A DNA stretch of 64,000 bases from an uncultured Pseudothermotoga sp. (GTDB taxonomy: Bacteria > Thermotogota > Thermotogae > Thermotogales > DSM-5069). The translations under genes and the position numbers were made by a program. The notes under the pieces are model-generated. The model saw only the letters and a program-made list of their open reading frames with translations, was not told where the DNA came from and ran no database searches. Below, one piece after another: positions 1-64,000 of the stretch (position 1 is its first letter; every line of letters begins with the position of its first letter). The stretch covers positions 124,001-188,000 of the forward strand of contig CALKJI010000004.1 in NCBI GenBank assembly GCA_937995655.1, in the 5' to 3' direction.

Positions 1-419
1 CTTGTGTTTTCAATGAAGTCTTTTGGATCAGTACCCTCTACAAATGTCACTTCGATACCAAATCTCTTGAGATATTGGGAAAAGAGTTTGCTTGTCCACC
101 CATAGGCGTCTTTGACACAGACCACATGATCCCCACTTTTCAAAAATGCCATTGTTGCCGCACTAACGGCTGCTATTCCAGAAGCAAAGAGTTTTGCATC
201 TTCTGCCTTTTCTAACGCCGCGATCTTTTTCTCTACCACTTCTGCCGTCGGGTTCTTACCTCTACTGTACAAATGTGCCTCAAATTCATTCAGTAGTGAA
301 TTTTGGAATTCCTCAAAATTCTTGAAGGAAAATATGGAGGTTTCGTATATAGGAACACTCACAGGATCATAAGAAAAACCTTTTTCTGCATAATTGTGAA
401 GAATCTCGGTGATATCCAT
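1..419 (-). CDS. Cys/Met-metabolism PLP-dependent enzyme, partial
   Basis: N-terminal about 139 residues of a pyridoxal-phosphate enzyme of the cystathionine gamma-synthase / methionine gamma-lyase fold; the window edge removes the C-terminal part, including the PLP lysine. Visible family landmarks are YSRGKNPTAEVVEKKIAALE near residues 45-65, followed by a cofactor-binding stretch FASGIAAVSAATMA near 72-85. Enzymes of this family carry out gamma- or beta-elimination or replacement on sulfur amino acids, but the partial sequence cannot show which. ATG start at 419. It lies 15 bases downstream of a sugar permease on the same strand, so it probably shares that operon although a metabolic link is not obvious. 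Confidence 0.8.
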   Translation of the reverse strand, partial: MDITEILHNYAEKGFSYDPVSVPIYETSIFSFKNFEEFQNSLLNEFEAHLYSRGKNPTAEVVEKKIAALEKAEDAKLFASGIAAVSAATMAFLKSGDHVVCVKDAYGWTSKLFSQYLKRFGIEVTFVEGTDPKDFIENT

Positions 420-434
420 GGTACTTTCCTCCCC

Positions 435-1259
435 TCACTCTTTCACGGCACCTTGCGTTAGCCCTTGAACGATATACTTTTGAGCGAATGCAAAAATCAG
501 CATAGCCGGTAGAAGAGCTATCATCACACCTGCTGCCATCGCACCCCAGTCTATATCAGCCTTACCCACGAACGAGTTCAGCCCGACTGGGATTGTCTTC
601 TTAGACTCGCTGTTCAGGAGCATGATAGCAAGAAACAGTTCATTCCAGCAGTTTACAAAGGCAAAACAAAAGGTTGCTGCGAGACCTGGCGCAGTCACTG
701 GAAAGACTACCTTGAAGAGCATCTGTAGCTTTTTGCAACCATCTATCAAAGCGGCTTCCTCGATACTCTCAGGTATCCTTTCGAAAAATCCTTTCATCAT
801 GATCGAAGAAAAAGGTACCATTATGCCTGTGTAAAGAAAGATAAGAACAAACAGACTGTCTGTGAAACCTACTGGGGCAAACATGACATATATGGATGAC
901 ATCAAGATAAAACCAGGGATTATCTGAGTCATAAAAAGGAGGAAGAACAAAACCTTGTTCGCCGAGAATTGTTTTCTTGCTAGTACGTATCCACTGAAGG
1001 ATGCAACGATCAAGGCAGCCAAGGAAGAAAATAACGAAACAAATATGCTGTTCGATGTGTACCTTGTGAAGTTCAAAGATCTTAAAAGATACCTATAGTT
1101 TTCAAAGGTTATCTCTTTTGGCCAATAAGTAATTGGATAGGTATACATCTCTGTTTGTCCTTTTAGCGATGTAACTAAGGTCCAGTAAAGTGGAAAAAGT
1201 GCACACATCAGAAATGCACCTAAAGCCAGGACTCTAATAATGAGTAAGAGTCTTTTCAT
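435..1259 (-). CDS. CUT1 sugar ABC transporter permease (MalG-like)
   Basis: Inner-membrane permease of a carbohydrate uptake ABC importer, 274 residues with about six hydrophobic segments. The cytoplasmic EAA loop that docks the ATPase is visible as EEAALIDGCKKLQMLFKVVFPVTAPG around residues 165-190. ATG chosen at 1259, overlapping the stop of the upstream permease (TGATG) and placed after a GAGGGTGG ribosome site. It forms a set with the permease at 1259-2131 and the binding protein at 2179-3429. No ATPase gene is nearby, so a shared ATPase encoded elsewhere is likely. Substrate unknown. Confidence 0.92.
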   Translation of the reverse strand: MKRLLLIIRVLALGAFLMCALFPLYWTLVTSLKGQTEMYTYPITYWPKEITFENYRYLLRSLNFTRYTSNSIFVSLFSSLAALIVASFSGYVLARKQFSANKVLFFLLFMTQIIPGFILMSSIYVMFAPVGFTDSLFVLIFLYTGIMVPFSSIMMKGFFERIPESIEEAALIDGCKKLQMLFKVVFPVTAPGLAATFCFAFVNCWNELFLAIMLLNSESKKTIPVGLNSFVGKADIDWGAMAAGVMIALLPAMLIFAFAQKYIVQGLTQGAVKE

Positions 1260-2131
1260 CAAAAACCACCCTCGGTTTTGCTGAATCTCAGATAGAAATA
1301 GGCGTAAGTTACAAGGATTAGCATAATAACAACACCGATCGCAGAAGCCACTCCATAGTTGTACTCGTTATATACTTTGCTTATTAGCAGTGTGGAAAGT
1401 ATATGTGAACTTCCAGCAGGACCACCGTTGGTCATGGAGAAAATAATATCTGGAAAATTTACAATCCAGATGAATCTTATAAGTGTTGTGTTTATTATTA
1501 CAGGTTTTACATAGGGAATGGTTATTCTTACAAATTGCTTGAATGCATTGGCTCCATCTATTCTTGCTGCTTCATACAGTTCTTGTGGCACAGACTGAAG
1601 AGCAGCAAGGAGCATGATGGCAAAGAAAGGTATGCCATACCATATATTTGCAACTATCGCTGAATACAATGCATAATGGGGATCTGAAAGGAAGGCTATT
1701 TTTTCTTTTATAATACCAATTTTCAAAAGCAAATCGTTTATAACACCTGCGGAACCGTGAAACATCCAACGCCATTGAAGACCTATCACGAAACCTGAAA
1801 CAGCCCATGGGTAGAAGACGAGTGCCGTATAAATACCTCTACCCTTGAAGGGTTTTCTAAGCAGTAAAGCCAAGGAGAAACCAAGTACAAACTGCAAGGA
1901 CAAAGAAACTAAGACCCATTTTGCAGTGTTCTTAAGAGCTTGAACAAAGATTGGATCGCAAAAAGCATCTGCGAAATTCTTAAAACCAATGAATTTTTTT
2001 GTCAGATAGTACATGTTATAGTCTTGAAAAGCCATGAAGATCGATCTAATAGCTGGTACAAAGGTGACGACGCTTATAAAAAGAAAAGTTGGCAAGATCA
2101 TGAAAAGAATGAATTTTCTATCCTTAACCAT
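1259..2131 (-). CDS. CUT1 sugar ABC transporter permease (MalF-like)
   Basis: Partner permease of 290 residues with N-terminal transmembrane segment, then about five more, and an EAA loop (ELYEAARIDGANAFKQFVRITIPY) near residues 185-210. A longer open frame runs upstream to 2218 but overlaps the binding-protein gene. The ATG at 2131 has a GGGGAGAG ribosome site and begins MVKDRKFILFMILP, the normal start for this family. Translation is coupled to the downstream permease by a TGATG overlap. Part of a three-gene importer with no visible ATPase. Confidence 0.92.
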   Translation of the reverse strand: MVKDRKFILFMILPTFLFISVVTFVPAIRSIFMAFQDYNMYYLTKKFIGFKNFADAFCDPIFVQALKNTAKWVLVSLSLQFVLGFSLALLLRKPFKGRGIYTALVFYPWAVSGFVIGLQWRWMFHGSAGVINDLLLKIGIIKEKIAFLSDPHYALYSAIVANIWYGIPFFAIMLLAALQSVPQELYEAARIDGANAFKQFVRITIPYVKPVIINTTLIRFIWIVNFPDIIFSMTNGGPAGSSHILSTLLISKVYNEYNYGVASAIGVVIMLILVTYAYFYLRFSKTEGGF

Positions 2132-2152
2132 GAGATCGTTCTCTCCCCAAAT

Positions 2153-2173
2153 GTGGGGGCTATTTGCCCCCAC
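2153..2173 (-). promoter_or_regulatory. intercistronic hairpin after binding-protein gene
   Basis: Perfect 8-bp GC-rich stem, GTGGGGGC / GCCCCCAC, with loop TATTT, between the binding-protein stop and the permease ribosome site. No long T-run follows, so it is more likely an mRNA 3'-end stabiliser or partial attenuator than a full terminator. Comparable hairpins sit at the same place in the four other ABC operons of this window. Confidence 0.7.
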
Positions 2174-2178
2174 TTGGA

Positions 2179-3429
2179 TTACTTTATACCATACTCCTTT
2201 TTCCAAAACTCCGCCCATTCTTTTACTGCCTGATTCAAATCCTTCTTTCCTAGAATGATATTTTGAATATCATTTTTGTGTTTTTCTGCATAAGCCGGGA
2301 ACCCTGCCATGTGCACTGGCCTTTCGTAGAAGACGTACTTATCAGCATTTGTGAGCTCTTCATACCATGCAAGATATGGTCCAGTTGAATAATATGGATC
2401 TGCAAAAGCAGATTTGCAATTTGGAATAGTGCCGTTGAGTTGAGAGAATCTTGCATTCACCTCAGGTGAAGATAAGAATTTCACAAGTTCCCAAGCTTCG
2501 TCTTTGTATTTTGAATATGATGCTATACCCCAACCTGCATTGCCATAATCCAGATAGACCTTTCCGTGAGGACCAACCGGCATAGGTGCAACACCATACA
2601 GGTTGGGATCACCGAGCCTTCGTTCGACTATCGGAACTGTATCGGGGTCTTGAATCAAAAATGGGGTCATTCCAGAGACAAATCCGTTCACTTGTTCTGC
2701 CCAACCCCAGTTCAAGGAATCTTTGGGAGAACAATCGTTGTAGAGCTTTATCCACATCTTTAGACCTTCTATTGCACCGGGTGTGTCGTGGTACGGTACA
2801 CCATCCGTTGTCAAATAACCCCTGTCAGGTCTTGGATCGATATTAGGTACATAGGACATTATCACTATCTCTGAGAAAGAATGTTCACTTGGCCCTCCTC
2901 TGAAGGCAAAACCATACTTTCCTTGGGCTGGAACGGTTAGCTTCTTGGCATATTCATACAGTTCTTGCATTGTTCTGGGAACTGGTATGTTGTTCTTTTC
3001 GAGAATGTCCTTTCTGTAGAATAAAGCTTTGATAAAGAAACCATATGGTATGTAGAAAGTCTTTCCTTGAATCTTCGTTGCGGCGGTTTTTGTGAGATCA
3101 AGAAGATCGTTCCAACCGTCCCACTTTTTAACATATTCGGTAAGATCGAGTAAGTTCTTGTTGTTTACATGAATCGCAAGGAAATTGTCGCGCACTTCAA
3201 AGACATCAACCTTCTGTTTGGTATTGAGCATCATAATGAGTTTCTGATCAGAGCTTTCATAGGGTGGAGAGATAAGTTCAACTTTAACGCCAGGGTGTTT
3301 TGCTTCAAATTCGTCAAGAAGTTGCCTCAAGAGTTCTGTACGGGCAGGACTTGTAATCGTTTCAACCATTGTAAGAGTGATTGCTCCAAAGGTTGTCGCA
3401 ACAAAAAAGACCACCAAAATTACATAGAA
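2179..3429 (-). CDS. CUT1 extracellular sugar-binding protein
   Basis: Family 1 extracellular solute-binding protein of about 416 residues. A hydrophobic leader (FYVILVVFFVATTFGA) is followed by TSPARTELLRQLLDEFEAKHPGVKVELI, the usual N-lobe start. It delivers a sugar or oligosaccharide to the two permeases downstream. The start is uncertain. An in-frame ATG at 3474 overlaps a good -10 hexamer and has no ribosome site. A TTG at 3429 lies 12 bases after GGGGGTGAG and is preferred here, though it leaves the signal peptide without its basic residues (KTRR lie just upstream). A GTG one frame away would give a typical MRKxR leader if one base were missing from the A4 run. Confidence 0.85.
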   Translation of the reverse strand, partial: FYVILVVFFVATTFGAITLTMVETITSPARTELLRQLLDEFEAKHPGVKVELISPPYESSDQKLIMMLNTKQKVDVFEVRDNFLAIHVNNKNLLDLTEYVKKWDGWNDLLDLTKTAATKIQGKTFYIPYGFFIKALFYRKDILEKNNIPVPRTMQELYEYAKKLTVPAQGKYGFAFRGGPSEHSFSEIVIMSYVPNIDPRPDRGYLTTDGVPYHDTPGAIEGLKMWIKLYNDCSPKDSLNWGWAEQVNGFVSGMTPFLIQDPDTVPIVERRLGDPNLYGVAPMPVGPHGKVYLDYGNAGWGIASYSKYKDEAWELVKFLSSPEVNARFSQLNGTIPNCKSAFADPYYSTGPYLAWYEELTNADKYVFYERPVHMAGFPAYAEKHKNDIQNIILGKKDLNQAVKEWAEFWKKEYGIK

Positions 3430-3459
3430 CAACCGCCTCGTTTTCTCACCCCCAAGTAT

Positions 3460-3478
3460 TGGTATTATGATCATACCA
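3460..3478. promoter_or_regulatory. nested palindrome overlapping -10 box, candidate LacI operator
   Basis: Outer arms TGGTAT and ATACCA, 7 bases apart, enclose a perfect 10-bp palindrome TATGATCATA. It covers the -10 hexamer of the minus-strand promoter for the binding protein at 2179-3429. The LacI-family gene immediately upstream makes repression by that protein plausible, but the sequence differs from the other candidate operator at 7817-7830 apart from the GGTA..TACC arms. Confidence 0.5.
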
Positions 3479-3499
3479 TAGTATCATAACGAAAGTCAA
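3470..3499 (-). promoter_or_regulatory. sigma-70-type promoter for binding-protein operon
   Basis: On the minus strand TTGACT (3494-3499), 18-base spacer, TATGAT (3470-3475). Transcription would start near 3463, downstream of the in-frame ATG at 3474, which argues for a later translation start. Confidence 0.55.
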
Positions 3500-3773
3500 A
3501 ACTCTTAGATGACAGTTGTCGAGGTTTTGAGATAAGGAAAGTGTCAAATTGTCATTCAGCAACAGCTGATGTATCTTTAATGAGATCTGTTTGGTGTCAA
3601 GAATTCTAAAGATGAAGTGGACTCCCGAAGTGCTCAAAAGGGGAAATTCAATTGTCTTGGAAGAAATCCTTCTGGAAGATAAAAGAACCAAATCCTTCAA
3701 CCGAGTTGAAGGAGTGCTAAAAGCATCAAGGACGGCCATTCAACATAGAAATGAAAAGTTATTATCTGAAAAA
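3500..3773. other. intergenic region with one hairpin
   Basis: Region between lacI (minus strand, ends 3774) and the promoter of the next operon. The only clear structure is a perfect 8-bp inverted repeat, CCTTCAAC / GTTGAAGG with 3-base loop, at 3694-3712. On the minus strand it is followed by a weak T-rich stretch and could end the lacI transcript. Open frames on both strands here lack ribosome sites and family resemblance. Confidence 0.45.
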
Positions 3774-4760
3774 CTAAGCGCTTTCTCTCACAATAAGTTC
3801 CACGTCCAATACGATTTGTTTGGGTTTATCGCGTTTTTCCGAAAGCCTCTCCTGTAAAATCTCAAAGGCTATCATACCTTCTTGAAATTTATCGATCTTC
3901 ACAGTTGTGATGGTTGGGTGCACAAAGGATGCATAGGATATATCGTCATAACCAACGATTGATACATCTTCTGGAACGGTCTTACCAAATGTTCTCAGGG
4001 CTTTCAATGCCGCTATGGCAAAGACATCGTTGAAGCAAAAGATGGCATCATAGTCAAGATCTTTCAATTCACTGATCTTGTTGAAGCAAGATTCGTAGCC
4101 TTCTTCGATTTCAACCATGTGGTATGGTTTTAGACCGTATTCTTTCATCGCCTTTACATAACCCTGATACCTCATCTTGGCCACCGACTTATACATGTAG
4201 CCATTGATCATCAAAATCTTTTTCCTGCCTTTGTCCAAAAGATGTTTCGTTGCAAGATAACCACCCTTGAAATCATCTGAATAGACTTCATCCAGTTGCG
4301 AGTTTTCAAAATGAACGCCCAATATTACAAAAGGATAGTTCATACTTACTAGATAACTGATATCGTCACTGTCAAACTGTGTGGGGGAAATGATAATGCC
4401 ATCGACTCTTTTCTCAATGAGTGTTTTGATGGCCTTTATTTCGTTTATATAATCTCTCTCTGTGTTCATCAGAATTATTTGATATCCATACTTTCTTGCG
4501 CAGTATTCTATACCTTTGAAGACCTCTGCATAGAAAGGATTCGAGCTGTCTTCAAAAACAACACCTATGGTTTTTGTAATCCCATTCTTGAGAGAGAGTG
4601 CGTTTAGATCTCTTATATATCCAAGTTCCTTTGCTGCTTGTAAAACCTTCTGTTTTGTTTGAGGGTTTATATCTGGCTTGTTATTCAAGGCCCTCGATAC
4701 CGTATTTATGGAAACACCAGCTCTGATTGCGATGTCTTTTATTGTGACGAACTTTTTCAA
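3774..4760 (-). CDS. LacI-family transcriptional regulator
   Basis: 328 residues: N-terminal LacI helix-turn-helix (TIKDIAIRAGVSINTVSRAL at about residues 5-24, then hinge DINPQTKQKVLQAAKELGY), followed by a periplasmic-binding-protein-like effector domain from about 60 onward (TIGVVFEDSSNPFYAEVFKG). It should be a sugar-responsive repressor. TTG start with GGAGGTC eight bases upstream. It lies 50 bases after the permease at 4811-5641, so it is the last gene of that ABC operon and sits just upstream of the second importer. Candidate sites are the palindromes at 7817-7830 and 3460-3478. Confidence 0.93.
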   Translation of the reverse strand: MKKFVTIKDIAIRAGVSINTVSRALNNKPDINPQTKQKVLQAAKELGYIRDLNALSLKNGITKTIGVVFEDSSNPFYAEVFKGIEYCARKYGYQIILMNTERDYINEIKAIKTLIEKRVDGIIISPTQFDSDDISYLVSMNYPFVILGVHFENSQLDEVYSDDFKGGYLATKHLLDKGRKKILMINGYMYKSVAKMRYQGYVKAMKEYGLKPYHMVEIEEGYESCFNKISELKDLDYDAIFCFNDVFAIAALKALRTFGKTVPEDVSIVGYDDISYASFVHPTITTVKIDKFQEGMIAFEILQERLSEKRDKPKQIVLDVELIVRESA

Positions 4761-4810
4761 AGTTTAGACCTCCTTTTTGGCAATGCCCGCACAAACCTTT
4801 GAAAGATATT

Positions 4811-5641
4811 TTATCCCTTCACACTACCTAAGGTCAAACCCTCAATGAAATATTTTTGAAAGATCAGAAAGACTGTAACCGGTACAATAGCAGCCAAAAG
4901 CGCACCGGCGGCTATAACATTCCAGCTCGAGATCCATTGTCCTTGAAGGGCTGTCAGACCTATCGTAACGGTCTTCTTAGCGTCGCTTTGAAGCAATATC
5001 AAAGACCACAGATAGTCATTCCATATCCAAGTGAACTCCAAGATTGACAAAGCAGCCACAGCAGGCTTCAAGAGCGGCATTATTATTTTTGAGTAAATAG
5101 TGAACGCCTTTGCTCCATCTATCTTTGCTGCTTCAAAAAGACTCGTTGGTATAGTTACCATGAAGTTGCGCATGAAAAAGGTACAAAAGCCTATTTGAAA
5201 AGCGATGTGAAAGAGTATTACACCAAAGAGTGAGTCATATAAACCTGTCACAACGGAAAATCTATAGACAGGTATCAACAGCATTTGAAAAGGGATGAGC
5301 ATGCCAGCGACAAAGATGATCAAAATTGTCGTTCGCAATTTGAATTTATACCAAGCCAGCGCGAAGGCTCCAAGACTTGACAGAAAAAGGGTAACTGCTA
5401 CTGAGATACAAGTTACCAAGAACGTGTTCAAGAAATATCTTTGCATCTTTCCTTCAACCCAAGCTGTTTTGAAATTATCGGTCGTCCAAGTCTTTGGAAC
5501 AGACCAAAAGTTTCTGAGCATGAATATTTCGTCCATGGTTTTGAAGGCTGTGAAAAATGCTACCATCAATGGAATTAACCATATGACAACTATAAGTGTA
5601 GATAGCGTATAGAATAAGATCGCTCTTGAAATTTTTTTCAC
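4811..5641 (-). CDS. CUT1 sugar ABC transporter permease (MalG-like)
   Basis: 276-residue inner-membrane permease with about six hydrophobic segments and the EAA loop SLFEAAKIDGAKAFTIYSKIIMPLLKP near residues 165-190. GTG start with GGAGG ribosome site, overlapping the preceding permease stop by four bases. Ends with the family-typical C-terminus YFIEGLTLGSVKG. It works with 5638-6510 and 6566-7792; no ATPase gene accompanies them. Confidence 0.92.
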   Translation of the reverse strand: MKKISRAILFYTLSTLIVVIWLIPLMVAFFTAFKTMDEIFMLRNFWSVPKTWTTDNFKTAWVEGKMQRYFLNTFLVTCISVAVTLFLSSLGAFALAWYKFKLRTTILIIFVAGMLIPFQMLLIPVYRFSVVTGLYDSLFGVILFHIAFQIGFCTFFMRNFMVTIPTSLFEAAKIDGAKAFTIYSKIIMPLLKPAVAALSILEFTWIWNDYLWSLILLQSDAKKTVTIGLTALQGQWISSWNVIAAGALLAAIVPVTVFLIFQKYFIEGLTLGSVKG

Positions 5642-6510
5642 TCTCTTTCCTCCTTTTTCAGAACATTGAGTAGGTACATTATTATGAATCCAAGGGTAAT
5701 ACCAAATTGCACTACTGCAATCGATGCTCCATAACCCATTCTGTAGTTGTGGAAAGCTTGAACATACATGTAATTTGCCATGACACTTGAAGAGTAGAAG
5801 GGTCCGCCGCGGGTCATGACAAAAACTATATCGAAGGCTCTCAACGAGTCAATGATGTTCACAGTGATGGCAATTACCATCGCGGGCCTGAGTGCTGGCA
5901 AAATGACATACCAAAATCTTTGCGTAGCCTTTGCACCATCGACTATAGCAGCTTCAACCAATTCTCTCGAAACATTTTTGAGCCCAGCAAGAAAAAGGAT
6001 CATAACATAGGGTATCTGCCTCCACAGGGCTGCTGCTATAAGCGAATAAGTCACGATCTTTGGATCGCTCAGCCAAGGTTTTGCAAGTTGTTCCAAACCA
6101 ATCGATCTGAAAAATGTATTGACAATGCCACCTGTTGGTTCAAGAACCCATGACCAAATCTGACCAATGACTACAAAGGAAAGTGCCATTGGTAGATAAA
6201 CCAGAGACTTAAAGATCTTGTGACCAGGAAACTTCTGATCCATCAACATGGCAAAGATCAAACCTAAGGGGATGGAAAGAAGCACAAAACCGACCATCCA
6301 CTTGATGTTGTTCAGTAAAGAGAGGCCAAAATAGTTGTCTGTGATGAGTCTTTGAAAATTCTCTAAACCCACAAATTTCATCTTCGTCATTCCATCCCAC
6401 TTGGTGAAGCTTACAATGAAAGTTTGGAAAATAGGATAGATAACCCAGATTGAATACATACAAAGTGGAGCCGCAAGGAAAAGATAAGGTGTCAGTTTAT
6501 TTCTTTTCAT
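5638..6510 (-). CDS. CUT1 sugar ABC transporter permease (MalF-like)
   Basis: 290-residue permease starting MKRNKLTPYLFLAAPLCMYSI, with EAA loop ELVEAAIVDGAKATQRFWYVILPALRP near residues 190-215. The open frame extends upstream to 6609 but there it overlaps the hairpin and the end of the binding-protein gene. The ATG at 6510 has GGAGG at ideal spacing. The downstream permease overlaps its stop, implying coupled translation. Confidence 0.92.
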   Translation of the reverse strand: MKRNKLTPYLFLAAPLCMYSIWVIYPIFQTFIVSFTKWDGMTKMKFVGLENFQRLITDNYFGLSLLNNIKWMVGFVLLSIPLGLIFAMLMDQKFPGHKIFKSLVYLPMALSFVVIGQIWSWVLEPTGGIVNTFFRSIGLEQLAKPWLSDPKIVTYSLIAAALWRQIPYVMILFLAGLKNVSRELVEAAIVDGAKATQRFWYVILPALRPAMVIAITVNIIDSLRAFDIVFVMTRGGPFYSSSVMANYMYVQAFHNYRMGYGASIAVVQFGITLGFIIMYLLNVLKKEERE

Positions 6511-6535
6511 GACTTTTTTCCTCCAAAGATTGAAC

Positions 6536-6558
6536 CCTGCGGGCAAATCGCCCGCAGG
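6536..6558 (-). promoter_or_regulatory. intercistronic hairpin after binding-protein gene
   Basis: Perfect 9-bp stem CCTGCGGGC / GCCCGCAGG with 5-base loop, 7 bases after the binding-protein stop and upstream of the permease ribosome site. Same position and strength as the hairpin at 2153-2173. Confidence 0.7.
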
Positions 6559-6565
6559 AGAAAGA

Positions 6566-7792
6566 TCATTTCGAATAAATTCTCTTTCTCTCTTGTTCCA
6601 GTCTATCAAGAATCGAACTGACCTTTCCAGGATTCTGCATGAACTCTATGAAGGCATTCATACCAACCTCTGCCATTTCTGGATTGGTGTCTCTATCGTA
6701 GAATTGAGCGACACCAGAAGAAGCAACTATCATCTCAAGACCTTTCTTTGCATGGTCATCTGGTGGGGTAACTTCGACATTTGCAGCGAGTCTACCCAAG
6801 TCTTTAGCGAACTTTTCTTGAGCTTCTTTCGATGCTATGAATTTGAGAAAGACGATTGCTCCCTTCTTGTTTGGTGCGTTGGCTGGTATCATGAATCCAT
6901 CGATGGGTGTTTCTTCATAGAGTGGAACAGAAGGATCGATTATTGGAAATCTGAAGAAGTCAAGATCGTCCTTTACTTCGCTAGGAGCTACATCCTTTAT
7001 GAATTGGCCCATGTAGTACATTCCAGCTTGACCACGGAATAAGAAAGTTGCACCTTCCTGCCATTCATAGGCGGCATGGTTGGGTAAGAGATAACCTTTG
7101 TCTATCAGCTGCCTCCAGTACTCGAACACCTTCAAAAGCTTTGGATCGTTGTAAGGTACCTTCCCAGCAGTCAAATTGATGTGATATTCTAACCCATTAA
7201 TTCTCAAGTTGAGAATGTCAAACCACCCCGCAGCGGTCCATGGGAATTTTGTACCGATCGCTATGGGAACAACGCCATTCCTTTTCAATGTTTCACAAAC
7301 ATTCAAAAATTCATCCCACGTTCTTGGCTCCCTTATACCAAACTTGTCGAAGACCGATTTCCTGTAATATACCCCCCACCAGTACCAACTTTGAGGGATA
7401 AAGTAGATTTTGTCGTTGTAAGAACAGGTACTTTTGAAAGATGCAGGAAAATAATCTTCCCATTTTGTCGTCTGAAAGATTTCTTCTAACGGTGTGATTA
7501 AACCCATCTCTGCAAAATACCTCATTCTTTCACCGGCAAACCATGTGACTACATCTGCTGTTCCCTTTGGTGCGGCAAGCCAAGTTCTTAAAAGTGTTTT
7601 GAAATCTTCGTGCGCAAAGGTGTTTATAACCACTTCGTAGTCTGGATACTTCTGTTCAAAGATTTTTACCAGTTCTGCAAATGCCTTTCTTGGTGCTGGA
7701 TCTGACATGTAACTGTTTACGATGATCTTTTCTTTTGCCAAAGTGGTTAATGCTATCAAGACGACAAAGCAAATCAGTAGAAACTTCCTCAT
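6566..7792 (-). CDS. CUT1 extracellular sugar-binding protein
   Basis: 408-residue family 1 solute-binding protein. Signal peptide MRKFLLICFVVLIALTTLA, mature protein beginning near KEKIIVNSYMSDPAPRKAF. The body shows the usual two-lobe landmarks (FEQKYPDYEVVINTF, then GQAGMYYMGQFI and DGFMIPANAPNKKGAIVFLKF). ATG at 7792 preferred over a GTG two codons earlier because GGAGGT lies six bases from the ATG but abuts the GTG. First gene of an operon with two permeases and lacI; substrate unknown. Confidence 0.92.
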   Translation of the reverse strand: MRKFLLICFVVLIALTTLAKEKIIVNSYMSDPAPRKAFAELVKIFEQKYPDYEVVINTFAHEDFKTLLRTWLAAPKGTADVVTWFAGERMRYFAEMGLITPLEEIFQTTKWEDYFPASFKSTCSYNDKIYFIPQSWYWWGVYYRKSVFDKFGIREPRTWDEFLNVCETLKRNGVVPIAIGTKFPWTAAGWFDILNLRINGLEYHINLTAGKVPYNDPKLLKVFEYWRQLIDKGYLLPNHAAYEWQEGATFLFRGQAGMYYMGQFIKDVAPSEVKDDLDFFRFPIIDPSVPLYEETPIDGFMIPANAPNKKGAIVFLKFIASKEAQEKFAKDLGRLAANVEVTPPDDHAKKGLEMIVASSGVAQFYDRDTNPEMAEVGMNAFIEFMQNPGKVSSILDRLEQERKRIYSK

Positions 7793-7816
7793 GAGCACAC
7801 CTCCCCTTGTGATTCC

Positions 7817-7830
7817 CGGTAACGTTACCG
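7817..7830. promoter_or_regulatory. perfect 14-bp palindrome, likely LacI-family operator
   Basis: CGGTAACGTTACCG is a perfect palindrome with central CG, the typical form of LacI/GalR-family operators. It lies between the predicted promoter (7847-7875) and the start codon of the binding protein, where bound repressor would block transcription. The operon encodes its own LacI-family protein. Confidence 0.75.
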
Positions 7831-7846
7831 AGAAAATTACACTCTT

Positions 7847-7875
7847 ACGATAAGTGCGTTTTTAGTTTTTGTCAA
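7847..7875 (-). promoter_or_regulatory. sigma-70-type promoter
   Basis: On the minus strand TTGACA (7870-7875), 17-base spacer, TATCGT (7847-7852), upstream of the palindromic operator and the ABC operon. Confidence 0.65.
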
Positions 7876-8366
7876 ACTACAACGATCACCAAATTTGCTC
7901 ATTATTTACAATATACATGGGTGAAAGTTCTTTACTAACCTATTTTGATCTTTTTTTCTGTTCATGCTCTTTCTTTCTCACAGAATCCTTCCAAATGTCT
8001 AATCTGTTACAAAAAAATGAATGGCAGCCTTTGCAAGAAAAGGGGTTGTATTTTTTATCCTTTGCGAAAGGCAAGCCTCAGGATTTCTTCACCAAAGGGT
8101 ACTCACACATCTTTGTTTGTTAATGATTAGCAAGAAAGGTTTTGAAAATGTGGTGAGGTCCCAGGCGAAAGAAATGGCTTAGATATCATATACCTTTCTG
8201 TCACAATGGTAAAAATAGTGTGGACAGTTCTTTCTTTTTCTCGAACCATATTGTTTTCAATTCTTGGTTTTATCAAAGGATTACCAAACAGTATTTTTAA
8301 TGATGAAGTGTTCTATGATATAATTTTATGCGCGAAATTGTTATTTAAGCAACAAGGTGATCCATT
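7876..8366. other. intergenic region upstream of the MATE gene
   Basis: About 490 bases between divergent transcription units. An extended -10 (TGA-TATAAT) at 8316-8324 precedes the MATE gene by about 40 bases. A plus-strand open stretch around 7997-8123 has protein-like composition (LQKNEWQPLQEKGLYFLSF) but no ribosome site and no recognisable family, so it could be a gene remnant or chance. No RNA gene recognised. Confidence 0.4.
8316..8324 (+). promoter_or_regulatory. extended -10 element before the MATE gene
   Basis: TGA followed directly by TATAAT. The -35 region 17 bases upstream (TTTAAT) is poor, as often tolerated with an extended -10. Confidence 0.5.
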
Positions 8367-9731
8367 ATGAGTAAAGATCTTACGCAAGGAAGTCTAACTA
8401 AAAATCTTTTTTATATGGCGCTGCCCACAATGGGCGGTTTTGCTTTACAAACCCTTTATGACATCGCGGACATGTTTTGGATAGGACGGATATCCTCTAA
8501 GGCCATCGCTGGTGTTACAGTTTTTTCTACCGTCTTTTGGTTGGTTGAAGTCCTCAATGAAATAATCGGTATGAGTTCTACTTCATTGATCTCTCAAAAC
8601 TATGGTGCAAAGGATTACGAGCGCACAAATAGGATCATCGAACAAACGATAGTTTTCAAAATTTTTGTTGCTATCATTGCCTCGGCGATAATGGCTGTTT
8701 TTCTCAAACCTTTGATGAGTTTTTTCAGTAAGGATGAAGAAGTTATAAAGGCTGGGCTCGATTACGGTTATTGGCGAACTTTTTTCATGCCAGTTTTCTT
8801 TGCTACATATTCCACCTACACAGCCCAGAGAATGACAGGTGAATCAAGGCTTCCCATGATGATCATGGGGACGAGCGCGATCTTGAATGTCATTCTTGAT
8901 CCAATTTTCATGTTTGATAGAGTACCTGGTTTGAACTTAAGGGGCTTCAACATGGGTGTGAGCGGTGCTGCTGTTGCCACGGTTATATCAACTGTTGTCG
9001 CTTTTTCATGGGGTTTTGTTTCGCTTATGAAAGGCAGAGGTGTGATCAAGATAAGATTATCCGGTTTATTTAGACTCGATAGGGAAATTGATTTGAAACT
9101 CTTGACGATAGGTTTACCAAGCGGTATAGAAATGCTCATGAGAAGCCTTTCAAGTGCTGTTCTGACGAAAATGCTCAGTTTGTATGGTTCTTCAACTTTG
9201 GCAGTTATAGGTGTTGTTAGCAGGTTGATGGGACTTGCCTTTGTGCCTTTGATGGGATTTTCAATGGGTGCAAGTGCGATAGTTGGGCAAAATCTTGGAG
9301 CAAATAAGGTGCAGAGAGCTGAAAAAACCGTTTTTCTTGCGGCTTTGTATGGTTCTTTATTTGTTCTCGTTTTCGTACTGGTTGCCAATTTTTATCCTGA
9401 AACCATCATGAATCTTTTTGTACACGAAAAAGACGTGATTCGTGAAGGAGTTTCTGCTGTAAGGATTGGATCGTGGACGATGTTGATAGCGGCATTTTCA
9501 ATTTCCTTGATGAGCAGCTTTTTTGGCGCTGGATATACTTTGCCAGCAATGATTTCCAGCATCATAGGAAGATGGGCTGCTCAACTACCTTACGTGATAA
9601 TTGTGGTGGTCTTTTTGAGATTACCAACTACCTATGTATGGTTTTCTTTCATCGTTGCTGAGATTGCTGAATTACTTTATGCCCTTGTTGTTTTTTCAAG
9701 GGGAAGATGGAAGGAGTATAGGGTAAGATAG
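8367..9731 (+). CDS. MATE-family efflux transporter
   Basis: 454 residues, about 12 hydrophobic segments in two homologous halves. N-terminal half begins GSLTKNLFYMALPTMGGFALQTLYDIADMFWIG, the classical MATE start. The second half repeats the pattern (GLPSGIEMLMRSLSSAVLTKML). Members export cationic drugs, dyes or metabolites using a Na+ or H+ gradient. ATG start with AAGGTGATCC ribosome site. Single gene with its own promoter. Nothing in the neighbourhood identifies a substrate. Confidence 0.95.
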   Translation: MSKDLTQGSLTKNLFYMALPTMGGFALQTLYDIADMFWIGRISSKAIAGVTVFSTVFWLVEVLNEIIGMSSTSLISQNYGAKDYERTNRIIEQTIVFKIFVAIIASAIMAVFLKPLMSFFSKDEEVIKAGLDYGYWRTFFMPVFFATYSTYTAQRMTGESRLPMMIMGTSAILNVILDPIFMFDRVPGLNLRGFNMGVSGAAVATVISTVVAFSWGFVSLMKGRGVIKIRLSGLFRLDREIDLKLLTIGLPSGIEMLMRSLSSAVLTKMLSLYGSSTLAVIGVVSRLMGLAFVPLMGFSMGASAIVGQNLGANKVQRAEKTVFLAALYGSLFVLVFVLVANFYPETIMNLFVHEKDVIREGVSAVRIGSWTMLIAAFSISLMSSFFGAGYTLPAMISSIIGRWAAQLPYVIIVVVFLRLPTTYVWFSFIVAEIAELLYALVVFSRGRWKEYRVR

Positions 9732-9791
9732 TTTAATCTTTTTTTAATGTATATTCATATATAATTTTTAAAACCGAAGGGGGTGCCTGGT

Positions 9792-10871
9792 ATGAAAAGA
9801 ATTCTGACAATTTTGAGTATCATTTTTGTAGTGGCATTGTGTTTTGCGCAGATTAAGTTGCCTCTTACCCACGTAGTACCATCTGGTTTCACTATTCACT
9901 CGATTGAGATATTAACCAATCCTAAAACTTTTTACGAAAATGATAAGATCGGCGTAGGTGTCAAGATCAACTTCATGAGGGCTGTAGCTGGTTCGAATGT
10001 TTATTCCTTTGATCTGAAAGAGGGAGAAATCAAACTCATGAGTCTCAGGTTGATTGGACTGAAGCTGAGCGAAACAGAAACAAACTTTTTGGCCTATAGC
10101 GGTCCTACCTCTGCCTTTCCAAGCAATTACGAGTATGGAAGTTTTCAAATCGTTGGATTCTATGTAACCAAGGCAGATTTAGACGCAGGCTATAAAGAAA
10201 TCTGGGGCTGGACAAATCTTTTGCCGCTGGCGTGTAGAGATTTTTACATTGTAGCAGATCTTGATGTAGACCCTGTCTATGGTCAACCGCTGGCTGGTTA
10301 TCACATCGGTGAAAAAAAGTTTTGGACCTGTACAAAGCCTGTCACATCACCTTTTGGCAGATGCCAGTTTACTGAGAAAACTGGTCAAACGCAGCCTCAG
10401 CAACCAAGCGCGCAGTATTACCAACCAAAGGATATAACAGACATCGTCGTGGAACCTGAGCCATTTGAATTGGGACAACCACTGAAAGTTACTGTCGTTG
10501 TTAATTCAGAACCTGCTTCAAGTCCATGGGATTATTACATGGTTTATTGGATCACTGTGACGTACAGTAATGGTCAAACCAGAACAATACCACATTCTTA
10601 TGGAAACTTCAATCCCAACAGCGCGATCATAATCACATCAAACCCAAAATCAAAGGATATTCGAACGCTTGTTCTTGATCGACCAGGTTCTATAAGTTAT
10701 ACCTTGCCAGAGAGTATAGCAATAACCCAAAGTGCCGTTGCCAATATACCAATAACCCAGGTTGAGATAAAGGTTCAAATATGGGCTGGATTAGATGTTG
10801 ATAGATTTTCGCCTTACAATTTTATTGAACGGTGGCAAGCAAAGACAGTTTTTGTACCAGTAGGCAAATGA
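9792..10871 (+). CDS. hypothetical secreted protein with two beta-rich domains
   Basis: 359 residues, not recognised. Signal peptide MKRILTILSIIFVVALCFA with likely cleavage before QIKL. The mature part appears as two related segments: one from about 30 (SIEILTNPKTFYENDKIGVGVKINF) and one from about 215 (DITDIVVEPEPFELGQPLKVTVVV). They are joined by a Gln/Pro-rich linker near 200-210 (QTQPQQPSAQYYQP). Both begin with an Ig/CARDB-like beta-strand pattern (position-bound, then hydrophobic alternation). Start at ATG 9792 because GGGGGTG lies seven bases upstream; a GTG three codons earlier lacks this. An A/T-rich -10-like TATAAT precedes it by about 30 bases. Probably envelope-associated; function unknown. 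Confidence 0.75.
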   Translation: MKRILTILSIIFVVALCFAQIKLPLTHVVPSGFTIHSIEILTNPKTFYENDKIGVGVKINFMRAVAGSNVYSFDLKEGEIKLMSLRLIGLKLSETETNFLAYSGPTSAFPSNYEYGSFQIVGFYVTKADLDAGYKEIWGWTNLLPLACRDFYIVADLDVDPVYGQPLAGYHIGEKKFWTCTKPVTSPFGRCQFTEKTGQTQPQQPSAQYYQPKDITDIVVEPEPFELGQPLKVTVVVNSEPASSPWDYYMVYWITVTYSNGQTRTIPHSYGNFNPNSAIIITSNPKSKDIRTLVLDRPGSISYTLPESIAITQSAVANIPITQVEIKVQIWAGLDVDRFSPYNFIERWQAKTVFVPVGK

Positions 10872-11176
10872 GAAAGACATAACTGTGAGTCGCATGTAAA
10901 TTCTAAAAGCTTTATGAGAAGAGTGTCGCCTTGGCAAAAACAAACCAAATCCATGTCCCAAAAACATTGTGAAAGTAAATTGAACATTATATTTTTTGCA
11001 AACTCATGTTGTACAAGCTTTTCTGGCGGCTCCCCTCGCATTGTTTTTCTTAATTAGTGTGGGCCCGCCCCTTGGGTTGAAGATTGATACTGTTTGTAAA
11101 GTTTTTGTTTTTTTCAGACAACTCTTTTGAGAAAACTGAGTCATAAAGATGTGGCAGGTTTGAGGGAGGGATAGGA
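10872..11176. other. intergenic region with possible promoter and GC-rich patch
   Basis: About 305 bases upstream of the serpin gene. A possible promoter reads TTGTGA (10967-10972), 17-base spacer, TATTTT (10990-10995). A GC-rich stretch stands out at about 11023-11077 (segments GGCGGCTCCCCTCGC and GTGGGCCCGCCCC) in otherwise A/T-rich sequence, and could be a structured leader. No coding gene or known RNA recognised. Confidence 0.4.
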
Positions 11177-12355
11177 ATGAAAAAAGTTGTTTTGATTGCT
11201 TTGTCATTTGTTTTTATTATGGCCATGGTATTTAGCGCCGCTGAAAAGCCGAGCAATCTTTTTGGTATAGATCTGTACAAAGTACTGTCTAAAAAGCCTG
11301 GAAATATATTCTTATCACCTTTCAGTATCGGTTCAGCCCTTGCAATGACTTATATCGGTGCAGCCGGTGATACGGCAAAACAGATGAGAGATGTTCTGCA
11401 GTTTGATGTTGAAGATGAAGTGCTTCACAACAATTTTTCAAAGTTGATCAAATCATTGAATCAACCGAACGAAAAATACCAATTGTCTATTGCAAATTCC
11501 ATGTGGGCACAAGATGGATATCCATTTTTGGAAGAGTTCATCAGTAAAGTTCAGAAATATTACGAGTCGGGTTTGAATTATGTTGATTTTGTAGATACAG
11601 CCAAGAGAGAAGAAGCAAGAAAAAAGATCAACAGATGGGTCGAAGAGAGGACAAACGAAAAGATAAAAGACATCATCAAGCCAGACGACATAGACGAACT
11701 GACGAGGCTTATCCTAACAAATGCCATATATTTTAAAGGCAAGTGGGAAAGTCCGTTCGATCCGTCTTCGACAAAGAGAGAGCCATTTTATGTCACCAAA
11801 AGCGAGAAAAAGGAAGTAGATATGATGCATCAAAACATAGTTACAGGATACACAGAGACTCTTTCTGTTCAAGTCCTTGAATTGCCTTATGCTGGCAAGG
11901 AAATCTCAATGATAGTTGTACTTCCCAAACAAGAAAAAAATTTACAACAGGTAGAGTCGGAACTTTCACTTGAACTTTTGACAAAGTGGCTAAGTGATCT
12001 AAGGCAAACACAAGTCGATCTCTATTTGCCTAGATTCAAAGTGGAATGCCGATTCACTTTGAAAGGAATACTCATAAGTATGGGCATGAAAGATGCATTT
12101 ACAGCGGCGGCAGATTTTTCAAGGATGGATGGGACAAAGATGCTACAGATGAAGGATGTCATTCATCAGTCCTTCGTTGAGGTCAATGAAGAAGGAACAG
12201 AAGCAACAGCAGCAACGGCGGTTATTATGGGCATCAAAGCTGCTCCATCCAAGCCAATCGTTTTCAGAGTAGATAGGCCTTTTCTCTTCTTGATTTATGA
12301 TAATGTGCATGAACTGATCTTGTTCATGGGTCGAGTAGTCAATCCACAGCAGTAA
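11177..12355 (+). CDS. secreted serpin (serine protease inhibitor)
   Basis: 392 residues, full serpin length. Signal peptide MKKVVLIALSFVFIMAMVFSA, then the serpin fold: NLFGIDLYKVLSKKPGNIFLSPFSIGSALAMTYIGAAGDT (about 27-65), TNAIYFKGKWESPFD (about 180-195), and near the C-terminus the hinge EEGTEATAATAVIMG followed by FRVDRPFLFLIYDN. The small-residue hinge predicts an inhibitory serpin able to insert its reactive loop. Aligning the hinge with alpha-1-antitrypsin puts P1 at Lys of GIK-AAP, suggesting a trypsin-like target; the neighbouring Ile is an alternative. It would act outside the cytoplasm against endogenous or foreign proteases. Ribosome site GGGAGGGATAGGA precedes the ATG. A bidirectional terminator follows. 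Confidence 0.96.
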   Translation: MKKVVLIALSFVFIMAMVFSAAEKPSNLFGIDLYKVLSKKPGNIFLSPFSIGSALAMTYIGAAGDTAKQMRDVLQFDVEDEVLHNNFSKLIKSLNQPNEKYQLSIANSMWAQDGYPFLEEFISKVQKYYESGLNYVDFVDTAKREEARKKINRWVEERTNEKIKDIIKPDDIDELTRLILTNAIYFKGKWESPFDPSSTKREPFYVTKSEKKEVDMMHQNIVTGYTETLSVQVLELPYAGKEISMIVVLPKQEKNLQQVESELSLELLTKWLSDLRQTQVDLYLPRFKVECRFTLKGILISMGMKDAFTAAADFSRMDGTKMLQMKDVIHQSFVEVNEEGTEATAATAVIMGIKAAPSKPIVFRVDRPFLFLIYDNVHELILFMGRVVNPQQ

Positions 12356-12426
12356 AAAGTTTATAAAGGCGACGACCTTCCTGGTCACCAGCACAAGTCG
12401 AGTAGTCAATCCACAGCAGTGAAAAG
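12330..12426 (+). repeat. direct repeat of the serpin 3' end
   Basis: A 30-base unit covering the last serpin codons (12330-12359) recurs at 12397-12426 with one mismatch; the first 24 bases are identical. The second copy again reads Arg-Val-Val-Asn-Pro-Gln-Gln-stop, in a frame shifted by one relative to the first, and runs directly into the terminator. Unit spacing 67 bases. It looks like a small duplication or the relic of a deleted second serpin copy. Confidence 0.85.
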
Positions 12427-12456
12427 GGCTATCCCACCATGGGGATAGCCCTTTTT
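12426..12456. terminator. bidirectional intrinsic terminator
   Basis: 10-bp stem GGGCTATCCC / GGGATAGCCC followed by TTTTT on the plus strand; on the minus strand the same stem is followed by TTTT. It separates the convergent serpin and 12465-12959 genes. Confidence 0.9.
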
Positions 12457-12464
12457 GTGTAATT

Positions 12465-12959
12465 TTATTTTGCGTACAGATCCAGATCACAGAAGCTCAT
12501 AGAATCAACATTTTTCCACAGGACAGCGTAACTGTTATCTTGAAGTTTTATCATGATGTCGTTTTCACTGCAATATTGTCCGTTAACTGTTCGATTCTCG
12601 ACAAGATGAATCTCTACATAGTGATTCCAAAAAGATTGTGCGAGGTCGAATTTTTGCCAGTTCACTTTATCACTACCGAAATGTTTTCCGTTCCATTTGT
12701 TCTTAATGACATTAACAGTTCCAAGACCTTTACCGTCTATGTAGAACTCGATGTAAGCAGGGGCATCTTTGTAGGTCATGAAATAAAAGGTGTGCATCTG
12801 ATCGTTGCACCAGAATTTCACGTAATCTCCATCATGACAAAACAGGGCACCGATGTACGGGAAGTCTTGTCCATTCCAACTCTTGTTCTTAAAGGTTGCG
12901 CCTGTTGATAGGAACAACAGAGTTGCTACTAACAACACGAAAAATGCCTTCTTGACCAT
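12465..12959 (-). CDS. small secreted hypothetical protein
   Basis: 164 residues, not recognised. Signal peptide MVKKAFFVLLVATLLFLSTGA, then a mature domain of about 140 residues rich in aromatic residues (W, F, Y) with alternating hydrophobic strands and four Cys (ALFCHDG, FWCNDQ, QYCSEN, SFCDLD), possibly two disulfides. ATG at 12959 chosen: GGGGGGA lies six bases upstream; a TTG two codons earlier is too close to it. An 8-bp palindrome lies just upstream. Convergent with the serpin, so a functional link is not implied by operon structure. Confidence 0.75.
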   Translation of the reverse strand: MVKKAFFVLLVATLLFLSTGATFKNKSWNGQDFPYIGALFCHDGDYVKFWCNDQMHTFYFMTYKDAPAYIEFYIDGKGLGTVNVIKNKWNGKHFGSDKVNWQKFDLAQSFWNHYVEIHLVENRTVNGQYCSENDIMIKLQDNSYAVLWKNVDSMSFCDLDLYAK

Positions 12960-12978
12960 TGCCAATCCCCCCTTGGTT

Positions 12979-13000
12979 TAACCATCCTTACAGATGGTTA
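12979..13000. promoter_or_regulatory. palindrome upstream of small secreted protein
   Basis: Perfect 8-bp arms TAACCATC / GATGGTTA with a 6-base loop, ending about 10 bases before the ribosome site of the 12465-12959 gene. It could be an operator or a leader hairpin; no regulator can be assigned. Confidence 0.5.
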
Positions 13001-13143
13001 GTTTACAAAGATTATATTGAAGCTGCTATTAAAAAAAAATTAGAATCAAAGATTAGTTGATAATTCTACTGAAGAATGACTTTTACAAAGAAAATAGCTT
13101 TAGAGTACCTGGAAAACTTGAGGAGCGCTGAGGCTAATGAAAA

Positions 13144-13162
13144 GCCCCCAAGATTTGGGGGC
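13144..13162 (-). terminator. intrinsic terminator of the uxaE-larA operon
   Basis: Stem GCCCCCA / TGGGGGC with 5-base loop, followed on the minus strand by TTTT, immediately after the stop codon of the HAD gene. Coordinates are good to about one base. Confidence 0.8.
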
Positions 13163-14209
13163 TCATATTACAAGCAATTTCCCAGTAGGATTGAATTTTC
13201 TGTACAACTGTACTCTCAGATTCTGATACTTTTTATAATTCTCTATATGGTCGTAGTTTGGTTGATTCCATGGCTCTTTTTGAGAAAGCACTTGGTTGAA
13301 ACCTTCTAAGAGTTTTCCTTCAAATTCTCCCGAGTAACTTCCTTGCACGAATCTTTCGAAAGCCTCTGAGAATTGGTGCCACGATCTTTCTTCTTCCCCA
13401 GGAACAACAGGGTAGAACAAACCGTTATTCGACTTGACGGCCTTTAGATCGCCTATGGCATCGCCTATCATCAAAACCTCATCATCTTTGTAGCCGCCAG
13501 ATTTCTTTGCAAGTTCTATGTGTTGTGACTTTGTTCCCATCTCTTGCCCAGCAATGAGAGATATATATTGAGCAAGGTCGTACTTTTCCCAATAATCTGC
13601 AAGGTCATCGTATGGTGTTTGTGAGACTACTATAATATCAGCATGTTGTGCCATCAACTGTACAGCCTCTCTCACACCATCAAATGGTGGTATTTCAGCT
13701 GAAATGTGTGGGAAGGTTCTGTTTACAGCTTCACTCCAACCAAGCAACTTATAAAGGCCAAAAGTCTTTGGTCTTTCTTCATTTATGTATTTTTCTAGAG
13801 ATTGATTTCCCAGACCTAGGTTGTTCTTTTTTGCGTAATCTATGAAGTCTTCAAGGATCTTTAGGTCTGGTAGTATAATATTTCTTTGCTTTACTATATT
13901 TTGTACATCAGTTCTTTCGTAGAGAGCGTGTAGGATCAGCTGAATAGCAATGAACCTGTTGCATCCTCTGTGCTCTGAGAAGAGGTTGTAGTATTCTGCT
14001 ATTTCTCTGTAGTAAGATTCAATCTCCCATAGATTGTAGAATTCCATAAAATGTGGATGAAAGATCAAGATCTGTTTTCCATTCATGTTGTCTGTAACAC
14101 ATCCATCTGTGTCTATTGCAACTAGAAATTTCTTGGTTCTTTTAAAGTTAAGCAATTGTTCTCTTGGTTTCTCCTTAAGATCTTTATGTGATAGTCTAAC
14201 GTACGTCAT
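13163..14209 (-). CDS. HAD-superfamily hydrolase in the hexuronate/inositol operon
   Basis: 348 residues. HAD motif I is AIDTDGCVTDN near residues 31-41 (nucleophile Asp and acid/base Asp two residues later). Motif II is probably VVSQTP (about 217-222). Motif III/IV is the KSGGYKDDEVLMIGDAIGDLKA region (about 255-276) with paired acidic residues. Between motif I and II is a helical cap of about 170 residues, longer than in small HAD phosphatases. Most HADs are phosphatases; the substrate here may be a phosphorylated sugar acid or inositol derivative. It is last in a tight operon, three bases after the phosphofructokinase-family gene, and ends at a terminator. Function inferred from motif and context only. 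Confidence 0.85.
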   Translation of the reverse strand: MTYVRLSHKDLKEKPREQLLNFKRTKKFLVAIDTDGCVTDNMNGKQILIFHPHFMEFYNLWEIESYYREIAEYYNLFSEHRGCNRFIAIQLILHALYERTDVQNIVKQRNIILPDLKILEDFIDYAKKNNLGLGNQSLEKYINEERPKTFGLYKLLGWSEAVNRTFPHISAEIPPFDGVREAVQLMAQHADIIVVSQTPYDDLADYWEKYDLAQYISLIAGQEMGTKSQHIELAKKSGGYKDDEVLMIGDAIGDLKAVKSNNGLFYPVVPGEEERSWHQFSEAFERFVQGSYSGEFEGKLLEGFNQVLSQKEPWNQPNYDHIENYKKYQNLRVQLYRKFNPTGKLLVI

Positions 14210-14212
14210 TTT

Positions 14213-15535
14213 TCACACTCCCTGTTGCCTAAAACCTGTAGGAATGTAATTTGGACAAAGTTTTGGCGCCATTATTTCTTTGAAGTTAGCAAACTCTGGT
14301 AATGGGCCGCCTATCAACGGCATTGCCCACTTTACGAAATCGTCTGTCACATCGACTTTGTTTTCGCTGATCCATTTCCTTGGGAACTCTCTTGCAGAGT
14401 TTGCAACGATATTCAATGGCACTTGTGAATACTTGACTTTGTATTTTTCTGAGGGAACTCTTACGATCGTTGCCATGTATCCTGTCTCACCATTCAAAGC
14501 TAGGTTTGCTGCAAAGGCACCAACTTGGTATGCTTCTTTGAGATCTACTTTTGAAACGTACGCCATCTCTCTCCTTTGCCTTGTTCCTGGTTTTTCATAT
14601 CTTGCAATACCTGGAACAACCAATCTACTCTTTGCCCTTCCCTTTTCATCTTTTCTGTCAAGACCGTTCAGATAATTTGCAAGAACTTGTTCTGCACTTT
14701 TTTCGGCTGCACTGAACTGGGCATGACCGAAGCTGTCTTTGAGTATTCCCAGGTCTCCCACATTCACACCTTCACCGATCACTACGATGCACCTTTTGTG
14801 GATTTTCAATGTTTCATTCACTTTTTCAGTGATATATTCAAGGTTCGACTTATAATCTTCCTGTGATAACGCTTCGGGAAGTATTATTAACAGAGGCATT
14901 TCTCTTTTTGGATCGGCAAGCCTTGCAGAGGCCGTTATGAATCCCATTTTTCTGCCCATGACACCTATGACAAGGACTGGATCAGAAGTGTAACTTGCCT
15001 TGTTTTCTTCGTTGGCTTCAAGAATGTTTATCGCCGTATTTCTTGCCACACTTCCATAACCTGGATCGTGATCACATATGGCAAAGGTACCGTCATCTTG
15101 GAGTTTTCCACCTAAGTCGTTGTCTATCGTCTTTGGGATACCCACGCAGATCACGTCAAGTCCCTTTTCATGAGCAAGTAAACTTACTTTGTTGGCTGTG
15201 TCCATCGAATCTTCTCCACCGCAATAGAGGAAATATCCAACATTGTGTGCTTTAAAGACCTCAACAATTCTTTCTAAATCTTCCTGGGACTTGATTTTGT
15301 ATCTGCAGCTGCCTATGACACCAGCCGATGGAGTTCTTTCAAGCAACTGAATCTGTTTTGGATCCTGTGCTGTTATGTCTATGAGTTCTTCGTTCAAAAC
15401 ACCTAAAATACCCATCCTTGCACCATAGATTTTTCCAACTTTACCACTATTCATGAAGGTCTCAATTGCGCCGCGCAAACTGTTGTTGATAACCGATGTT
15501 GGACCTCCCGATTGTGCAATCACAACATTTTTCAT
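14213..15535 (-). CDS. phosphofructokinase-family enzyme, probably PPi-dependent
   Basis: 440 residues of the PfkA superfamily. N-terminal QSGGPTSVINNSLRG, GGEDSMDTANKV near residue 105, PKTIDNDLGG near 134-143, MGRKMGF near 191. In the family, Lys in PKTIDND and an acidic residue after GG(D/E) mark pyrophosphate-dependent enzymes, whereas ATP enzymes have PGTIDND and GGDG. Glu replaces the usual first Asp of GGDD, which is uncommon. ATG start with GGGAGG. Its place between a LarA-type racemase and a HAD hydrolase in a sugar-acid operon raises the possibility that it phosphorylates something other than fructose 6-phosphate; simple glycolytic PPi-PFK remains possible. Confidence 0.88.
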   Translation of the reverse strand: MKNVVIAQSGGPTSVINNSLRGAIETFMNSGKVGKIYGARMGILGVLNEELIDITAQDPKQIQLLERTPSAGVIGSCRYKIKSQEDLERIVEVFKAHNVGYFLYCGGEDSMDTANKVSLLAHEKGLDVICVGIPKTIDNDLGGKLQDDGTFAICDHDPGYGSVARNTAINILEANEENKASYTSDPVLVIGVMGRKMGFITASARLADPKREMPLLIILPEALSQEDYKSNLEYITEKVNETLKIHKRCIVVIGEGVNVGDLGILKDSFGHAQFSAAEKSAEQVLANYLNGLDRKDEKGRAKSRLVVPGIARYEKPGTRQRREMAYVSKVDLKEAYQVGAFAANLALNGETGYMATIVRVPSEKYKVKYSQVPLNIVANSAREFPRKWISENKVDVTDDFVKWAMPLIGGPLPEFANFKEIMAPKLCPNYIPTGFRQQGV

Positions 15536-15537
15536 CT

Positions 15538-16815
15538 CTATACCTCCCTTTTGACATCATACAAAAATTTTCCACCATGTTCGATCCAGAGACAGTCATC
15601 TGATAGGAAATCTTCTTTCTTAATTGCTCTTGGATCGCGATAGGCTAACCCAACGGCTTCACAATCCTTTTTAGGTATAGAGGTGGCAAGTGTGACAGTG
15701 AACGCAAATTCTTCTTTCTTTGTAGCTGGATCATACGTGCCATCACCCCTTACATTTATTACGTGAGCGGCTACGTTCAGGTCAAAGTTTGGACGTTTCT
15801 TCAAGAAATCTTTGACATAATCTTTGCAGTGGTATCCAATTTCACGTATCGATCTATCCATCTGTGCATTCGAATGAAATATTTTGATATGAGGTGCATA
15901 GATTATGATTTCTCCATTGGGTGCGAGAACCCCTGGTCTTTGAAGTTTGTATGAACCTTTTCCTGCCGTCCAGATTTCGTCATAACTTTCTCCTATCACC
16001 TGCACTGCCATCCTCACAGGCTTATTTAAATAAATTATGTGAATCCTTTTGCTTGCTTTAACAGCTTCTCTGTAAGCTTGCAGAGCTCCTTCAAAGTCAT
16101 AACCTGTGTACAGACCTTTTGCGACTATTCCACGATCTGTTTCTTCATAAACCATGTTCAAGAATAGAACTGGTGAATTGACCTTTTCAAAGGCGATCTT
16201 GCAAGCTTGGTTAATCACCTCTCTTGCAGAGTTTTCTTCCGATCCGATGATCCTTGGAATGCCTATGAGCACAGCAGCCCAGTGGAACAAGCCTACAACA
16301 TCCGGTCCGGCTATGCCTGGTACTATGGATTTCAGACCACCCGAAAAACCTGTAGATTCGTGTGGAGAAGTGCCACTCAAAACTATGATCAAATCATATT
16401 TTTCAAAAAACAATTTGTTCAACGTTACCGGCAGCGGTTGTTCAAGATCTCCCATGGTTTTTTCACTGACAAATTCTTTGCTCAAGATTCCAACAGTTAC
16501 CAGTGCATCAGGGTTTGCGTATTCGTGGTTGAAGAATACAAATCTTTCCTCCTGAAGTCCCAGTTTTTTTCGAATTTCTCTTTCAGTCATCGCGCGATGT
16601 GTGCCACTTGCATTCAAGGTATGAAGAGTCTTTAACCCTCTTTTTTCAAGGTGTTTAAAGATTAGGGGTACCAACCTGTCCGAAAAATCTTGGCGTGTAT
16701 AATCTGGGTGTATCAAAAGAACCTTCTGCAGTCTCTTGTCCGGTAAAATCTGTTCAATCAAATATGATATATCTTCTGTCTTGAGCTCATCAGAAAGGTT
16801 CTGTAAATAGTTCAT
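15538..16815 (-). CDS. LarA-family nickel-pincer racemase/epimerase
   Basis: 425 residues of the lactate racemase family. Visible landmarks: PDYTR near residues 37-41 (the DxTR substrate-binding motif), GTHR near 71-74 (catalytic His), and SPHESTGFSGGLKSIVPGIAG near 165-185, with the second catalytic His and the Lys that covalently carries the nickel-pincer nucleotide. Family members racemise 2-hydroxy acids; a D-gluconate 2-epimerase activity is known among LarA homologues. Here it follows genes for tagaturonate epimerase and fructuronate reductase, whose product D-mannonate is the C2 epimer of D-gluconate, so mannonate/gluconate epimerisation is the favoured inference. Cofactor-making larB, larC and larE are not in the window. 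Start at ATG 16815 (AAGAAGGTG upstream). Confidence 0.85.
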   Translation of the reverse strand: MNYLQNLSDELKTEDISYLIEQILPDKRLQKVLLIHPDYTRQDFSDRLVPLIFKHLEKRGLKTLHTLNASGTHRAMTEREIRKKLGLQEERFVFFNHEYANPDALVTVGILSKEFVSEKTMGDLEQPLPVTLNKLFFEKYDLIIVLSGTSPHESTGFSGGLKSIVPGIAGPDVVGLFHWAAVLIGIPRIIGSEENSAREVINQACKIAFEKVNSPVLFLNMVYEETDRGIVAKGLYTGYDFEGALQAYREAVKASKRIHIIYLNKPVRMAVQVIGESYDEIWTAGKGSYKLQRPGVLAPNGEIIIYAPHIKIFHSNAQMDRSIREIGYHCKDYVKDFLKKRPNFDLNVAAHVINVRGDGTYDPATKKEEFAFTVTLATSIPKKDCEAVGLAYRDPRAIKKEDFLSDDCLWIEHGGKFLYDVKREV

Positions 16816-16828
16816 AATTGCACCTTCT

Positions 16829-17653
16829 TCAAACACCGGAGTAGGCATTGAATCCGCCGTCTATTGGAATAACAGCACCCGTTACGAACTTTGATGCATC
16901 TGAAGAAAGCCATACACAAACACCTATCAAATCCTCTGGATCTCCGAATCTACCCATGGGTGTATGATCAATTATTGCTTTACCCCTAGCTGTGAGGTTG
17001 CCCTGTTCGTCAAGTAACAAATATCTGTTTTGCTGTGTCAAGAAAAATCCTGGCGCAATGGCATTGACTCTAAGGTTTTTGTTGTATTCCATAGCAAGGT
17101 GAACAGCAAGCCACTGAGTGAAATTGCTCACAGCTGCTTTTGCTGCAGCGTAACCAATGACGCGTGTCAATGGTCTGAAGGCTGCCATTGAGGAAATGTT
17201 TATGATCGATCCACCTTCCTCTCTATTTACCATGAATTTGCCAAAGATCTGTGATGGCAATATTGCACCACCAAAAAGGTTCAGTGAAATCACTTTTTGA
17301 AGTGCATCGAGGGGCATATCAAAAAAACTTAATTCTGCAGATGTTGTTGCCTGTGGTATGTTTCCACCAGCCGCATTGAGTAAGACATCTACTTTGCCAA
17401 AATCTCTCAAAATTTCTTCGTACGTTTTCTTAATTTCATCGACACTCAAGACATCCATGTAGTATCCCTTTGCTTCAAAACCGGCCTTTTGCATCTCGCC
17501 AGCCACAACATCAAAATTTTTTATGTCACAGACGGCGATCTTTGCACCAAACTTTGCTAAACCTTTTCCTATGGCTGATCCAAGTATCCCTGCACCTCCT
17601 GTTATGACTACAACTTTGCCATCCAAACTAAACAACTTGTAGGCTTCTTTCAT
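16829..17653 (-). CDS. uxuB: D-fructuronate reductase / D-mannonate oxidoreductase, SDR type
   Basis: 274-residue short-chain dehydrogenase. Rossmann motif TGGAGILGSAIG near residues 16-27, NAAGG near 90, catalytic Ser (INISSMA) and Tyr-x-x-x-Lys (YAAAKAA, about 160-166). The C-terminal FFLTQQNRYLL, HTPMGRFGDPEDL and PIDGGFNAYSGV match the SDR-type UxuB of Bacillus and Thermotoga relatives. It would reduce D-fructuronate to D-mannonate with NAD(P)H, the step after UxaE. ATG at 17653 chosen for its AAAGGAGTG ribosome site. It is flanked by uxaE upstream and the LarA homologue downstream with almost no gaps. Confidence 0.85.
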   Translation of the reverse strand: MKEAYKLFSLDGKVVVITGGAGILGSAIGKGLAKFGAKIAVCDIKNFDVVAGEMQKAGFEAKGYYMDVLSVDEIKKTYEEILRDFGKVDVLLNAAGGNIPQATTSAELSFFDMPLDALQKVISLNLFGGAILPSQIFGKFMVNREEGGSIINISSMAAFRPLTRVIGYAAAKAAVSNFTQWLAVHLAMEYNKNLRVNAIAPGFFLTQQNRYLLLDEQGNLTARGKAIIDHTPMGRFGDPEDLIGVCVWLSSDASKFVTGAVIPIDGGFNAYSGV

Positions 17654-17667
17654 CGTCAACACTCCTT

Positions 17668-19146
17668 TCAAACTTTGAGTAAATTTAGATGTTTTTGCAT
17701 ATGGTTTTTCAAGAGTTCGTAGTGCTCACTCTCGTGTTCAAAGAGAGTCTTCAAAATGCGATCCTTGAAAAGATAACGTCCTGATTCCATGGCTGTTAGT
17801 ATTGAACCATAGGTTATGTGAATCAATTGGCGGGCATCGGGCATTTCAAAAAGCTTTACAAGATCTGAGTCGGGTAATTGGTCAACATCGGGTATCCTTG
17901 TAAGATCGGTAGTTACATGATATGACGCTCTGTCCGTTTCAAAACGCGTTAATGCGTATTTATGTATTTGCCTGTAAAGTGAAACGTCTTTCACAGCAAT
18001 TACTTTAATTGCTTCCAGATAACTAGTCCCCGCAGTTTTGATGTGTAGGTTACCTTCAGTATACCTTGCAAAGATCGGATATATGCTGAATTTATCGCTC
18101 CCTGAGTGCAAAGATAGTCTATATCCCGACAGTGTTTTAGCAATTTCACTGTGAATTGCTATCTCTTTCTCAAGCAGGGAAAGATCCCCTATGTAGTCGA
18201 TCCCCTTTTGCCACTGACCAACAAATCTTGGTGCAAGGGTTTGGAAATCAACACCCCTCCTTCTAAGTTCTTGTACGATGAATATATGGGCTAAAGGTGT
18301 TGTCGGTGTTGAAGTTTCATCTATAGAGATCTCAAGATCAAAGTCTTTTTTCACACCCTTGAGTGCATCGTAGCACTTGACAACATGTTCTAACACATCG
18401 ATGTACGTAACAAAGATTTTGACGAAGTTCTCTTCATCCATGACAAGCTTCTTTTCTAAAAGTGTGAAGGTTTTCCCAACATATTTCGTCTCTAATTCTC
18501 TCCTTCTTGGGTGAGACTGATAGAAATCTGCGATCTCTTTTTGACTCATCTTATCCATGTTTCTCACATATTCCGATGGATCTACGGTGTACATACTGTA
18601 TCCTTCGTGAGCAGCCTTCAATAGGTCTTCGATCTGTTTTACGTGATCTGCATCGGCTCCAAATGTTCCATCATAACCGCTTTCAAAGACGCCCCAAACA
18701 GCGCTTTCGAGAGCATCTTTGAAAGTTCTCTGTGTTCTTGAAAGTTCTCTAACAGATTGTTGAGCGAAGATCGGGAATAGATCGTAATTTTTCGCTACTT
18801 GAGCGTGTGCAGCTGTAGCAATTCCAAGTCTATCACCAAAACCGAAGGAGGTTTTCTTGGTACATGTCTTTGGCTTAAGGTCAAAGAGTTCTCTTATGGC
18901 ATCACAGTTTTTGTGTGAAAGCTGGCCGAGTATTACATCCAAGTTTTCAACACTGCCGATTTTCTCGCCTTCGAATTTCTCACATATTCCCTTTCTCCCA
19001 ATTACAATAAGGTACTTCTCTTGTTGATTTTTGCACATAAAGAGGGTTGAACCATCCATGTGATGCATTGAACGACTATAGACTTGATATCTTTTGTTTG
19101 TCATTTTCTCAAATTCTCTAACGATATCTTCAGTTTGCTTTTTCAA
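17668..19146 (-). CDS. uxaE: tagaturonate epimerase (UxaE family)
   Basis: 492 residues resembling UxaE, the T. maritima enzyme that interconverts D-tagaturonate and D-fructuronate. Landmarks: SFGFGDRLGIATAAH near residues 98-112, TFGADADHVKQ near 158-168 (probable metal ligands), SIDETSTPTTPLAH near 290-303, LSLHSGSDKFSIYP near 350-363 (further His/Asp/Lys candidates). TTG at 19146 is preferred because GGAGGATTATC precedes it; an ATG at 19167 overlaps the deoR stop without a site. In this cluster its substrate tagaturonate would come from IolO (31500-32324), linking inositol breakdown to the mannonate branch. Confidence 0.8.
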   Translation of the reverse strand: MKKQTEDIVREFEKMTNKRYQVYSRSMHHMDGSTLFMCKNQQEKYLIVIGRKGICEKFEGEKIGSVENLDVILGQLSHKNCDAIRELFDLKPKTCTKKTSFGFGDRLGIATAAHAQVAKNYDLFPIFAQQSVRELSRTQRTFKDALESAVWGVFESGYDGTFGADADHVKQIEDLLKAAHEGYSMYTVDPSEYVRNMDKMSQKEIADFYQSHPRRRELETKYVGKTFTLLEKKLVMDEENFVKIFVTYIDVLEHVVKCYDALKGVKKDFDLEISIDETSTPTTPLAHIFIVQELRRRGVDFQTLAPRFVGQWQKGIDYIGDLSLLEKEIAIHSEIAKTLSGYRLSLHSGSDKFSIYPIFARYTEGNLHIKTAGTSYLEAIKVIAVKDVSLYRQIHKYALTRFETDRASYHVTTDLTRIPDVDQLPDSDLVKLFEMPDARQLIHITYGSILTAMESGRYLFKDRILKTLFEHESEHYELLKNHMQKHLNLLKV

Positions 19147-19163
19147 AGATAATCCTCCTCCCG

Positions 19164-19928
19164 TCATGCTTTGTACACTTGAACGCCTTTCTCCAGTAAG
19201 AAGATTTCGAATTCTTTCGGAATATTCTCATCTGTTATGACACCATCTATATCCTCAGGTAGAGCAAATGAAGCAAAGGCACTGCGACTGAATTTTGTTG
19301 AATCTGTGACAATGTATACCTTCGAAGCACTTCTTATCATTGCTTTTTTGACGTCTGCTTCAACGACGCTCGGTGTCATGAATCCTTTTTCCACTGAAAA
19401 GCCCGTTGTACCTAAGAATGCTTTGTCAACATTGATTTCTTCTAAGAATCTGAGAGCCCAGGGTCCAACTAATGATAGACTGTTTTCCCTGACAACACCG
19501 CCGAGCACAAGTACTTCGATACCAAGTTCTATGAGTTTTCCTGCTATAAAAACGTTGTTTGTCACAACAGTTATCATTGACAGTTCTGATTTTCTCAATT
19601 CGAAGGTTGCATAATAATTAGTACTGCTACTGTCAAGTATAACTGTATCTCCATCTTCAATCAAAGAAACTATTTTCTTGGCAATTCTCTTCTTTTCATT
19701 TTCCCGTTGGTGTATTTTTTTCAAGAAATTCCATTCGGAACGGGAATGATCAGGCAAGATTGCCCCGCCATGAGTTCTGACTATTGAACCATTTGCCTCC
19801 AAGAAATCTAGGTCTTTTCTTATTGTCACACTACTTACCTTCAACTGTCGTGTGAGTTCGTTGACAGTAATTTTTCCTTTCTTTCGTAAAAGATCAAGAA
19901 TAACATTTCTTCTCTCTTCTGTAAACAA
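19164..19928 (-). CDS. DeoR-family transcriptional regulator
   Basis: About 254 residues. N-terminal DeoR helix-turn-helix: ERRNVILDLLRKKGKITVNELTRQLKVSSVTIRKDLDFLE (about 4-45). It is followed by the phosphosugar-sensing DeoRC domain with DGDTVILDSSSTNYYA, VVTNN, GG(V/E) and LGTTGFSVEKGF landmarks. Start TTG at 19928, preceded by GGAGGGG at proper spacing; an upstream extension to 20072 contains the promoter and is not translated. It opens the minus-strand operon and faces the iol operon, so it probably controls both. Confidence 0.9.
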   Translation of the reverse strand: MFTEERRNVILDLLRKKGKITVNELTRQLKVSSVTIRKDLDFLEANGSIVRTHGGAILPDHSRSEWNFLKKIHQRENEKKRIAKKIVSLIEDGDTVILDSSSTNYYATFELRKSELSMITVVTNNVFIAGKLIELGIEVLVLGGVVRENSLSLVGPWALRFLEEINVDKAFLGTTGFSVEKGFMTPSVVEADVKKAMIRSASKVYIVTDSTKFSRSAFASFALPEDIDGVITDENIPKEFEIFLLEKGVQVYKA

Positions 19929-19947
19929 AATTTTCCCCTCCGTCTGA

Positions 19948-19976
19948 ATACTATCAGTTTGAGTTGCGAAAGTCAA
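19948..19976 (-). promoter_or_regulatory. promoter of the deoR-uxaE-larA operon
   Basis: Minus strand TTGACT (19971-19976), 17-base spacer, TAGTAT (19948-19953), placing the transcript start just ahead of the deoR ribosome site. Confidence 0.7.
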
Positions 19977-20001
19977 ATTCGAAACCATACAAAAGTACGT
20001 G

Positions 20002-20031
20002 AAAGAATGAGAAAAGTGAAAAAAGAATGAG
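20002..20031. promoter_or_regulatory. 20-bp-phased direct repeats, candidate DeoR operator
   Basis: AAAGAATGAG occurs at 20002-20011 and again at 20022-20031, exactly 20 bases (two helical turns) apart, between the two divergent promoters. DeoR proteins often bind direct repeats, so this is the best operator candidate for the shared regulator. Confidence 0.5.
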
Positions 20032-20090
20032 CAAGAAAATGATAAATGCACATAAACTCTTTTGAATGACAATTTTCAAATTTGTCTATC

Positions 20091-20119
20091 TTGTTAACCA
20101 TAGGTAGACTTATTATGGT
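20091..20119 (+). promoter_or_regulatory. promoter of the iol operon
   Basis: TTGTTA (20091-20096), 17-base spacer, TATGGT (20114-20119). The transcript would begin near 20126 with a very short leader before AGGAGGG. Confidence 0.5.
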
Positions 20120-20143
20120 AGAGAATGTACAGGAGGGATGAAG

Positions 20144-21331
20144 ATGAAGGCCGTAAGATTACATGCGAAATGGGAACCAAGACAAGGCTTCAAGCTTGGT
20201 CCTAAGGACATTGAAGGAAAAGTTTGTTGGCTTGGTAGCAAGGTATGGCGCTATCCACAGGTCGTTGTTGAAGAAGTTTTAGAACCTAAAATTAAAAAGC
20301 CAACGGAAGTATTGATTCAAGTAAAAGCTTGCGGAATCTGCGGCAGCGATGTTCACATGGCGCAAGCAGATCAAGATGGTTATATGCTCTATCCGGGTTT
20401 GACGGGATTTCCAGTAACGCTTGGGCATGAATTTTCTGGAATTGTTGTTGATGCCGGACCTGAGGCGATAAACAGAAGAACAAACAAAAGGTTCGAACCG
20501 GGTGAACCAGTGACTTCTGAAGAGATGTTTTGGTGTGGACATTGCAGACCTTGTGCAGATGGATACCCAAACCATTGTGAAAATCTTCATGAAATTGGCT
20601 TTGATATCGATGGCGCTTTTGCAAAATACGTGATATCCGATGCAAAGTACCTATGGAGTTTAAGGGAACTTGAGAAAAACTATCAAGGGGATAGTTTGTT
20701 CTTGGCCGGTAGCCTTGTTGAACCAACCTCTGTTGCTTACAACGCTGTTATAGAAAGAGGTGGTGGAATAAGACCTGGAGACAATGTGGTTATCCTTGGC
20801 GGAGGACCTATTGGTCTTGCAGCTGTTGCTGTGCTAAAGAGAGCTGGTGGAGCTAAAGTAATACTTTCAGAACCATCAGAAACAAGAAGAAAGCTTGCGA
20901 AAGAATTGGGTGCAGATGTGGTAATTGATCCAACCAAAGAGAACTTTGTTGATGCGGTTCTGGACAGTACAAATGGTATGGGTGCGAAGATCTATCTTGA
21001 AGCGACAGGGCTGCCTCAGATAGTTTGGAAAGACATTGAGGAAACTATTTGGAGAGCTAGAGGCGTGAATGCAACCGTTGTCATTGTCGCAAGGGCAGAT
21101 GCAAAAATACCCGTTACCGGTGAAGTGTTTCAAGTGAGACGTGCTCAAATAGTAGGCTCACAAGGTCACTCAGGGCATGGTAATTTCCCAAGGGTCATAA
21201 GTCTTATGTCAACAGGAATGGATATGACTAAAATGATTTCAAAGACTGTGAAACTCGAAGAAATACCTGAATACATAAAGAGATTGCAAACCGACAAAGA
21301 ACTCATCAAAGTAACGATGCTAAACCCCTGA
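20144..21331 (+). CDS. iolM: 2-keto-myo-inositol (scyllo-inosose) dehydrogenase, zinc ADH family
   Basis: 395-residue medium-chain dehydrogenase. Catalytic-zinc ligands lie in CGICGSDVH (about 65-73) and GHEFSG; four structural-zinc Cys lie in the CGHCRPCADGYPNHC region (about 130-145). NAD-binding GGGPIGLAAVAVLKRAGGAKVI is near 223-245. It resembles T. maritima IolM, which oxidises 2-keto-myo-inositol to a diketo product. ATG at 20144 has AGGAGGG six bases upstream; the ATG at 20138 abuts the site. The following genes are iolG and iolN homologues, which strengthens the assignment over sorbitol or threonine dehydrogenase. Confidence 0.82.
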   Translation: MKAVRLHAKWEPRQGFKLGPKDIEGKVCWLGSKVWRYPQVVVEEVLEPKIKKPTEVLIQVKACGICGSDVHMAQADQDGYMLYPGLTGFPVTLGHEFSGIVVDAGPEAINRRTNKRFEPGEPVTSEEMFWCGHCRPCADGYPNHCENLHEIGFDIDGAFAKYVISDAKYLWSLRELEKNYQGDSLFLAGSLVEPTSVAYNAVIERGGGIRPGDNVVILGGGPIGLAAVAVLKRAGGAKVILSEPSETRRKLAKELGADVVIDPTKENFVDAVLDSTNGMGAKIYLEATGLPQIVWKDIEETIWRARGVNATVVIVARADAKIPVTGEVFQVRRAQIVGSQGHSGHGNFPRVISLMSTGMDMTKMISKTVKLEEIPEYIKRLQTDKELIKVTMLNP

Positions 21332-21341
21332 GGTGATTCTC

Positions 21342-22328
21342 ATGGAAAAGGTGAAAATTGGAGTAGTTGGAAGTGGTTTCATAGGTCAAGTACATCTGGA
21401 AATTCTTTCAACCTTTGATGACGTTGAGATAGTTGGTGTGATGGATGTTGACAAGAATAGAGCGAAATCAGTTGCAGAAAGGTTTAAAGCGAAGGTTTTT
21501 GATAATTTGAAGCAAATGAAGGATGAAGGTCTCAATGCCGTTTATATTACTTCACCAAACAAAACGCACTTTGAGTACGCAATGAATGCACTTGAAAATG
21601 GGCTGAATGTCTTTTGTGAAAAACCAATGACGATTTCTTTGAACGATGCTTTAGCTCTGGAGTCAAAAGTTAAGGAAAAGGGTGCAATCTTTCAAGTAGG
21701 CCATAATAGAAGATTTGCACACGTATATACTTTCATGAAAGAAAGAATAGAGAATGGAACGGTGAAACCCTATTCGTTCCAGATAAAGATGAACAGAGGA
21801 GAACTACTCAACCCACCTTGGACCTCAGACAGATCTTACACCGGAGGGTTTCTTTTTGAAAGTACCTTACACCTCTTCGATATGGCAAGATGGCTCTTTG
21901 GGGACATTGAAGAGATGTATGTTTTAGGAAAAAGGAGTGTCTATCCAGACATTGATGATTGGTCGATCGCGATGAAGATGAAAAATGGAATCATAGGTAC
22001 TTTTACATCCTGTGCTCATGCAAGCTGGATGATACCTTTTGAGAGAGTCGAAGTATACGGCGAGCATGTGATGATGGCAAACGAAGAGATGGAAAGAGTC
22101 CATTTCTGCAAAGGTCTTGGAAAAGAAGTTGAAAGCCATGATTTCACAAAGGTAGATTTCAAAGAAAAGTGGGGATACATAATTGAAAACAGATTATTCA
22201 TCGACTGTCTCAAAGAACACAAAACTCCACCTGTCACTGTGAGCGATGGTGTTAAAGTCATAAGAATCATTGATGCTTGTTACAGGGCCGTTGAAAGTGG
22301 TGATGCCCACGTAAGATTGGAGGGTTGA
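21342..22328 (+). CDS. iolG: inositol 2-dehydrogenase (Gfo/Idh/MocA family)
   Basis: 328 residues: N-terminal Rossmann domain GVVGSGFIGQVHLEIL (about 6-21), NAD-contacting CEKPM (about 91-95) with the family Lys, and C-terminal alpha/beta substrate domain (GGFLFESTLHLFDMARWLFG near 168-187 supplies the Asp/His pair). It would oxidise myo-inositol to 2-keto-myo-inositol. Start ATG 21342 with GAGGTGATTCTC; an upstream GTG is part of that site. Tight spacing with iolM and a four-base overlap zone with iolN indicate one operon. Substrate assignment rests on context; the family is broad. Confidence 0.8.
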   Translation: MEKVKIGVVGSGFIGQVHLEILSTFDDVEIVGVMDVDKNRAKSVAERFKAKVFDNLKQMKDEGLNAVYITSPNKTHFEYAMNALENGLNVFCEKPMTISLNDALALESKVKEKGAIFQVGHNRRFAHVYTFMKERIENGTVKPYSFQIKMNRGELLNPPWTSDRSYTGGFLFESTLHLFDMARWLFGDIEEMYVLGKRSVYPDIDDWSIAMKMKNGIIGTFTSCAHASWMIPFERVEVYGEHVMMANEEMERVHFCKGLGKEVESHDFTKVDFKEKWGYIIENRLFIDCLKEHKTPPVTVSDGVKVIRIIDACYRAVESGDAHVRLEG

Positions 22329-22330
22329 TC

Positions 22331-23299
22331 ATGTCAAAGTGGCAGATACCACCAAAGGAAGGTCATATGGAAAAACCATCAGGTATTTACTATCAAACTA
22401 TGACTATGAAGGAAATAGAAGAAAGAGTGAAAAAGTGTGATTTAATAATTATCCCTGTTGGGAGCACGGAAAACCATGGTCCAAATGCGCCAACTGGTGA
22501 AGATACTTTTCTGGTCACAAGGATGGCGGAACAGGTTGCTTTGAAAACAGGTTGCACTGTGGCCGAACCGATCTGGTACGGTTTTCATCCGTACCATCAT
22601 ATTGGTATGCCTGGGACGGTACCAGTGAAAGACGAAGCATTCATTGATCTTTTAGTTAGTGTCATCGCTGGTTTTTGGAACGCAGGGTTTAAGAAACAAA
22701 TCTTGCTGAACGGTCATGGACAGGAGTTTGTTATACCCGTCGCCATACACAAATTTGCGAAAATTTTCCAAGTGCCTGCGATGATCTTCAATGTGAACTG
22801 GTATCATGCGATACAAGACAAATTCAAAACCAAGCAGGAAGGTGGTCCTTACGAAACCAATTTCATCCATGCCGATGAAGTAGAAACCTCTTGGAGTCTT
22901 GCCTTGTTCCCCGAGTTCTGTCATCAGGAATGGGCCGTTGACACAACACCGCGTGGTTACATGCCAGAAGGTCATATAGACAAAGCTGGTAATTTGTTGC
23001 ATAGAGCTATTGCTTGGTACGGACATGTAGGTGGTGGCCCGATCGAAGTTGCAGCATATCCAGAAGGTGTCGTTGGAAAGGCAAGTAAAGCCAGTGTAGA
23101 TAAGGCGAAGGAAGGAGTAGAAGCATTACTCGATTATCTTGAAAAACTTGTCAACGACATCATGAAGGCGTTCCCAGCAGGCAAGCTACCACCAGCTAAT
23201 GAACTATCTCAAAGACCAAAAGAAGAGTTAGATGCCGTATTGAAAAAGCCATTCGAACCTGGTTGGAGAAGTATATACAGTTTGGGAAACATGTGGTGA
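22331..23299 (+). CDS. iolN: IolN-type diketo-inositol hydrolase (creatininase family)
   Basis: 322 residues of the creatininase-like amidohydrolase family. Metal-site landmarks: IIPVGSTENHGPNAPTGEDT near 40-59 (Glu, His, Asp ligands), FHPYHHIGMPGT near 85-96, LLNGHGQE near 126-133, HADEVETSWSLALFP near 180-194. In T. maritima the homologue IolN opens the diketo ring made by IolM to give 5-keto-L-gluconate. ATG at 22331 follows GGAGGGTTGATC. The order iolM-iolG-iolN in one operon supports the role. Confidence 0.8.
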   Translation: MSKWQIPPKEGHMEKPSGIYYQTMTMKEIEERVKKCDLIIIPVGSTENHGPNAPTGEDTFLVTRMAEQVALKTGCTVAEPIWYGFHPYHHIGMPGTVPVKDEAFIDLLVSVIAGFWNAGFKKQILLNGHGQEFVIPVAIHKFAKIFQVPAMIFNVNWYHAIQDKFKTKQEGGPYETNFIHADEVETSWSLALFPEFCHQEWAVDTTPRGYMPEGHIDKAGNLLHRAIAWYGHVGGGPIEVAAYPEGVVGKASKASVDKAKEGVEALLDYLEKLVNDIMKAFPAGKLPPANELSQRPKEELDAVLKKPFEPGWRSIYSLGNMW

Positions 23300-23302
23300 G
23301 TT

Positions 23303-23323
23303 GAAGGCGCCTTGAGCGCCTTC
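23303..23323 (+). promoter_or_regulatory. intercistronic hairpin between iolN and binding protein
   Basis: Perfect 8-bp stem GAAGGCGC / GCGCCTTC with a 5-base loop, just after the iolN stop and 8 bases before the next ribosome site. No T-run; likely an mRNA processing or stability element. Confidence 0.6.
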
Positions 23324-23341
23324 ATAATAGGGGGGATCTGT

Positions 23342-24274
23342 GTGAAAAGGTTGGTAACGTTACTACTGGTTGCCATGGTATTTGTCGGAGTATTTGGCTA
23401 CACATTCTATGTCGTATCTCATGGTGGGCCGGCTGACCCGTTCTGGGGAGTAGTTATGAAAGGTGTCAAAGATGCGGCAACCAAATTCGGGGTCAACGCA
23501 GTCTATCTTGGTCCAGAAAAGTTTTCTCTCAAAGAGTTCATCGACCTTGTTAATTCAGCAATCGTCAAGAAACCAGATGGTCTTGTCGTCACTATCACAA
23601 ATCCCGTTGCGTTGGACGAACCACTCAGAAGGGCAATTCAAATGGGCATTCCTGTTGTCGCAATCAACGTACCCGATGACAGATCGACCGATGAAAAGAT
23701 ACCATATCTATGCTATGTGGGCATGAATGAATATCTCGCAGGTGTTTATGCAGCAAGAAGAATGCTACAAGAATTCACACCAAAGAGGGCCGTTGTGGCG
23801 ATTCACGAACCAGGCCACGTGGGACTTGAAGCAAGGGCAAAAGGTATTGCAGATGTCTTGGCTGAAAAGAAGATTCCTGTGGAAAAACTCGATATTACTA
23901 CTGATCCAACAAAGGCTTTGACCTTACTCAAGAGCTATTTAACAAGGTATCCCGACACCAATGCCATCTTCACCCTTGGTCCTCTGGGTGCACATCCAGC
24001 GATACAACTCGTTGAAGAAGAGAAACTTGTTGGCAAGGTAAAAGTAGGTGCCATCGACTTAACAACAAAGATAACCGATGCGATCAAGAGGGGTGTGGTT
24101 GTTTTCACAATCGACCAACAGCAGTATTTGCAAGGTTATCTACCAATCGTGTTTTTGTACCTTTACAAGGAATTTGGTTTGATCCCTCACGAAGACATTT
24201 TGACAGGGCCTTCAATTGTTGATAAGAGCAACGTGGAAATCGTTGAAAAAACTGTACAGCTGGGTTACCGTTGA
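23342..24274 (+). CDS. CUT2 sugar/inositol ABC binding protein
   Basis: 310 residues of the ribose/inositol-type periplasmic binding family. GTG start with GGGGGGATCTGT site; signal peptide VKRLVTLLLVAMVFVGVFGYTF. The mature protein shows YVVSHGGPADPFWGVVMKGVKDAA (about 12-35) and KPDGLVVTITNPVALDEPLRRAIQMGIPVVAINVP (about 77-112). Together with 24326-25297 and 25294-26043 it forms one importer; placement directly after iolN makes inositol or a close relative the favoured substrate. Confidence 0.88.
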   Translation: MKRLVTLLLVAMVFVGVFGYTFYVVSHGGPADPFWGVVMKGVKDAATKFGVNAVYLGPEKFSLKEFIDLVNSAIVKKPDGLVVTITNPVALDEPLRRAIQMGIPVVAINVPDDRSTDEKIPYLCYVGMNEYLAGVYAARRMLQEFTPKRAVVAIHEPGHVGLEARAKGIADVLAEKKIPVEKLDITTDPTKALTLLKSYLTRYPDTNAIFTLGPLGAHPAIQLVEEEKLVGKVKVGAIDLTTKITDAIKRGVVVFTIDQQQYLQGYLPIVFLYLYKEFGLIPHEDILTGPSIVDKSNVEIVEKTVQLGYR

Positions 24275-24285
24275 TGAACAAACAG

Positions 24286-24326
24286 GGGGTGGTTTGCCAC
24301 CCCTCTTATTTATTCAAAAAGAGGGG
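24286..24326 (+). promoter_or_regulatory. two overlapping, mutually exclusive hairpins
   Basis: Hairpin A: GGGGTGG / CCACCCC, 24286-24303, loop TTTG, followed by a T-rich tail. Hairpin B: CCCCTCTT (24300-24307) / AAGAGGGG (24319-24326). They share 24300-24303, so only one can form fully, and B sequesters the AAGAGGGG that could serve as permease ribosome site. Confidence 0.6.
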
Positions 24327-25297
24327 TGATCTTTCTGACACAAAGGAAGGATTTTTTGTTTTTTCTAAGAATAAAAGAGTTTGGAGCCCTTGTTGGAATG
24401 GCTGTTTTCTTTGTAACCTTTTCTTTTCTTTCGAACAGATTTGCAACCGTTGACAACCTTATGAATACACTCACTATGGCAGCAGAGCTAGGGATTATCG
24501 CCATAGGCGTGTGCATGCTCATGATCAGTGGGGAATTTGATCTTTCTGTTGGAGCTGTATTCGCTGTGGCTCCCATGGTTTTTGCTATAATGGTAAATCA
24601 CAAAATCAGTGAGTATCTTGCGCTGTTGGTTTGCTTGATACTGGCTGCTGCAATTGGTTTGATTAACGGTGTAGTTACTCTCAAGACCGGCATACCTTCT
24701 TTCATAACAACCCTCGGCATGATGATGTTCTGGCGAGGTATCTTGCTGGCTGTGACAGGAGGTTTTCCCATAATTCTTTCCAGGAGGATGAGGATGCTCG
24801 ACTACTTTGGTGGTCGTGTAACTGGTGGTTTAAGGTATTCTGCAATCTGGTTTATCATTATTACTCTCCTTTTCTGGATTGTTTTGGAAAGGACTCGATA
24901 TGGTAACTGGACCTTTGCAACGGGAGGGAACCTTGGAGCCGCAAAAGCTCTCGGAATACCATCAGAACGGGTGAAAATAATCAATTTCATGATATGCAGT
25001 ACTTTGGCTGGCTTTGCAGGACTTACCACCTTTGCACGCTTTAAGATAGTCGATCCAACACTGGGTCAAGAACTGGAACTGGAAGCGATAGCTTCGGCTG
25101 TCATGGGGGGTACTCTTTTGACAGGGGGCTATGGGAGTGTTGTGGGAGCACTCATAGGGGCAGCAATGATAAGTATGGTTAGAAATGGACTGGTACTTGC
25201 TGGAGCTCCTGCCTATTGGTACAGAGCTTTCATAGGAATCATACTGATAGTTGCAGCAGTGATAAATGCAAGGATTCGAAAGAAGGTGGCAGGATGA
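24326..25297 (+). CDS. CUT2 ABC transporter permease (RbsC-like)
   Basis: Up to 323 residues, about 8-10 hydrophobic segments. Family landmarks: GIIAIGVCMLMISGEFDLSVGAVF (about 65-88), GLINGVVTLKTGIPSFITTLG (about 112-132), GRTRYGNW-like ERTRYGNWTFATGGN and AIASAVMGGTLLTGGYGSVVGALIGA. Start is ambiguous: GTG 24326 opens the frame, but TTG 24356 lies just after AGGAAGGA and gives MFFLRIKEFGALVGMA. A CTG between is also possible. Forms an importer with flanking binding protein and ATPase. Confidence 0.88.
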   Translation: MIFLTQRKDFLFFLRIKEFGALVGMAVFFVTFSFLSNRFATVDNLMNTLTMAAELGIIAIGVCMLMISGEFDLSVGAVFAVAPMVFAIMVNHKISEYLALLVCLILAAAIGLINGVVTLKTGIPSFITTLGMMMFWRGILLAVTGGFPIILSRRMRMLDYFGGRVTGGLRYSAIWFIIITLLFWIVLERTRYGNWTFATGGNLGAAKALGIPSERVKIINFMICSTLAGFAGLTTFARFKIVDPTLGQELELEAIASAVMGGTLLTGGYGSVVGALIGAAMISMVRNGLVLAGAPAYWYRAFIGIILIVAAVINARIRKKVAG

Positions 25298-26043
25298 AGG
25301 ATTTTATCATAGAGATGAAGAACATCAAGAAATCCTTCGGAAAAGTGCAAGCCCTCAGAGGAGTTGATTTTCATGTTTCAAGGAACGAAATAGTAGGCCT
25401 TCTTGGTGACAATGGTGCCGGTAAGTCTACTCTTATAAAAATACTCGTTGGTTACTACCAACCTGACGATGGAGAAGTTTACTTCGAGGGTAGGAAGGTT
25501 AATTTCAAATCACCATGGCAGTCCAGGCAACTTGGTATAGAGACAGTCTATCAAGATCTCGCACTTGTCAATCTTATGCCGTTGTGGAGAAATTTCTTTT
25601 TGGGTAGAGAAATAATTAGGAAGATTGGACCTTTCTCATGGATTGAACGAAGAAAGATGAAAAGGATTGTCATAGATGCAATGAATGATGTGGGCATATC
25701 TGTAAGAAACCCAGATGAGACAGTTGCTTTCATGTCTGGAGGCGAAAGGCAAGCAGTTGCCATTGCGCGGGCCATATACTTTGGTGCAAAACTTTTGATA
25801 CTGGATGAACCAACAGCGGCCTTGTCAGTAGGCGAGACTAAAAAGGTACTTCAACACATTGAGGAAGCAAAAAAGCGTGGCATATCCGTAATCTTTATAA
25901 CTCACAACATCTATCATGTGTACGAAGTGGCAGACAGGCTGGTCCTTTTGGAACGTGGTGAAAAGGTTGGAGATTATCTAAAGAAAGATGTGACACCACA
26001 GTACATAATGGATACCATAGCTGCAGCAGCAGGTGTCAGATAG
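25294..26043 (+). CDS. CUT2-type ABC transporter ATPase, single domain
   Basis: 249 residues with one nucleotide-binding domain: Walker A GDNGAGKST (about 39-47), signature MSGGERQAVAIARA (about 148-161), Walker B LLILDEPTAA (about 167-176) and switch His. RbsA-type CUT2 ATPases usually carry two fused domains, so this half-size form probably works as a homodimer. ATG 25294 overlaps the permease stop by four bases; an upstream frame to 25216 is not used. Confidence 0.9.
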   Translation: MKDFIIEMKNIKKSFGKVQALRGVDFHVSRNEIVGLLGDNGAGKSTLIKILVGYYQPDDGEVYFEGRKVNFKSPWQSRQLGIETVYQDLALVNLMPLWRNFFLGREIIRKIGPFSWIERRKMKRIVIDAMNDVGISVRNPDETVAFMSGGERQAVAIARAIYFGAKLLILDEPTAALSVGETKKVLQHIEEAKKRGISVIFITHNIYHVYEVADRLVLLERGEKVGDYLKKDVTPQYIMDTIAAAAGVR

Positions 26044-26056
26044 AAAGGTGATGAGA

Positions 26057-26881
26057 ATGGAAATTTTATTCATTGGTCATGTGGCAAAGGATATCAACAA
26101 AACGTTGCAAAAGACGGTGATCGTTCCAGGTGGAGGGGTCTTCTATGGGAGTATTGCCGCGCAAAAAGTTGGTGCAAGGTGCAGAGTAATAACAAAGTGC
26201 GCAGCTCAAGATCAATTTTTGTACGAAGAAATGTTGAAATCAGGTGTTCAAGTTTCATTCTTTGAAAGCGAAACAACAACGACCATTGAAAATTTTTATC
26301 CTACAGAGAATCCAGACGACAGGATTAGTCGAGTTCTTTCTTTAGCGAGTAGTTTTCAAAAAAAGGATATCGAAGATCTATCGTGTGAAATGATTGTTCT
26401 AAGTGCTTTGTGGCATGGAGAGTTTGCTGAAGAAATGATAGTTGATCTCAGAGAAAAGGCAAAGATACTGATAGGGGATGCCCAAGGTTTTCTCAGAAAT
26501 GTGGTCGAAGATGGACAGTTGAGATACCAAGATTGGCACGAGAAAACAAAATATCTCAAGTTTTTCGATGTGTTCAAGATAGATAGCAACGAGGCTTTCG
26601 TGCTCACAGGCGAAAAGGAACTCAAGAAAGCCTGTGAAAAGATACATAAGTTAGGTGTCAAAATAATTGTCGCAACTCACAAAGAAGGAGTCTGCGCCTT
26701 CGATGGCAAACAGTTTTATGAAGCACAGTTCTTGCCTTACAAGCTTGAGGGCAGAACTGGTAGAGGTGACACTTGCTTGGCCGTCTTTGTTACTGCTCTG
26801 TATGACCTAAAAATGGCTGTCAAACTTGCTTCGGAGGTGACATCAAAGAAAATGCAATATCCTGGCCCTTATAGGGGCTGA
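26057..26881 (+). CDS. PfkB-family sugar/inositol kinase
   Basis: 274 residues of the ribokinase/PfkB family, somewhat short. N-terminal IGHVAKDINK and VPGGGVFYGSIAAQKVGA (about 24-41, the GG substrate motif). C-terminal GRTGRGDTCLAVFVTALYDL (about 232-251) contains the GxGD anion hole and catalytic Asp. A similar PfkB kinase (TM0415) sits in the T. maritima iol cluster, and myo-inositol 3-kinases belong to this family, so an inositol or keto-acid kinase is plausible. ATG 26057 follows AAAGGTGATGAGA. Placed between two transporter operons on the same strand. Confidence 0.8.
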   Translation: MEILFIGHVAKDINKTLQKTVIVPGGGVFYGSIAAQKVGARCRVITKCAAQDQFLYEEMLKSGVQVSFFESETTTTIENFYPTENPDDRISRVLSLASSFQKKDIEDLSCEMIVLSALWHGEFAEEMIVDLREKAKILIGDAQGFLRNVVEDGQLRYQDWHEKTKYLKFFDVFKIDSNEAFVLTGEKELKKACEKIHKLGVKIIVATHKEGVCAFDGKQFYEAQFLPYKLEGRTGRGDTCLAVFVTALYDLKMAVKLASEVTSKKMQYPGPYRG

Positions 26882-26899
26882 TTGAAGGAGGTGTTTGGA

Positions 26900-27892
26900 A
26901 TGAGGAAAGTTCTTGTATTGATACTTGCACTTTCTCTCTTCACAGTCTTTTTCGCTAAGGAACAGGTTCTGCACATTTATACGGCTCTCGATGAAAACGA
27001 ATGGCCAATCTACGTAAATGCTTTCGAAAAGGCAACTGGAATCAAGGTACAAGTTGTAAGAATGTCTTCAGGTGAATTACTTGCAAGAGTAGAAGCTGAA
27101 TCAAAGAATCCTCAGGCCAGTGTTTGGTTCGGTGGTCCGGCGCTGGACCAAATTGCTGCAAAGAAGAAAGGGCTTTTGGTACCGTACAAATCACAAGCAG
27201 TAGAAAAAGTACCGGCGGCCTTCAAGGATCCAGAAGGTTACTGGGTAGGAATCTATTTCGGAGCGATAGGTTTTGTAAGCAATACACAACAACTCAAGCA
27301 ACTCGGAGTTGAAGCGCCGACCTCTTGGTATGATCTTCTGAAACCACAGTTCAAAGGAAGGGTCTCTCTTGCTTATCCATACACATCTGGAACAGCATAC
27401 ACCGTGCTCGCAGCGTTGGTTGCAATAATGGGTGAAGATAAAGCCTTTGATTATTGGAAACAACTTCACAAACAAATTCACCATTACAATACTTCTGGAT
27501 CTGCATGCGTGACCCAAGCTGGACTTGGTGAAATTACTGTCGGAATAGCCTTTGCACACGACATAATTACCAAGGGCATAGCAAAAGGTTATCCCGTAGT
27601 TCTAACCTTCCCCAAGGAACCTACAGGTTATGAAATTGGTGCTATGTCGATGATCAAAGGTGCACCCGAACGAGACCTTGCAGCAAAATTCATAGACTGG
27701 ATGCTCTCAGTTGAAGCTCAGAATTTGATGGTGAAGTGGAACAGAATACCAATAAACCCAGATGCAACAGTTGCACCTGGGGCTGTCAGAATGCAAGATG
27801 TAAATGTTATACCGATGGACTTTGAATACTTCGGTGAACACAAAGACAGACTCATTGAAAGATGGAAAGAAGAAATTGAGTACGGAATGTAA
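26900..27892 (+). CDS. AfuA/FbpA-type ABC solute-binding protein
   Basis: 330 residues of the iron/sugar-phosphate binding protein class. Signal peptide MRKVLVLILALSLFTVFFA, then KEQVLHIYTALDENEWPIYVNAFEKATGIKVQ (about 20-51), the typical FbpA/AfuA opening. It lacks the paired Tyr pattern near the C-terminus that binds ferric iron in FbpA, as far as can be judged by eye. AfuA proteins of this class bind hexose phosphates. Together with the permease and ATPase that follow and a HAD phosphatase after them, uptake of a phosphorylated polyol is plausible. ATG 26900 preceded by AAGGAGGTG. Confidence 0.85.
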   Translation: MRKVLVLILALSLFTVFFAKEQVLHIYTALDENEWPIYVNAFEKATGIKVQVVRMSSGELLARVEAESKNPQASVWFGGPALDQIAAKKKGLLVPYKSQAVEKVPAAFKDPEGYWVGIYFGAIGFVSNTQQLKQLGVEAPTSWYDLLKPQFKGRVSLAYPYTSGTAYTVLAALVAIMGEDKAFDYWKQLHKQIHHYNTSGSACVTQAGLGEITVGIAFAHDIITKGIAKGYPVVLTFPKEPTGYEIGAMSMIKGAPERDLAAKFIDWMLSVEAQNLMVKWNRIPINPDATVAPGAVRMQDVNVIPMDFEYFGEHKDRLIERWKEEIEYGM

Positions 27893-27897
27893 CTATT

Positions 27898-27924
27898 GGG
27901 CGTGGCCTAACACCACGCCCTTTT
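27898..27924 (+). terminator. terminator-like attenuator after binding-protein gene
   Basis: 8-bp GC-rich stem GGGCGTGG / CCACGCCC with 7-base loop followed by TTTT, six bases after the afuA-like stop and just before the permease ribosome site. Probably partial, so that the binding protein is made in excess. Confidence 0.75.
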
Positions 27925-27935
27925 GGAGGGATTGA

Positions 27936-29612
27936 ATGAATTGGCTCAAGCAAACAAGGAGACTGATAAATGAACCTCTCTTATTGGCAATGATTGTCTT
28001 TGTATGGGCACTCTTGATAGTTTTTATCGTATACCCAATATTGATGGTCGGAATAAAGAGTTTCGAGCCAAAAACCGGCGTGTACAGTTTCGATGTCTAC
28101 AGAGCCCTCTTTAGCAAGAAATACTTTATAACTCCAATAATTAATACCCTCAAACTTGGGATCGTTGTCGCTTCGATAAGTGTTCTGATAGGTTATATCT
28201 TTGCTTACTCCATCGCAAAGGTGAACGTACCATTCAAGACATTTTTCAGAACTGTGGCTACTTTCCCAATAATATCGCCACCTTTTGTAATTGCACTTGC
28301 GGCGATACTCTTGTTTGGAAGGAATGGAATCGTTACAAGGAACTTCTTTGGAGGTGTACCACCTTTTGAAATATATGGTTTCTTGGGCCTTGTGATTGTA
28401 GAAACACTTGCTTACTTTCCCACCGCTTTTATGACTCTGGAAGCTATATTGATCTCCATAAGTTCAGATCTTGAAGAGGCGTCTTTGAGTCTTGGTTCAA
28501 GCAAATGGCGAACCTTCTGGCGTGTAACCTTTCCTCTGTCAATGCCAGGAATTCTGTCTGCATGGCTTTTGGTCTTTTCTCAATCGATGGCAGATTTTGG
28601 AACCCCTTTGATTCTCGGTGGTAGATACCATGTGCTGAGCGTTTCAGCATACCTTGAGATAACAGGCTCTTACAGGATTTCATACGGGTCTGGACTAGCG
28701 ATCTTGTTGTTGATACCAACATTGATTGCTTTTTTTGTACAAAGGTACTGGCTCTCCAGAAAGTCTTACGTTACAGTCACGGGTAAACCATCGGTGATCA
28801 AAGTACTTGAACCAAATGTGTACGTGAAAGTGATGTTCACAGCAATCTGTGCAACTTTAGTTTTTGCGGTTTTTCTGTTTTACGGGACGGTATTGTTTGG
28901 TTCATTTACAAAACTTTGGGGTGTCAATCACAAACTCACGTTGGAAAATTATAAGTTTGCCTTCACATATAACTGGAAGTACATCAAAGACACTTTGTTG
29001 TTAGCTTCTATAGCAACACCCCTGTGTGGTATTCTCGGTATCATGATTGCTTATCTTGTTGGAAGGAAACAATTTCCAGCGAGGCGATTGATGGAAGCTT
29101 TTTCCCTACTCACCTTTGCTGTGCCAGGTACTGTCGTTGGCATAGGTTATCTACTGGCATTTAATCAAAAACCACTTTTGCTGACTGGGACTGCTCTGAT
29201 CATCATCTTGGTATTCGTTTTCAGGGAACTTCCAGTTGGTGTTCAAAATGGTGTTGCGGCTTTGTACCAAATTGACCGTTCCATAGAGGAAGCCTCCTTA
29301 GATCTTGGAAGTAGCAGTAACAAAACTTTTTGGAAGATCACGCTACCACTCTTGATGCCTGCCTTTTTCAATGCCTTGTTCACGGCTTTTGTCAGGAGTA
29401 TGACAGCGATAAGTGCTGTCATATTCGTAGTTTCTGGTAGGTGGAATCTCATAACAGTGAGAATACTTGGAGCAGTTGGAAACAGTGATCTTTCACAAGC
29501 TGCGGCTTTGAGCTACGTGCTTATAGGAATCGTTTTACTGGCGATGTTCTTTCTCAGGTTCGTAACAATAAACTTTTCCTATCAGACAAAGATCAGGAGG
29601 GCAATGTCATGA
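27936..29612 (+). CDS. AfuB/FbpB-type ABC permease, two fused domains
   Basis: 558 residues with about 12 transmembrane segments, two permease domains in one chain as in FbpB/AfuB. Two EAA loops: DLEEASLSLGSSKWRTFWRVTFPLSMPG (about 178-205) and SIEEASLDLGSSSNKTFWKITLPLLMPA (about 448-475). ATG with GGAGGGATTGA site. The stop overlaps the ATPase start by four bases. Imports the ligand of the preceding binding protein. Confidence 0.92.
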   Translation: MNWLKQTRRLINEPLLLAMIVFVWALLIVFIVYPILMVGIKSFEPKTGVYSFDVYRALFSKKYFITPIINTLKLGIVVASISVLIGYIFAYSIAKVNVPFKTFFRTVATFPIISPPFVIALAAILLFGRNGIVTRNFFGGVPPFEIYGFLGLVIVETLAYFPTAFMTLEAILISISSDLEEASLSLGSSKWRTFWRVTFPLSMPGILSAWLLVFSQSMADFGTPLILGGRYHVLSVSAYLEITGSYRISYGSGLAILLLIPTLIAFFVQRYWLSRKSYVTVTGKPSVIKVLEPNVYVKVMFTAICATLVFAVFLFYGTVLFGSFTKLWGVNHKLTLENYKFAFTYNWKYIKDTLLLASIATPLCGILGIMIAYLVGRKQFPARRLMEAFSLLTFAVPGTVVGIGYLLAFNQKPLLLTGTALIIILVFVFRELPVGVQNGVAALYQIDRSIEEASLDLGSSSNKTFWKITLPLLMPAFFNALFTAFVRSMTAISAVIFVVSGRWNLITVRILGAVGNSDLSQAAALSYVLIGIVLLAMFFLRFVTINFSYQTKIRRAMS

Positions 29613-30703
29613 CAGAGTACTATGTTGAAGTGAGAAATCTTGTCAAAGACTTTAAGGACTCGAGTTCTGGATCCTTCATAAGAGCAGTGAACAATGTAAG
29701 TTTTGGTGTCAAAAAGGGTCAACTTATGACACTTCTGGGACCATCAGGATGTGGAAAGACAACTACTTTAAGATTGATAGGTGGATTCGAGATTGCAACG
29801 AGCGGAGATGTTTTGATAGATGGTACCGTTGTGAACGATCAACCTCCAAATAAAAGACCCACAGCAATGGTTTTTCAAAGTTATGCATTGTTTCCACACA
29901 TGAACGTCTATGAAAACGTCGCTTATGGTTTAAAGAATAGGAAGCTGAGTACTCAAGAAATCAAGAAACGAGTCTCAGAAATGCTTTCTATAGTTGGCTT
30001 GAGCGGACTTGAGAAAAGATATCCCAGCCAACTTTCTGGTGGTCAGCAGCAACGTGTTGCACTGGCGCGTGCACTTGTAGTTCAACCAAAGGTTTTGCTC
30101 TTGGATGAACCGTTATCTAATCTGGATGCAAAGCTTAGAGAACAGATGAGGATTGAATTGAAAAAGATTCAATCCAACCTTGGTATAACAAGTATTTATG
30201 TCACCCACGACCAGCTCGAGGCAATGACACTGTCTGATGTGATCATAGTGATGAAGGATGGCGTTGTGATGCAACAAGATTCACCTGAAATGGTCTACAG
30301 ATACCCAGCAAATAAATTCGTTGCGGGGTTCATAGGAAAGGCTAATTTTCTTGAAGCCAGCGTTGTTGGTATCGAACAAAACAGGTGCAAACTCAAACTG
30401 ATCAGTGGAGCAGATATGGTGGTTGGGATACGTGAAGGTACAAGGTTCACAATACAAGAAAAGGTATACCTTGTTTTGAGACCAGAAGCAGCTAGATTTG
30501 TAAAGCCTAATCAAGGTATCGTCAATGGAATGGTTATAACCAGGATCTACACCGGAGCGAACGCATTTTTTGAGGTTAAAACAGATTACGGTATCTTGTC
30601 TGTTGAGATTCAAAATCCCACACATATGGATCTCCCAGAGTATGGTGAAACTGTTGGACTAGTTTATGACACAGCCACTTTGTCGGTGGTGAAGTATGAA
30701 TGA
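29609..30703 (+). CDS. AfuC/FbpC-type ABC transporter ATPase
   Basis: 364 residues. Walker A GPSGCGKTT (about 45-53), Q-loop FQSYALFPHM (about 90-99), signature LSGGQQQRVALARAL (about 138-152), Walker B VLLLDEPLSNLD (about 160-171), H-loop YVTHDQLEAM (about 196-205), then a C-terminal TOBE-like regulatory domain from about 280. Start overlaps the permease stop (ATGA). Energises the importer of 26900-29612. Confidence 0.93.
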   Translation: MTEYYVEVRNLVKDFKDSSSGSFIRAVNNVSFGVKKGQLMTLLGPSGCGKTTTLRLIGGFEIATSGDVLIDGTVVNDQPPNKRPTAMVFQSYALFPHMNVYENVAYGLKNRKLSTQEIKKRVSEMLSIVGLSGLEKRYPSQLSGGQQQRVALARALVVQPKVLLLDEPLSNLDAKLREQMRIELKKIQSNLGITSIYVTHDQLEAMTLSDVIIVMKDGVVMQQDSPEMVYRYPANKFVAGFIGKANFLEASVVGIEQNRCKLKLISGADMVVGIREGTRFTIQEKVYLVLRPEAARFVKPNQGIVNGMVITRIYTGANAFFEVKTDYGILSVEIQNPTHMDLPEYGETVGLVYDTATLSVVKYE

Positions 30704-31494
30704 AGCTTCTCATTTCAGATCTTGATGGAACTCTTTTGGAAACTGACCATTCTGTTTCAGAAGGAACTTTGAAATTGGTAGAAAAGATCAAGGGACTGGG
30801 TATTCAATTCTCTATCGCCACAGGACGTGCTCTGTCGGCGGCAAGTACTTATATTCAACAGTTGAAGATAACTGTCCCTGTAATATTGTTCAATGGTGCA
30901 AGGCTTTACGATCCAGTTGAAAGAAGATATTTAGTGGAACACTCTTTGTCACAAAGAGCAGTTGAATTGGCAACAGAAGTAGTCATCATGCACAGGGATC
31001 TCACCGCTGCCTTTTTTGTGAAGGAAGAAGTTTACGCTTATAATGTTGGATTGAATGCCGCTACTTATGTTATAAGAGACGCCCTGGTGTATAAATCCAT
31101 CGATGATGTTGAGTCAATAAAGAAAGAAAAGATCACAAAGATCGTTTTTGCGAGTTATCCATTCAATTTGAGCAGACTCGAAATAGAATTGCCACAAGTT
31201 TTTGGACTAGAAGCCGATGTCGTCAGGTCAGAGGATGATTTACTCGAGATACTACCTAAATCTGTCAACAAAGGCTCTGCACTGAAAGAACTTTGCAAGT
31301 TAATGAAAATATCAGCAAGTGAAGTGATTGCCATGGGAGACAGTATGAATGATCTAAAGATGATCAAGATGGCAGGTATTGGTATAGCAGTTGGTAAAGC
31401 AAAGGACGAACTCAAGAAAAACGCAAAACTGTACATTGATAAGACAGGAAAAGAGGCTTTAGAAAAAGTCTATGAGTTATTGAGGCGGGGGTGA
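30700..31494 (+). CDS. Cof-type HAD phosphatase
   Basis: 264 residues, HAD subfamily IIB. Motif I ISDLDGTLLETD (residues 5-16), motif II SIATGRALSAA (about 37-47), motif III Lys in VNKGSALKELCKL (about 188-200), motif IV AMGDSMNDLKMIKMAGIGIAVGKA (about 210-233). These enzymes dephosphorylate sugar phosphates and cofactors in the cytoplasm. Translationally coupled (ATGA) to the sugar-phosphate-type transporter ATPase and followed by iolO, so it may remove phosphate from the imported compound before oxidation. Confidence 0.88.
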   Translation: MKLLISDLDGTLLETDHSVSEGTLKLVEKIKGLGIQFSIATGRALSAASTYIQQLKITVPVILFNGARLYDPVERRYLVEHSLSQRAVELATEVVIMHRDLTAAFFVKEEVYAYNVGLNAATYVIRDALVYKSIDDVESIKKEKITKIVFASYPFNLSRLEIELPQVFGLEADVVRSEDDLLEILPKSVNKGSALKELCKLMKISASEVIAMGDSMNDLKMIKMAGIGIAVGKAKDELKKNAKLYIDKTGKEALEKVYELLRRG

Positions 31495-31499
31495 GCTGT

Positions 31500-32324
31500 T
31501 TGAAGATAGCTCTTGTCATAAGTACTTCCGACGCTGCTTTTGATTCCTTGGCTTTTAAGGGAGATCTTGTAAAAGGACTACAGATGGCGAAGAGGATCGG
31601 TTATGACGCAGTTGAAATTGCGGTTAGGGATCCTAAGAAAGTTGATGTAGATGAAATAGAACTTATAGCCAAAGATCTTCAAATGGATGTCGCAGCAGTT
31701 GGAACTGGTCAAGCCTTTTTGGCAGAAGGTTTAAACTTGATCGATCCAGATGAAAATATTCAAAAGCGCACAATAGAAAGGCTGAAGGACCACATAGATT
31801 TTGCTTCACATTTTTCCTCTAAAGTGATCATAGGTTTTATAAGGGGAAATAGAAAACACAGATCTGTCCAAGAAGTAAGCAACTTATTTGTCGAGCACAT
31901 GAGGTGTCTCGCTGATTATGCACTTCCAAGGAAGGTAACGTTGGTGATAGAGCCTTTGAATAGGTATGAAATAGATTTTCTCAACACGCTGGGTCAAACT
32001 TTTGAGGTTGTTCAAATGATAGATAGAACAAATGTTGGTATACTGGCAGACACCTTTCACATGAATATAGAAGAAGCAAGAATCGAAGAAAGTCTTCGTT
32101 TCGTGGCAAGTAAGTTGTTTCACTTTCATGTAGCAGACAGCAACAGATGGGCTCCTGGAACAGGACACTACGATTTTGAATCAACTTTTGAGGCTTTGCA
32201 CAAGATAGGCTATGAAGGTTATATTTCCGTAGAATGTTTACCTATGCCAAATGGACCCCAGGAGGCAGCAAAGATTGCCTATACAACTGTGAAAAGTTTT
32301 TTACAGATCTTTGAGAGGGATTGA
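31500..32324 (+). CDS. iolO: 5-keto-L-gluconate epimerase (TIM barrel, IolO type)
   Basis: 274 residues of the xylose-isomerase-like TIM barrel family. It closely resembles T. maritima IolO (TM0416): opening LVISTSDAAFDSLAFKGDL (about 6-24), VEIAVRDP, VIEPLNRYE (about 147-155, metal Glu), GILADTFHMNIEE (about 181-193, metal Asp and His), FHVADSNRWAPGTGHYDF (about 208-225) and SVECLPMP (metal Glu). IolO converts 5-keto-L-gluconate to D-tagaturonate. TTG at 31500 preferred over GTG 31491 because GGGGGTGAG lies in between. It closes the pathway begun by iolM, iolG and iolN 10 kb upstream on the same strand. Confidence 0.87.
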   Translation: MKIALVISTSDAAFDSLAFKGDLVKGLQMAKRIGYDAVEIAVRDPKKVDVDEIELIAKDLQMDVAAVGTGQAFLAEGLNLIDPDENIQKRTIERLKDHIDFASHFSSKVIIGFIRGNRKHRSVQEVSNLFVEHMRCLADYALPRKVTLVIEPLNRYEIDFLNTLGQTFEVVQMIDRTNVGILADTFHMNIEEARIEESLRFVASKLFHFHVADSNRWAPGTGHYDFESTFEALHKIGYEGYISVECLPMPNGPQEAAKIAYTTVKSFLQIFERD

Positions 32325-32361
32325 TATTCACTTGCTATCGATCCCTGGAGGAGGTGGTTTT

Positions 32362-33513
32362 ATGAAAAAGTTTCTTTTGATTTTGGTAGTTGTTATGGCA
32401 TCGATTTTTGTATTTGCTCAGTCAGACATTCCCGTCAAAGTTACTCTGACGATGATGGTCGCAGGAGATCAAAACATGGTTGATTTCTTCCAGTATGAAA
32501 TTGCACCGGAGTTTGAAAAACTCTATCCCAACGTGAAGATCAAGGTCGTTGGTACAGGACCTGGTGATGCCGGATCTCAGCAGATTATTCAGCAACTACA
32601 GCTCGAGAAGGATTCTGGGAAAGAAAAATGGGCGATAGATGTTGTTGTGATTCATGAAACAGGTGCCGTCTGGGCGATCGAAAGAGGCTTGATCAGGCAG
32701 TACACAGATTTTTTGACGGCAAAAAGACTTGCCATAAGAAATACCGACGAAATGGCTCTTGGAGTGAATGTCGATGGTTATGTCATGCCAATGTTTCACA
32801 GTCAAACCGCTCTTGCCTACAACCCAAGGTTTGTCAAGGATCCACCAAAGTCCTATGCCGAACTTGTTGAATGGGTAAAGAAAAATCCCCGTAAGTTCGG
32901 ATACAACGGCATCAAAGGTGGTATGTCTGGTGTCGCATTCGTCTTTGGCTGGGTTTACTGGAAATCGAAGAACACCGATATCCTCATCAATGGTCCGTAC
33001 GATAAGAAATACGAAGAAGACTGGCCACAGATATTTGCTGAGCTCAAGGAGTTCAACAAATATGTAACGATGACCGCTGGTAATGCAGGCACATTGGATG
33101 CACTGAACCGAGGGGAAATCTGGATGGGTCCTGTATGGGTTGATATGTTCTACACATGGATGCGTGAAGGAAGAATGGACCCCAATATCAGAATCATTCT
33201 TCTAGATCCTGGTATGCCAGGTCAACCAATGCATTTTGCGATACCAACAAAGGCAGCAAACGCCGATTATGCATTGAAACTCATCGAATTTGTTTCATCA
33301 CCTAAAATCCAGGCAAAGTACATAGTGGAAAGATTCAATTGGTATCCAGCAATTGGTGATGATTTTGTAGCACCTTATTTGACAAAGGAAGTTCTTGACA
33401 GAATCTACAAAGATGTTAAACAAGCAGAACTACTCAAATATGGAAAACCCATGCCCCTACTCCCGTACAAGCAAGACATGCAGGAAGCCTATGAAAAATG
33501 GGTTGAAAAATAA
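32362..33513 (+). CDS. extracellular solute-binding protein of third iol-region importer
   Basis: 383 residues, family 1-like binding protein. Signal peptide MKKFLLILVVVMASIFVFA, mature QSDIPVKVTLTMMVAGDQNMVDFFQYEIAPEFEKLYPNVKIKV. Later landmarks GGMSGVAFVFGWVYW and IPTKAANADYALKLIEFVSSP. ATG 32362 has GGAGGAGGTGG. It leads a complete importer (two permeases, ATPase). By position after iolO it may correspond to the T. maritima myo-inositol-phosphate transporter InoEFGK, but sequence similarity could not be tested here. Confidence 0.87.
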   Translation: MKKFLLILVVVMASIFVFAQSDIPVKVTLTMMVAGDQNMVDFFQYEIAPEFEKLYPNVKIKVVGTGPGDAGSQQIIQQLQLEKDSGKEKWAIDVVVIHETGAVWAIERGLIRQYTDFLTAKRLAIRNTDEMALGVNVDGYVMPMFHSQTALAYNPRFVKDPPKSYAELVEWVKKNPRKFGYNGIKGGMSGVAFVFGWVYWKSKNTDILINGPYDKKYEEDWPQIFAELKEFNKYVTMTAGNAGTLDALNRGEIWMGPVWVDMFYTWMREGRMDPNIRIILLDPGMPGQPMHFAIPTKAANADYALKLIEFVSSPKIQAKYIVERFNWYPAIGDDFVAPYLTKEVLDRIYKDVKQAELLKYGKPMPLLPYKQDMQEAYEKWVEK

Positions 33514-33515
33514 CA

Positions 33516-33540
33516 GGCAGAGCCAACAGGCTCTGCCTTT
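33516..33540 (+). promoter_or_regulatory. intercistronic hairpin after binding-protein gene
   Basis: Perfect 9-bp stem GGCAGAGCC / GGCTCTGCC with AACA loop followed by TTT, directly after the binding-protein stop. Fifth example of the same arrangement in the window. Confidence 0.75.
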
Positions 33541-33555
33541 CACGGGTGAGAAGGT

Positions 33556-34386
33556 ATGAGACTTCAAACTAAAGAAAGATTCATTGGTTTTTTGTTGGTT
33601 TTACCTGCATTCTTGGTCCTCATATTTCTGTATGTCTATCCTCTGATACGTGCCATCTGGACAAGTTTTCTCAAAGACAATCATTTGACTTGGGCAAACT
33701 ATGGTAAGGTTTTTGAGATATATTCTCGTGATGTTCTTTATTCTGTCGTTATGACAACCGGTGTGGTTTTGGTCGTATTGGTCTTGAGCATTCTATTAGC
33801 AAGTTATTTGAGGTTCAAGGAATGGAGATTTTTGGATTTAATGTATCGTCTACCATTGTTCATACCTTTCTTAATAGTTGGTCATGCCATGAGAATCTTT
33901 CTTGCGCCACATGGCACGTTGAACAATCTATTGACAAGAATTCTTAGAGTAGAAGAACTTCCTGGCTTCTCAAGAAGCTGGATAGGACTTCTATGGACCT
34001 TTGTGTGGGTAATGACACCTTATGCGGCTCTGATAGTTCTTGGAGCTTTTAGAGCTCTTGACAGTTCCTATATCGAAGCTGCCAGAAATCTTGGTGCATC
34101 AAAAGCAAAGGTTGTCTTCACTGTTATCATGCCTATGTGTAAACCCTCAATAATGGTTGCAGCAATACTGACCTTTGTAAGAACGATAAGCAGTCTAACT
34201 ATCCCTGTCATGATTGGCCCAAATACCCCCAATATGATAACCGTTGACATGATGTTCAGGATCAACTTCTTTAATGATTGGGGAGTTGCAAATGCCTTAG
34301 GTGTTGTCTCGTATTTGATTGTTGTCGTACTTGCCGTATATTATCTAAGGTTCATGGCTACGGAACGAGGGGGCATAAAAGGATGA
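33556..34386 (+). CDS. ABC transporter permease (UgpA/PotB-like)
   Basis: 276 residues, about six transmembrane segments, EAA loop SSYIEAARNLGASKAKVVFTVIMPMCKPS near residues 172-196. Opens with KERFIGFLLVLPAFLVLIFLYVYPLI, typical of polyamine/glycerophosphate/iron-type permeases. ATG with a GGGTGAGAAGGT site. Partner of the next permease; the stop overlaps its start (ATGA). Confidence 0.9.
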   Translation: MRLQTKERFIGFLLVLPAFLVLIFLYVYPLIRAIWTSFLKDNHLTWANYGKVFEIYSRDVLYSVVMTTGVVLVVLVLSILLASYLRFKEWRFLDLMYRLPLFIPFLIVGHAMRIFLAPHGTLNNLLTRILRVEELPGFSRSWIGLLWTFVWVMTPYAALIVLGAFRALDSSYIEAARNLGASKAKVVFTVIMPMCKPSIMVAAILTFVRTISSLTIPVMIGPNTPNMITVDMMFRINFFNDWGVANALGVVSYLIVVVLAVYYLRFMATERGGIKG

Positions 34387-35189
34387 AATTCTCTATCCTT
34401 AGGATGACTCTCAAGGTCGTTTTCATCATTTTTATGCTCTTGGTAATGATAGGTCCACTCGTTGGGATAGTCATATGGAGTTTTGCAAGAGTTTGGTACT
34501 GGCCGAGTCCTCTGCCTCAAGAGTTCACTTTGAGATATTGGATTGAGGTCTTCAAACAGGGAAGAGTTCTTAATTCGCTAGTTTTGAGTGTTACAATTGC
34601 TTTGCTCACGGTTGCCTTTTCTACATTACTTGCCATACCTGCAGCTTATGGTTTTGCAAGATATAGATTACCATTTGAAAGAATCCTCCTTTTACTGTTT
34701 TTGATGCCGCAAGCCTTTCCACAATTACCAGTTTTCATAAATCTTGCGAGCATCTTTGGACGTATGGGACTCAGAGGAAATATCTGGGGAATAGTTTTGG
34801 CACATACGATGGCTTCTTTGGTATTTTCTTTGTGGATCATAACTGCAACTTTCAAATCCATACCTGTAGAACTTGAGCAGGTTGCACAAAATCTTGGAGC
34901 GAGTAGGTTCAAAGTTTTCTGGACCATCACCTTTCCGATCGCAATACCTGGAATCATTGCCGGAGCGATCTATGTCTTTCTTTGGTCGATGGGCGAGTTC
35001 ACTGCAGCCTTTTTCATAGGTGCACCATTCATTCAAACCGCGCCTGTTCTGATGTATACCTCAAGCATGGGCTACAACCTTCAGATAGCCAGCGTGATTG
35101 CAATCATACTAATAATACCTTCTTTGATTTTTATGATACTCATCGAAAGATTCCTAAAAGCTGAATATATAGCCAGCTTGGGAGGTTGA
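34383..35189 (+). CDS. ABC transporter permease (UgpE/PotC-like)
   Basis: 268 residues beginning MKFSILRMTLKVVFIIFMLLVMIGPLVG, about six hydrophobic segments, EAA loop PVELEQVAQNLGASRFKVFWTITFPIAIPG near 158-187. The frame is open from 34278, but that part lies inside the preceding permease in another frame. ATG 34383 overlaps the preceding stop. Same importer as 32362-36234. Confidence 0.9.
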   Translation: MKFSILRMTLKVVFIIFMLLVMIGPLVGIVIWSFARVWYWPSPLPQEFTLRYWIEVFKQGRVLNSLVLSVTIALLTVAFSTLLAIPAAYGFARYRLPFERILLLLFLMPQAFPQLPVFINLASIFGRMGLRGNIWGIVLAHTMASLVFSLWIITATFKSIPVELEQVAQNLGASRFKVFWTITFPIAIPGIIAGAIYVFLWSMGEFTAAFFIGAPFIQTAPVLMYTSSMGYNLQIASVIAIILIIPSLIFMILIERFLKAEYIASLGG

Positions 35190-35193
35190 AGCT

Positions 35194-36234
35194 ATGGCTG
35201 TTTTACAGGCACAAGGTCTGTATAAATCCTATGGACAAGTGAAGGCACTCGATGATGTAAACATAGAAATAGAAGATTCAGAATTACTTGCAGTCATAGG
35301 ACCAAGTGGCTCTGGAAAGACCACTCTTCTGAGGTCAATAGCAGGCTTTGTTCAGTTGGATTCTGGAAAGATATTCATAAAGTCGAAAGATATTACAGAT
35401 CTTCCGCCAGAAAAGAGAAATGTGGCTATGTTTTTCCAAAACTATGCACTGTGGCCACATATGACAGTTTTTGAAAATGTGGCATATGGTCTGAAGATTA
35501 GAAGATATGACAAGAAAGCGATAAGGGAAAAGGTTGAATGGGCTTTGGATTTTTTGGATATAAAATCTCTTGCTGAAAGGAAACCAAACCAACTTTCTGG
35601 AGGTCAACAGCAGCGAGTTGCTTTGGCAAGAGCCATTGTAGTCCAACCAGATGTTTTGTTACTCGATGAGCCTCTGTCCAACCTGGATGCCAAGATAAGA
35701 ATGAGAATAAGATTTGAACTGAAAGCTTTACAGAAAAAACTACAAATAGCGACACTCTATGTGACTCATGATCAAGAAGAGGCTTTAAGCATTGCAGACA
35801 GGATAGCGGTCATGCATAACGGTAAGGTTCTTCAGATTGGCACACCACAGCAAGTGTACAAAGAACCCGTAAATCTATTCGTTGCGGATTTCATAGGGGT
35901 AAACAGCATAGTCAGGATAAAACCTTTGGATAAAGATATCGTGAAGGTAGGTAATCTTGAATTTCAACCACAACAAGGAGTATTACATCTAGTCATAAGG
36001 GCTGAAGAAGCAAGAGTTTTACCAGCCAAAGAACATGTTACTTTGAAGGAGGGCGACCTGAAGCTTGAAGGTATTATAATGGGAAAACTTTACCTTGGCT
36101 CTAAACATCGTTACGAAATCAAAATTCATGGTATAGAAGAAATATTGTTCATAAACAGTGAGGAAGCCTTTAAAATAAACGAGCAGATACAAATAATCAT
36201 ACCAAAAGATAGTTTCTTCGTGTATTGGCAGTGA
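35194..36234 (+). CDS. ABC transporter ATPase (MalK/UgpC/PotA-like)
   Basis: 346 residues. Walker A GPSGSGKTT (about 36-44), Q-loop FFQNYALWPHM (about 79-89), signature LSGGQQQRVALARAI (about 129-143), Walker B VLLLDEPLSNLD (about 151-162), YVTHDQEEAL (about 188-197), then a TOBE-like domain. ATG after GGGAGGTTGAAGCT. Last gene of the plus-strand iol region; only 44 bases separate it from the convergent MFS gene and no clear terminator is visible there. Confidence 0.93.
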   Translation: MAVLQAQGLYKSYGQVKALDDVNIEIEDSELLAVIGPSGSGKTTLLRSIAGFVQLDSGKIFIKSKDITDLPPEKRNVAMFFQNYALWPHMTVFENVAYGLKIRRYDKKAIREKVEWALDFLDIKSLAERKPNQLSGGQQQRVALARAIVVQPDVLLLDEPLSNLDAKIRMRIRFELKALQKKLQIATLYVTHDQEEALSIADRIAVMHNGKVLQIGTPQQVYKEPVNLFVADFIGVNSIVRIKPLDKDIVKVGNLEFQPQQGVLHLVIRAEEARVLPAKEHVTLKEGDLKLEGIIMGKLYLGSKHRYEIKIHGIEEILFINSEEAFKINEQIQIIIPKDSFFVYWQ

Positions 36235-36278
36235 ACTTGAGTCATTTCTATTGATTTTTACAAACAGTCTACGGACGC

Positions 36279-37538
36279 TCAGTTTTGTTCAGCCTCACCT
36301 CTTTTTACAAATCTCATTGTTAAAAAGGATAGAGCAACGAAGACTATTGAAAAAATCATCAATGATGGATATCCCACCTTGTCAATAAAGACACCCGCCA
36401 AAGGCGGAGCAAAGATGTTTGCTGCCATGGAGAAAAAGTAATACAAACCTGTGTATCCACCGGTTTTTTCCGATCTTGTCATGTCTATAACCATTGGAAG
36501 TGAGTTAACATTCACCAAAGCCCATCCCATCCCACTGATCGCAAACAGTAAGAAAAACGTTGAAAGCAACATAGACTTGTTTTGCGAAATACTAGACGTA
36601 ACTACGACTATTAACAGACACAAAATGAGAACAAGAAGACCTATGCTTATAGTTTTCTTTCTTCCAATCTTTGAACCGATTAAACCAGCTGGTATGGAAA
36701 ACAACATGAAGGTCAATGAAAATACGCCAAGAACGAGCGCACCAGTACTTTCAGATATGTTTAGATAAAATTTGGCATAACTCGTGAAAAAGGTTTCTAA
36801 GGCGTTGAAACCTATGAACCATAACAATATAGACATTAGGATGAACAAAAGACTCTTTTCCTTTGAGCGGAATATCTCTTTCAGATTTTCTAAAAGTTCC
36901 TTGTTACCTTTTCTAACAGTTTCAAAAGCTCTTGCTTTATTTTGAATCTCTGTGTATTCTTTTGGTTCTCTTATGAATAAGATCACAAGTATATTTGCTA
37001 AAAGCATCAACGAAGCACCGACAAAAAATGGATATGAATAGTGTGCATCGTAGAGTACTTTACCAGCAAAGTAAGCTAAGAGTGCCCCAAATCCACCCAT
37101 GAAATTGATTATTCCATTTGCTTGGCTTCTATAGGTAGATGGAGTTATATCAGGCATTAAAGCTATCACGGGAGATCTGAAAAGTGCCATTGAAAAATTC
37201 ATCATTATGATCACTATCATCATCAAGAAAAGCGAGTTCAAATCGCGCATCAACGGTATTAGACAGAAAAACAATGCTCCCAGGGGCGCACCAACAAGAA
37301 TGTATGGCTTTCTTCTGCCAAGTTTCGTTCGAGTCTGGTCGCTCAATGTACCTATGTATGGAAGCATTACAATAGCAAAAAGATTGTCGATAGTCATCAC
37401 AATGCCTATTACAAAAGAAGACAATGCAAAATCCTTGAGAAAGATGGGAACGTAAGCATTGTACAATGGCCACAGCACGCTTATACCAAAGAATCCAAAA
37501 CCAAGCAAGAAAACTTTTTTGTAGCTGAATTTTGTCAT
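36279..37538 (-). CDS. MFS sugar symporter (GPH / SLC45-like)
   Basis: 419 residues with 12 predicted transmembrane segments. The loop-2 motif GTLSDQTRTKLGRRKPYILVG (about 59-79) is typical of glycoside-pentoside-hexuronide and sucrose symporters; a related loop SKIGRKKTISIG lies near 290-301. It would bring in a sugar, polyol or glycoside with a cation. ATG preceded by GAAGGAGGAAAAGTA. Probably co-transcribed downstream of the hydrolase at 37552-38304 (gap 13 bases). Confidence 0.88.
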   Translation of the reverse strand: MTKFSYKKVFLLGFGFFGISVLWPLYNAYVPIFLKDFALSSFVIGIVMTIDNLFAIVMLPYIGTLSDQTRTKLGRRKPYILVGAPLGALFFCLIPLMRDLNSLFLMMIVIIMMNFSMALFRSPVIALMPDITPSTYRSQANGIINFMGGFGALLAYFAGKVLYDAHYSYPFFVGASLMLLANILVILFIREPKEYTEIQNKARAFETVRKGNKELLENLKEIFRSKEKSLLFILMSILLWFIGFNALETFFTSYAKFYLNISESTGALVLGVFSLTFMLFSIPAGLIGSKIGRKKTISIGLLVLILCLLIVVVTSSISQNKSMLLSTFFLLFAISGMGWALVNVNSLPMVIDMTRSEKTGGYTGLYYFFSMAANIFAPPLAGVFIDKVGYPSLMIFSIVFVALSFLTMRFVKRGEAEQN

Positions 37539-37551
37539 TACTTTTCCTCCT

Positions 37552-38304
37552 TCAGATTATTATTCTATCAAGATCGTTAGGTATTAAGATCTTTCCCAAA
37601 AAATACTGCTTGAGTTCGTCAACCAAGTCTGTTTCTTTGCTGTCTATCTCTGGTCCAAGATGTACAAGACATAGAGTTTTTACATTGGAAAATTGTGCCA
37701 GTCTTGCCACGTCTTCAGCACAGCTATGTCCTTCCATACGCCTTGTGTACAGATAGCTGCATGTAGATTCATGTATCAGAAGTTCAGCATCACTGAAGAA
37801 TTTGACTAAATCTTCGCATGGTTCTGTATCACTGGTGTAGACAACCGTTGATTGGAAAGATTGAATCTTTAAACCAAGATTTGGAACAGAATGTCTCACA
37901 GGGAAGGCAAAGACAGATATGCTGGAGTTTTTGAACAACAGTTGTTCTTCGTAGCTAATGGACTTCAACATGATTTCAAAACCTTTCTCTGGATTCAAAA
38001 GATCGTATATTTCGAGGCAGTATCTGGTAAGTTCGTAGAAATGTTGTCCGACATAGACGGTTAGGGGCTTCTTTCTTCCAGAAAGCCTAAGCATTTCTAT
38101 CAGTGAAGGCAAACCATAAATGTGATCGATATGTCCATGGGTTATGAGAACACCCTGAAGCTTTAGAGGATCATACCCCACCTTTTTCATTTTTCCAAAT
38201 ACGTTCCCTGGACAGTCTATAAGAAGATCATCCAAAAGAATTGATGTGTTGTCCCTATTGGAAGTCGAGACAGCTGCTGCAGTACCTAAAAAGATTATTC
38301 TCAC
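37552..38304 (-). CDS. metallo-beta-lactamase-fold hydrolase (RNase Z/PhnP-like)
   Basis: 250 residues. GTG start at 38304 after GGGGAGA, giving RIIFLGTAAAVSTSNRDNT, the RNase Z/PhnP-type opening. Metal motif THGHIDHIYGLPSLIEML near residues 55-72 (HxHxDH), further ligands at FPVRHSVP (about 132-139), YTSDTEPCEDL (about 155-165) and LVHLGPE near 230. Known relatives cleave tRNA 3' ends or cyclic or linear phosphodiesters. Being next to a sugar symporter and polyol catabolism genes rather than RNA genes, a phosphodiesterase on a small molecule is possible; a role in RNA processing is not excluded. Confidence 0.82.
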   Translation of the reverse strand: MRIIFLGTAAAVSTSNRDNTSILLDDLLIDCPGNVFGKMKKVGYDPLKLQGVLITHGHIDHIYGLPSLIEMLRLSGRKKPLTVYVGQHFYELTRYCLEIYDLLNPEKGFEIMLKSISYEEQLLFKNSSISVFAFPVRHSVPNLGLKIQSFQSTVVYTSDTEPCEDLVKFFSDAELLIHESTCSYLYTRRMEGHSCAEDVARLAQFSNVKTLCLVHLGPEIDSKETDLVDELKQYFLGKILIPNDLDRIII

Positions 38305-38322
38305 ACATTCTCCCCTTAAGAA

Positions 38323-38328
38323 ATTATA
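38323..38328 (-). promoter_or_regulatory. -10 element before hydrolase/MFS genes
   Basis: TATAAT on the minus strand, about 20 bases ahead of the GTG start of 37552-38304. No good -35 is visible. Confidence 0.35.
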
Positions 38329-38410
38329 TTCGAAAAAATTCAACTTGTGCTAATATTAAAACCAAGAAACCTTTACTCTTCACCTTTAATTACTTTGTGG
38401 GGGTGAGTGT

Positions 38411-39217
38411 GTGTTAAAGGGTTTTAATGGAGCTACATCTATGAAACAAGATTTGTTCAAAGACATATCTTCTGCAGCTATTGCGGGATTTGATGTTCTT
38501 GAAATCTGGAAAACAAAACTTTTTGAATCTCTCAAGGACCACAAAATAACAGAGATCGTGAATGAGTTTGTAAAACACGGTATAGAACCTTATACTATCA
38601 ACTCACTTGAACAGGCAACTTTCAGCAAAGACTTCAAAGACAAAGTTGAAGAATGTGAGATGCTTTGTGCCTTAGTTCAAGATCTGAAGGCGAAAGTTCT
38701 CATTGTTGTACCAGGTTTCATTGAAGAAAAGCTACCAGAGAAGGAGATTAAAAAAGAAACTATCAAGGTTTTAAAAGAATTTTCGAAAATTGCACAACAT
38801 TACGAAGTCAAGCTTGGCTTTGAGTTTCTTGGTTTTGAAAACTGTTCAGTCAACAAGTTGAGTTTTGCAAGGGAAATTGTCGATGAACTGGCTGTAAAAA
38901 ACGTGGGTTTAGTTATTGATACATGCCATCTTTTTGCAGGTGGTTCGACTCTTGAAGATTTAGAGTGCACAGATGCGGAAAAGATATTTATAGTTCACAT
39001 CAATGATTTACCAAAGGTGGAAGGTAAGCAAGTGAACGACTCAGATAGAGTGATGCCAACAGATGGAATTTTACCTCTCAAGGAGTTCGTGAATACTCTC
39101 AGAAGAATAGGTTACAGCGGAGTGGTTTCGGTAGAGCTTTTCAATGAAGAATATTGGAAGCTTGACTCAGAACAGACTGCAAAGATCGCATTTGAAAAGC
39201 TCTCAACCTTGCTGTGA
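38411..39217 (+). CDS. sugar isomerase/epimerase-like TIM barrel protein
   Basis: 268 residues of the xylose-isomerase-like (AP endonuclease 2) TIM barrel family. Landmarks GFEFLGFENCSVN (about 136-148, metal Glu), VGLVIDTCHLFAGGSTLEDL (about 174-193, metal Asp and His), FIVHINDLPKVEG (about 197-209) and VVSVELFNEEYW (metal Glu). GTG start after GGGGGTGAG. It is clearly different from iolO, so it probably acts on another keto-sugar or inosose (IolE/IolH/IolI-like). Twelve bases upstream of an SDR gene. Confidence 0.8.
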   Translation: MLKGFNGATSMKQDLFKDISSAAIAGFDVLEIWKTKLFESLKDHKITEIVNEFVKHGIEPYTINSLEQATFSKDFKDKVEECEMLCALVQDLKAKVLIVVPGFIEEKLPEKEIKKETIKVLKEFSKIAQHYEVKLGFEFLGFENCSVNKLSFAREIVDELAVKNVGLVIDTCHLFAGGSTLEDLECTDAEKIFIVHINDLPKVEGKQVNDSDRVMPTDGILPLKEFVNTLRRIGYSGVVSVELFNEEYWKLDSEQTAKIAFEKLSTLL

Positions 39218-39229
39218 GGAAGAGTCCAT

Positions 39230-40000
39230 ATGCTCAGAGACAAGGTTGCCGTTGTGACAGGGGCAGGACAAGGTATAGGCGCCGCCATCGCCGAAGTTTT
39301 CTGCGCCAATGGAGTTAAAGTTGTTTTAGCAGAGATCGATGAAGAGGCTGGAAGAGAAAGAGAAGCCCTTCTGAGAGGGAAAGGCTTTGATGCCATCTTC
39401 ATAAGAACTGATGTGGCAGACGAAAACTCCGTCAAAACAATGGTTCAAGAAACTGTTCGAATCTATAGAAAAATAGACATTCTTGTCAACAATGCAGCGA
39501 TAGGTTCTACAAAGAGTATCTTCGAAAGAACATTTGAAGAGTGGAACAAAGTGATACAAGTGAACTTGACAGGTCCATATCTCTGTTCAAAGTACTGTGC
39601 GAAGGAGATGATTAAGAATCCAGGTGGTGTGATTATCAACATAGCCAGTACGAGAGCATTTCAATCAGAGCCTGACACTGAACCTTATTCAGCTTCGAAG
39701 GGTGGAGTTGTTGCTCTGACACATTCACTTGCCGTAAGCCTTGCAAAGTATCGAATAAGAGTTGTTTGCGTAAGTCCAGGATGGATAGAAACCTCTTTGT
39801 GGAAAAAAAGTTCCCTTAAAAAAGAGCCGCAGTTAAGATCTATAGATCATTCTCAACATCCTTCAGGCAGAGTGGGAGATCCAATGGACATAGCAAATCT
39901 TTGTTTGTTCCTTGTTGATCAAGAGAAGTCTGGATTCATTACGGGTGTTAATTTTACAGTCGATGGCGGTATGACCATCAAAATGATTTACGAAGAATAA
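39230..40000 (+). CDS. short-chain dehydrogenase/reductase
   Basis: 256-residue classical SDR. TGAGQGIG (about 10-17), NNAAIGS (about 87-93), catalytic Ser in INIASTR (about 139), YSASKGG (Tyr-x-x-x-Lys, about 153-159) and PGWIETSLW. C-terminal VDGGMTIKMIYEE. It would oxidise or reduce a sugar or polyol with NAD(P). Forms a two-gene unit with the TIM barrel gene; the pair could process a second inositol isomer or sugar. No specific substrate can be read from the sequence. Confidence 0.85.
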   Translation: MLRDKVAVVTGAGQGIGAAIAEVFCANGVKVVLAEIDEEAGREREALLRGKGFDAIFIRTDVADENSVKTMVQETVRIYRKIDILVNNAAIGSTKSIFERTFEEWNKVIQVNLTGPYLCSKYCAKEMIKNPGGVIINIASTRAFQSEPDTEPYSASKGGVVALTHSLAVSLAKYRIRVVCVSPGWIETSLWKKSSLKKEPQLRSIDHSQHPSGRVGDPMDIANLCLFLVDQEKSGFITGVNFTVDGGMTIKMIYEE

Positions 40001-40005
40001 AAAAT

Positions 40006-40025
40006 GCCGGAGGCTCAGCTCCGGC
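40006..40025 (-). terminator. terminator of the aminotransferase-vor operon
   Basis: 7-bp stem GCCGGAG / CTCCGGC with 6-base loop; on the minus strand it is followed by ATTTTTTATT. On the plus strand no T-run follows, so it mainly ends the minus-strand operon. Confidence 0.8.
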
Positions 40026-40042
40026 CAATGGGTGGGTCTATC

Positions 40043-40582
40043 TCATCCGCCTACGTGTTTTGCGCCTTCGAATATAGCCTTCATATTGAGTTCTAATAAA
40101 TCTGAGTTCTTTCCCGAAAGTTTGTACCTCATTGCCTCAATGACTGAATCTATACTTACACATTTTGTGACTTGGACAAAACCGCCGAGCATTACCATGT
40201 TAGCTATTTTCACATTTCCCAAATTCTCTGCTATCTCGTTTGCAGGAAGTTCTATTATCCTTATATCTTTTCTTTGCGGTTTTCTATCGACAACAGAGGT
40301 ATTTATGAACAGGAAACCATCCTTTTTGACTTTGGGTTCGAACTTCAAAAGCGAAGGTATATTCATTGCAACTACTTCCGTGGGCATTTCAACCACAGGT
40401 GAAGCAACCGGTTCATCACTCACGACTACCGTGCAATTTGCTGTTCCACCACGCATCTCAGGACCATATGATGGAAACCAAGTGACATATTTGTCTTCGT
40501 TCATGCCCGCTTGGGCAAGAACTTGCCCCATTAACATGACTCCTTGACCGCCAAAGCCAGCAAAGATTATACTATGAATCAT
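40043..40582 (-). CDS. 2-oxoacid:ferredoxin oxidoreductase, gamma subunit
   Basis: 179 residues. Begins IIFAGFGGQGVMLMGQVLAQAG, the conserved gamma-domain opening that binds CoA-side elements in this enzyme class, followed by PSYGPEMRGGTANCTVVVSD (about 39-58). Subunit of a four-gene enzyme that oxidatively decarboxylates a 2-oxoacid to acyl-CoA with reduction of ferredoxin. Four-base overlap with the beta subunit. Given the Ptb/Buk neighbours, a branched-chain 2-oxoacid substrate (VOR type) is likely; 2-oxoglutarate (KOR) is the alternative. Confidence 0.88.
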   Translation of the reverse strand: MIHSIIFAGFGGQGVMLMGQVLAQAGMNEDKYVTWFPSYGPEMRGGTANCTVVVSDEPVASPVVEMPTEVVAMNIPSLLKFEPKVKKDGFLFINTSVVDRKPQRKDIRIIELPANEIAENLGNVKIANMVMLGGFVQVTKCVSIDSVIEAMRYKLSGKNSDLLELNMKAIFEGAKHVGG

Positions 40583-41340
40583 TTGTCTTCACCAACCTTG
40601 TCGACAAAGACACCAAGAGGATATTCTACCACCATATTGTGTTCAAGCCACTGCATGGCTTTTATGGGAGGCACACCCCAGTTGGTGGGACATGTTGATA
40701 AAACTTCAACAAGCCCGTAGCCTAAATTCTTAATTTGAGCCAAGAAAGCTTTCTTGATATACTTCTTCGTCGTCAATACATCCTTTGGTGTTGTCACTTT
40801 TGTGCGTGCCAAGAAAGCTACCCCTTTGAGTTCTTTCAATATCTCACACACATGCACAGGATATCCTTCCCGTTCTGGTGACCTGCCATAGGGAGAAGTT
40901 GTAGTTTTCATACCAAGCAAGGTTGTTGGAGCCATCTGTCCACCTGTCATGCCATATATCGCGTTGTTTATGAAGATCGTTGTAACTCTTTCACCTCTGT
41001 TGGCTGTATGGATCGTTTCAGCAGTTCCAATAGCTGCCAAATCGCCATCGCCTTGGTATGTGAAAACGACAAGATCTGGATTTGCGCGTTTCATTCCCGT
41101 TGCTACAGCCGTTGCCCTCCCATGTGGTGCGACTGTTCCATCAAGGTTGAAAAACTCATAAGCAAAGACTGAACAACCCACGGGTGCTACTATTATTGTC
41201 TTTTCTCTTATACCTAATTCGTCTATCACTTCTGCAACTAACCTATGAACAATTCCATGGTGGCATCCTGGACAATATGTAAAGGGTTTTTTACTCAAAG
41301 CATCTGGCATCTTATAAATAACGTTGTATTCCATTTTCAT
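40579..41340 (-). CDS. 2-oxoacid:ferredoxin oxidoreductase, beta (TPP) subunit
   Basis: 253 residues. TPP and Mg binding: YCPGCHHGIVHRL (about 22-34) and GDGDLAAIGTAETIHTANRG (about 96-115), then NNAIYGMTGGQMAPTT (about 123-138). Catalytic subunit with the thiamine diphosphate. Overlaps both neighbours by four bases (ATGA), giving coupled synthesis of the complex. Confidence 0.9.
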   Translation of the reverse strand: MKMEYNVIYKMPDALSKKPFTYCPGCHHGIVHRLVAEVIDELGIREKTIIVAPVGCSVFAYEFFNLDGTVAPHGRATAVATGMKRANPDLVVFTYQGDGDLAAIGTAETIHTANRGERVTTIFINNAIYGMTGGQMAPTTLLGMKTTTSPYGRSPEREGYPVHVCEILKELKGVAFLARTKVTTPKDVLTTKKYIKKAFLAQIKNLGYGLVEVLSTCPTNWGVPPIKAMQWLEHNMVVEYPLGVFVDKVGEDK

Positions 41341-42389
41341 TGCCTCCCAATTAGACTCTTCAAATATGCAAAAACTTCTTCTGGTGTTGGGACCACACCT
41401 GCCATTCTTCCATAGAATTCAATCCTTGTTTTGTTGCACAAAGAGAGCTTCACATCCTCGAGCATCTGTCCCGAGCTCATCTCAACCGTCAATACTAGTT
41501 TGGTCTTTTCACCATAATTTGAAAGAGCTTCGTAAGCGAAAGGATAAAGAGTTATTGGTCTGAAAAGGCCTGCTTTTATTCCTTCTTCCCGTGCCATTTT
41601 TACAACGCTCTTTGCAATCCTTCCCACCGTGCCATGCGCGACTATCAGGACATCGGCATCTTCAGTTCTATACTCTTCGTATCGTATTTCGTTGGCTTCT
41701 ATCTGCCTGTACTTTTTTTGAAGTTCCATGTTCATTTTTTCTAACCCGTAGGGATCTATATTGAAGGAAGTCACTTGTCTTGGGGATCTACCCTTGGCAC
41801 CAGTTAGTGCCCATGCACTGTTATCATAAGTTACTTCTTTTTCCTCAAAGCTGACTGGTTCCATCATCTGACCCAACAAGCCATCGGCAAATATCAAAAC
41901 AGGGTTTCTATATCTATCGGCCATATCAAAGGCAAGCATCGTTAAGTCGGTTGCTTCCTGAACAGTTGAAGGTGAGAGAACTATTAATCTGTAATCACCA
42001 TGACCTCCACCCTTCGTTGCCTGGAAGTAATCACCTTGAGATGGTTGAATATCGCCTAAGCCAGGCCCACCACGGACCACATTCACAAAGACTGCAGGCA
42101 GTTGCGCACAGGCGATATAGGAAATCCCTTCTTGCATTAAACTGAAACCTGGAGACGATGTGGAAGTCATGACACGCTTTCCAACACTCGATGCACCATA
42201 TATCATATTCACAGCAGCAATTTCACTCTCTGCTTGCAGAAAACTGCCACCAACTTCGGGTAAACGCCGTGCCATGTATTCTGTTAGTTCGCTCTGTGGT
42301 GTGATGGGATAACCAAAATAATTGCGACAACCCGCTCTGATTGCACCTTCTCCTATTGCTTCAACACCTTTCATCATAAGTTTTTTCAT
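41337..42389 (-). CDS. 2-oxoacid:ferredoxin oxidoreductase, alpha subunit
   Basis: 350 residues. Landmarks GEGAIRAGCRNYFGYPITPQSELTEYM (about 13-39), QAESEIAAVNMIYGASSVGKR (about 53-73), SSPGFSLMQEG (about 78-88), RGGPGLGDIQPSQGDYFQATKGGGHGD (about 106-132), typical of VOR/KOR alpha chains. Works with the beta, gamma and ferredoxin subunits. The substrate is inferred from the downstream butyrate-kinase pathway, not from residues. Confidence 0.9.
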   Translation of the reverse strand: MKKLMMKGVEAIGEGAIRAGCRNYFGYPITPQSELTEYMARRLPEVGGSFLQAESEIAAVNMIYGASSVGKRVMTSTSSPGFSLMQEGISYIACAQLPAVFVNVVRGGPGLGDIQPSQGDYFQATKGGGHGDYRLIVLSPSTVQEATDLTMLAFDMADRYRNPVLIFADGLLGQMMEPVSFEEKEVTYDNSAWALTGAKGRSPRQVTSFNIDPYGLEKMNMELQKKYRQIEANEIRYEEYRTEDADVLIVAHGTVGRIAKSVVKMAREEGIKAGLFRPITLYPFAYEALSNYGEKTKLVLTVEMSSGQMLEDVKLSLCNKTRIEFYGRMAGVVPTPEEVFAYLKSLIGRQ

Positions 42390-42624
42390 TTCGCATCACC
42401 TCGTACGGGTTGCACAATCTTGTAGACAGTTATGCATACATCAGGGCACATCATATAACAAAAACCACAGGCGGTACATCTTCCCTCGGGGTCGTACTGC
42501 TCGGCCGGGTGATAACCCTTGGTGTTAAACTGTTCGGAAAATCGGATAATTTTTTGTGGGCACACATTTATACACAATCCACATCCCTTACATCTTTCCC
42601 TATCGATTTCTATGTACCCTCTTT

Positions 42625-42628
<4 letters not shown>
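42386..42628 (-). CDS. ferredoxin-type subunit of 2-oxoacid oxidoreductase (2x[4Fe-4S])
   Basis: 80 residues with two four-Cys cluster motifs: CKGCGLCINVCP (about 13-24) and CTACGFCYMMCPDVC (about 51-65). Carries electrons from the TPP centre to ferredoxin. Four-base overlaps on both sides. First subunit gene of the vor-type set. Confidence 0.92.
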
Positions 42629-45247
<2,619 letters not shown>

Positions 45248-45255
<8 letters not shown>

Positions 45256-46318
45256 CCAGATCACCCCATACTTTGAACCTTTCTTGACCTCTCAAGACCC
45301 TTAAAGCACCAAACGCGAGTGCTTCCATCTCAAACTCCCCAGGTAAGACAAAGATTGGACCAAATCTGTAAATGTAACTTCTTATTCTATCTACGAAATC
45401 GGTACTGTAAGCCATCCCGCCAGTTAGAACTATTGCGTCCACAGCGCCATACAGCACAGCACACATTCCACCAATTTCTTTAGATATTTGATAAGCCATG
45501 GCTTCAACAATCAAATCTGCCTTCTTACTGTTTTGAGCCATTTTTAGAGCTTCTCTCAAGTCGTTTGTCCCAAGATAGGCAACAAGCCCGCCTTTGCCAA
45601 TGAACTTCCTCTTCAGCTCATCTTTCGTGTATTTACCCGAAAAACATAATCTTGCAACGTCGCCAACCGGAAGTTCACCTGTTCTTTCGGGACTGAAAGG
45701 TCCTTCATCGTTTGCATTGTTTACATCGATGATTCTTCCTTTCCTAATAGCCGCAACAGAAATTCCACCACCAAGATGTGCTACAACAAAATTCAATTCG
45801 TCAAATTGCTTGTTGAACTCCAAGGCAACCTTTCTACACACTGCTTTTATGTTCAGAGCGTGAGACAAACTCTTCCTTTCTATTTCAGGTATCCCCGAGA
45901 ACCTCGCTTCTGGTATCATTTCATCTACTGAAACTGGGTCCGTTATGTAGACAGGTATTTTGCCATTGGCAAACTCGTAACCTATCACTGCTGCAAGATT
46001 TGAAACATGTTTCACAGGTGACAAGTGTTTCAAGTAGTGAACCATCTTTTCATTTACCAGATAGGTACCACTTTCAACGGGCGGTAGTATACCACCACGT
46101 GCCGCTATAGCTGAAAAATCAGCTATTTTGAAACCAGATCTTTCAAGTTGCTCTATTATGTTTCTTCTTCTAAATTCCAGTTGATCCATCAATTCAGGAT
46201 GCCTATCGAGATCTTCAGTGCTATGCTCAACTTTTTCAGAGAAAATGCACTTTTCATCTTCATAAACAGCTATCTTTGTTGAAGTCGATCCGGGATTTAT
46301 CACTAAAATTCGATACAT
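45248..46318 (-). CDS. buk: butyrate kinase (second copy)
   Basis: 356 residues, clearly paralogous to 43221-44357: [71 protein letters not shown]. The order buk-ptb-buk suggests tandem duplication followed by divergence, perhaps for different acyl phosphates (straight and branched). ATG start. Four bases after the aminotransferase stop. Confidence 0.9.
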
Positions 46319-46321
46319 GTT

Positions 46322-47557
46322 CTATAACCCCTTGTATGATCTGTATTTGTCGAAAGCATCTCTGAGCCTTTTAACACCTTCGTGAATATCTTCGATTGAA
46401 GGAAGACAGAAAGACATCCTCATTGAAGAAGACGGTTCTTCAAAAGGTTTAAAGGCCTCTCCGGGTATGTAAAAGACTTTGTTTTCTTCAGCAAACCTGA
46501 ACATCTCCATCGTATCAAATGACTTAGGAAGCGTAAACCAAACGAAAAGGCCGCCTTCTGGGTTAGTCCATTTTGCCCCAATGATGTCACTAAAGTTTTC
46601 TTCAAGCGCTTTTACCATAGTGTCTTTCTTTTTTCTATATAGATCTATAGCCGGTTTGATTTGCTCTAAGACATCATATCTTTCAAGGTATCTTGCCGTG
46701 AGGCGCATTGTCAAAGATGGGCTACATAGATCGGTTCCCTGTTTGGCAAGTACTAGCTTTCGGATGATTGGTTTGTCAGCCACGATCATACCGATTCTTA
46801 AGCCTGGACACAGAATCTTACTGAAGGTGTTCAAAAGAACTACTCTTTCGACACCACCGATTTTCATCAAAGAGGGCAACATTTCACCTTTGAATCTGAG
46901 CACACCGTACGGATCATCCTCGACAATCAACAGATCATACTGTTCTGCGATCTCGACGAGTGCCTTTCTCTTTTCAAGACTGGTTGTAATTCCAGAGGGA
47001 TTTTGAAAGTTTGAAACCACGTATATGAATTTGAGATATTCTATCTGACCAGAATCATCGAGCTGTTTTATCTTTTGTTTAACCATGTCTATATCTGGTC
47101 CATCGTCGTCGAATTTAACAACCAAAAACTGAGTATCTCTCATTCTAAAAGCACTGAGTGCGCCAAGATATTCAGGATCTCCAACGATAACGTAATCACC
47201 TGGGTCAATTAACACCTTTCCAACGAGTTCCAGTGCTTGTTGAGATCCAACCGTAATGAGTACATTTTCATTAGATAACCTGTCTATGTCATAAACTCTT
47301 TTGAGCAAGATCAAGATCTGCTTTATGAGTTCTGGATCTCCTTCGGTGACAGAGTATTGGAGTGTATACTTGTATTCATTTTCTATAATCTCCTTAGCAA
47401 TTTGTGCAAGTTCATGTCTGGGAAAGGTTTCTGGGTCCGGAGTACCACCACCAAAAGAGATGGCACCTGGAACGTTTGCATACTTGAGCAGTTCTCGTAT
47501 CATAGATGATTTGAGTTTCCCTGCCAGCTTTGAAAATTGAAACTGCGTGTTTTGCAT
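46322..47557 (-). CDS. PLP aminotransferase (2-aminoadipate/LysN-like, fold type I)
   Basis: 411 residues. AISFGGGTPDPETFP near 32-46, PLP Lys in LNTFSKILCPGLRIGMIV (about 242-259), YVVSNFQNPSGITTS (about 181-195). Class I/II aminotransferase of the broad-range LysN/ARO8/MocR type without a DNA-binding domain. It would convert branched-chain or aromatic amino acids to 2-oxoacids for the oxidoreductase. ATG 47557 has GGGGTGATCTG; the open frame to 47599 lacks a site. First gene of the amino-acid fermentation operon. Confidence 0.88.
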   Translation of the reverse strand: MQNTQFQFSKLAGKLKSSMIRELLKYANVPGAISFGGGTPDPETFPRHELAQIAKEIIENEYKYTLQYSVTEGDPELIKQILILLKRVYDIDRLSNENVLITVGSQQALELVGKVLIDPGDYVIVGDPEYLGALSAFRMRDTQFLVVKFDDDGPDIDMVKQKIKQLDDSGQIEYLKFIYVVSNFQNPSGITTSLEKRKALVEIAEQYDLLIVEDDPYGVLRFKGEMLPSLMKIGGVERVVLLNTFSKILCPGLRIGMIVADKPIIRKLVLAKQGTDLCSPSLTMRLTARYLERYDVLEQIKPAIDLYRKKKDTMVKALEENFSDIIGAKWTNPEGGLFVWFTLPKSFDTMEMFRFAEENKVFYIPGEAFKPFEEPSSSMRMSFCLPSIEDIHEGVKRLRDAFDKYRSYKGL

Positions 47558-47638
47558 CAGATCACCCCAGATTATATTATCAAAGTCGTGCCAAAACATA
47601 TAAATGACCTTTTTGCTCTTTAAATGAGACTTTCCAAA

Positions 47639-47687
47639 TTGTGCAACTTATTGCATAAGGCAAAAAATTGCATGCAAAATCTTGCAA
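47639..47687. promoter_or_regulatory. cluster of TTGC...GCAA palindromes between divergent operons
   Basis: Within 49 bases are TTGTGCAA (47639-47646), TTGC(5)GCAA (47651-47663), the perfect palindrome TTGCATGCAA (47668-47677) and a half site TTGCAA (47682-47687). They lie between the aminotransferase-vor operon and the serA-type operon. Likely binding sites of one regulator acting on one or both sides. Confidence 0.5.
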
Positions 47688-47754
47688 ACGAAAACTCTTT
47701 GGTCCCATATGCAGTTATGTTAAACTACAGTTGAAAATGCTGGGAGGTGTTCTT

Positions 47755-48903
47755 ATGTTGTTGAGAAAAAACTACATCATGGCACCTGGTCCAACACCTG
47801 TTCCTGTGGACGTTTTACTTGCAGGAGCCAAAGAAACAATACATCATCGTACACCGCAATTTCTTGACATAATTGAAAAAACTCTTGAGGAAACTAAGTA
47901 CCTTTTCCAGACATCAAACAGAGTTTATGTTTTCGTATCCTCCGGAACAGGAGCGATGGAAGCTGCAGTAACGAATTTAGTCAATCCTGGTGAGAAGGCA
48001 ATAGTGGTTGTTTCAGGAAAATTCGGCGAAAGATGGAAGGAGATCTGCCAAGCATTTGGGATCGATGTAGTTGAGGTAGCGCTTGAATGGGGTGAAGCAG
48101 TTACGCCAGAGCAGATAGAAAAAGCCATTAGGGAAAACCCTCAAGCCAAGGTAGTTTTTACTACCCACAGTGAAACTTCAACAGGAACGGTTATGGATTT
48201 AAAAGCTGTAGCCGAAATCACAAGGAATACAGATCGTGTTCTTGTAACTGACGAAGTCAGTGGGTTACTTGCCGAACCTTTGAAGATGGATGAATGGGGC
48301 GTCGACGTAGTTGTTAGTGGTTCACAAAAAGGTATCATGATGCCTCCAGGTTTGGGTTTCATAACATTGAGTAAGAAGGCATGGCAGTTGGTTGAGAAAA
48401 ATAATTGTCCTAAGTATTATTACGATCTCAGATACTATGATAAAAACTATCCTGATAACCCTTGGACTCCCGCTGTAAATATGATATACATGCTCAATCA
48501 AAGTGTGAAGATGCTCAAAGAGGAAGGTATTGAGAATGTTTGGAACAGACACAGAATCCTTGGTGAGGCAACCAGGAGTGCGGTAAAGGCACTTGGGCTA
48601 GAGCTTTTCTCTAAAAGGCCTGGAAACGTCTGTACAGCCGTCAAAGTACCTGATGGAGTAGATGGTAAGAAGATAACAAAGATCATGCGTGATAAATATG
48701 GCGTGACAATAGCCGGAGGTCAGGGCCACATAACGAATAAGATCTTTAGAATAGCGCACCTTGGGTATGTCTCCTTGTTCGATACCATCACGGCAATTTC
48801 GGCACTAGAATTCACATTGCACGAGCTAGGTTATCCTGTCAAATTTGGTGAAGGTGTGAGAGCCGCAATGGAAGTGTTTCATGGTGAGGGGGTTGCTGGA
48901 TGA
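47755..48903 (+). CDS. class V aminotransferase (serine/alanine-glyoxylate type)
   Basis: 382 residues of the AGXT/SgaA family. N-terminal [17 protein letters not shown] (about 7-23), [15 protein letters not shown] (about 63-77), PLP Lys in [17 protein letters not shown] (about 184-200), [16 protein letters not shown] near 321-336. It exchanges amino groups between Ser, Ala, Gly or phosphoserine and 2-oxoacids. ATG 47755 has GGGAGGTG; an upstream frame from 47668 includes the operator cluster and is not used. Overlaps the SerA-type gene by four bases, so joint action in serine synthesis is the best reading. Confidence 0.9.
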
Positions 48904-49811
48904 TAAGAGTTCATGTAAACGATCCATTGGATCAAGAAGCGATGAACTTACTTAAATCAAAGAGTCAACTTGATGTCACCAGTGAACATCTTGAAAGGGA
49001 CAATTTGATAACTTTGATCCCTCAGATCGAGATATTGATAGTTAGAAGTGCAACGAAGGTCACCAGGGAAATAATTGAAAGAGGGACAAAACTCAAAATT
49101 ATCGGTAGAGCTGGCGTGGGTTTGGACAATATCGATGTCAACGCAGCAAAGGAAAAAGGTGTGAAAGTATTGAACACACCAGGTGCGAGTGCAATATCTG
49201 TTGCAGAATTGACCTTCGGTTTGATGTTGAGTGCAGCAAGACACATTGCAAGAGGAACGAAAGATCTAAAAGAAGGACTTTGGACTAAGAAAGAGCTTGA
49301 AGGGTATGAACTTTTTGGAAAGACATTGGGGATCATTGGCCTTGGGATGATAGGAAAGGAAGTAGCAAAGAGGGCCTTGGCTTTTGGAATGAATGTGATA
49401 GCCTATGATCCTTTGGTGCCCGGTTTTGAGAAGGTAAGAATGGTTGATTTAGTCGAACTTTACAGATCTTCTGATGTTATAACATTACACGTTCCGCTAA
49501 CAGAGCAAACAAAGCACATGATAAACGCTAAAACCATTGAAAAGATGAAAGATAGAGTGATAATAGTCAACGCTTCACGTGGAGGAGTAATCGATGAAGA
49601 AGCACTTTATAATGCACTTATCAGTGGAAAGGTCTATGCAGCCGCATTTGATGTTTTTGAGGTTGAACCACCTCAAGATGATCTTAGAAAGAAATTGCTC
49701 AAACTTCCAAATGTTGTTGCCACACCTCACATAGGAGCTTCAACATATGAGGCACAAGAGAGGGTAGGTAAGGAGTTAGTGGAGAGAATTTTCAATGAAC
49801 TCAAGATTTAA
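48900..49811 (+). CDS. serA: D-3-phosphoglycerate dehydrogenase-type 2-hydroxyacid dehydrogenase
   Basis: 303 residues, the short form without a C-terminal ACT domain. NAD-binding [28 protein letters not shown] (about 142-169), catalytic Arg in [13 protein letters not shown] (about 223-235), Glu in FEVEPP, His in [18 protein letters not shown] (about 276-293). It would oxidise 3-phosphoglycerate to phosphohydroxypyruvate, supplying the aminotransferase partner. Glyoxylate or hydroxypyruvate reduction is an alternative. Ends at a bidirectional terminator. Confidence 0.85.
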
Positions 49812-49815
49812 AAAT

Positions 49816-49841
49816 AAAGGGCGATTGAAAGATCGCCCTTT
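49816..49841. terminator. bidirectional intrinsic terminator
   Basis: 10-bp stem AAAGGGCGAT / ATCGCCCTTT with 6-base loop and T-rich flanks on both strands, between the convergent serA-type and GGDEF-like genes. Confidence 0.85.
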
Positions 49842-49849
49842 CTACTTTC

Positions 49850-50530
49850 CTACTCTACTGTTACAATTTGCTGAGCTTTTATCAAAGCCTCTGTAAGAGC
49901 GCTTTCAAGTTTCATGATCAGCTCTGAAGAATCAGAGATTTGTGGTGTTATTTGACAGATTGCAGAAATAATCTGAGGGAAATGCGACAGTTTCGGAACC
50001 TTTATTCTTCTTGAGCGTCTTATCAATCTGTTCACGAACACTCTTGCACCATCGATTTGTGTATAAGGTAGGAAAACTACTAACGTGCTTTTGTCGTAAA
50101 GCATTATTTTGTCAGAAGTTCTTGCTTGTTTTTTCGCACAGCTGTAAAGTGTCCTGATGACAAATTCATCCTCTTTATCAATTTTTATCATGGAAACCGA
50201 AAGTGGAATATTGTATCTCTGGGACTTGTAGATTTCCTCGTCTAAGAATGCTTCGATACTGCAAGAAGTGATAACATAGCAATACAGAAGCTTGAATTTC
50301 ATCAGATAATATTCGAGTGACTGCTTTGGCAAGACTACATCAACAACTTGATTTAAATTTTCCGGAACTGCTTCACTCACGATCACAGTATTGAGCAAAG
50401 GATGTACCGCTTCACCAACAAAAAGATCAGCATCTTTTTCATCAGCCACGGCTAAGCCACAGCACATACTGACTGCTCGGAGAATATTCTGCTTGGTTTC
50501 TTCATCAGAAAGATCAATATACACGCGCAT
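49850..50530 (-). CDS. degenerate GGDEF-like protein downstream of pdxT
   Basis: 226 residues. The N-terminal ~85 residues look like a receiver-type alpha/beta fold (VADEKDADLFVGEAV, VPENLNQVVDVVLPKQ). The C-terminal half resembles a diguanylate-cyclase domain: RYNIPLSVSMIKIDKED (about 105-121), RTSDKIMLYDKSTLVVFLPYTQIDGARVFVNRLIRR (about 137-172). The GGDEF/GGEEF catalytic loop is replaced by LYDKSTL, so no cyclase activity is expected. It may be a ligand sensor or scaffold. Start overlaps pdxT by 17 bases. Identification is by pattern and only moderate. Confidence 0.65.
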   Translation of the reverse strand: MRVYIDLSDEETKQNILRAVSMCCGLAVADEKDADLFVGEAVHPLLNTVIVSEAVPENLNQVVDVVLPKQSLEYYLMKFKLLYCYVITSCSIEAFLDEEIYKSQRYNIPLSVSMIKIDKEDEFVIRTLYSCAKKQARTSDKIMLYDKSTLVVFLPYTQIDGARVFVNRLIRRSRRIKVPKLSHFPQIISAICQITPQISDSSELIMKLESALTEALIKAQQIVTVE

Positions 50531-51110
50531 ACTTTACGCCCACCATTCTTAAAAAGTATTCGTGGATTCTAAGGTCATCACCCAGCTCTGGGTGAAAAGA
50601 ACTTGCCAGTAAGTTCTCTTGCCTTACCAGTACAGGAGTGTCTCCATGTTTTGCCAGAACCTCAACATTTTCGCCACAATCAACGATTTTTGGTGCTCTG
50701 ATGAAAATTGCTTTGAATTTATCACCTATTGCAGGGATGTTCAACTCCACTTCAAAGCTTTCGACCTGTCTTCCATACGCATTTCTTTCTACTGTGATAT
50801 CCATCATTTGAAAACTATATTGTTGTGGATAATTTGCAATCCTCTTTGCCAACAATATCATGCCTGCACACGTTCCATAGACAGGCATACCTTCCGAAAC
50901 TCTTTTCTTGAGTTCATCTGCTATGCCTGTTAACCTTGCAAGCCTCCCAATAGTTGTAGATTCGCCACCGGGTATTATCAATCCCTTGACCCTCTTTAGA
51001 TCTTCAACGGTTTTCACTAAGATTGTTTCGGCATGAAGTTTCTGTAAGGCCCAGACGTGTTCTCTAAAATCTCCCTGCAAGCCCAGAACTCCGACTATCA
51101 ATTTTACCAT
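50514..51110 (-). CDS. pdxT: pyridoxal 5'-phosphate synthase glutaminase subunit
   Basis: 198 residues, class I glutamine amidotransferase. [12 protein letters not shown] (about 47-58), nucleophile Cys in [14 protein letters not shown] (about 78-91), and His/Glu of the triad in [18 protein letters not shown] (about 172-189). It supplies ammonia to PdxS for vitamin B6 synthesis. Seven-base overlap with pdxS. Confidence 0.95.
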
Positions 51111-51985
51111 CCTCTCTCTTGCATTCGAACTTCAAGTTCCTCAACTTCAAGCCCTGGCATTGGTTCACCAATGTCCTCTGATACCTTTAGCAACATTTCT
51201 GGATCGTTCCAATAAGTAACAGCCATAACGATGGATTTTGCCATCTTCGCAGGATCTTTAGATTTAAAGATACCAGAGCCAACAAAGACACCATCTGCAC
51301 CGAGCATCATCATGAGAGCAGCATCTGCAGGTGTGGCTACTCCACCAGCGGCGAAGTTGACAACGGGAAGTCTGCCGAGCCTCTTGACCTCTCTCACCAA
51401 TTCTACTGGTGCACCGATTTCTTTTGCATAAGCAACGAGTTGTTCATCAAGCATTGTTGTTACCTTTCTGATGTCATCCATGACTCTTCTCATGTGCTTT
51501 ACTGCTTCTACAACATTACCAGTTCCTGCTTCGCCTTTTGTTCTTATCATTGCAGCGCCTTCGGCAATTCTTCTGAGTGCTTCACCAAGGTCTCTCGCAC
51601 CGCAGACAAAGGGTACTTTGAATTCGTGCTTGTTGATGTGAAATTTGTCATCCGCAGGGGTGAGTACCTCTGATTCATCAATGAAATCCACTCCCAATGC
51701 TTCAAGAATCCTTGCCTCTGCGATATGACCGATTCTAACCTTCGCCATGACAGGTATTGAAACGGCTTGCATGATTTCTTTTATCTTTGATATACTTGCC
51801 ATTCGTGCCACTCCACCAGCTTTTCTTATATCAGCGGGGACTCTTTCAAGTGCCATCACAGCCACTGCACCGGCTTCTTCAGCGACCTTGGCTTGTTCTG
51901 CCGTTGTGACATCCATTATTACTCCGCCTTTGAACATGTCTGCGAAACCAGTTTTTATTGTCCACGTCCCTTTTTCCATAAGCAT
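51104..51985 (-). CDS. pdxS: pyridoxal 5'-phosphate synthase lyase subunit
   Basis: 293 residues, TIM barrel. [36 protein letters not shown] (about 20-55), catalytic Lys in [13 protein letters not shown] (about 79-91), [32 protein letters not shown] (about 207-238). Combines ribose 5-phosphate, glyceraldehyde 3-phosphate and ammonia into pyridoxal phosphate as a dodecamer with PdxT. ATG 51985 overlaps the pncB-like stop (TAATG) and has GGAGGAGG; a longer frame to 52000 is less likely. Confidence 0.96.
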
Positions 51986-53286
51986 TACACCTCCTCCCAA
52001 TATCTTTTCGGAACAGTTTCAAGTCTTGAATGATCTTGTTTGAACCTGCCAACTTTTGCACAAGGTCTACCATTTACTTCTACAATATCGGCTGTTATAT
52101 CAACTTTATGTCTCAACAGTTTCGAACCCACCGCGTAGACATCAACTGGTACCTTTAATTTCTCAAAGAGAGATATCTTATCAGCATCAAAACCACCCGA
52201 TACCACTATTTTTAAATTATTGAGCCCCACCTTATCAAATTCTTGCCTCGCACGCCACACAAGTTCTGGACATACTCCCAGCGAAGATTCATCTCTTGGG
52301 ACAACAGAAACATCTCTCAAATTACCTGAAGTGTCGAAACGCACCCCCCAGATCTTTCCTTTACCCTCTCCTATTATAGGTGATGGATCGGTGACTCCAA
52401 GAAGGAAAGGTTTTTTCATGATTTCTTCATAGGTTGCCTTAACTACTCTGAAGGTAGTTCCAATCACATCGTTATCCCAATCGACCAACACTATTCTATT
52501 TACATTCTCAGGCATATGCCTGTCGAAGGCGAGCGCAGCAGCTTCCGTGCTTCCGTTGTAAGCTGCTATGAGTGCATGTGGCATTGTACCCATTGATTGT
52601 GCGCCCCAATAGTCAGCATTTGCATCTGTTGAGACACCAAAGGCACCAGCACAAAGAGCAGCATAACCATCTGTAGTCTGTACCCAGTAATGATCAAATC
52701 TTGCGCTGAAATAGAGAACAGGTTTACCATTGGCTGCCTTCACGACGTTTCTCACAGCCGTTGCTGTACTTGTTGCACGCGCTATGACACCCAGGAGGAT
52801 TGTCTCAAGATAACCAAAATAAACTGGGTTACCCTCTATGGTCATTATCGGTTCCCATTCTCTTGCTTCTTCACCATCGTAAAGAGCCTTTACTTCTATT
52901 TCTTCCCATTTATCTACCCAAAGATCATTTAATTTCATCCTCAAGTCCCATTTCTTTTTTGTGTAATCCAAGACAAGGTCGGTTTTCATATCTACTGATG
53001 CAGCTTGTATCGCTTTGTCAAGCATCAAGGTCTGTTTGAAAATTTCCTTTGCTTTTTCTTCATCACGATAGTACCCTGCCGCAAATCTAAGTATTGCGAG
53101 GGCCTCGTCCAAGCCGACTACAACGCAATCTTTTCTTGGAAAGAATTGATACAAGACTTGTGGGTGTCTTTTGTCTTTCTTGAGCACTTCCACGTACCTT
53201 GTAAAGTATATGTCAGAATAATAATTGTTTCGTATGCGATCTATAGGAACTTTGAAAACTTTTGGATCCAATCTTTTTTTCCTCAC
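51985..53286 (-). CDS. pncB: nicotinate phosphoribosyltransferase
   Basis: 433 residues. NAPRTase-like landmarks: [15 protein letters not shown] (about 22-36), [25 protein letters not shown] (about 148-172), [31 protein letters not shown] (about 193-223), [12 protein letters not shown], and [11 protein letters not shown] (about 360-370) near the phosphoribosyl site. Converts nicotinate and PRPP to nicotinate mononucleotide for NAD salvage. GTG start with GAGGTGG; overlaps pncA by four bases, which fits the deamidase-to-transferase sequence. Confidence 0.88.
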
Positions 53287-53810
53287 TGGACCACCTCAGC
53301 ACCAAGCACTTCTTTCATCATTCTAATGGCAAATTTGTGCAATTCTAAATCGTATGAAGCTGTAGCTTGTTCGTGGACAGTCACCTTTATTCCCCGGTTT
53401 CTCAATTCTTCAACTGTGAAGAAAACACATATATGAGTAACAACACCACATATTTCCACTTCATCTATCGATAAGTCTTTAAGCAATTGCTCAAGGTGTG
53501 TGCCATAGAATGCACTGTAACGTGTTTTATGGATTGGAAAATGTTTTTCATAATTCTGGAGCAATTTTCTCAAAGGTTCGACGATCTCGGCACCATAGGT
53601 ATTTTTAACACAGTGCTTAGGCCATACCAAAAATTCTTCATCGTCAGGTTCGTGCCAGTCCTGAGTGGTGATAAGTATTTGGGAACCGTTAATTGCCCTC
53701 TCTGTCAAGTCAATCACGGGCGCAATAACCTTCTCCGCGCCCGTGAAATAAAGAACACCGTTTGGTTGAACAAAATCGTTTTGTAAATCTACGATTATCA
53801 AAGCGCGCAT
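53283..53810 (-). CDS. pncA: nicotinamidase
   Basis: 175 residues of the isochorismatase-like cysteine hydrolase family. Catalytic Asp in LIIVDLQNDFV (about 4-14), metal ligands in TTQDWHEPDDEEF (about 48-60), catalytic Cys in EICGVVTHICVFF (about 118-130) with a cis-peptide VVT. Converts nicotinamide to nicotinate, the PncB substrate. ATG start with GGAGG. Confidence 0.9.
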   Translation of the reverse strand: MRALIIVDLQNDFVQPNGVLYFTGAEKVIAPVIDLTERAINGSQILITTQDWHEPDDEEFLVWPKHCVKNTYGAEIVEPLRKLLQNYEKHFPIHKTRYSAFYGTHLEQLLKDLSIDEVEICGVVTHICVFFTVEELRNRGIKVTVHEQATASYDLELHKFAIRMMKEVLGAEVVQ

Positions 53811-53835
53811 TTGTAAACCTCCAAATCAGCGCGCA

Positions 53836-54810
53836 TCATCTTATTGGTTTATCCTTTGTAGCTTCTTCAAGAGCAAGCAGTCTTTCCCAACGTCTATCTA
53901 CATAATTTTGAATCTCATTGATTACTTCTTCGGCGTCTGGGCTCTGAAGTAAAAGTCTAAATCTCTCCTGTATCTTTATGAATTCTGAGACTGGTTTGAA
54001 GCTGCTAGGCTTTCTTGTCACCTTGTACACACCACGATCTACTTCGTAAAGCGGCCAATACTTTGTCTGAACTGCCAGTTTTGTGATATCTATAGTTTTA
54101 TCCTCGGAAACTCTCCAAAATCTTACGCACGGACTCAGAGTGGCTATAAAGGATGGCCCCTCAAAGGAAAGAGCCTTTTCCACTTTAGTCATCAAATCCA
54201 TAGGTTCACCGATAGTTGCCGTTGCGGCATAAACATGTTCATGCCCTGCTACTATTTCAACGATGTTCTTTTTAAGTTGAACCTTTCCCGGGATCTTTTT
54301 TCCAACAGGTGCTGTTGTTGTATCGGCACCAGGGGGTGTTGCGCCAGATCTTTGATTTCCCGTGTTCATGTAACCTTCGTTATCATAGAGGATGTATATG
54401 AATTTATGACCTCTTTCTATGGCTCCAGAAAGTGACTGAAGCCCTATATCATATGTTCCACCGTCACCACCAAATGCGAAAAAGGCGTACTTTTTGTCTG
54501 AGGGGAGTTTTCCAGCTTTCTTCAAGGCTCTGTAAGCTGTTTCAACACCGCTTATCGTTGCTGCAACGTTTTCAAAGGCGTTATGAATATAAGGTACACT
54601 CCAGGACGTGTATGGATATATTGTGGAAGAAACTTCCATACAACCAGTTGCAAAACCGATCACAGGTTCATAACCAAGAGCCTTTGCTGTCATCAAAGCA
54701 ATTTTGACTGTTATAGGTGCCCCACAACCAGGACACATTCTATGACCCTGTGTCAATCCAATTTCTTTATTGGTAAAAACCTCTGCGAGTTTCTTCATTG
54801 TCAAGGGCAT
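53836..54810 (-). CDS. porB: pyruvate:ferredoxin oxidoreductase, beta subunit
   Basis: 324 residues. Cluster/TPP landmarks MCPGCGAPITVKIAL (about 21-35), GDGGTYDIGLQSLSGAIERGHKFIYILYDNEGYMNTGNQRSGATPPGADTTT (about 114-165) and LSPCVRFWR (about 224-232). Carries TPP and one cluster; the site of pyruvate decarboxylation. ATG after GGAGGTG. Order gamma-delta-alpha-beta is the archaeal and Thermotoga four-subunit POR layout. Confidence 0.95.
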   Translation of the reverse strand: MPLTMKKLAEVFTNKEIGLTQGHRMCPGCGAPITVKIALMTAKALGYEPVIGFATGCMEVSSTIYPYTSWSVPYIHNAFENVAATISGVETAYRALKKAGKLPSDKKYAFFAFGGDGGTYDIGLQSLSGAIERGHKFIYILYDNEGYMNTGNQRSGATPPGADTTTAPVGKKIPGKVQLKKNIVEIVAGHEHVYAATATIGEPMDLMTKVEKALSFEGPSFIATLSPCVRFWRVSEDKTIDITKLAVQTKYWPLYEVDRGVYKVTRKPSSFKPVSEFIKIQERFRLLLQSPDAEEVINEIQNYVDRRWERLLALEEATKDKPIR

Positions 54811-54824
54811 TCAATTGCACCTCC

Positions 54825-56006
54825 TCATTCTCTGAGACCAAGGTAAAGTTCCTGATCTGTAACGAGTTCATGTTTCATTGCCTTTTCGAATGCGAATTCT
54901 ATCAGTTCTGGATTTATATCTCTTCCGCCAAGGCCATAGACGAAAGATCCTAAGAGTGGCCTTGATGCCACATCGTAGAGTGAAGACTTTATTGCTTCGT
55001 AAAGTGGTGCTTCGGCTCCAAAGGAAGCTGATCTGTCAAGTATGACAACAGCTTTTCTACCTGTCAACAAACGTTGAATCTCAGCTTTGGGGAATGGTCT
55101 GAACATCCATATTTTCAACAGACCAACTTTTTTACCTTGTTCTCTCAATTTATCTACCACATACTTGATCGTTCCGTTTGTCGAACCAAGGGCGACCATG
55201 ACATACTGTGCATCATCAATCTTATATGGTTCAACAAAGTTGTACTTTCTACCAGATATCTGGTAGAATTCCTCTATTATACTTGGAAAGACTTTAAAGA
55301 CGTTTTTCATTGCTTCGATTTGTTGTCTTTTGTGCTCAAAATAATAATCATATAAATCCAGTGGGCCATATGTAACAGGATGTTCTGTATCGAGCAGTGG
55401 ATATAATGGTTTGAGTTCACCTACAAATTTTTTCACAACATCATCAGGCAACAATTCAACTGGCTCAACGCCATGAGAGATGATAAAACCATCCTGGTTC
55501 ACCATAACCGGGAGTCTTACCTGCTCATGTTCAGCAAGCCTTACTGCCATCAATATTAGGTCATAAACCTCTTGAGAATCTTCACAGAACAGTTGTATCC
55601 AACCAGAATCTCTCTCTGCCATCGTATCACTATGGTCACAGTGAATATTTATAGGGCCACTCAATGCTCTATTGACAACAGGCATTACAACCGGAAGTCT
55701 CATAGAAGCAGCGATATAAACAATTTCGTGCATGAGTGCAAGGCCGTTGGCACTCGTCGCCGTCATGGCTCTTGCTCCTGCAGCTGCGGCACCCACAACT
55801 GCACTCATTGCACTGTGTTCACTTTCGACTGGTATCATCTCGGTTCTGACAACTCCATCAGCAACGTACTTGGCAAAATACTCAACTATCGGTGTTTGCG
55901 GGGTGATTGGATAAGCGGCTACAACATCTGGTTCTATTTGTTTCATCGCATAGGCAGCTGCCTGCGCGCCTGTAATTGCTTCTCTATGTGTCTTAATCAT
56001 CTTCAT
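54825..56006 (-). CDS. porA: pyruvate:ferredoxin oxidoreductase, alpha subunit
   Basis: 393 residues. AAYAMKQIEPDVVAAYPITPQTPIVEYFAKYVADG (about 18-52), PVESEHSAMSAVVGAAAAGARAMTATSANGLALMHEIVY (about 59-97), MVNQDGFIISHGVEPV near 167-182. Typical alpha chain binding the TPP pyrimidine and pyruvate. Start overlaps the delta stop by four bases. Confidence 0.95.
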   Translation of the reverse strand: MKMIKTHREAITGAQAAAYAMKQIEPDVVAAYPITPQTPIVEYFAKYVADGVVRTEMIPVESEHSAMSAVVGAAAAGARAMTATSANGLALMHEIVYIAASMRLPVVMPVVNRALSGPINIHCDHSDTMAERDSGWIQLFCEDSQEVYDLILMAVRLAEHEQVRLPVMVNQDGFIISHGVEPVELLPDDVVKKFVGELKPLYPLLDTEHPVTYGPLDLYDYYFEHKRQQIEAMKNVFKVFPSIIEEFYQISGRKYNFVEPYKIDDAQYVMVALGSTNGTIKYVVDKLREQGKKVGLLKIWMFRPFPKAEIQRLLTGRKAVVILDRSASFGAEAPLYEAIKSSLYDVASRPLLGSFVYGLGGRDINPELIEFAFEKAMKHELVTDQELYLGLRE

Positions 56007-56305
56007 TCCTCCTCGTGTACAAACTCTGTCTCTGGTCTCATTTCAATAGCACTTTTGGGACAGACATTTGCACAAATACCGCAACCTTTGCAGTAAAAGT
56101 AATTAATTCCTTTCATTATTGAATTTTCCTGCATGATTGCTTGATCAGGACAGTAGAACCAGCACATCATACAATCAATACACTTAGATCTATCGTAAAT
56201 TGGTCTTTTCACTCTCCATGTCCCTGTTTTGTACTTTTTGGCTGTGCCGGGTTCGGTTATGACTCCACCGATGGGAATCTCGGTCCACTTCTTGAGCTCA
56301 GCCAC
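56003..56305 (-). CDS. porD: pyruvate:ferredoxin oxidoreductase, delta (2x[4Fe-4S]) subunit
   Basis: 100 residues. Two ferredoxin motifs: CIDCMMCWFYCPD (about 40-52) and CKGCGICANVCPKS (about 73-86). Transfers electrons from the TPP site to ferredoxin. Overlaps gamma by eight bases and alpha by four. Confidence 0.95.
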   Translation of the reverse strand: MAELKKWTEIPIGGVITEPGTAKKYKTGTWRVKRPIYDRSKCIDCMMCWFYCPDQAIMQENSIMKGINYFYCKGCGICANVCPKSAIEMRPETEFVHEEE

Positions 56306-56870
56306 TGCAACTCACCTCCTCGTAACCTCTCCTCAAAGCCCTCATGTTGGCTTGAAGCATTTCTGCAGACAATTTCTTTTCAAACATACCACGAACCTTC
56401 TGTTCAGCAGCCTCCAGTGTGATCAAGCCTGTAACCCTCGCGATAGTTCCGAGCATTACAGTGTTTGGTATACCTCTTTTAATCTCCTCAAGAGCTATAT
56501 CGGTTGCTTTTATTGTGCAGATTTTTCCATTGAAACCCGTCTTTTTTCTGATGAACTCAATGGGATGAGCTGTGTTGACTATCAAGACACCCTTCTCATC
56601 TAAGCCTTCCACAACGGCAGGCGAGAGAAGTGTGTCGTCTATAACGACAACAACATTTGGATTCTCAACAGAAGAATGAACAGTTATTTTTTCATCGCTG
56701 ATTCTGTTGAATGCTCTCATGGGAGCGCCAGATCTTTCAGCTCCATATTCTGGGAACGCCTGAGCATACTTTCCCATGTCCAAAATCGCTTCTGCAAAAA
56801 GCTGTGAAGCGCTTTTTGCTCCCTGTCCTGCTCGTGAGTGCCACCTGATTTCATAGTATTTCGCGGGCAC
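56298..56870 (-). CDS. porG: pyruvate:ferredoxin oxidoreductase, gamma subunit
   Basis: 190 residues. GTG at 56870 after GGAGGG, giving PAKYYEIRWHSRAGQGAKSASQLFAEAIL, the standard opening; an open frame to 56969 overlaps the GH57 gene. PEYGAERSGAPMRAFNRISD (about 42-61) and VVVIDDTLL follow. Fourteen bases downstream of the GH57 gene, so the por genes may be read through from it. Confidence 0.95.
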   Translation of the reverse strand: MPAKYYEIRWHSRAGQGAKSASQLFAEAILDMGKYAQAFPEYGAERSGAPMRAFNRISDEKITVHSSVENPNVVVVIDDTLLSPAVVEGLDEKGVLIVNTAHPIEFIRKKTGFNGKICTIKATDIALEEIKRGIPNTVMLGTIARVTGLITLEAAEQKVRGMFEKKLSAEMLQANMRALRRGYEEVSCSG

Positions 56871-56883
56871 TGTATCCCTCCTC

Positions 56884-58476
56884 TCAAATTTTCTGTTCCA
56901 TGTATACACGATAATCGATCCAAGGAAAGATGGCGTCCATTTGCTCAATTTTTGAAAGATAGCCTTCATCTATATTATTGCTCAAAAACTGACTTTCAAG
57001 ATCTAAAAACCTTTTCACATGCGTTTTGATTCTGTTAACAGCATACTCGACACTCGTTCTTGTGGTTAGAATGAAAGCCCAATCACTCGATTGTAAAAGT
57101 AAAAGTTCCCTGAGCATTTGGTTTAGTACTCTGATCTTCAGCGGGTTGGTCTCGTTCACATTTTCTTTGGCGATTTTCGTCATACGATCGTGAAGCTCAT
57201 TCATGTGCAAGTATATCCAATCATTTTGCCCGTTCAACCATGTTTCGTTGTAGCCACCTGATCCCCATGATGAGGAAGCTGGTGTGAGTATCTGAAAGGT
57301 ATCGAATTTTTCCAACACTTCTGAGGCGGTCGCTAATCTCAAAGACCTGTTTTTGGCGACCTCTCTGAAGAAATATTCAATGAACTCAGGTCCTTCAAAC
57401 CACCAATGGCCGAACAATTCCGTATCAAATGGAGCGACAATTACCGGTGGTTGCTTAAAGGCATTGTACAGTTTTTCAACCTGTGTCAACTTCTTGTTTA
57501 GAAAATCCATAGCATGTTCTTTAACAGCGCACAATGCTTCCTCACGGTTGTACATTTTCTTCTGGTCTAGAGGAATTTCTTTCGAGGTTATTTTGTAGTA
57601 TTTTATTCCTGTGTTTACTCTCACGCCGCTTGGATCAATGTAAGGCTTTATGTAGTCGAACTCTCTATCAAATCCAATATCTCTGTAGAACTCCCTGTAT
57701 CTGTAATCTCCAGGATATCCTGTCGTTGCACTCCAAACCTGTTCACTTGACTCGGGGTCTCTTGCAAAAGCAAAGACACCAGAGGGGGTCATAATGGGTC
57801 TGTAAACGCCATATTTTGGTCTTTCGTCAGCATACCAGAAACCATGTGAGTCCACAAAGAAGAACTCCAGTCCATGTCTCTTTAGAAAATCATCAAGCCC
57901 TTGAAAATATCCACACTCGGCAAGCCATATTCCTTTTGGTGCAAAACCCAATCTTTCTTTGAATGTTCGCACACCTATTCCAATCTGAGCGTCAACTGCT
58001 GTTGGTTGATGCTGCATCAATGGCAAGAAAGCGTGAGTTGCGCTGCACGTGATGAGATCCAGATAGCCTTCCTTAGCATACTTTGCGAATCCATTGGCAA
58101 GGTCATAATTCAGATTCCTGTAATAATCAAAAACTTGTTCAAGTCTGTCCTTGTAAAAACTGGCCAAGTCTTTTTCTTCTTGATTTTGTGCACGTGAGAT
58201 TTCTTTGTCAGTCAATTCTATCAATTTATTCATGTGAGATATGAATTTATCTGTGAGCCCGTTTGTTCTTGTCATTTCTAGTAAAGGTGGTGTGAGAGAT
58301 ATGGTAGCCCTAAAAGGTATGTTGTCCTTTGCAAGTTTATCAAATGTCATCAACAGTGGAATATAACTTTCAATCAATGCCTCGAAAAACCATCTTTCTT
58401 CAAGAAAGGTGTCATGCTCTGGATGGTGAACATAAGGAAGATGAGAATGTAGAACTAAACAGAAATATCCAGTCAT
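56884..58476 (-). CDS. GH57 glycoside hydrolase, probable 1,4-alpha-glucan branching enzyme
   Basis: 530 residues, DUF1957/GH57 family. N-terminal LVLHSHLPYVHHPEHDTFLEERWFFEALIESYIPLL (about 7-42) with the HxHxPY opening, putative nucleophile Glu in IWLAECGYFQGLDDFL (about 190-205), FFVDSHGFWYADERPKYGVYRPI, and catalytic Asp in VAPFDTELFGHWWFEGPEF (about 350-368). It matches GH57 branching enzymes (TK1436-type), which introduce alpha-1,6 branches into glycogen-like glucans. Overlaps the DUF4912 gene by four bases. Confidence 0.87.
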   Translation of the reverse strand: MTGYFCLVLHSHLPYVHHPEHDTFLEERWFFEALIESYIPLLMTFDKLAKDNIPFRATISLTPPLLEMTRTNGLTDKFISHMNKLIELTDKEISRAQNQEEKDLASFYKDRLEQVFDYYRNLNYDLANGFAKYAKEGYLDLITCSATHAFLPLMQHQPTAVDAQIGIGVRTFKERLGFAPKGIWLAECGYFQGLDDFLKRHGLEFFFVDSHGFWYADERPKYGVYRPIMTPSGVFAFARDPESSEQVWSATTGYPGDYRYREFYRDIGFDREFDYIKPYIDPSGVRVNTGIKYYKITSKEIPLDQKKMYNREEALCAVKEHAMDFLNKKLTQVEKLYNAFKQPPVIVAPFDTELFGHWWFEGPEFIEYFFREVAKNRSLRLATASEVLEKFDTFQILTPASSSWGSGGYNETWLNGQNDWIYLHMNELHDRMTKIAKENVNETNPLKIRVLNQMLRELLLLQSSDWAFILTTRTSVEYAVNRIKTHVKRFLDLESQFLSNNIDEGYLSKIEQMDAIFPWIDYRVYMEQKI

Positions 58477-59156
58477 TGTTTACCACCACCAGAAACGGCA
58501 CTCGAAGGGCTGAAAATGCTTATACGTTCGACGGGCTGTATCAAAACTTCTCCAATGGTGACAATCTGCTTTTTGCCTTTGATGAACCATCTTTGTCTAC
58601 TTGTTGCAGCTGGATAATCAGAGGGTGTTTTGCAGAAGTTTGATCTCAGAACAGGTATAAATCTTTCTTGGTCTTTGTAACCTATCTCAGCGACATAGTC
58701 AGCATTCGCGCAAGGTACATGAAAATAGTAGCTTCGGCATGTTCCAAGATCCACACTTGCTTCAAAGACGCGATGCGCATTTTTTCCATCGAATATAACA
58801 TAGGTCACATCGTATAATCTCACAACGGCGTTACCACTTTTGTTGATCTTCTCATGTGTCTCTTGTGAAAGATCCCAGTAAAGATAGACAAGGTGAGGGT
58901 TCACGGTAAGAAGAACGAGCCTGTCAGATTGATAAGAACTGGGGATTTGATCGATTTTTTCAGTAACCGTTTGCTTAGCACTCTCAGATTGTGTTTCTAA
59001 TTCCTGCAATTTAGTCGAATGTTCCCTGAGCAATTTGTAAACCTCGTTTTTTTTCATTCGTTTCTTGACTTTCAGGCCGAGTTTTTTGGCGAGGGCTTTA
59101 GCTTCCTGGATGGTGGGTTGTTTTTCCAAAAAATTAAGAATCTCCTGGCGCATCAC
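58473..59156 (-). CDS. DUF4912-domain protein
   Basis: 227 residues. An N-terminal helical SAP/Rho-N-like segment (IQEAKALAKKLGLKVKKRMKKNEVYKLL, about 17-44) and a short acidic linker precede the DUF4912 domain (LVLLTVNPHLVYLYWDLSQETHEKI, about 80-104; FHVPCANADYVAEIGYKDQERF, about 147-168). DUF4912 proteins are often encoded beside GH57 branching enzymes; they may bind glucan, but the function is unproven. Start GTG/ATG pair at 59156-59151 after AAAGGGGGC. First gene of the long minus-strand series ending at 49850. Confidence 0.82.
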   Translation of the reverse strand: MMRQEILNFLEKQPTIQEAKALAKKLGLKVKKRMKKNEVYKLLREHSTKLQELETQSESAKQTVTEKIDQIPSSYQSDRLVLLTVNPHLVYLYWDLSQETHEKINKSGNAVVRLYDVTYVIFDGKNAHRVFEASVDLGTCRSYYFHVPCANADYVAEIGYKDQERFIPVLRSNFCKTPSDYPAATSRQRWFIKGKKQIVTIGEVLIQPVERISIFSPSSAVSGGGKQ

Positions 59157-59188
59157 GGCTGGCGCCCCCTTTTTTATAAAATGTTTAC

Positions 59189-59194
59189 ATTATA
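59189..59194 (-). promoter_or_regulatory. -10 element before DUF4912 gene
   Basis: TATAAT on the minus strand within a very A/T-rich stretch about 35 bases before the start codon; no convincing -35. Confidence 0.35.
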
Positions 59195-59307
59195 TTTTAT
59201 CATGTTCTCATAATGTTGTAAATAGTTGAAAAAAAGAGAAAAAGAGATCCTTGAAGGTCATGTTCAGTACAGACAATGAAAGCCAGGAGATTTTGATCTC
59301 AAACAAC

Positions 59308-60414
59308 CTACAAATTTGTCCCTCTTATCCTTGCCAGTTCTTTCAAAAGCCTTGCTTCCTCAGAAGATATATCTTCAGGTATTTTGACATTGACTGTCAC
59401 GTACAGATCTCCCCGTCTTTTGGTTCTAAGTGAAGGTGCCCCTTCGCCTTTCAGCCGGAAGACGGTACCAGGTTGTGTTCCAGGAGGAATTCTCAGCATA
59501 GTCGAGCCACCACCAGGGAGGTCAATTTTTATTGTCGTTCCCAGTATCGCTTGAACATAATCTATTGATACATCGATATAGATGTCGTCGTCTTGCCTTC
59601 TGAATCTCTTGTCCGGCTTGACATGCACCATGACATAGAGATCACCATAAGATCCTCCACCGTATCCAGCATTTCCTAAACCATCTATCCTTAATCTTGT
59701 TCCGTCTGAAACTCCAGCTGGTATGTTTACAGTAGTTCTGATTCGTTTTTTGACTCTGCCTGTTCCACCGCATACATGACACTTTTCCTTGATCACTCTG
59801 CCACTGCCTCCACAGTTGTTACATGTTCTTGTACTGACAAAAACTCCAAAAATACTTCGCCTTTCCTCCCTTATAACGCCCGTTCCGTGACATCTTGGAC
59901 ATGTTTGATATCCACTGCCTGGTTCAACTCCCTGACCATCGCAATGATCACATTTTTCGTACCTATCATATTCTATAGGGATCTGCTTCCCCGTTAGAGA
60001 GTCGGAGAAATCTATCTCCACCGTGATCGATATATCTTCACCGGAACGCCCGCGAGCTTGTTGTCTCTCTTCAGTACCTCGTTCCCCGAAGAATATATCG
60101 AAGACGTCTCGACCAAAGAGGTTTTCAAAGTCTCTGAATACATCCTCAAATGGGCTCCCAGAACTCTGTTGCGTGTACTCAGCTTCTCCAGCGTATCCAA
60201 ATCGGTCGTACATTGCTTTCTTCTGAGGATCGCTCAGCACCTCATATGCTTCCTGTATTTCTTTGAATTTCTCCTCTGCCTCTTTCTTGTTCTCTGGATG
60301 TAAATCTGGGTGCCATTGTTTGACCAGTTTTTTGTAAGCCTTTTTTATATCTTCCTGTGATGCTTCCCTAGAAACACCCAAGATCGCGTAATAGTCTTTA
60401 CTCTGTCTTGGCAC
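59308..60414 (-). CDS. dnaJ: chaperone protein DnaJ
   Basis: 368 residues. J domain: [34 protein letters not shown] (about 8-41) with the HPD motif. A short G/F-poor linker is followed by a zinc domain with four CxxCxGxG repeats ([32 protein letters not shown], about 140-215) and two C-terminal peptide-binding domains. GTG at 60414 follows AGGTGG; a GTG three codons earlier is inside that site. Overlaps grpE by 17 bases. Co-chaperone of DnaK, which is encoded elsewhere. Confidence 0.96.
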
Positions 60415-60925
60415 TTTCTCCACCTCTTGGCTTGATTGCCACCTGTACCTTCACTGGTTTGACTATTTTGTTGTGGAACTTGTAACCATTTTCCAATATT
60501 TTTACCACAGAATACTCTTCATGCTCGTCGGTTTCAATTTTTTCTACTGCTTCATGTTCAAAGGGATCGAATTTCTCCTTTGTATCTATCTTGAAAAATC
60601 CTTCATCGTTTAACACCTTCCACAGTTTCTTGTGAATCAATTCCATCCCTTTGTAGAAATTCTTGTAAGAATGGGATTGCTCTACCTCTTTAAAGGCTCT
60701 GTCCATATCATCCAGTATAGGTATGAGTTTCGTAAGAAAGTATTCATTCGCGTTCTTCATTATTTGTTCCCTTTCTCTTAGCGAGTCTTTTCTGTAGTTT
60801 TCAAACTGGGCTTTCAATTCCTTCATGTATTTAAGAAGTTCTTCCTTCTCTTGCTGCAATTTAAGTAGTTGTTGATCAACGGTCTCTTGGTTTTCCTGTG
60901 TGACTTGCTTTTCATTATCGATCAT
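60398..60925 (-). CDS. grpE: nucleotide exchange factor GrpE
   Basis: 175 residues. Long N-terminal coiled coil ([35 protein letters not shown], about 19-53), then [12 protein letters not shown] (about 70-81), [22 protein letters not shown] (about 93-114) and the C-terminal beta domain. Releases ADP from DnaK. Four-base overlap with hrcA. Confidence 0.95.
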
Positions 60926-61947
60926 CTCTTTCCCTCCTCTCTGGTTGCAACCGTGAAATATTCAGTGAGTCGGCTCACCATATATCGTAATGAACTAACG
61001 ATATCCTCGTACTTGATCACCTTTGATGTTATCACTAAAACTTTTCCCATGAGCTTCTCTTCCTTTTTGTAGCCATCGACAAAGATTGCAAAATTCTCCA
61101 AACCCTGAATGCCGTGTTCGGAACCTATGAAGATTGTTGGAAGTTGCTCTGCAATGGAGAAAATCTTTTTTGACAGAAGGTCATCAGAGAAGAAGTTCGA
61201 AAGTCTTCTTATCTCATCTATGTTGAAGTACTCAGCATTTATAAGTGTATCAAGACCAACCTTTATGATATTGCTTGAAGAATCTTCTTTCAAAGCATTC
61301 ACTAAGTATTCGCAGAGATCTAAGAGATATTGGTCTACGGTCTTTTCGAGTTTTCTATCACCTATGTTCTCGATCGTGTAACCTTTGAGCAGGTCATTCA
61401 TCAACTTCTCTAAAGAAAGATAATCTATCTCATGGAAAGTTCTAAAAGGTATGAATTTGACTAAGCCCAGCTCTGTTATCAGTGAAACAACGTTGTATGT
61501 CTTGGTTATCGGAGCAATGGATATTCTGAGTATTTTCAATTTGTCTATGGCCGGTTTTTCAAGAATAACAGCACCCTTTGTGATTCGTGACAGTGCTATT
61601 GCGGCACCCGTTAGGATTTTCTCCATATCACCAAAGGTCATGGGATACTTTGAATGAACAGAAGCTGAGTGATGGGTGTACTCTTTTATCAAACTAAGGG
61701 TTTCGTCTACGTAAAATCGGTAGCCTTTGTCTGTTGGTATTCGCCCTGCAGATGTGTGAGGTTGATGTAGATAACCGAGGTATTCAAGTCTTCTTAGATC
61801 ATTCCTCACCGTTGCACTACTGCATGATATATCGGAAGCCTCAAGCACATGTTCTGAGCTTATAGGCTTCCTTGTAACTATATGTTCTCTTACCACACAG
61901 TAAAGTATCTTCTTTTGGCGTTCATTTATCCTTGCTTCTCGTTTCAT
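60922..61947 (-). CDS. hrcA: heat-inducible transcription repressor HrcA
   Basis: 341 residues. Winged helix: ERQKKILYCVVREHIVTRKPISSEHVLEASDISCSSATVRNDLRRLEYLGYLHQPHTSAGRIPTDKGYRFYV (about 9-80), then GAF-like and dimer domains. ATG at 61947 with GGTGAG site; a GTG at 61959 lies within the CIRCE element. It represses its own operon through the CIRCE at 61949-61975. Confidence 0.95.
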   Translation of the reverse strand: MKREARINERQKKILYCVVREHIVTRKPISSEHVLEASDISCSSATVRNDLRRLEYLGYLHQPHTSAGRIPTDKGYRFYVDETLSLIKEYTHHSASVHSKYPMTFGDMEKILTGAAIALSRITKGAVILEKPAIDKLKILRISIAPITKTYNVVSLITELGLVKFIPFRTFHEIDYLSLEKLMNDLLKGYTIENIGDRKLEKTVDQYLLDLCEYLVNALKEDSSSNIIKVGLDTLINAEYFNIDEIRRLSNFFSDDLLSKKIFSIAEQLPTIFIGSEHGIQGLENFAIFVDGYKKEEKLMGKVLVITSKVIKYEDIVSSLRYMVSRLTEYFTVATREEGKR

Positions 61948-61948
61948 T

Positions 61949-61975
61949 TTATCACTCACCAGTTCCGAGTGCTAA
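61949..61975. promoter_or_regulatory. CIRCE operator (HrcA binding site)
   Basis: Inverted repeat with arms TTATCACTC and GAGTGCTAA separated by 9 bases; consensus is TTAGCACTC-N9-GAGTGCTAA, one mismatch. It covers the hrcA ribosome site region and ends one base before the ATG, so bound HrcA would block early transcription. Confidence 0.92.
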
Positions 61976-61979
61976 TTTT

Positions 61980-62008
61980 AGCATATCATGAAGTCTGAAC
62001 CTTGTCAA
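61980..62008 (-). promoter_or_regulatory. hrcA-grpE-dnaJ promoter
   Basis: Minus strand TTGACA (62003-62008), 17-base spacer, TATGCT (61980-61985), immediately upstream of CIRCE. Confidence 0.8.
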
Positions 62009-62030
62009 GATTCATAGTGGATGTTACAAT
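62002..62030 (+). promoter_or_regulatory. murE promoter, sharing -35 bases with the hrcA promoter
   Basis: TTGTCA (62002-62007), 17-base spacer, TACAAT (62025-62030). Six of the seven bases 62002-62008 serve as -35 on both strands, so the two polymerases cannot bind together. Confidence 0.7.
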
Positions 62031-62052
62031 AGCTTGGTGAAGAGGTGGTACG

Positions 62053-63534
62053 ATGCTCCTAAGGGAACTTTTGAAGGTGGTCAATGACATTTGTCTGAGT
62101 TTTTCTTTGAATGGCAAGGGTGATTTAGAAATCCTTGGAATGACAAACAAGTCGACAGAGGCGGGAAAAGGTTATCTTTTCGTTTGTCATAAGGGTAGTA
62201 AATTTGACTCACACGGCATCGTACCTGAGATAATTAAAAAAGGCGTCTCATTCTTAGTAGTTGAACGCCCGATCCAGTTGGATTTCCCACACGTTGTGGT
62301 AAGTGATAGTAGGCTGGCTGAAGCATTGTTGGCTGCATGTTTTTACGAATATCCCTTCAGAGATCTTATCACCATAGGTATTACAGGTACAAACGGCAAG
62401 ACAACCTCTGTGCACTTATTCCATCACGTTCTGAACCTACTTGGAAGCCGAGGAAGTATGCTTGGTACTGTCTACTACGACATACTGGGTGAAGCCAGAT
62501 TTCACCATGACAACACGACCCCTGGTGCCATAGAAATCCTGAGAGCTATGAAAACTACAGTTAATAGGAGTGGTACGCATTTTGCAATGGAAGTTTCGTC
62601 TCACTCATTAGCTATGAAAAGAGTGGAAGGAATCAGGTTTGACATAGCAGCCCTGACGAATATCACACGCGATCATCTGGATTTTCACCAAAGTTTTGAG
62701 GATTATGCCAGAACAAAACTTCACATCTTTGATCTTTTAAAAGACTCTGGCATAGCTTTGATAAGTGATGAATATGAGCATCTTCTGACCAAGAAAGTGA
62801 AGAAGGTTGTCTATGGAATTTCTCCAAGGAGTCATTATCGAATAACCAATGTAGATATCCAAAGGTACGGTACAAAGTTTTCACTTGAATCGAAACATGG
62901 AACTTTTGACTGTCAAATAAATGTTCCTGGTTTACATAACGCTTACAATGCAACGCTTGTCATAGCGGGGCTTGTCGAACTTGGATACGATATGAACTCG
63001 GTGGTAGAAGCAGTGAAGACTTTCGAAGGTGTAGATGGAAGGTTTCAATTCGTCAGGGAAGGTGGTCTGCTTGGAATCGATGTTGTTGTCGATTTCGCCC
63101 ACAGCCCAGATGCACTCGAGAAAACCTTACTGACGGCCAGAAAATTAACATCTGGTAGGATAATAACGGTTTTCGGTGCGGGTGGTCAAGCAGACAAAGG
63201 TAAGAGACCAATGATGGCTGCTGTTGTTTGTAGATATTCCGATGTGAGTATAATAACAACCGACGATCCAAGAGGTGAAGATGCGGAAGAAATTCTTTTG
63301 GAAGTTGAAAAAGGTGTACCTGCAGGGGCACCGTATTTAGTAATACCTGACAGGCGAGAAGCAATTGAAACGGCATTAACACTGGCTAATCGTGGAGACA
63401 TGGTCATAGTGGCGGGTAGAGGACATGAAGAATATCAAATATTCAGCGATGAAAGAAAGATTCCATTCAAAGATGCAGAGGAAATTAAGAAAATAATTTT
63501 GAGAGAGTACGAAAAGGATAAGAAGCATGTATGA
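62053..63534 (+). CDS. murE: UDP-N-acetylmuramoyl-tripeptide synthetase MurE
   Basis: 493 residues. ATP site GITGTNGKTTSVHLFHHVL (about 113-131), HNNTTPG-like HHDNTTPGAIE, EVSSHSLAMKRVEG (about 179-192), central HNAYNATLVIAGL (about 295-307), and the amino-acid motif DDPRGEDAEEI (about 400-410). DNPR marks diaminopimelate enzymes; DDPR is found in T. maritima MurE, which adds L-Lys and D-Lys, so a lysine-type peptidoglycan is expected. ATG with GAGGTGGTACG site. Overlaps murF by eight bases. Confidence 0.95.
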   Translation: MLLRELLKVVNDICLSFSLNGKGDLEILGMTNKSTEAGKGYLFVCHKGSKFDSHGIVPEIIKKGVSFLVVERPIQLDFPHVVVSDSRLAEALLAACFYEYPFRDLITIGITGTNGKTTSVHLFHHVLNLLGSRGSMLGTVYYDILGEARFHHDNTTPGAIEILRAMKTTVNRSGTHFAMEVSSHSLAMKRVEGIRFDIAALTNITRDHLDFHQSFEDYARTKLHIFDLLKDSGIALISDEYEHLLTKKVKKVVYGISPRSHYRITNVDIQRYGTKFSLESKHGTFDCQINVPGLHNAYNATLVIAGLVELGYDMNSVVEAVKTFEGVDGRFQFVREGGLLGIDVVVDFAHSPDALEKTLLTARKLTSGRIITVFGAGGQADKGKRPMMAAVVCRYSDVSIITTDDPRGEDAEEILLEVEKGVPAGAPYLVIPDRREAIETALTLANRGDMVIVAGRGHEEYQIFSDERKIPFKDAEEIKKIILREYEKDKKHV

Positions 63535-64000
63535 TGGATATCATTTTGTTATAGATTCTCGAAAAGTTACACCTGGCTGTGTTTTTGTCGCAATCAAGGG
63601 CGAGAAGACCGACGGACATCTCTATGTCAATGATGCGCTATCCAAAGGTGCTAAGTACGTTGTTGTAGAAAAAGACGTTCAAGCACCAGAAAACTGCTTA
63701 ATAAGAGTCGACAGTACTGTTGATTTCCTTATAAATTCAGCGAGAGAAAAGATTCAAAGGTATAACCCCTTCGTTATAGGTATAACTGGTTCTAATGGTA
63801 AGACGACGACCAAAGAACTACTTTCCTACTTAATCGGAAGGGAACGTAGTTTTTCTAATCCTGGCAATTTGAATACTGAGATCGGTCTGCCCTTATCAAT
63901 TCTGAACTATTACAAAGGAGAGAGGTACTTGGTTCTCGAAATGGCAATGAATAAGTTTGGAGACATCGCAAAGTTGTGCCAGATAGCCCGACCTGATATT
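63527..64000 (+). CDS. murF: UDP-MurNAc-tripeptide:D-Ala-D-Ala ligase MurF, partial
   Basis: N-terminal 158 residues; the window ends within the gene. Opens MYDGYHFVIDSRKVTPGCVFVAIKGEKTDGH with the MurF N-domain SR motif; ATP site VIGITGSNGKTTTKELLSYL lies near 79-98, and NLNTEIGLPLSIL near 112-124. Adds D-Ala-D-Ala to the peptidoglycan precursor after MurE. ATG 63527 overlaps the murE stop. Confidence 0.93.
   Translation, partial: MYDGYHFVIDSRKVTPGCVFVAIKGEKTDGHLYVNDALSKGAKYVVVEKDVQAPENCLIRVDSTVDFLINSAREKIQRYNPFVIGITGSNGKTTTKELLSYLIGRERSFSNPGNLNTEIGLPLSILNYYKGERYLVLEMAMNKFGDIAKLCQIARPDI

Follow-up and report, generated by a model that had tools for sequence, protein, structure and literature searches.

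A predicted GntE-type D-mannonate/D-gluconate 2-epimerase at an inositol and hexuronate locus of Pseudothermotoga, in a genome without recognised larB, larC or larE

A stretch of 64,000 nucleotides from an uncultured Pseudothermotoga sp. (contig CALKJI010000004.1; hereafter the window) contains a gene for a LarA-superfamily protein in what looks like a sugar-acid operon, and it raises two questions: what the enzyme acts on, and how it would acquire its cofactor. A first-pass annotation had read the gene as a nickel enzyme that epimerises D-mannonate and D-gluconate at C2, diverting mannonate to gluconate and so explaining why the operon lacks a mannonate dehydratase. Here, we compare the locus with related genomes and characterised enzymes; G numbers denote genomes, G000 being that of the window.

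The operon and its LarA-type gene

The operon is on the minus strand, in the order DeoR regulator, UxaE, SDR reductase, GntE, PFKx and HADx:

19164..20072, minus strand: DeoR-family regulator, first gene of the operon (Pfam DeoRC and HTH_DeoR)
17668..19167, minus strand: uxaE, tagaturonate/fructuronate epimerase (Pfam UxaE, 637 bits)
16829..17671, minus strand: SDR-type fructuronate reductase / D-mannonate oxidoreductase, UxaD/UxuB-like (NF006132, 357 bits, cut-off 281)
15538..16815, minus strand: gntE, predicted LarA-superfamily D-mannonate/D-gluconate 2-epimerase of LarAH group 20, 425 aa (4NAR match, GntE clade, residues)
14213..15535, minus strand: PFKx, PPi-type phosphofructokinase homologue in the gntK position (PRK14072, 361 bits)
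13163..14209, minus strand: HADx, HAD-fold hydrolase paired with PFKx (Pfam HAD_2, 32 bits)

There are 4-bp overlaps between the DeoR and UxaE genes and between the UxaE and SDR genes, and gaps of 2 bp between GntE and PFKx and 3 bp between PFKx and HADx. The DeoR regulator probably starts downstream of the listed TTG. The gntE reading frame runs from an ATG at 16815 to a stop at 15538, and an alternative in-frame ATG at 16848 would give a protein of 436 aa; its place directly after the fructuronate reductase is confirmed. Beyond the operon, a secreted protein encoded at 11177-12355 reads like a serpin protease inhibitor, and similar genes are near the locus in G009 and G010.

UxaE and/or the SDR adjoin GntE in 13 further loci from several families, many of which also have Gnd plus either GntK or PFKx. 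A genome scan for relatives had given five MAG loci only, and the comparison draws on genome searches. In most other GntE loci the SDR is 57-90% identical to that of the window, whereas in Thermotoga sensu stricto (L117-L120) the SDR at this operon position is only 34% identical, and the reductase thus looks displaced within otherwise conserved operons.

The window protein scores 84 bits against Pfam Lar_N (PF09861; cut-off 23.3) and so belongs to the LarA superfamily (DUF2088/Lar_N). Its closest solved structure is 4NAR (E = 1.6e-161, which rules out a chance match), identified in PMC7583248 as T. maritima GntE2 (TM0442), and the two are 58% identical over their full length. Alignment with the LarA residues listed in PMC7583248 gives R41, K162 (the carrier lysine) and H178 (a Ni ligand) as NPN-binding residues (LarA R75, K184 and H200), and D38, H73, H152 and K286 as catalytic residues (LarA D72, H108, H174 and K298); the cofactor-binding residues reported for GntE2 are R41, K164 and H180 (PMC7583248). 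The DxTR motif reads D38-Y-T-R41, and this motif, the catalytic histidine and the carrier lysine are all as the first-pass annotation described them. The substrate-loop residues E153/S154, G285 and N347 correspond to E155/S156, G286 and N348 of GntE2.

Maximum-likelihood analysis of 47 LarA proteins, a sample that does not include Corynebacterium GntE1, places the window GntE in one clade with 4NAR (25 rows, support 100/100) that leaves out Mar2, LarA and the broad-spectrum LarA structures. The proposed phylogenetic check thus came out in favour of the gluconate epimerase, and the tree and residues together rule out a lactate or malate racemase. The malate racemase Mar2 (LarAH6, 6D6Z) shares the superfamily and the NPN and catalytic residues, but it is in a separate clade and has Y/K, Q and H in the substrate loop where the window GntE has E/S, G and N. 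Lactate racemase LarA (5HUQ/2YJG) similarly shares the fold family and the residues D, R, H, H, K, H and K, but it has a hydrophobic substrate loop and is matured by LarBCE. Against the NCBIfam model NPN_18_hexonate (LarAH group 18) the window GntE scores 184 bits, below the cut-off of 500, as does T. maritima GntE with 192 bits, indicating that this model describes a sister group.

The window gene is therefore, on its sequence relationships, very probably the orthologue of T. maritima GntE2, with D-mannonate and D-gluconate as the likely substrate pair. For GntE2, turnover of D-mannonate has been measured (kcat 197/s, Km 17 mM; PMC7583248), and while catalysis is predicted for the window protein, epimerisation has been demonstrated only for this orthologue. 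The function of T. maritima gntE was proposed in 2012 on the basis of gene context and tested by assay in 2020 (PMC7583248), and the mannonate/gluconate reading of the first-pass annotation thus matches published work; the enzyme function is not new, and the annotation is essentially known already. We think it unlikely that the enzyme is a hexonate 2-epimerase of the kind suspected for LarAH group 19, with altronate/allonate, idonate/gulonate or an aldarate as its native substrate. The GntE1 of that group does have a very high Km for mannonate, and its authors suspect another substrate (PMC7583248); moreover, tagaturonate from the inositol genes (see below) could in principle give altronate if the SDR acted on it. 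However, the window GntE groups with the group-20 enzyme GntE2 and has its substrate-loop residues, the SDR belongs to the mannonate oxidoreductase family, and UxaE supplies fructuronate.

Inositol genes and the predicted route to gluconate

Divergent from the operon is a set of inositol genes on the plus strand:

20138..21331, plus strand: iolM, scyllo-inosose 3-dehydrogenase, divergent from the operon (NF041097, 525 bits, cut-off 450)
21333..22328, plus strand: iolG-like inositol 2-dehydrogenase, between IolM and IolN (TIGR04380, 187 bits, under the cut-off of 355)
22325..23299, plus strand: iolN, 3-dehydro-scyllo-inosose hydrolase (NF041098, 542 bits, cut-off 245)
23312..24274, plus strand: sugar/inositol-type ABC substrate-binding protein, followed by a permease and an ATPase (rhizopine SBP-like, 238 bits, under cut-off)
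26033..26881, plus strand: PfkB-family kinase at the expected IolK position, TM0415-like (Pfam PfkB, 33.6 bits; context)
31491..32324, plus strand: iolO, 5-keto-L-gluconate epimerase (NF041099, 434 bits, cut-off 300)

Genes for a phosphonate-type ABC transporter and for a Cof-type HAD interrupt this set (20138-32324). Other genomes of the organism's family have the same inositol/hexuronate arrangement. In T. maritima, IolO acts as a 5-keto-L-gluconate 4-epimerase (PMC12632266), and its product, D-tagaturonate, is the substrate of UxaE. We infer that the operon constitutes the lower half of inositol as well as hexuronate catabolism. IolG, IolM, IolN and IolO would convert inositol to D-tagaturonate, with hexuronates as an alternative feed into the tagaturonate/fructuronate route; UxaE would then give fructuronate, the SDR mannonate and GntE gluconate, which a gluconate kinase (the adjacent PFKx being the likeliest) and Gnd would deliver to the pentose phosphate pathway. 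GntE would presumably work as LarA does, passing the hydride at C2 of the substrate to the NPN pyridinium and returning it on the other face, with H73 and H152 as the acid/base pair and K162 and H178 holding NPN-Ni.

The pathway role proposed in the first-pass annotation is supported, and its point about mannonate dehydratase extends to the whole genome. No UxuA was found anywhere in it by a search, confined to UxuA, that does find the T. maritima protein, so that UxuA encoded elsewhere in the genome is rejected as the exit for mannonate; an enolase-superfamily mannonate dehydratase might still offer another exit, which counts against the proposal. Gnd (6-phosphogluconate dehydrogenase) is present on G000:C5, away from the operon. 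The T. maritima GntE2 locus likewise has UxaE and an SDR reductase as neighbours, and the UxaR regulon of that organism includes gnd-uxaR-uxaE-uxaD-gntE-gntK (PMC3750489). The two differ in that T. maritima has gnd and gntK in the operon, whereas the window genome has gnd elsewhere and PFKx-HADx in the gntK position, and in that T. maritima has UxuA and a larC-larB-larE set, and the window genome neither. We consider it highly probable that the window GntE is a 2-epimerase linking inositol and hexuronate breakdown to gluconate, which would then be consumed by a kinase and Gnd.

PFKx, HADx and the gluconate kinase step

The window genome has no clear operon-type GntK, and none of its FGGY proteins scores over the gntK cut-off. 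The FGGY kinase beside Gnd on G000:C5 was set aside as a gluconate kinase, as in relatives it forms part of an arabinose-type cluster and its identity to the operon-type GntK is 25%; the rest of the FGGY family comprises glycerol kinase, xylulokinase and unassigned proteins. In G000, G009, G010, G014, G030, G100-G102 and an Atribacteria MAG, GntE is followed by PFKx (73-92% identical), and HADx is next after PFKx in all eight loci where the contig is long enough. A short Gnd gene is just before GntE in G100-G102 (TIGR00872, 393 bits in G101), and a transketolase gene follows HADx in G100 and G101. Thermotoga sensu stricto, G089 and G012 have an FGGY gluconate kinase and Gnd at or near the GntE locus. 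In G003-G006 and G008, GntE has no adjacent PFKx, which we count against the pathway as proposed. Immediately after gntE, G008 carries a fragment (L073 7683-8003) that matches 66 aa of HADx, with no PFKx, suggesting that PFKx-HADx has been lost in that species.

The predicted fold of PFKx (mean pLDDT 72) matches the PPi-dependent phosphofructokinase 3HNO (TM 0.71/0.79). PPi-type donor residues, scored as Asp at the E. coli Gly104 position and Lys at the Gly124 position, are kept in all nine PFKx orthologues (GG[E/N]DS and PKTIDND), and the catalytic IDND motif is present; in fold, donor residues and this motif PFKx resembles 3HNO and 3K2Q. It departs from them at the R162, H249 and R252 positions of E. 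coli PFK-1, which we take to be those that bind the 6-phosphate of F6P. Where 3HNO and 3K2Q have Arg or Lys at the Arg162 position and an HxQR F6P loop (His249/Arg252), all nine orthologues have Pro and an invariant insertion, GIARxExPGTRQRRExAYVS. PFKx thus has the donor residues of a PPi-dependent 6-phosphofructokinase without its F6P 6-phosphate-binding residues. The loss of the acceptor-phosphate site and the location in place of gntK together point to a PPi-dependent gluconate kinase, and we predict this function for PFKx. The predicted fold of HADx is like those of HAD phosphatases and phosphoglucomutases, with weak global TM. A partial survey of the literature gave no report of a gluconate kinase of the PFK family.

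The NPN cofactor genes

The first-pass annotation had named absence of larB, larC and larE from the genome as grounds for abandoning its reading, and all three are absent from the window genome and from the 11 genomes of its family. For LarC (PF01969) there is no candidate in the window genome and none in the family (0 of 11), and for LarB (NF033503) and LarE (TIGR00268) there is no match over the cut-off in these 11. The LarB-like match in the window genome proves to be PurE (195 bits), and what the LarE model matches best there, at 44 bits (cut-off 150), is a different PP-loop protein. The models are sensitive enough, since in the larC-larB-larE operon of G090 LarC scores 201 bits (cut-off 90), LarB 236 (cut-off 175) and LarE 315 (cut-off 150); in other Thermotogae genomes PF01969 also detects full-length LarC, at 467-504 bits. 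A PP-loop protein with an SGGEDS motif on G000:C5 (L048 1405-2406) has 44 bits to the LarE model, and relatives have weak LarE-model matches of similar size; it is a weak lead for an unusual sulfur-transfer step.

LarC was surveyed in 103 Thermotogae genomes, and LarB and LarE in the 11 family (f1) genomes. A LarA homologue is present in 50 of the 103, LarC in 15 and both in 12, so that LarC is commoner in genomes with LarA (12/50) than in those lacking it (3/53; Fisher p = 0.011, not corrected for relatedness). Sixteen of the 24 genomes with a GntE orthologue are LarC-negative. Four of these (G003, G004, G008 and G009) are single-contig assemblies, and we reject an assembly gap as the reason for the absence.

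GntE is not the only such enzyme in the genome, which has a second LarA in the malate racemase family of Mar2:

L001 1465-2736 (G000:C3, about 107.5-108.8 kb): malate racemase, second LarA of the genome (NCBIfam and tree)

This protein scores 564 bits against the malate racemase NCBIfam (cut-off 500), groups with Mar2 and keeps the NPN residues; its gene adjoins malic-enzyme-like and tricarboxylate-transporter-like genes (read by eye). With both enzymes in coherent operons and LarB, LarC and LarE absent, there are two LarA-type enzymes without a recognised cofactor pathway. Of the first-pass description of GntE as a nickel enzyme, the conserved cofactor residues stand, and the assignment follows from these only, the maturation proteins being absent. 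This absence leaves the formation of holoenzyme in the host unaccounted for, and counts against the proposed role.

One possibility, to which we give somewhat less than an even chance, is that these bacteria acquire NPN, or a late precursor of it, from other organisms or complex media. Purified LarA apoproteins can be activated in vitro by supplying NPN (PMC7583248), and larCBE is encoded in other Thermotogae genomes. Against uptake, we know of no NPN importer, and many lineages would need to depend on one. About as likely is that NPN or a related pincer cofactor is made in these bacteria by enzymes that have escaped recognition, for which we would put the chance at roughly one in three; the LarC-negative majority among GntE-bearing Thermotogae genomes and the NPN residues retained by the malate racemase favour it, but no candidate gene was found, and the neighbours of LarA homologues in the family, read by eye, share no unexplained gene. 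PFKx and HADx were considered for a cofactor role because all PFKx loci with known LarC status are LarC-negative; this is not favoured, since G003-G006, G008 and G089 have neither LarC nor PFKx at the locus. That the protein is made but inactive, or has a role other than epimerisation, for want of NPN would fit the missing genes but is highly improbable: LarC-negative and LarC-positive GntE share all seven NPN and catalytic residues wherever the sequence is complete, LarC-negative pairs have a dN/dS of about 0.03-0.06 (with dS near saturation in all but one), and with UxuA absent there would be no known exit for mannonate without GntE. Judged from these substitution patterns, LarC-negative GntE is not decaying and is under purifying selection.

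The epimerase itself is an expected orthologue, and it is the absence of the NPN genes that is worth following. What goes beyond published work is this absence alongside an intact GntE, together with the PFKx prediction. Two NPN enzymes persist with intact active sites in genomes that lack any recognised NPN biosynthesis gene, where the usual puzzle is the reverse, with LarBCE present without LarA in about 15% of genomes (PMC11796402). In a partial literature survey, larA in the absence of larBCE was not found reported for Pseudothermotoga. Complete assemblies exist for several of these genomes, so that biosynthesis, salvage and use of another cofactor are directly testable alternatives. We see an even chance that, in the Pseudothermotoga family and other Thermotogae, GntE and malate racemase function without LarBCE, with NPN or a substitute from an unrecognised source, and that a PPi-dependent gluconate kinase of the PFK family serves the same route. 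Such a kinase would, if confirmed, add an activity new to the phosphofructokinase family, and would save ATP in the fermentation of inositol and hexuronates.
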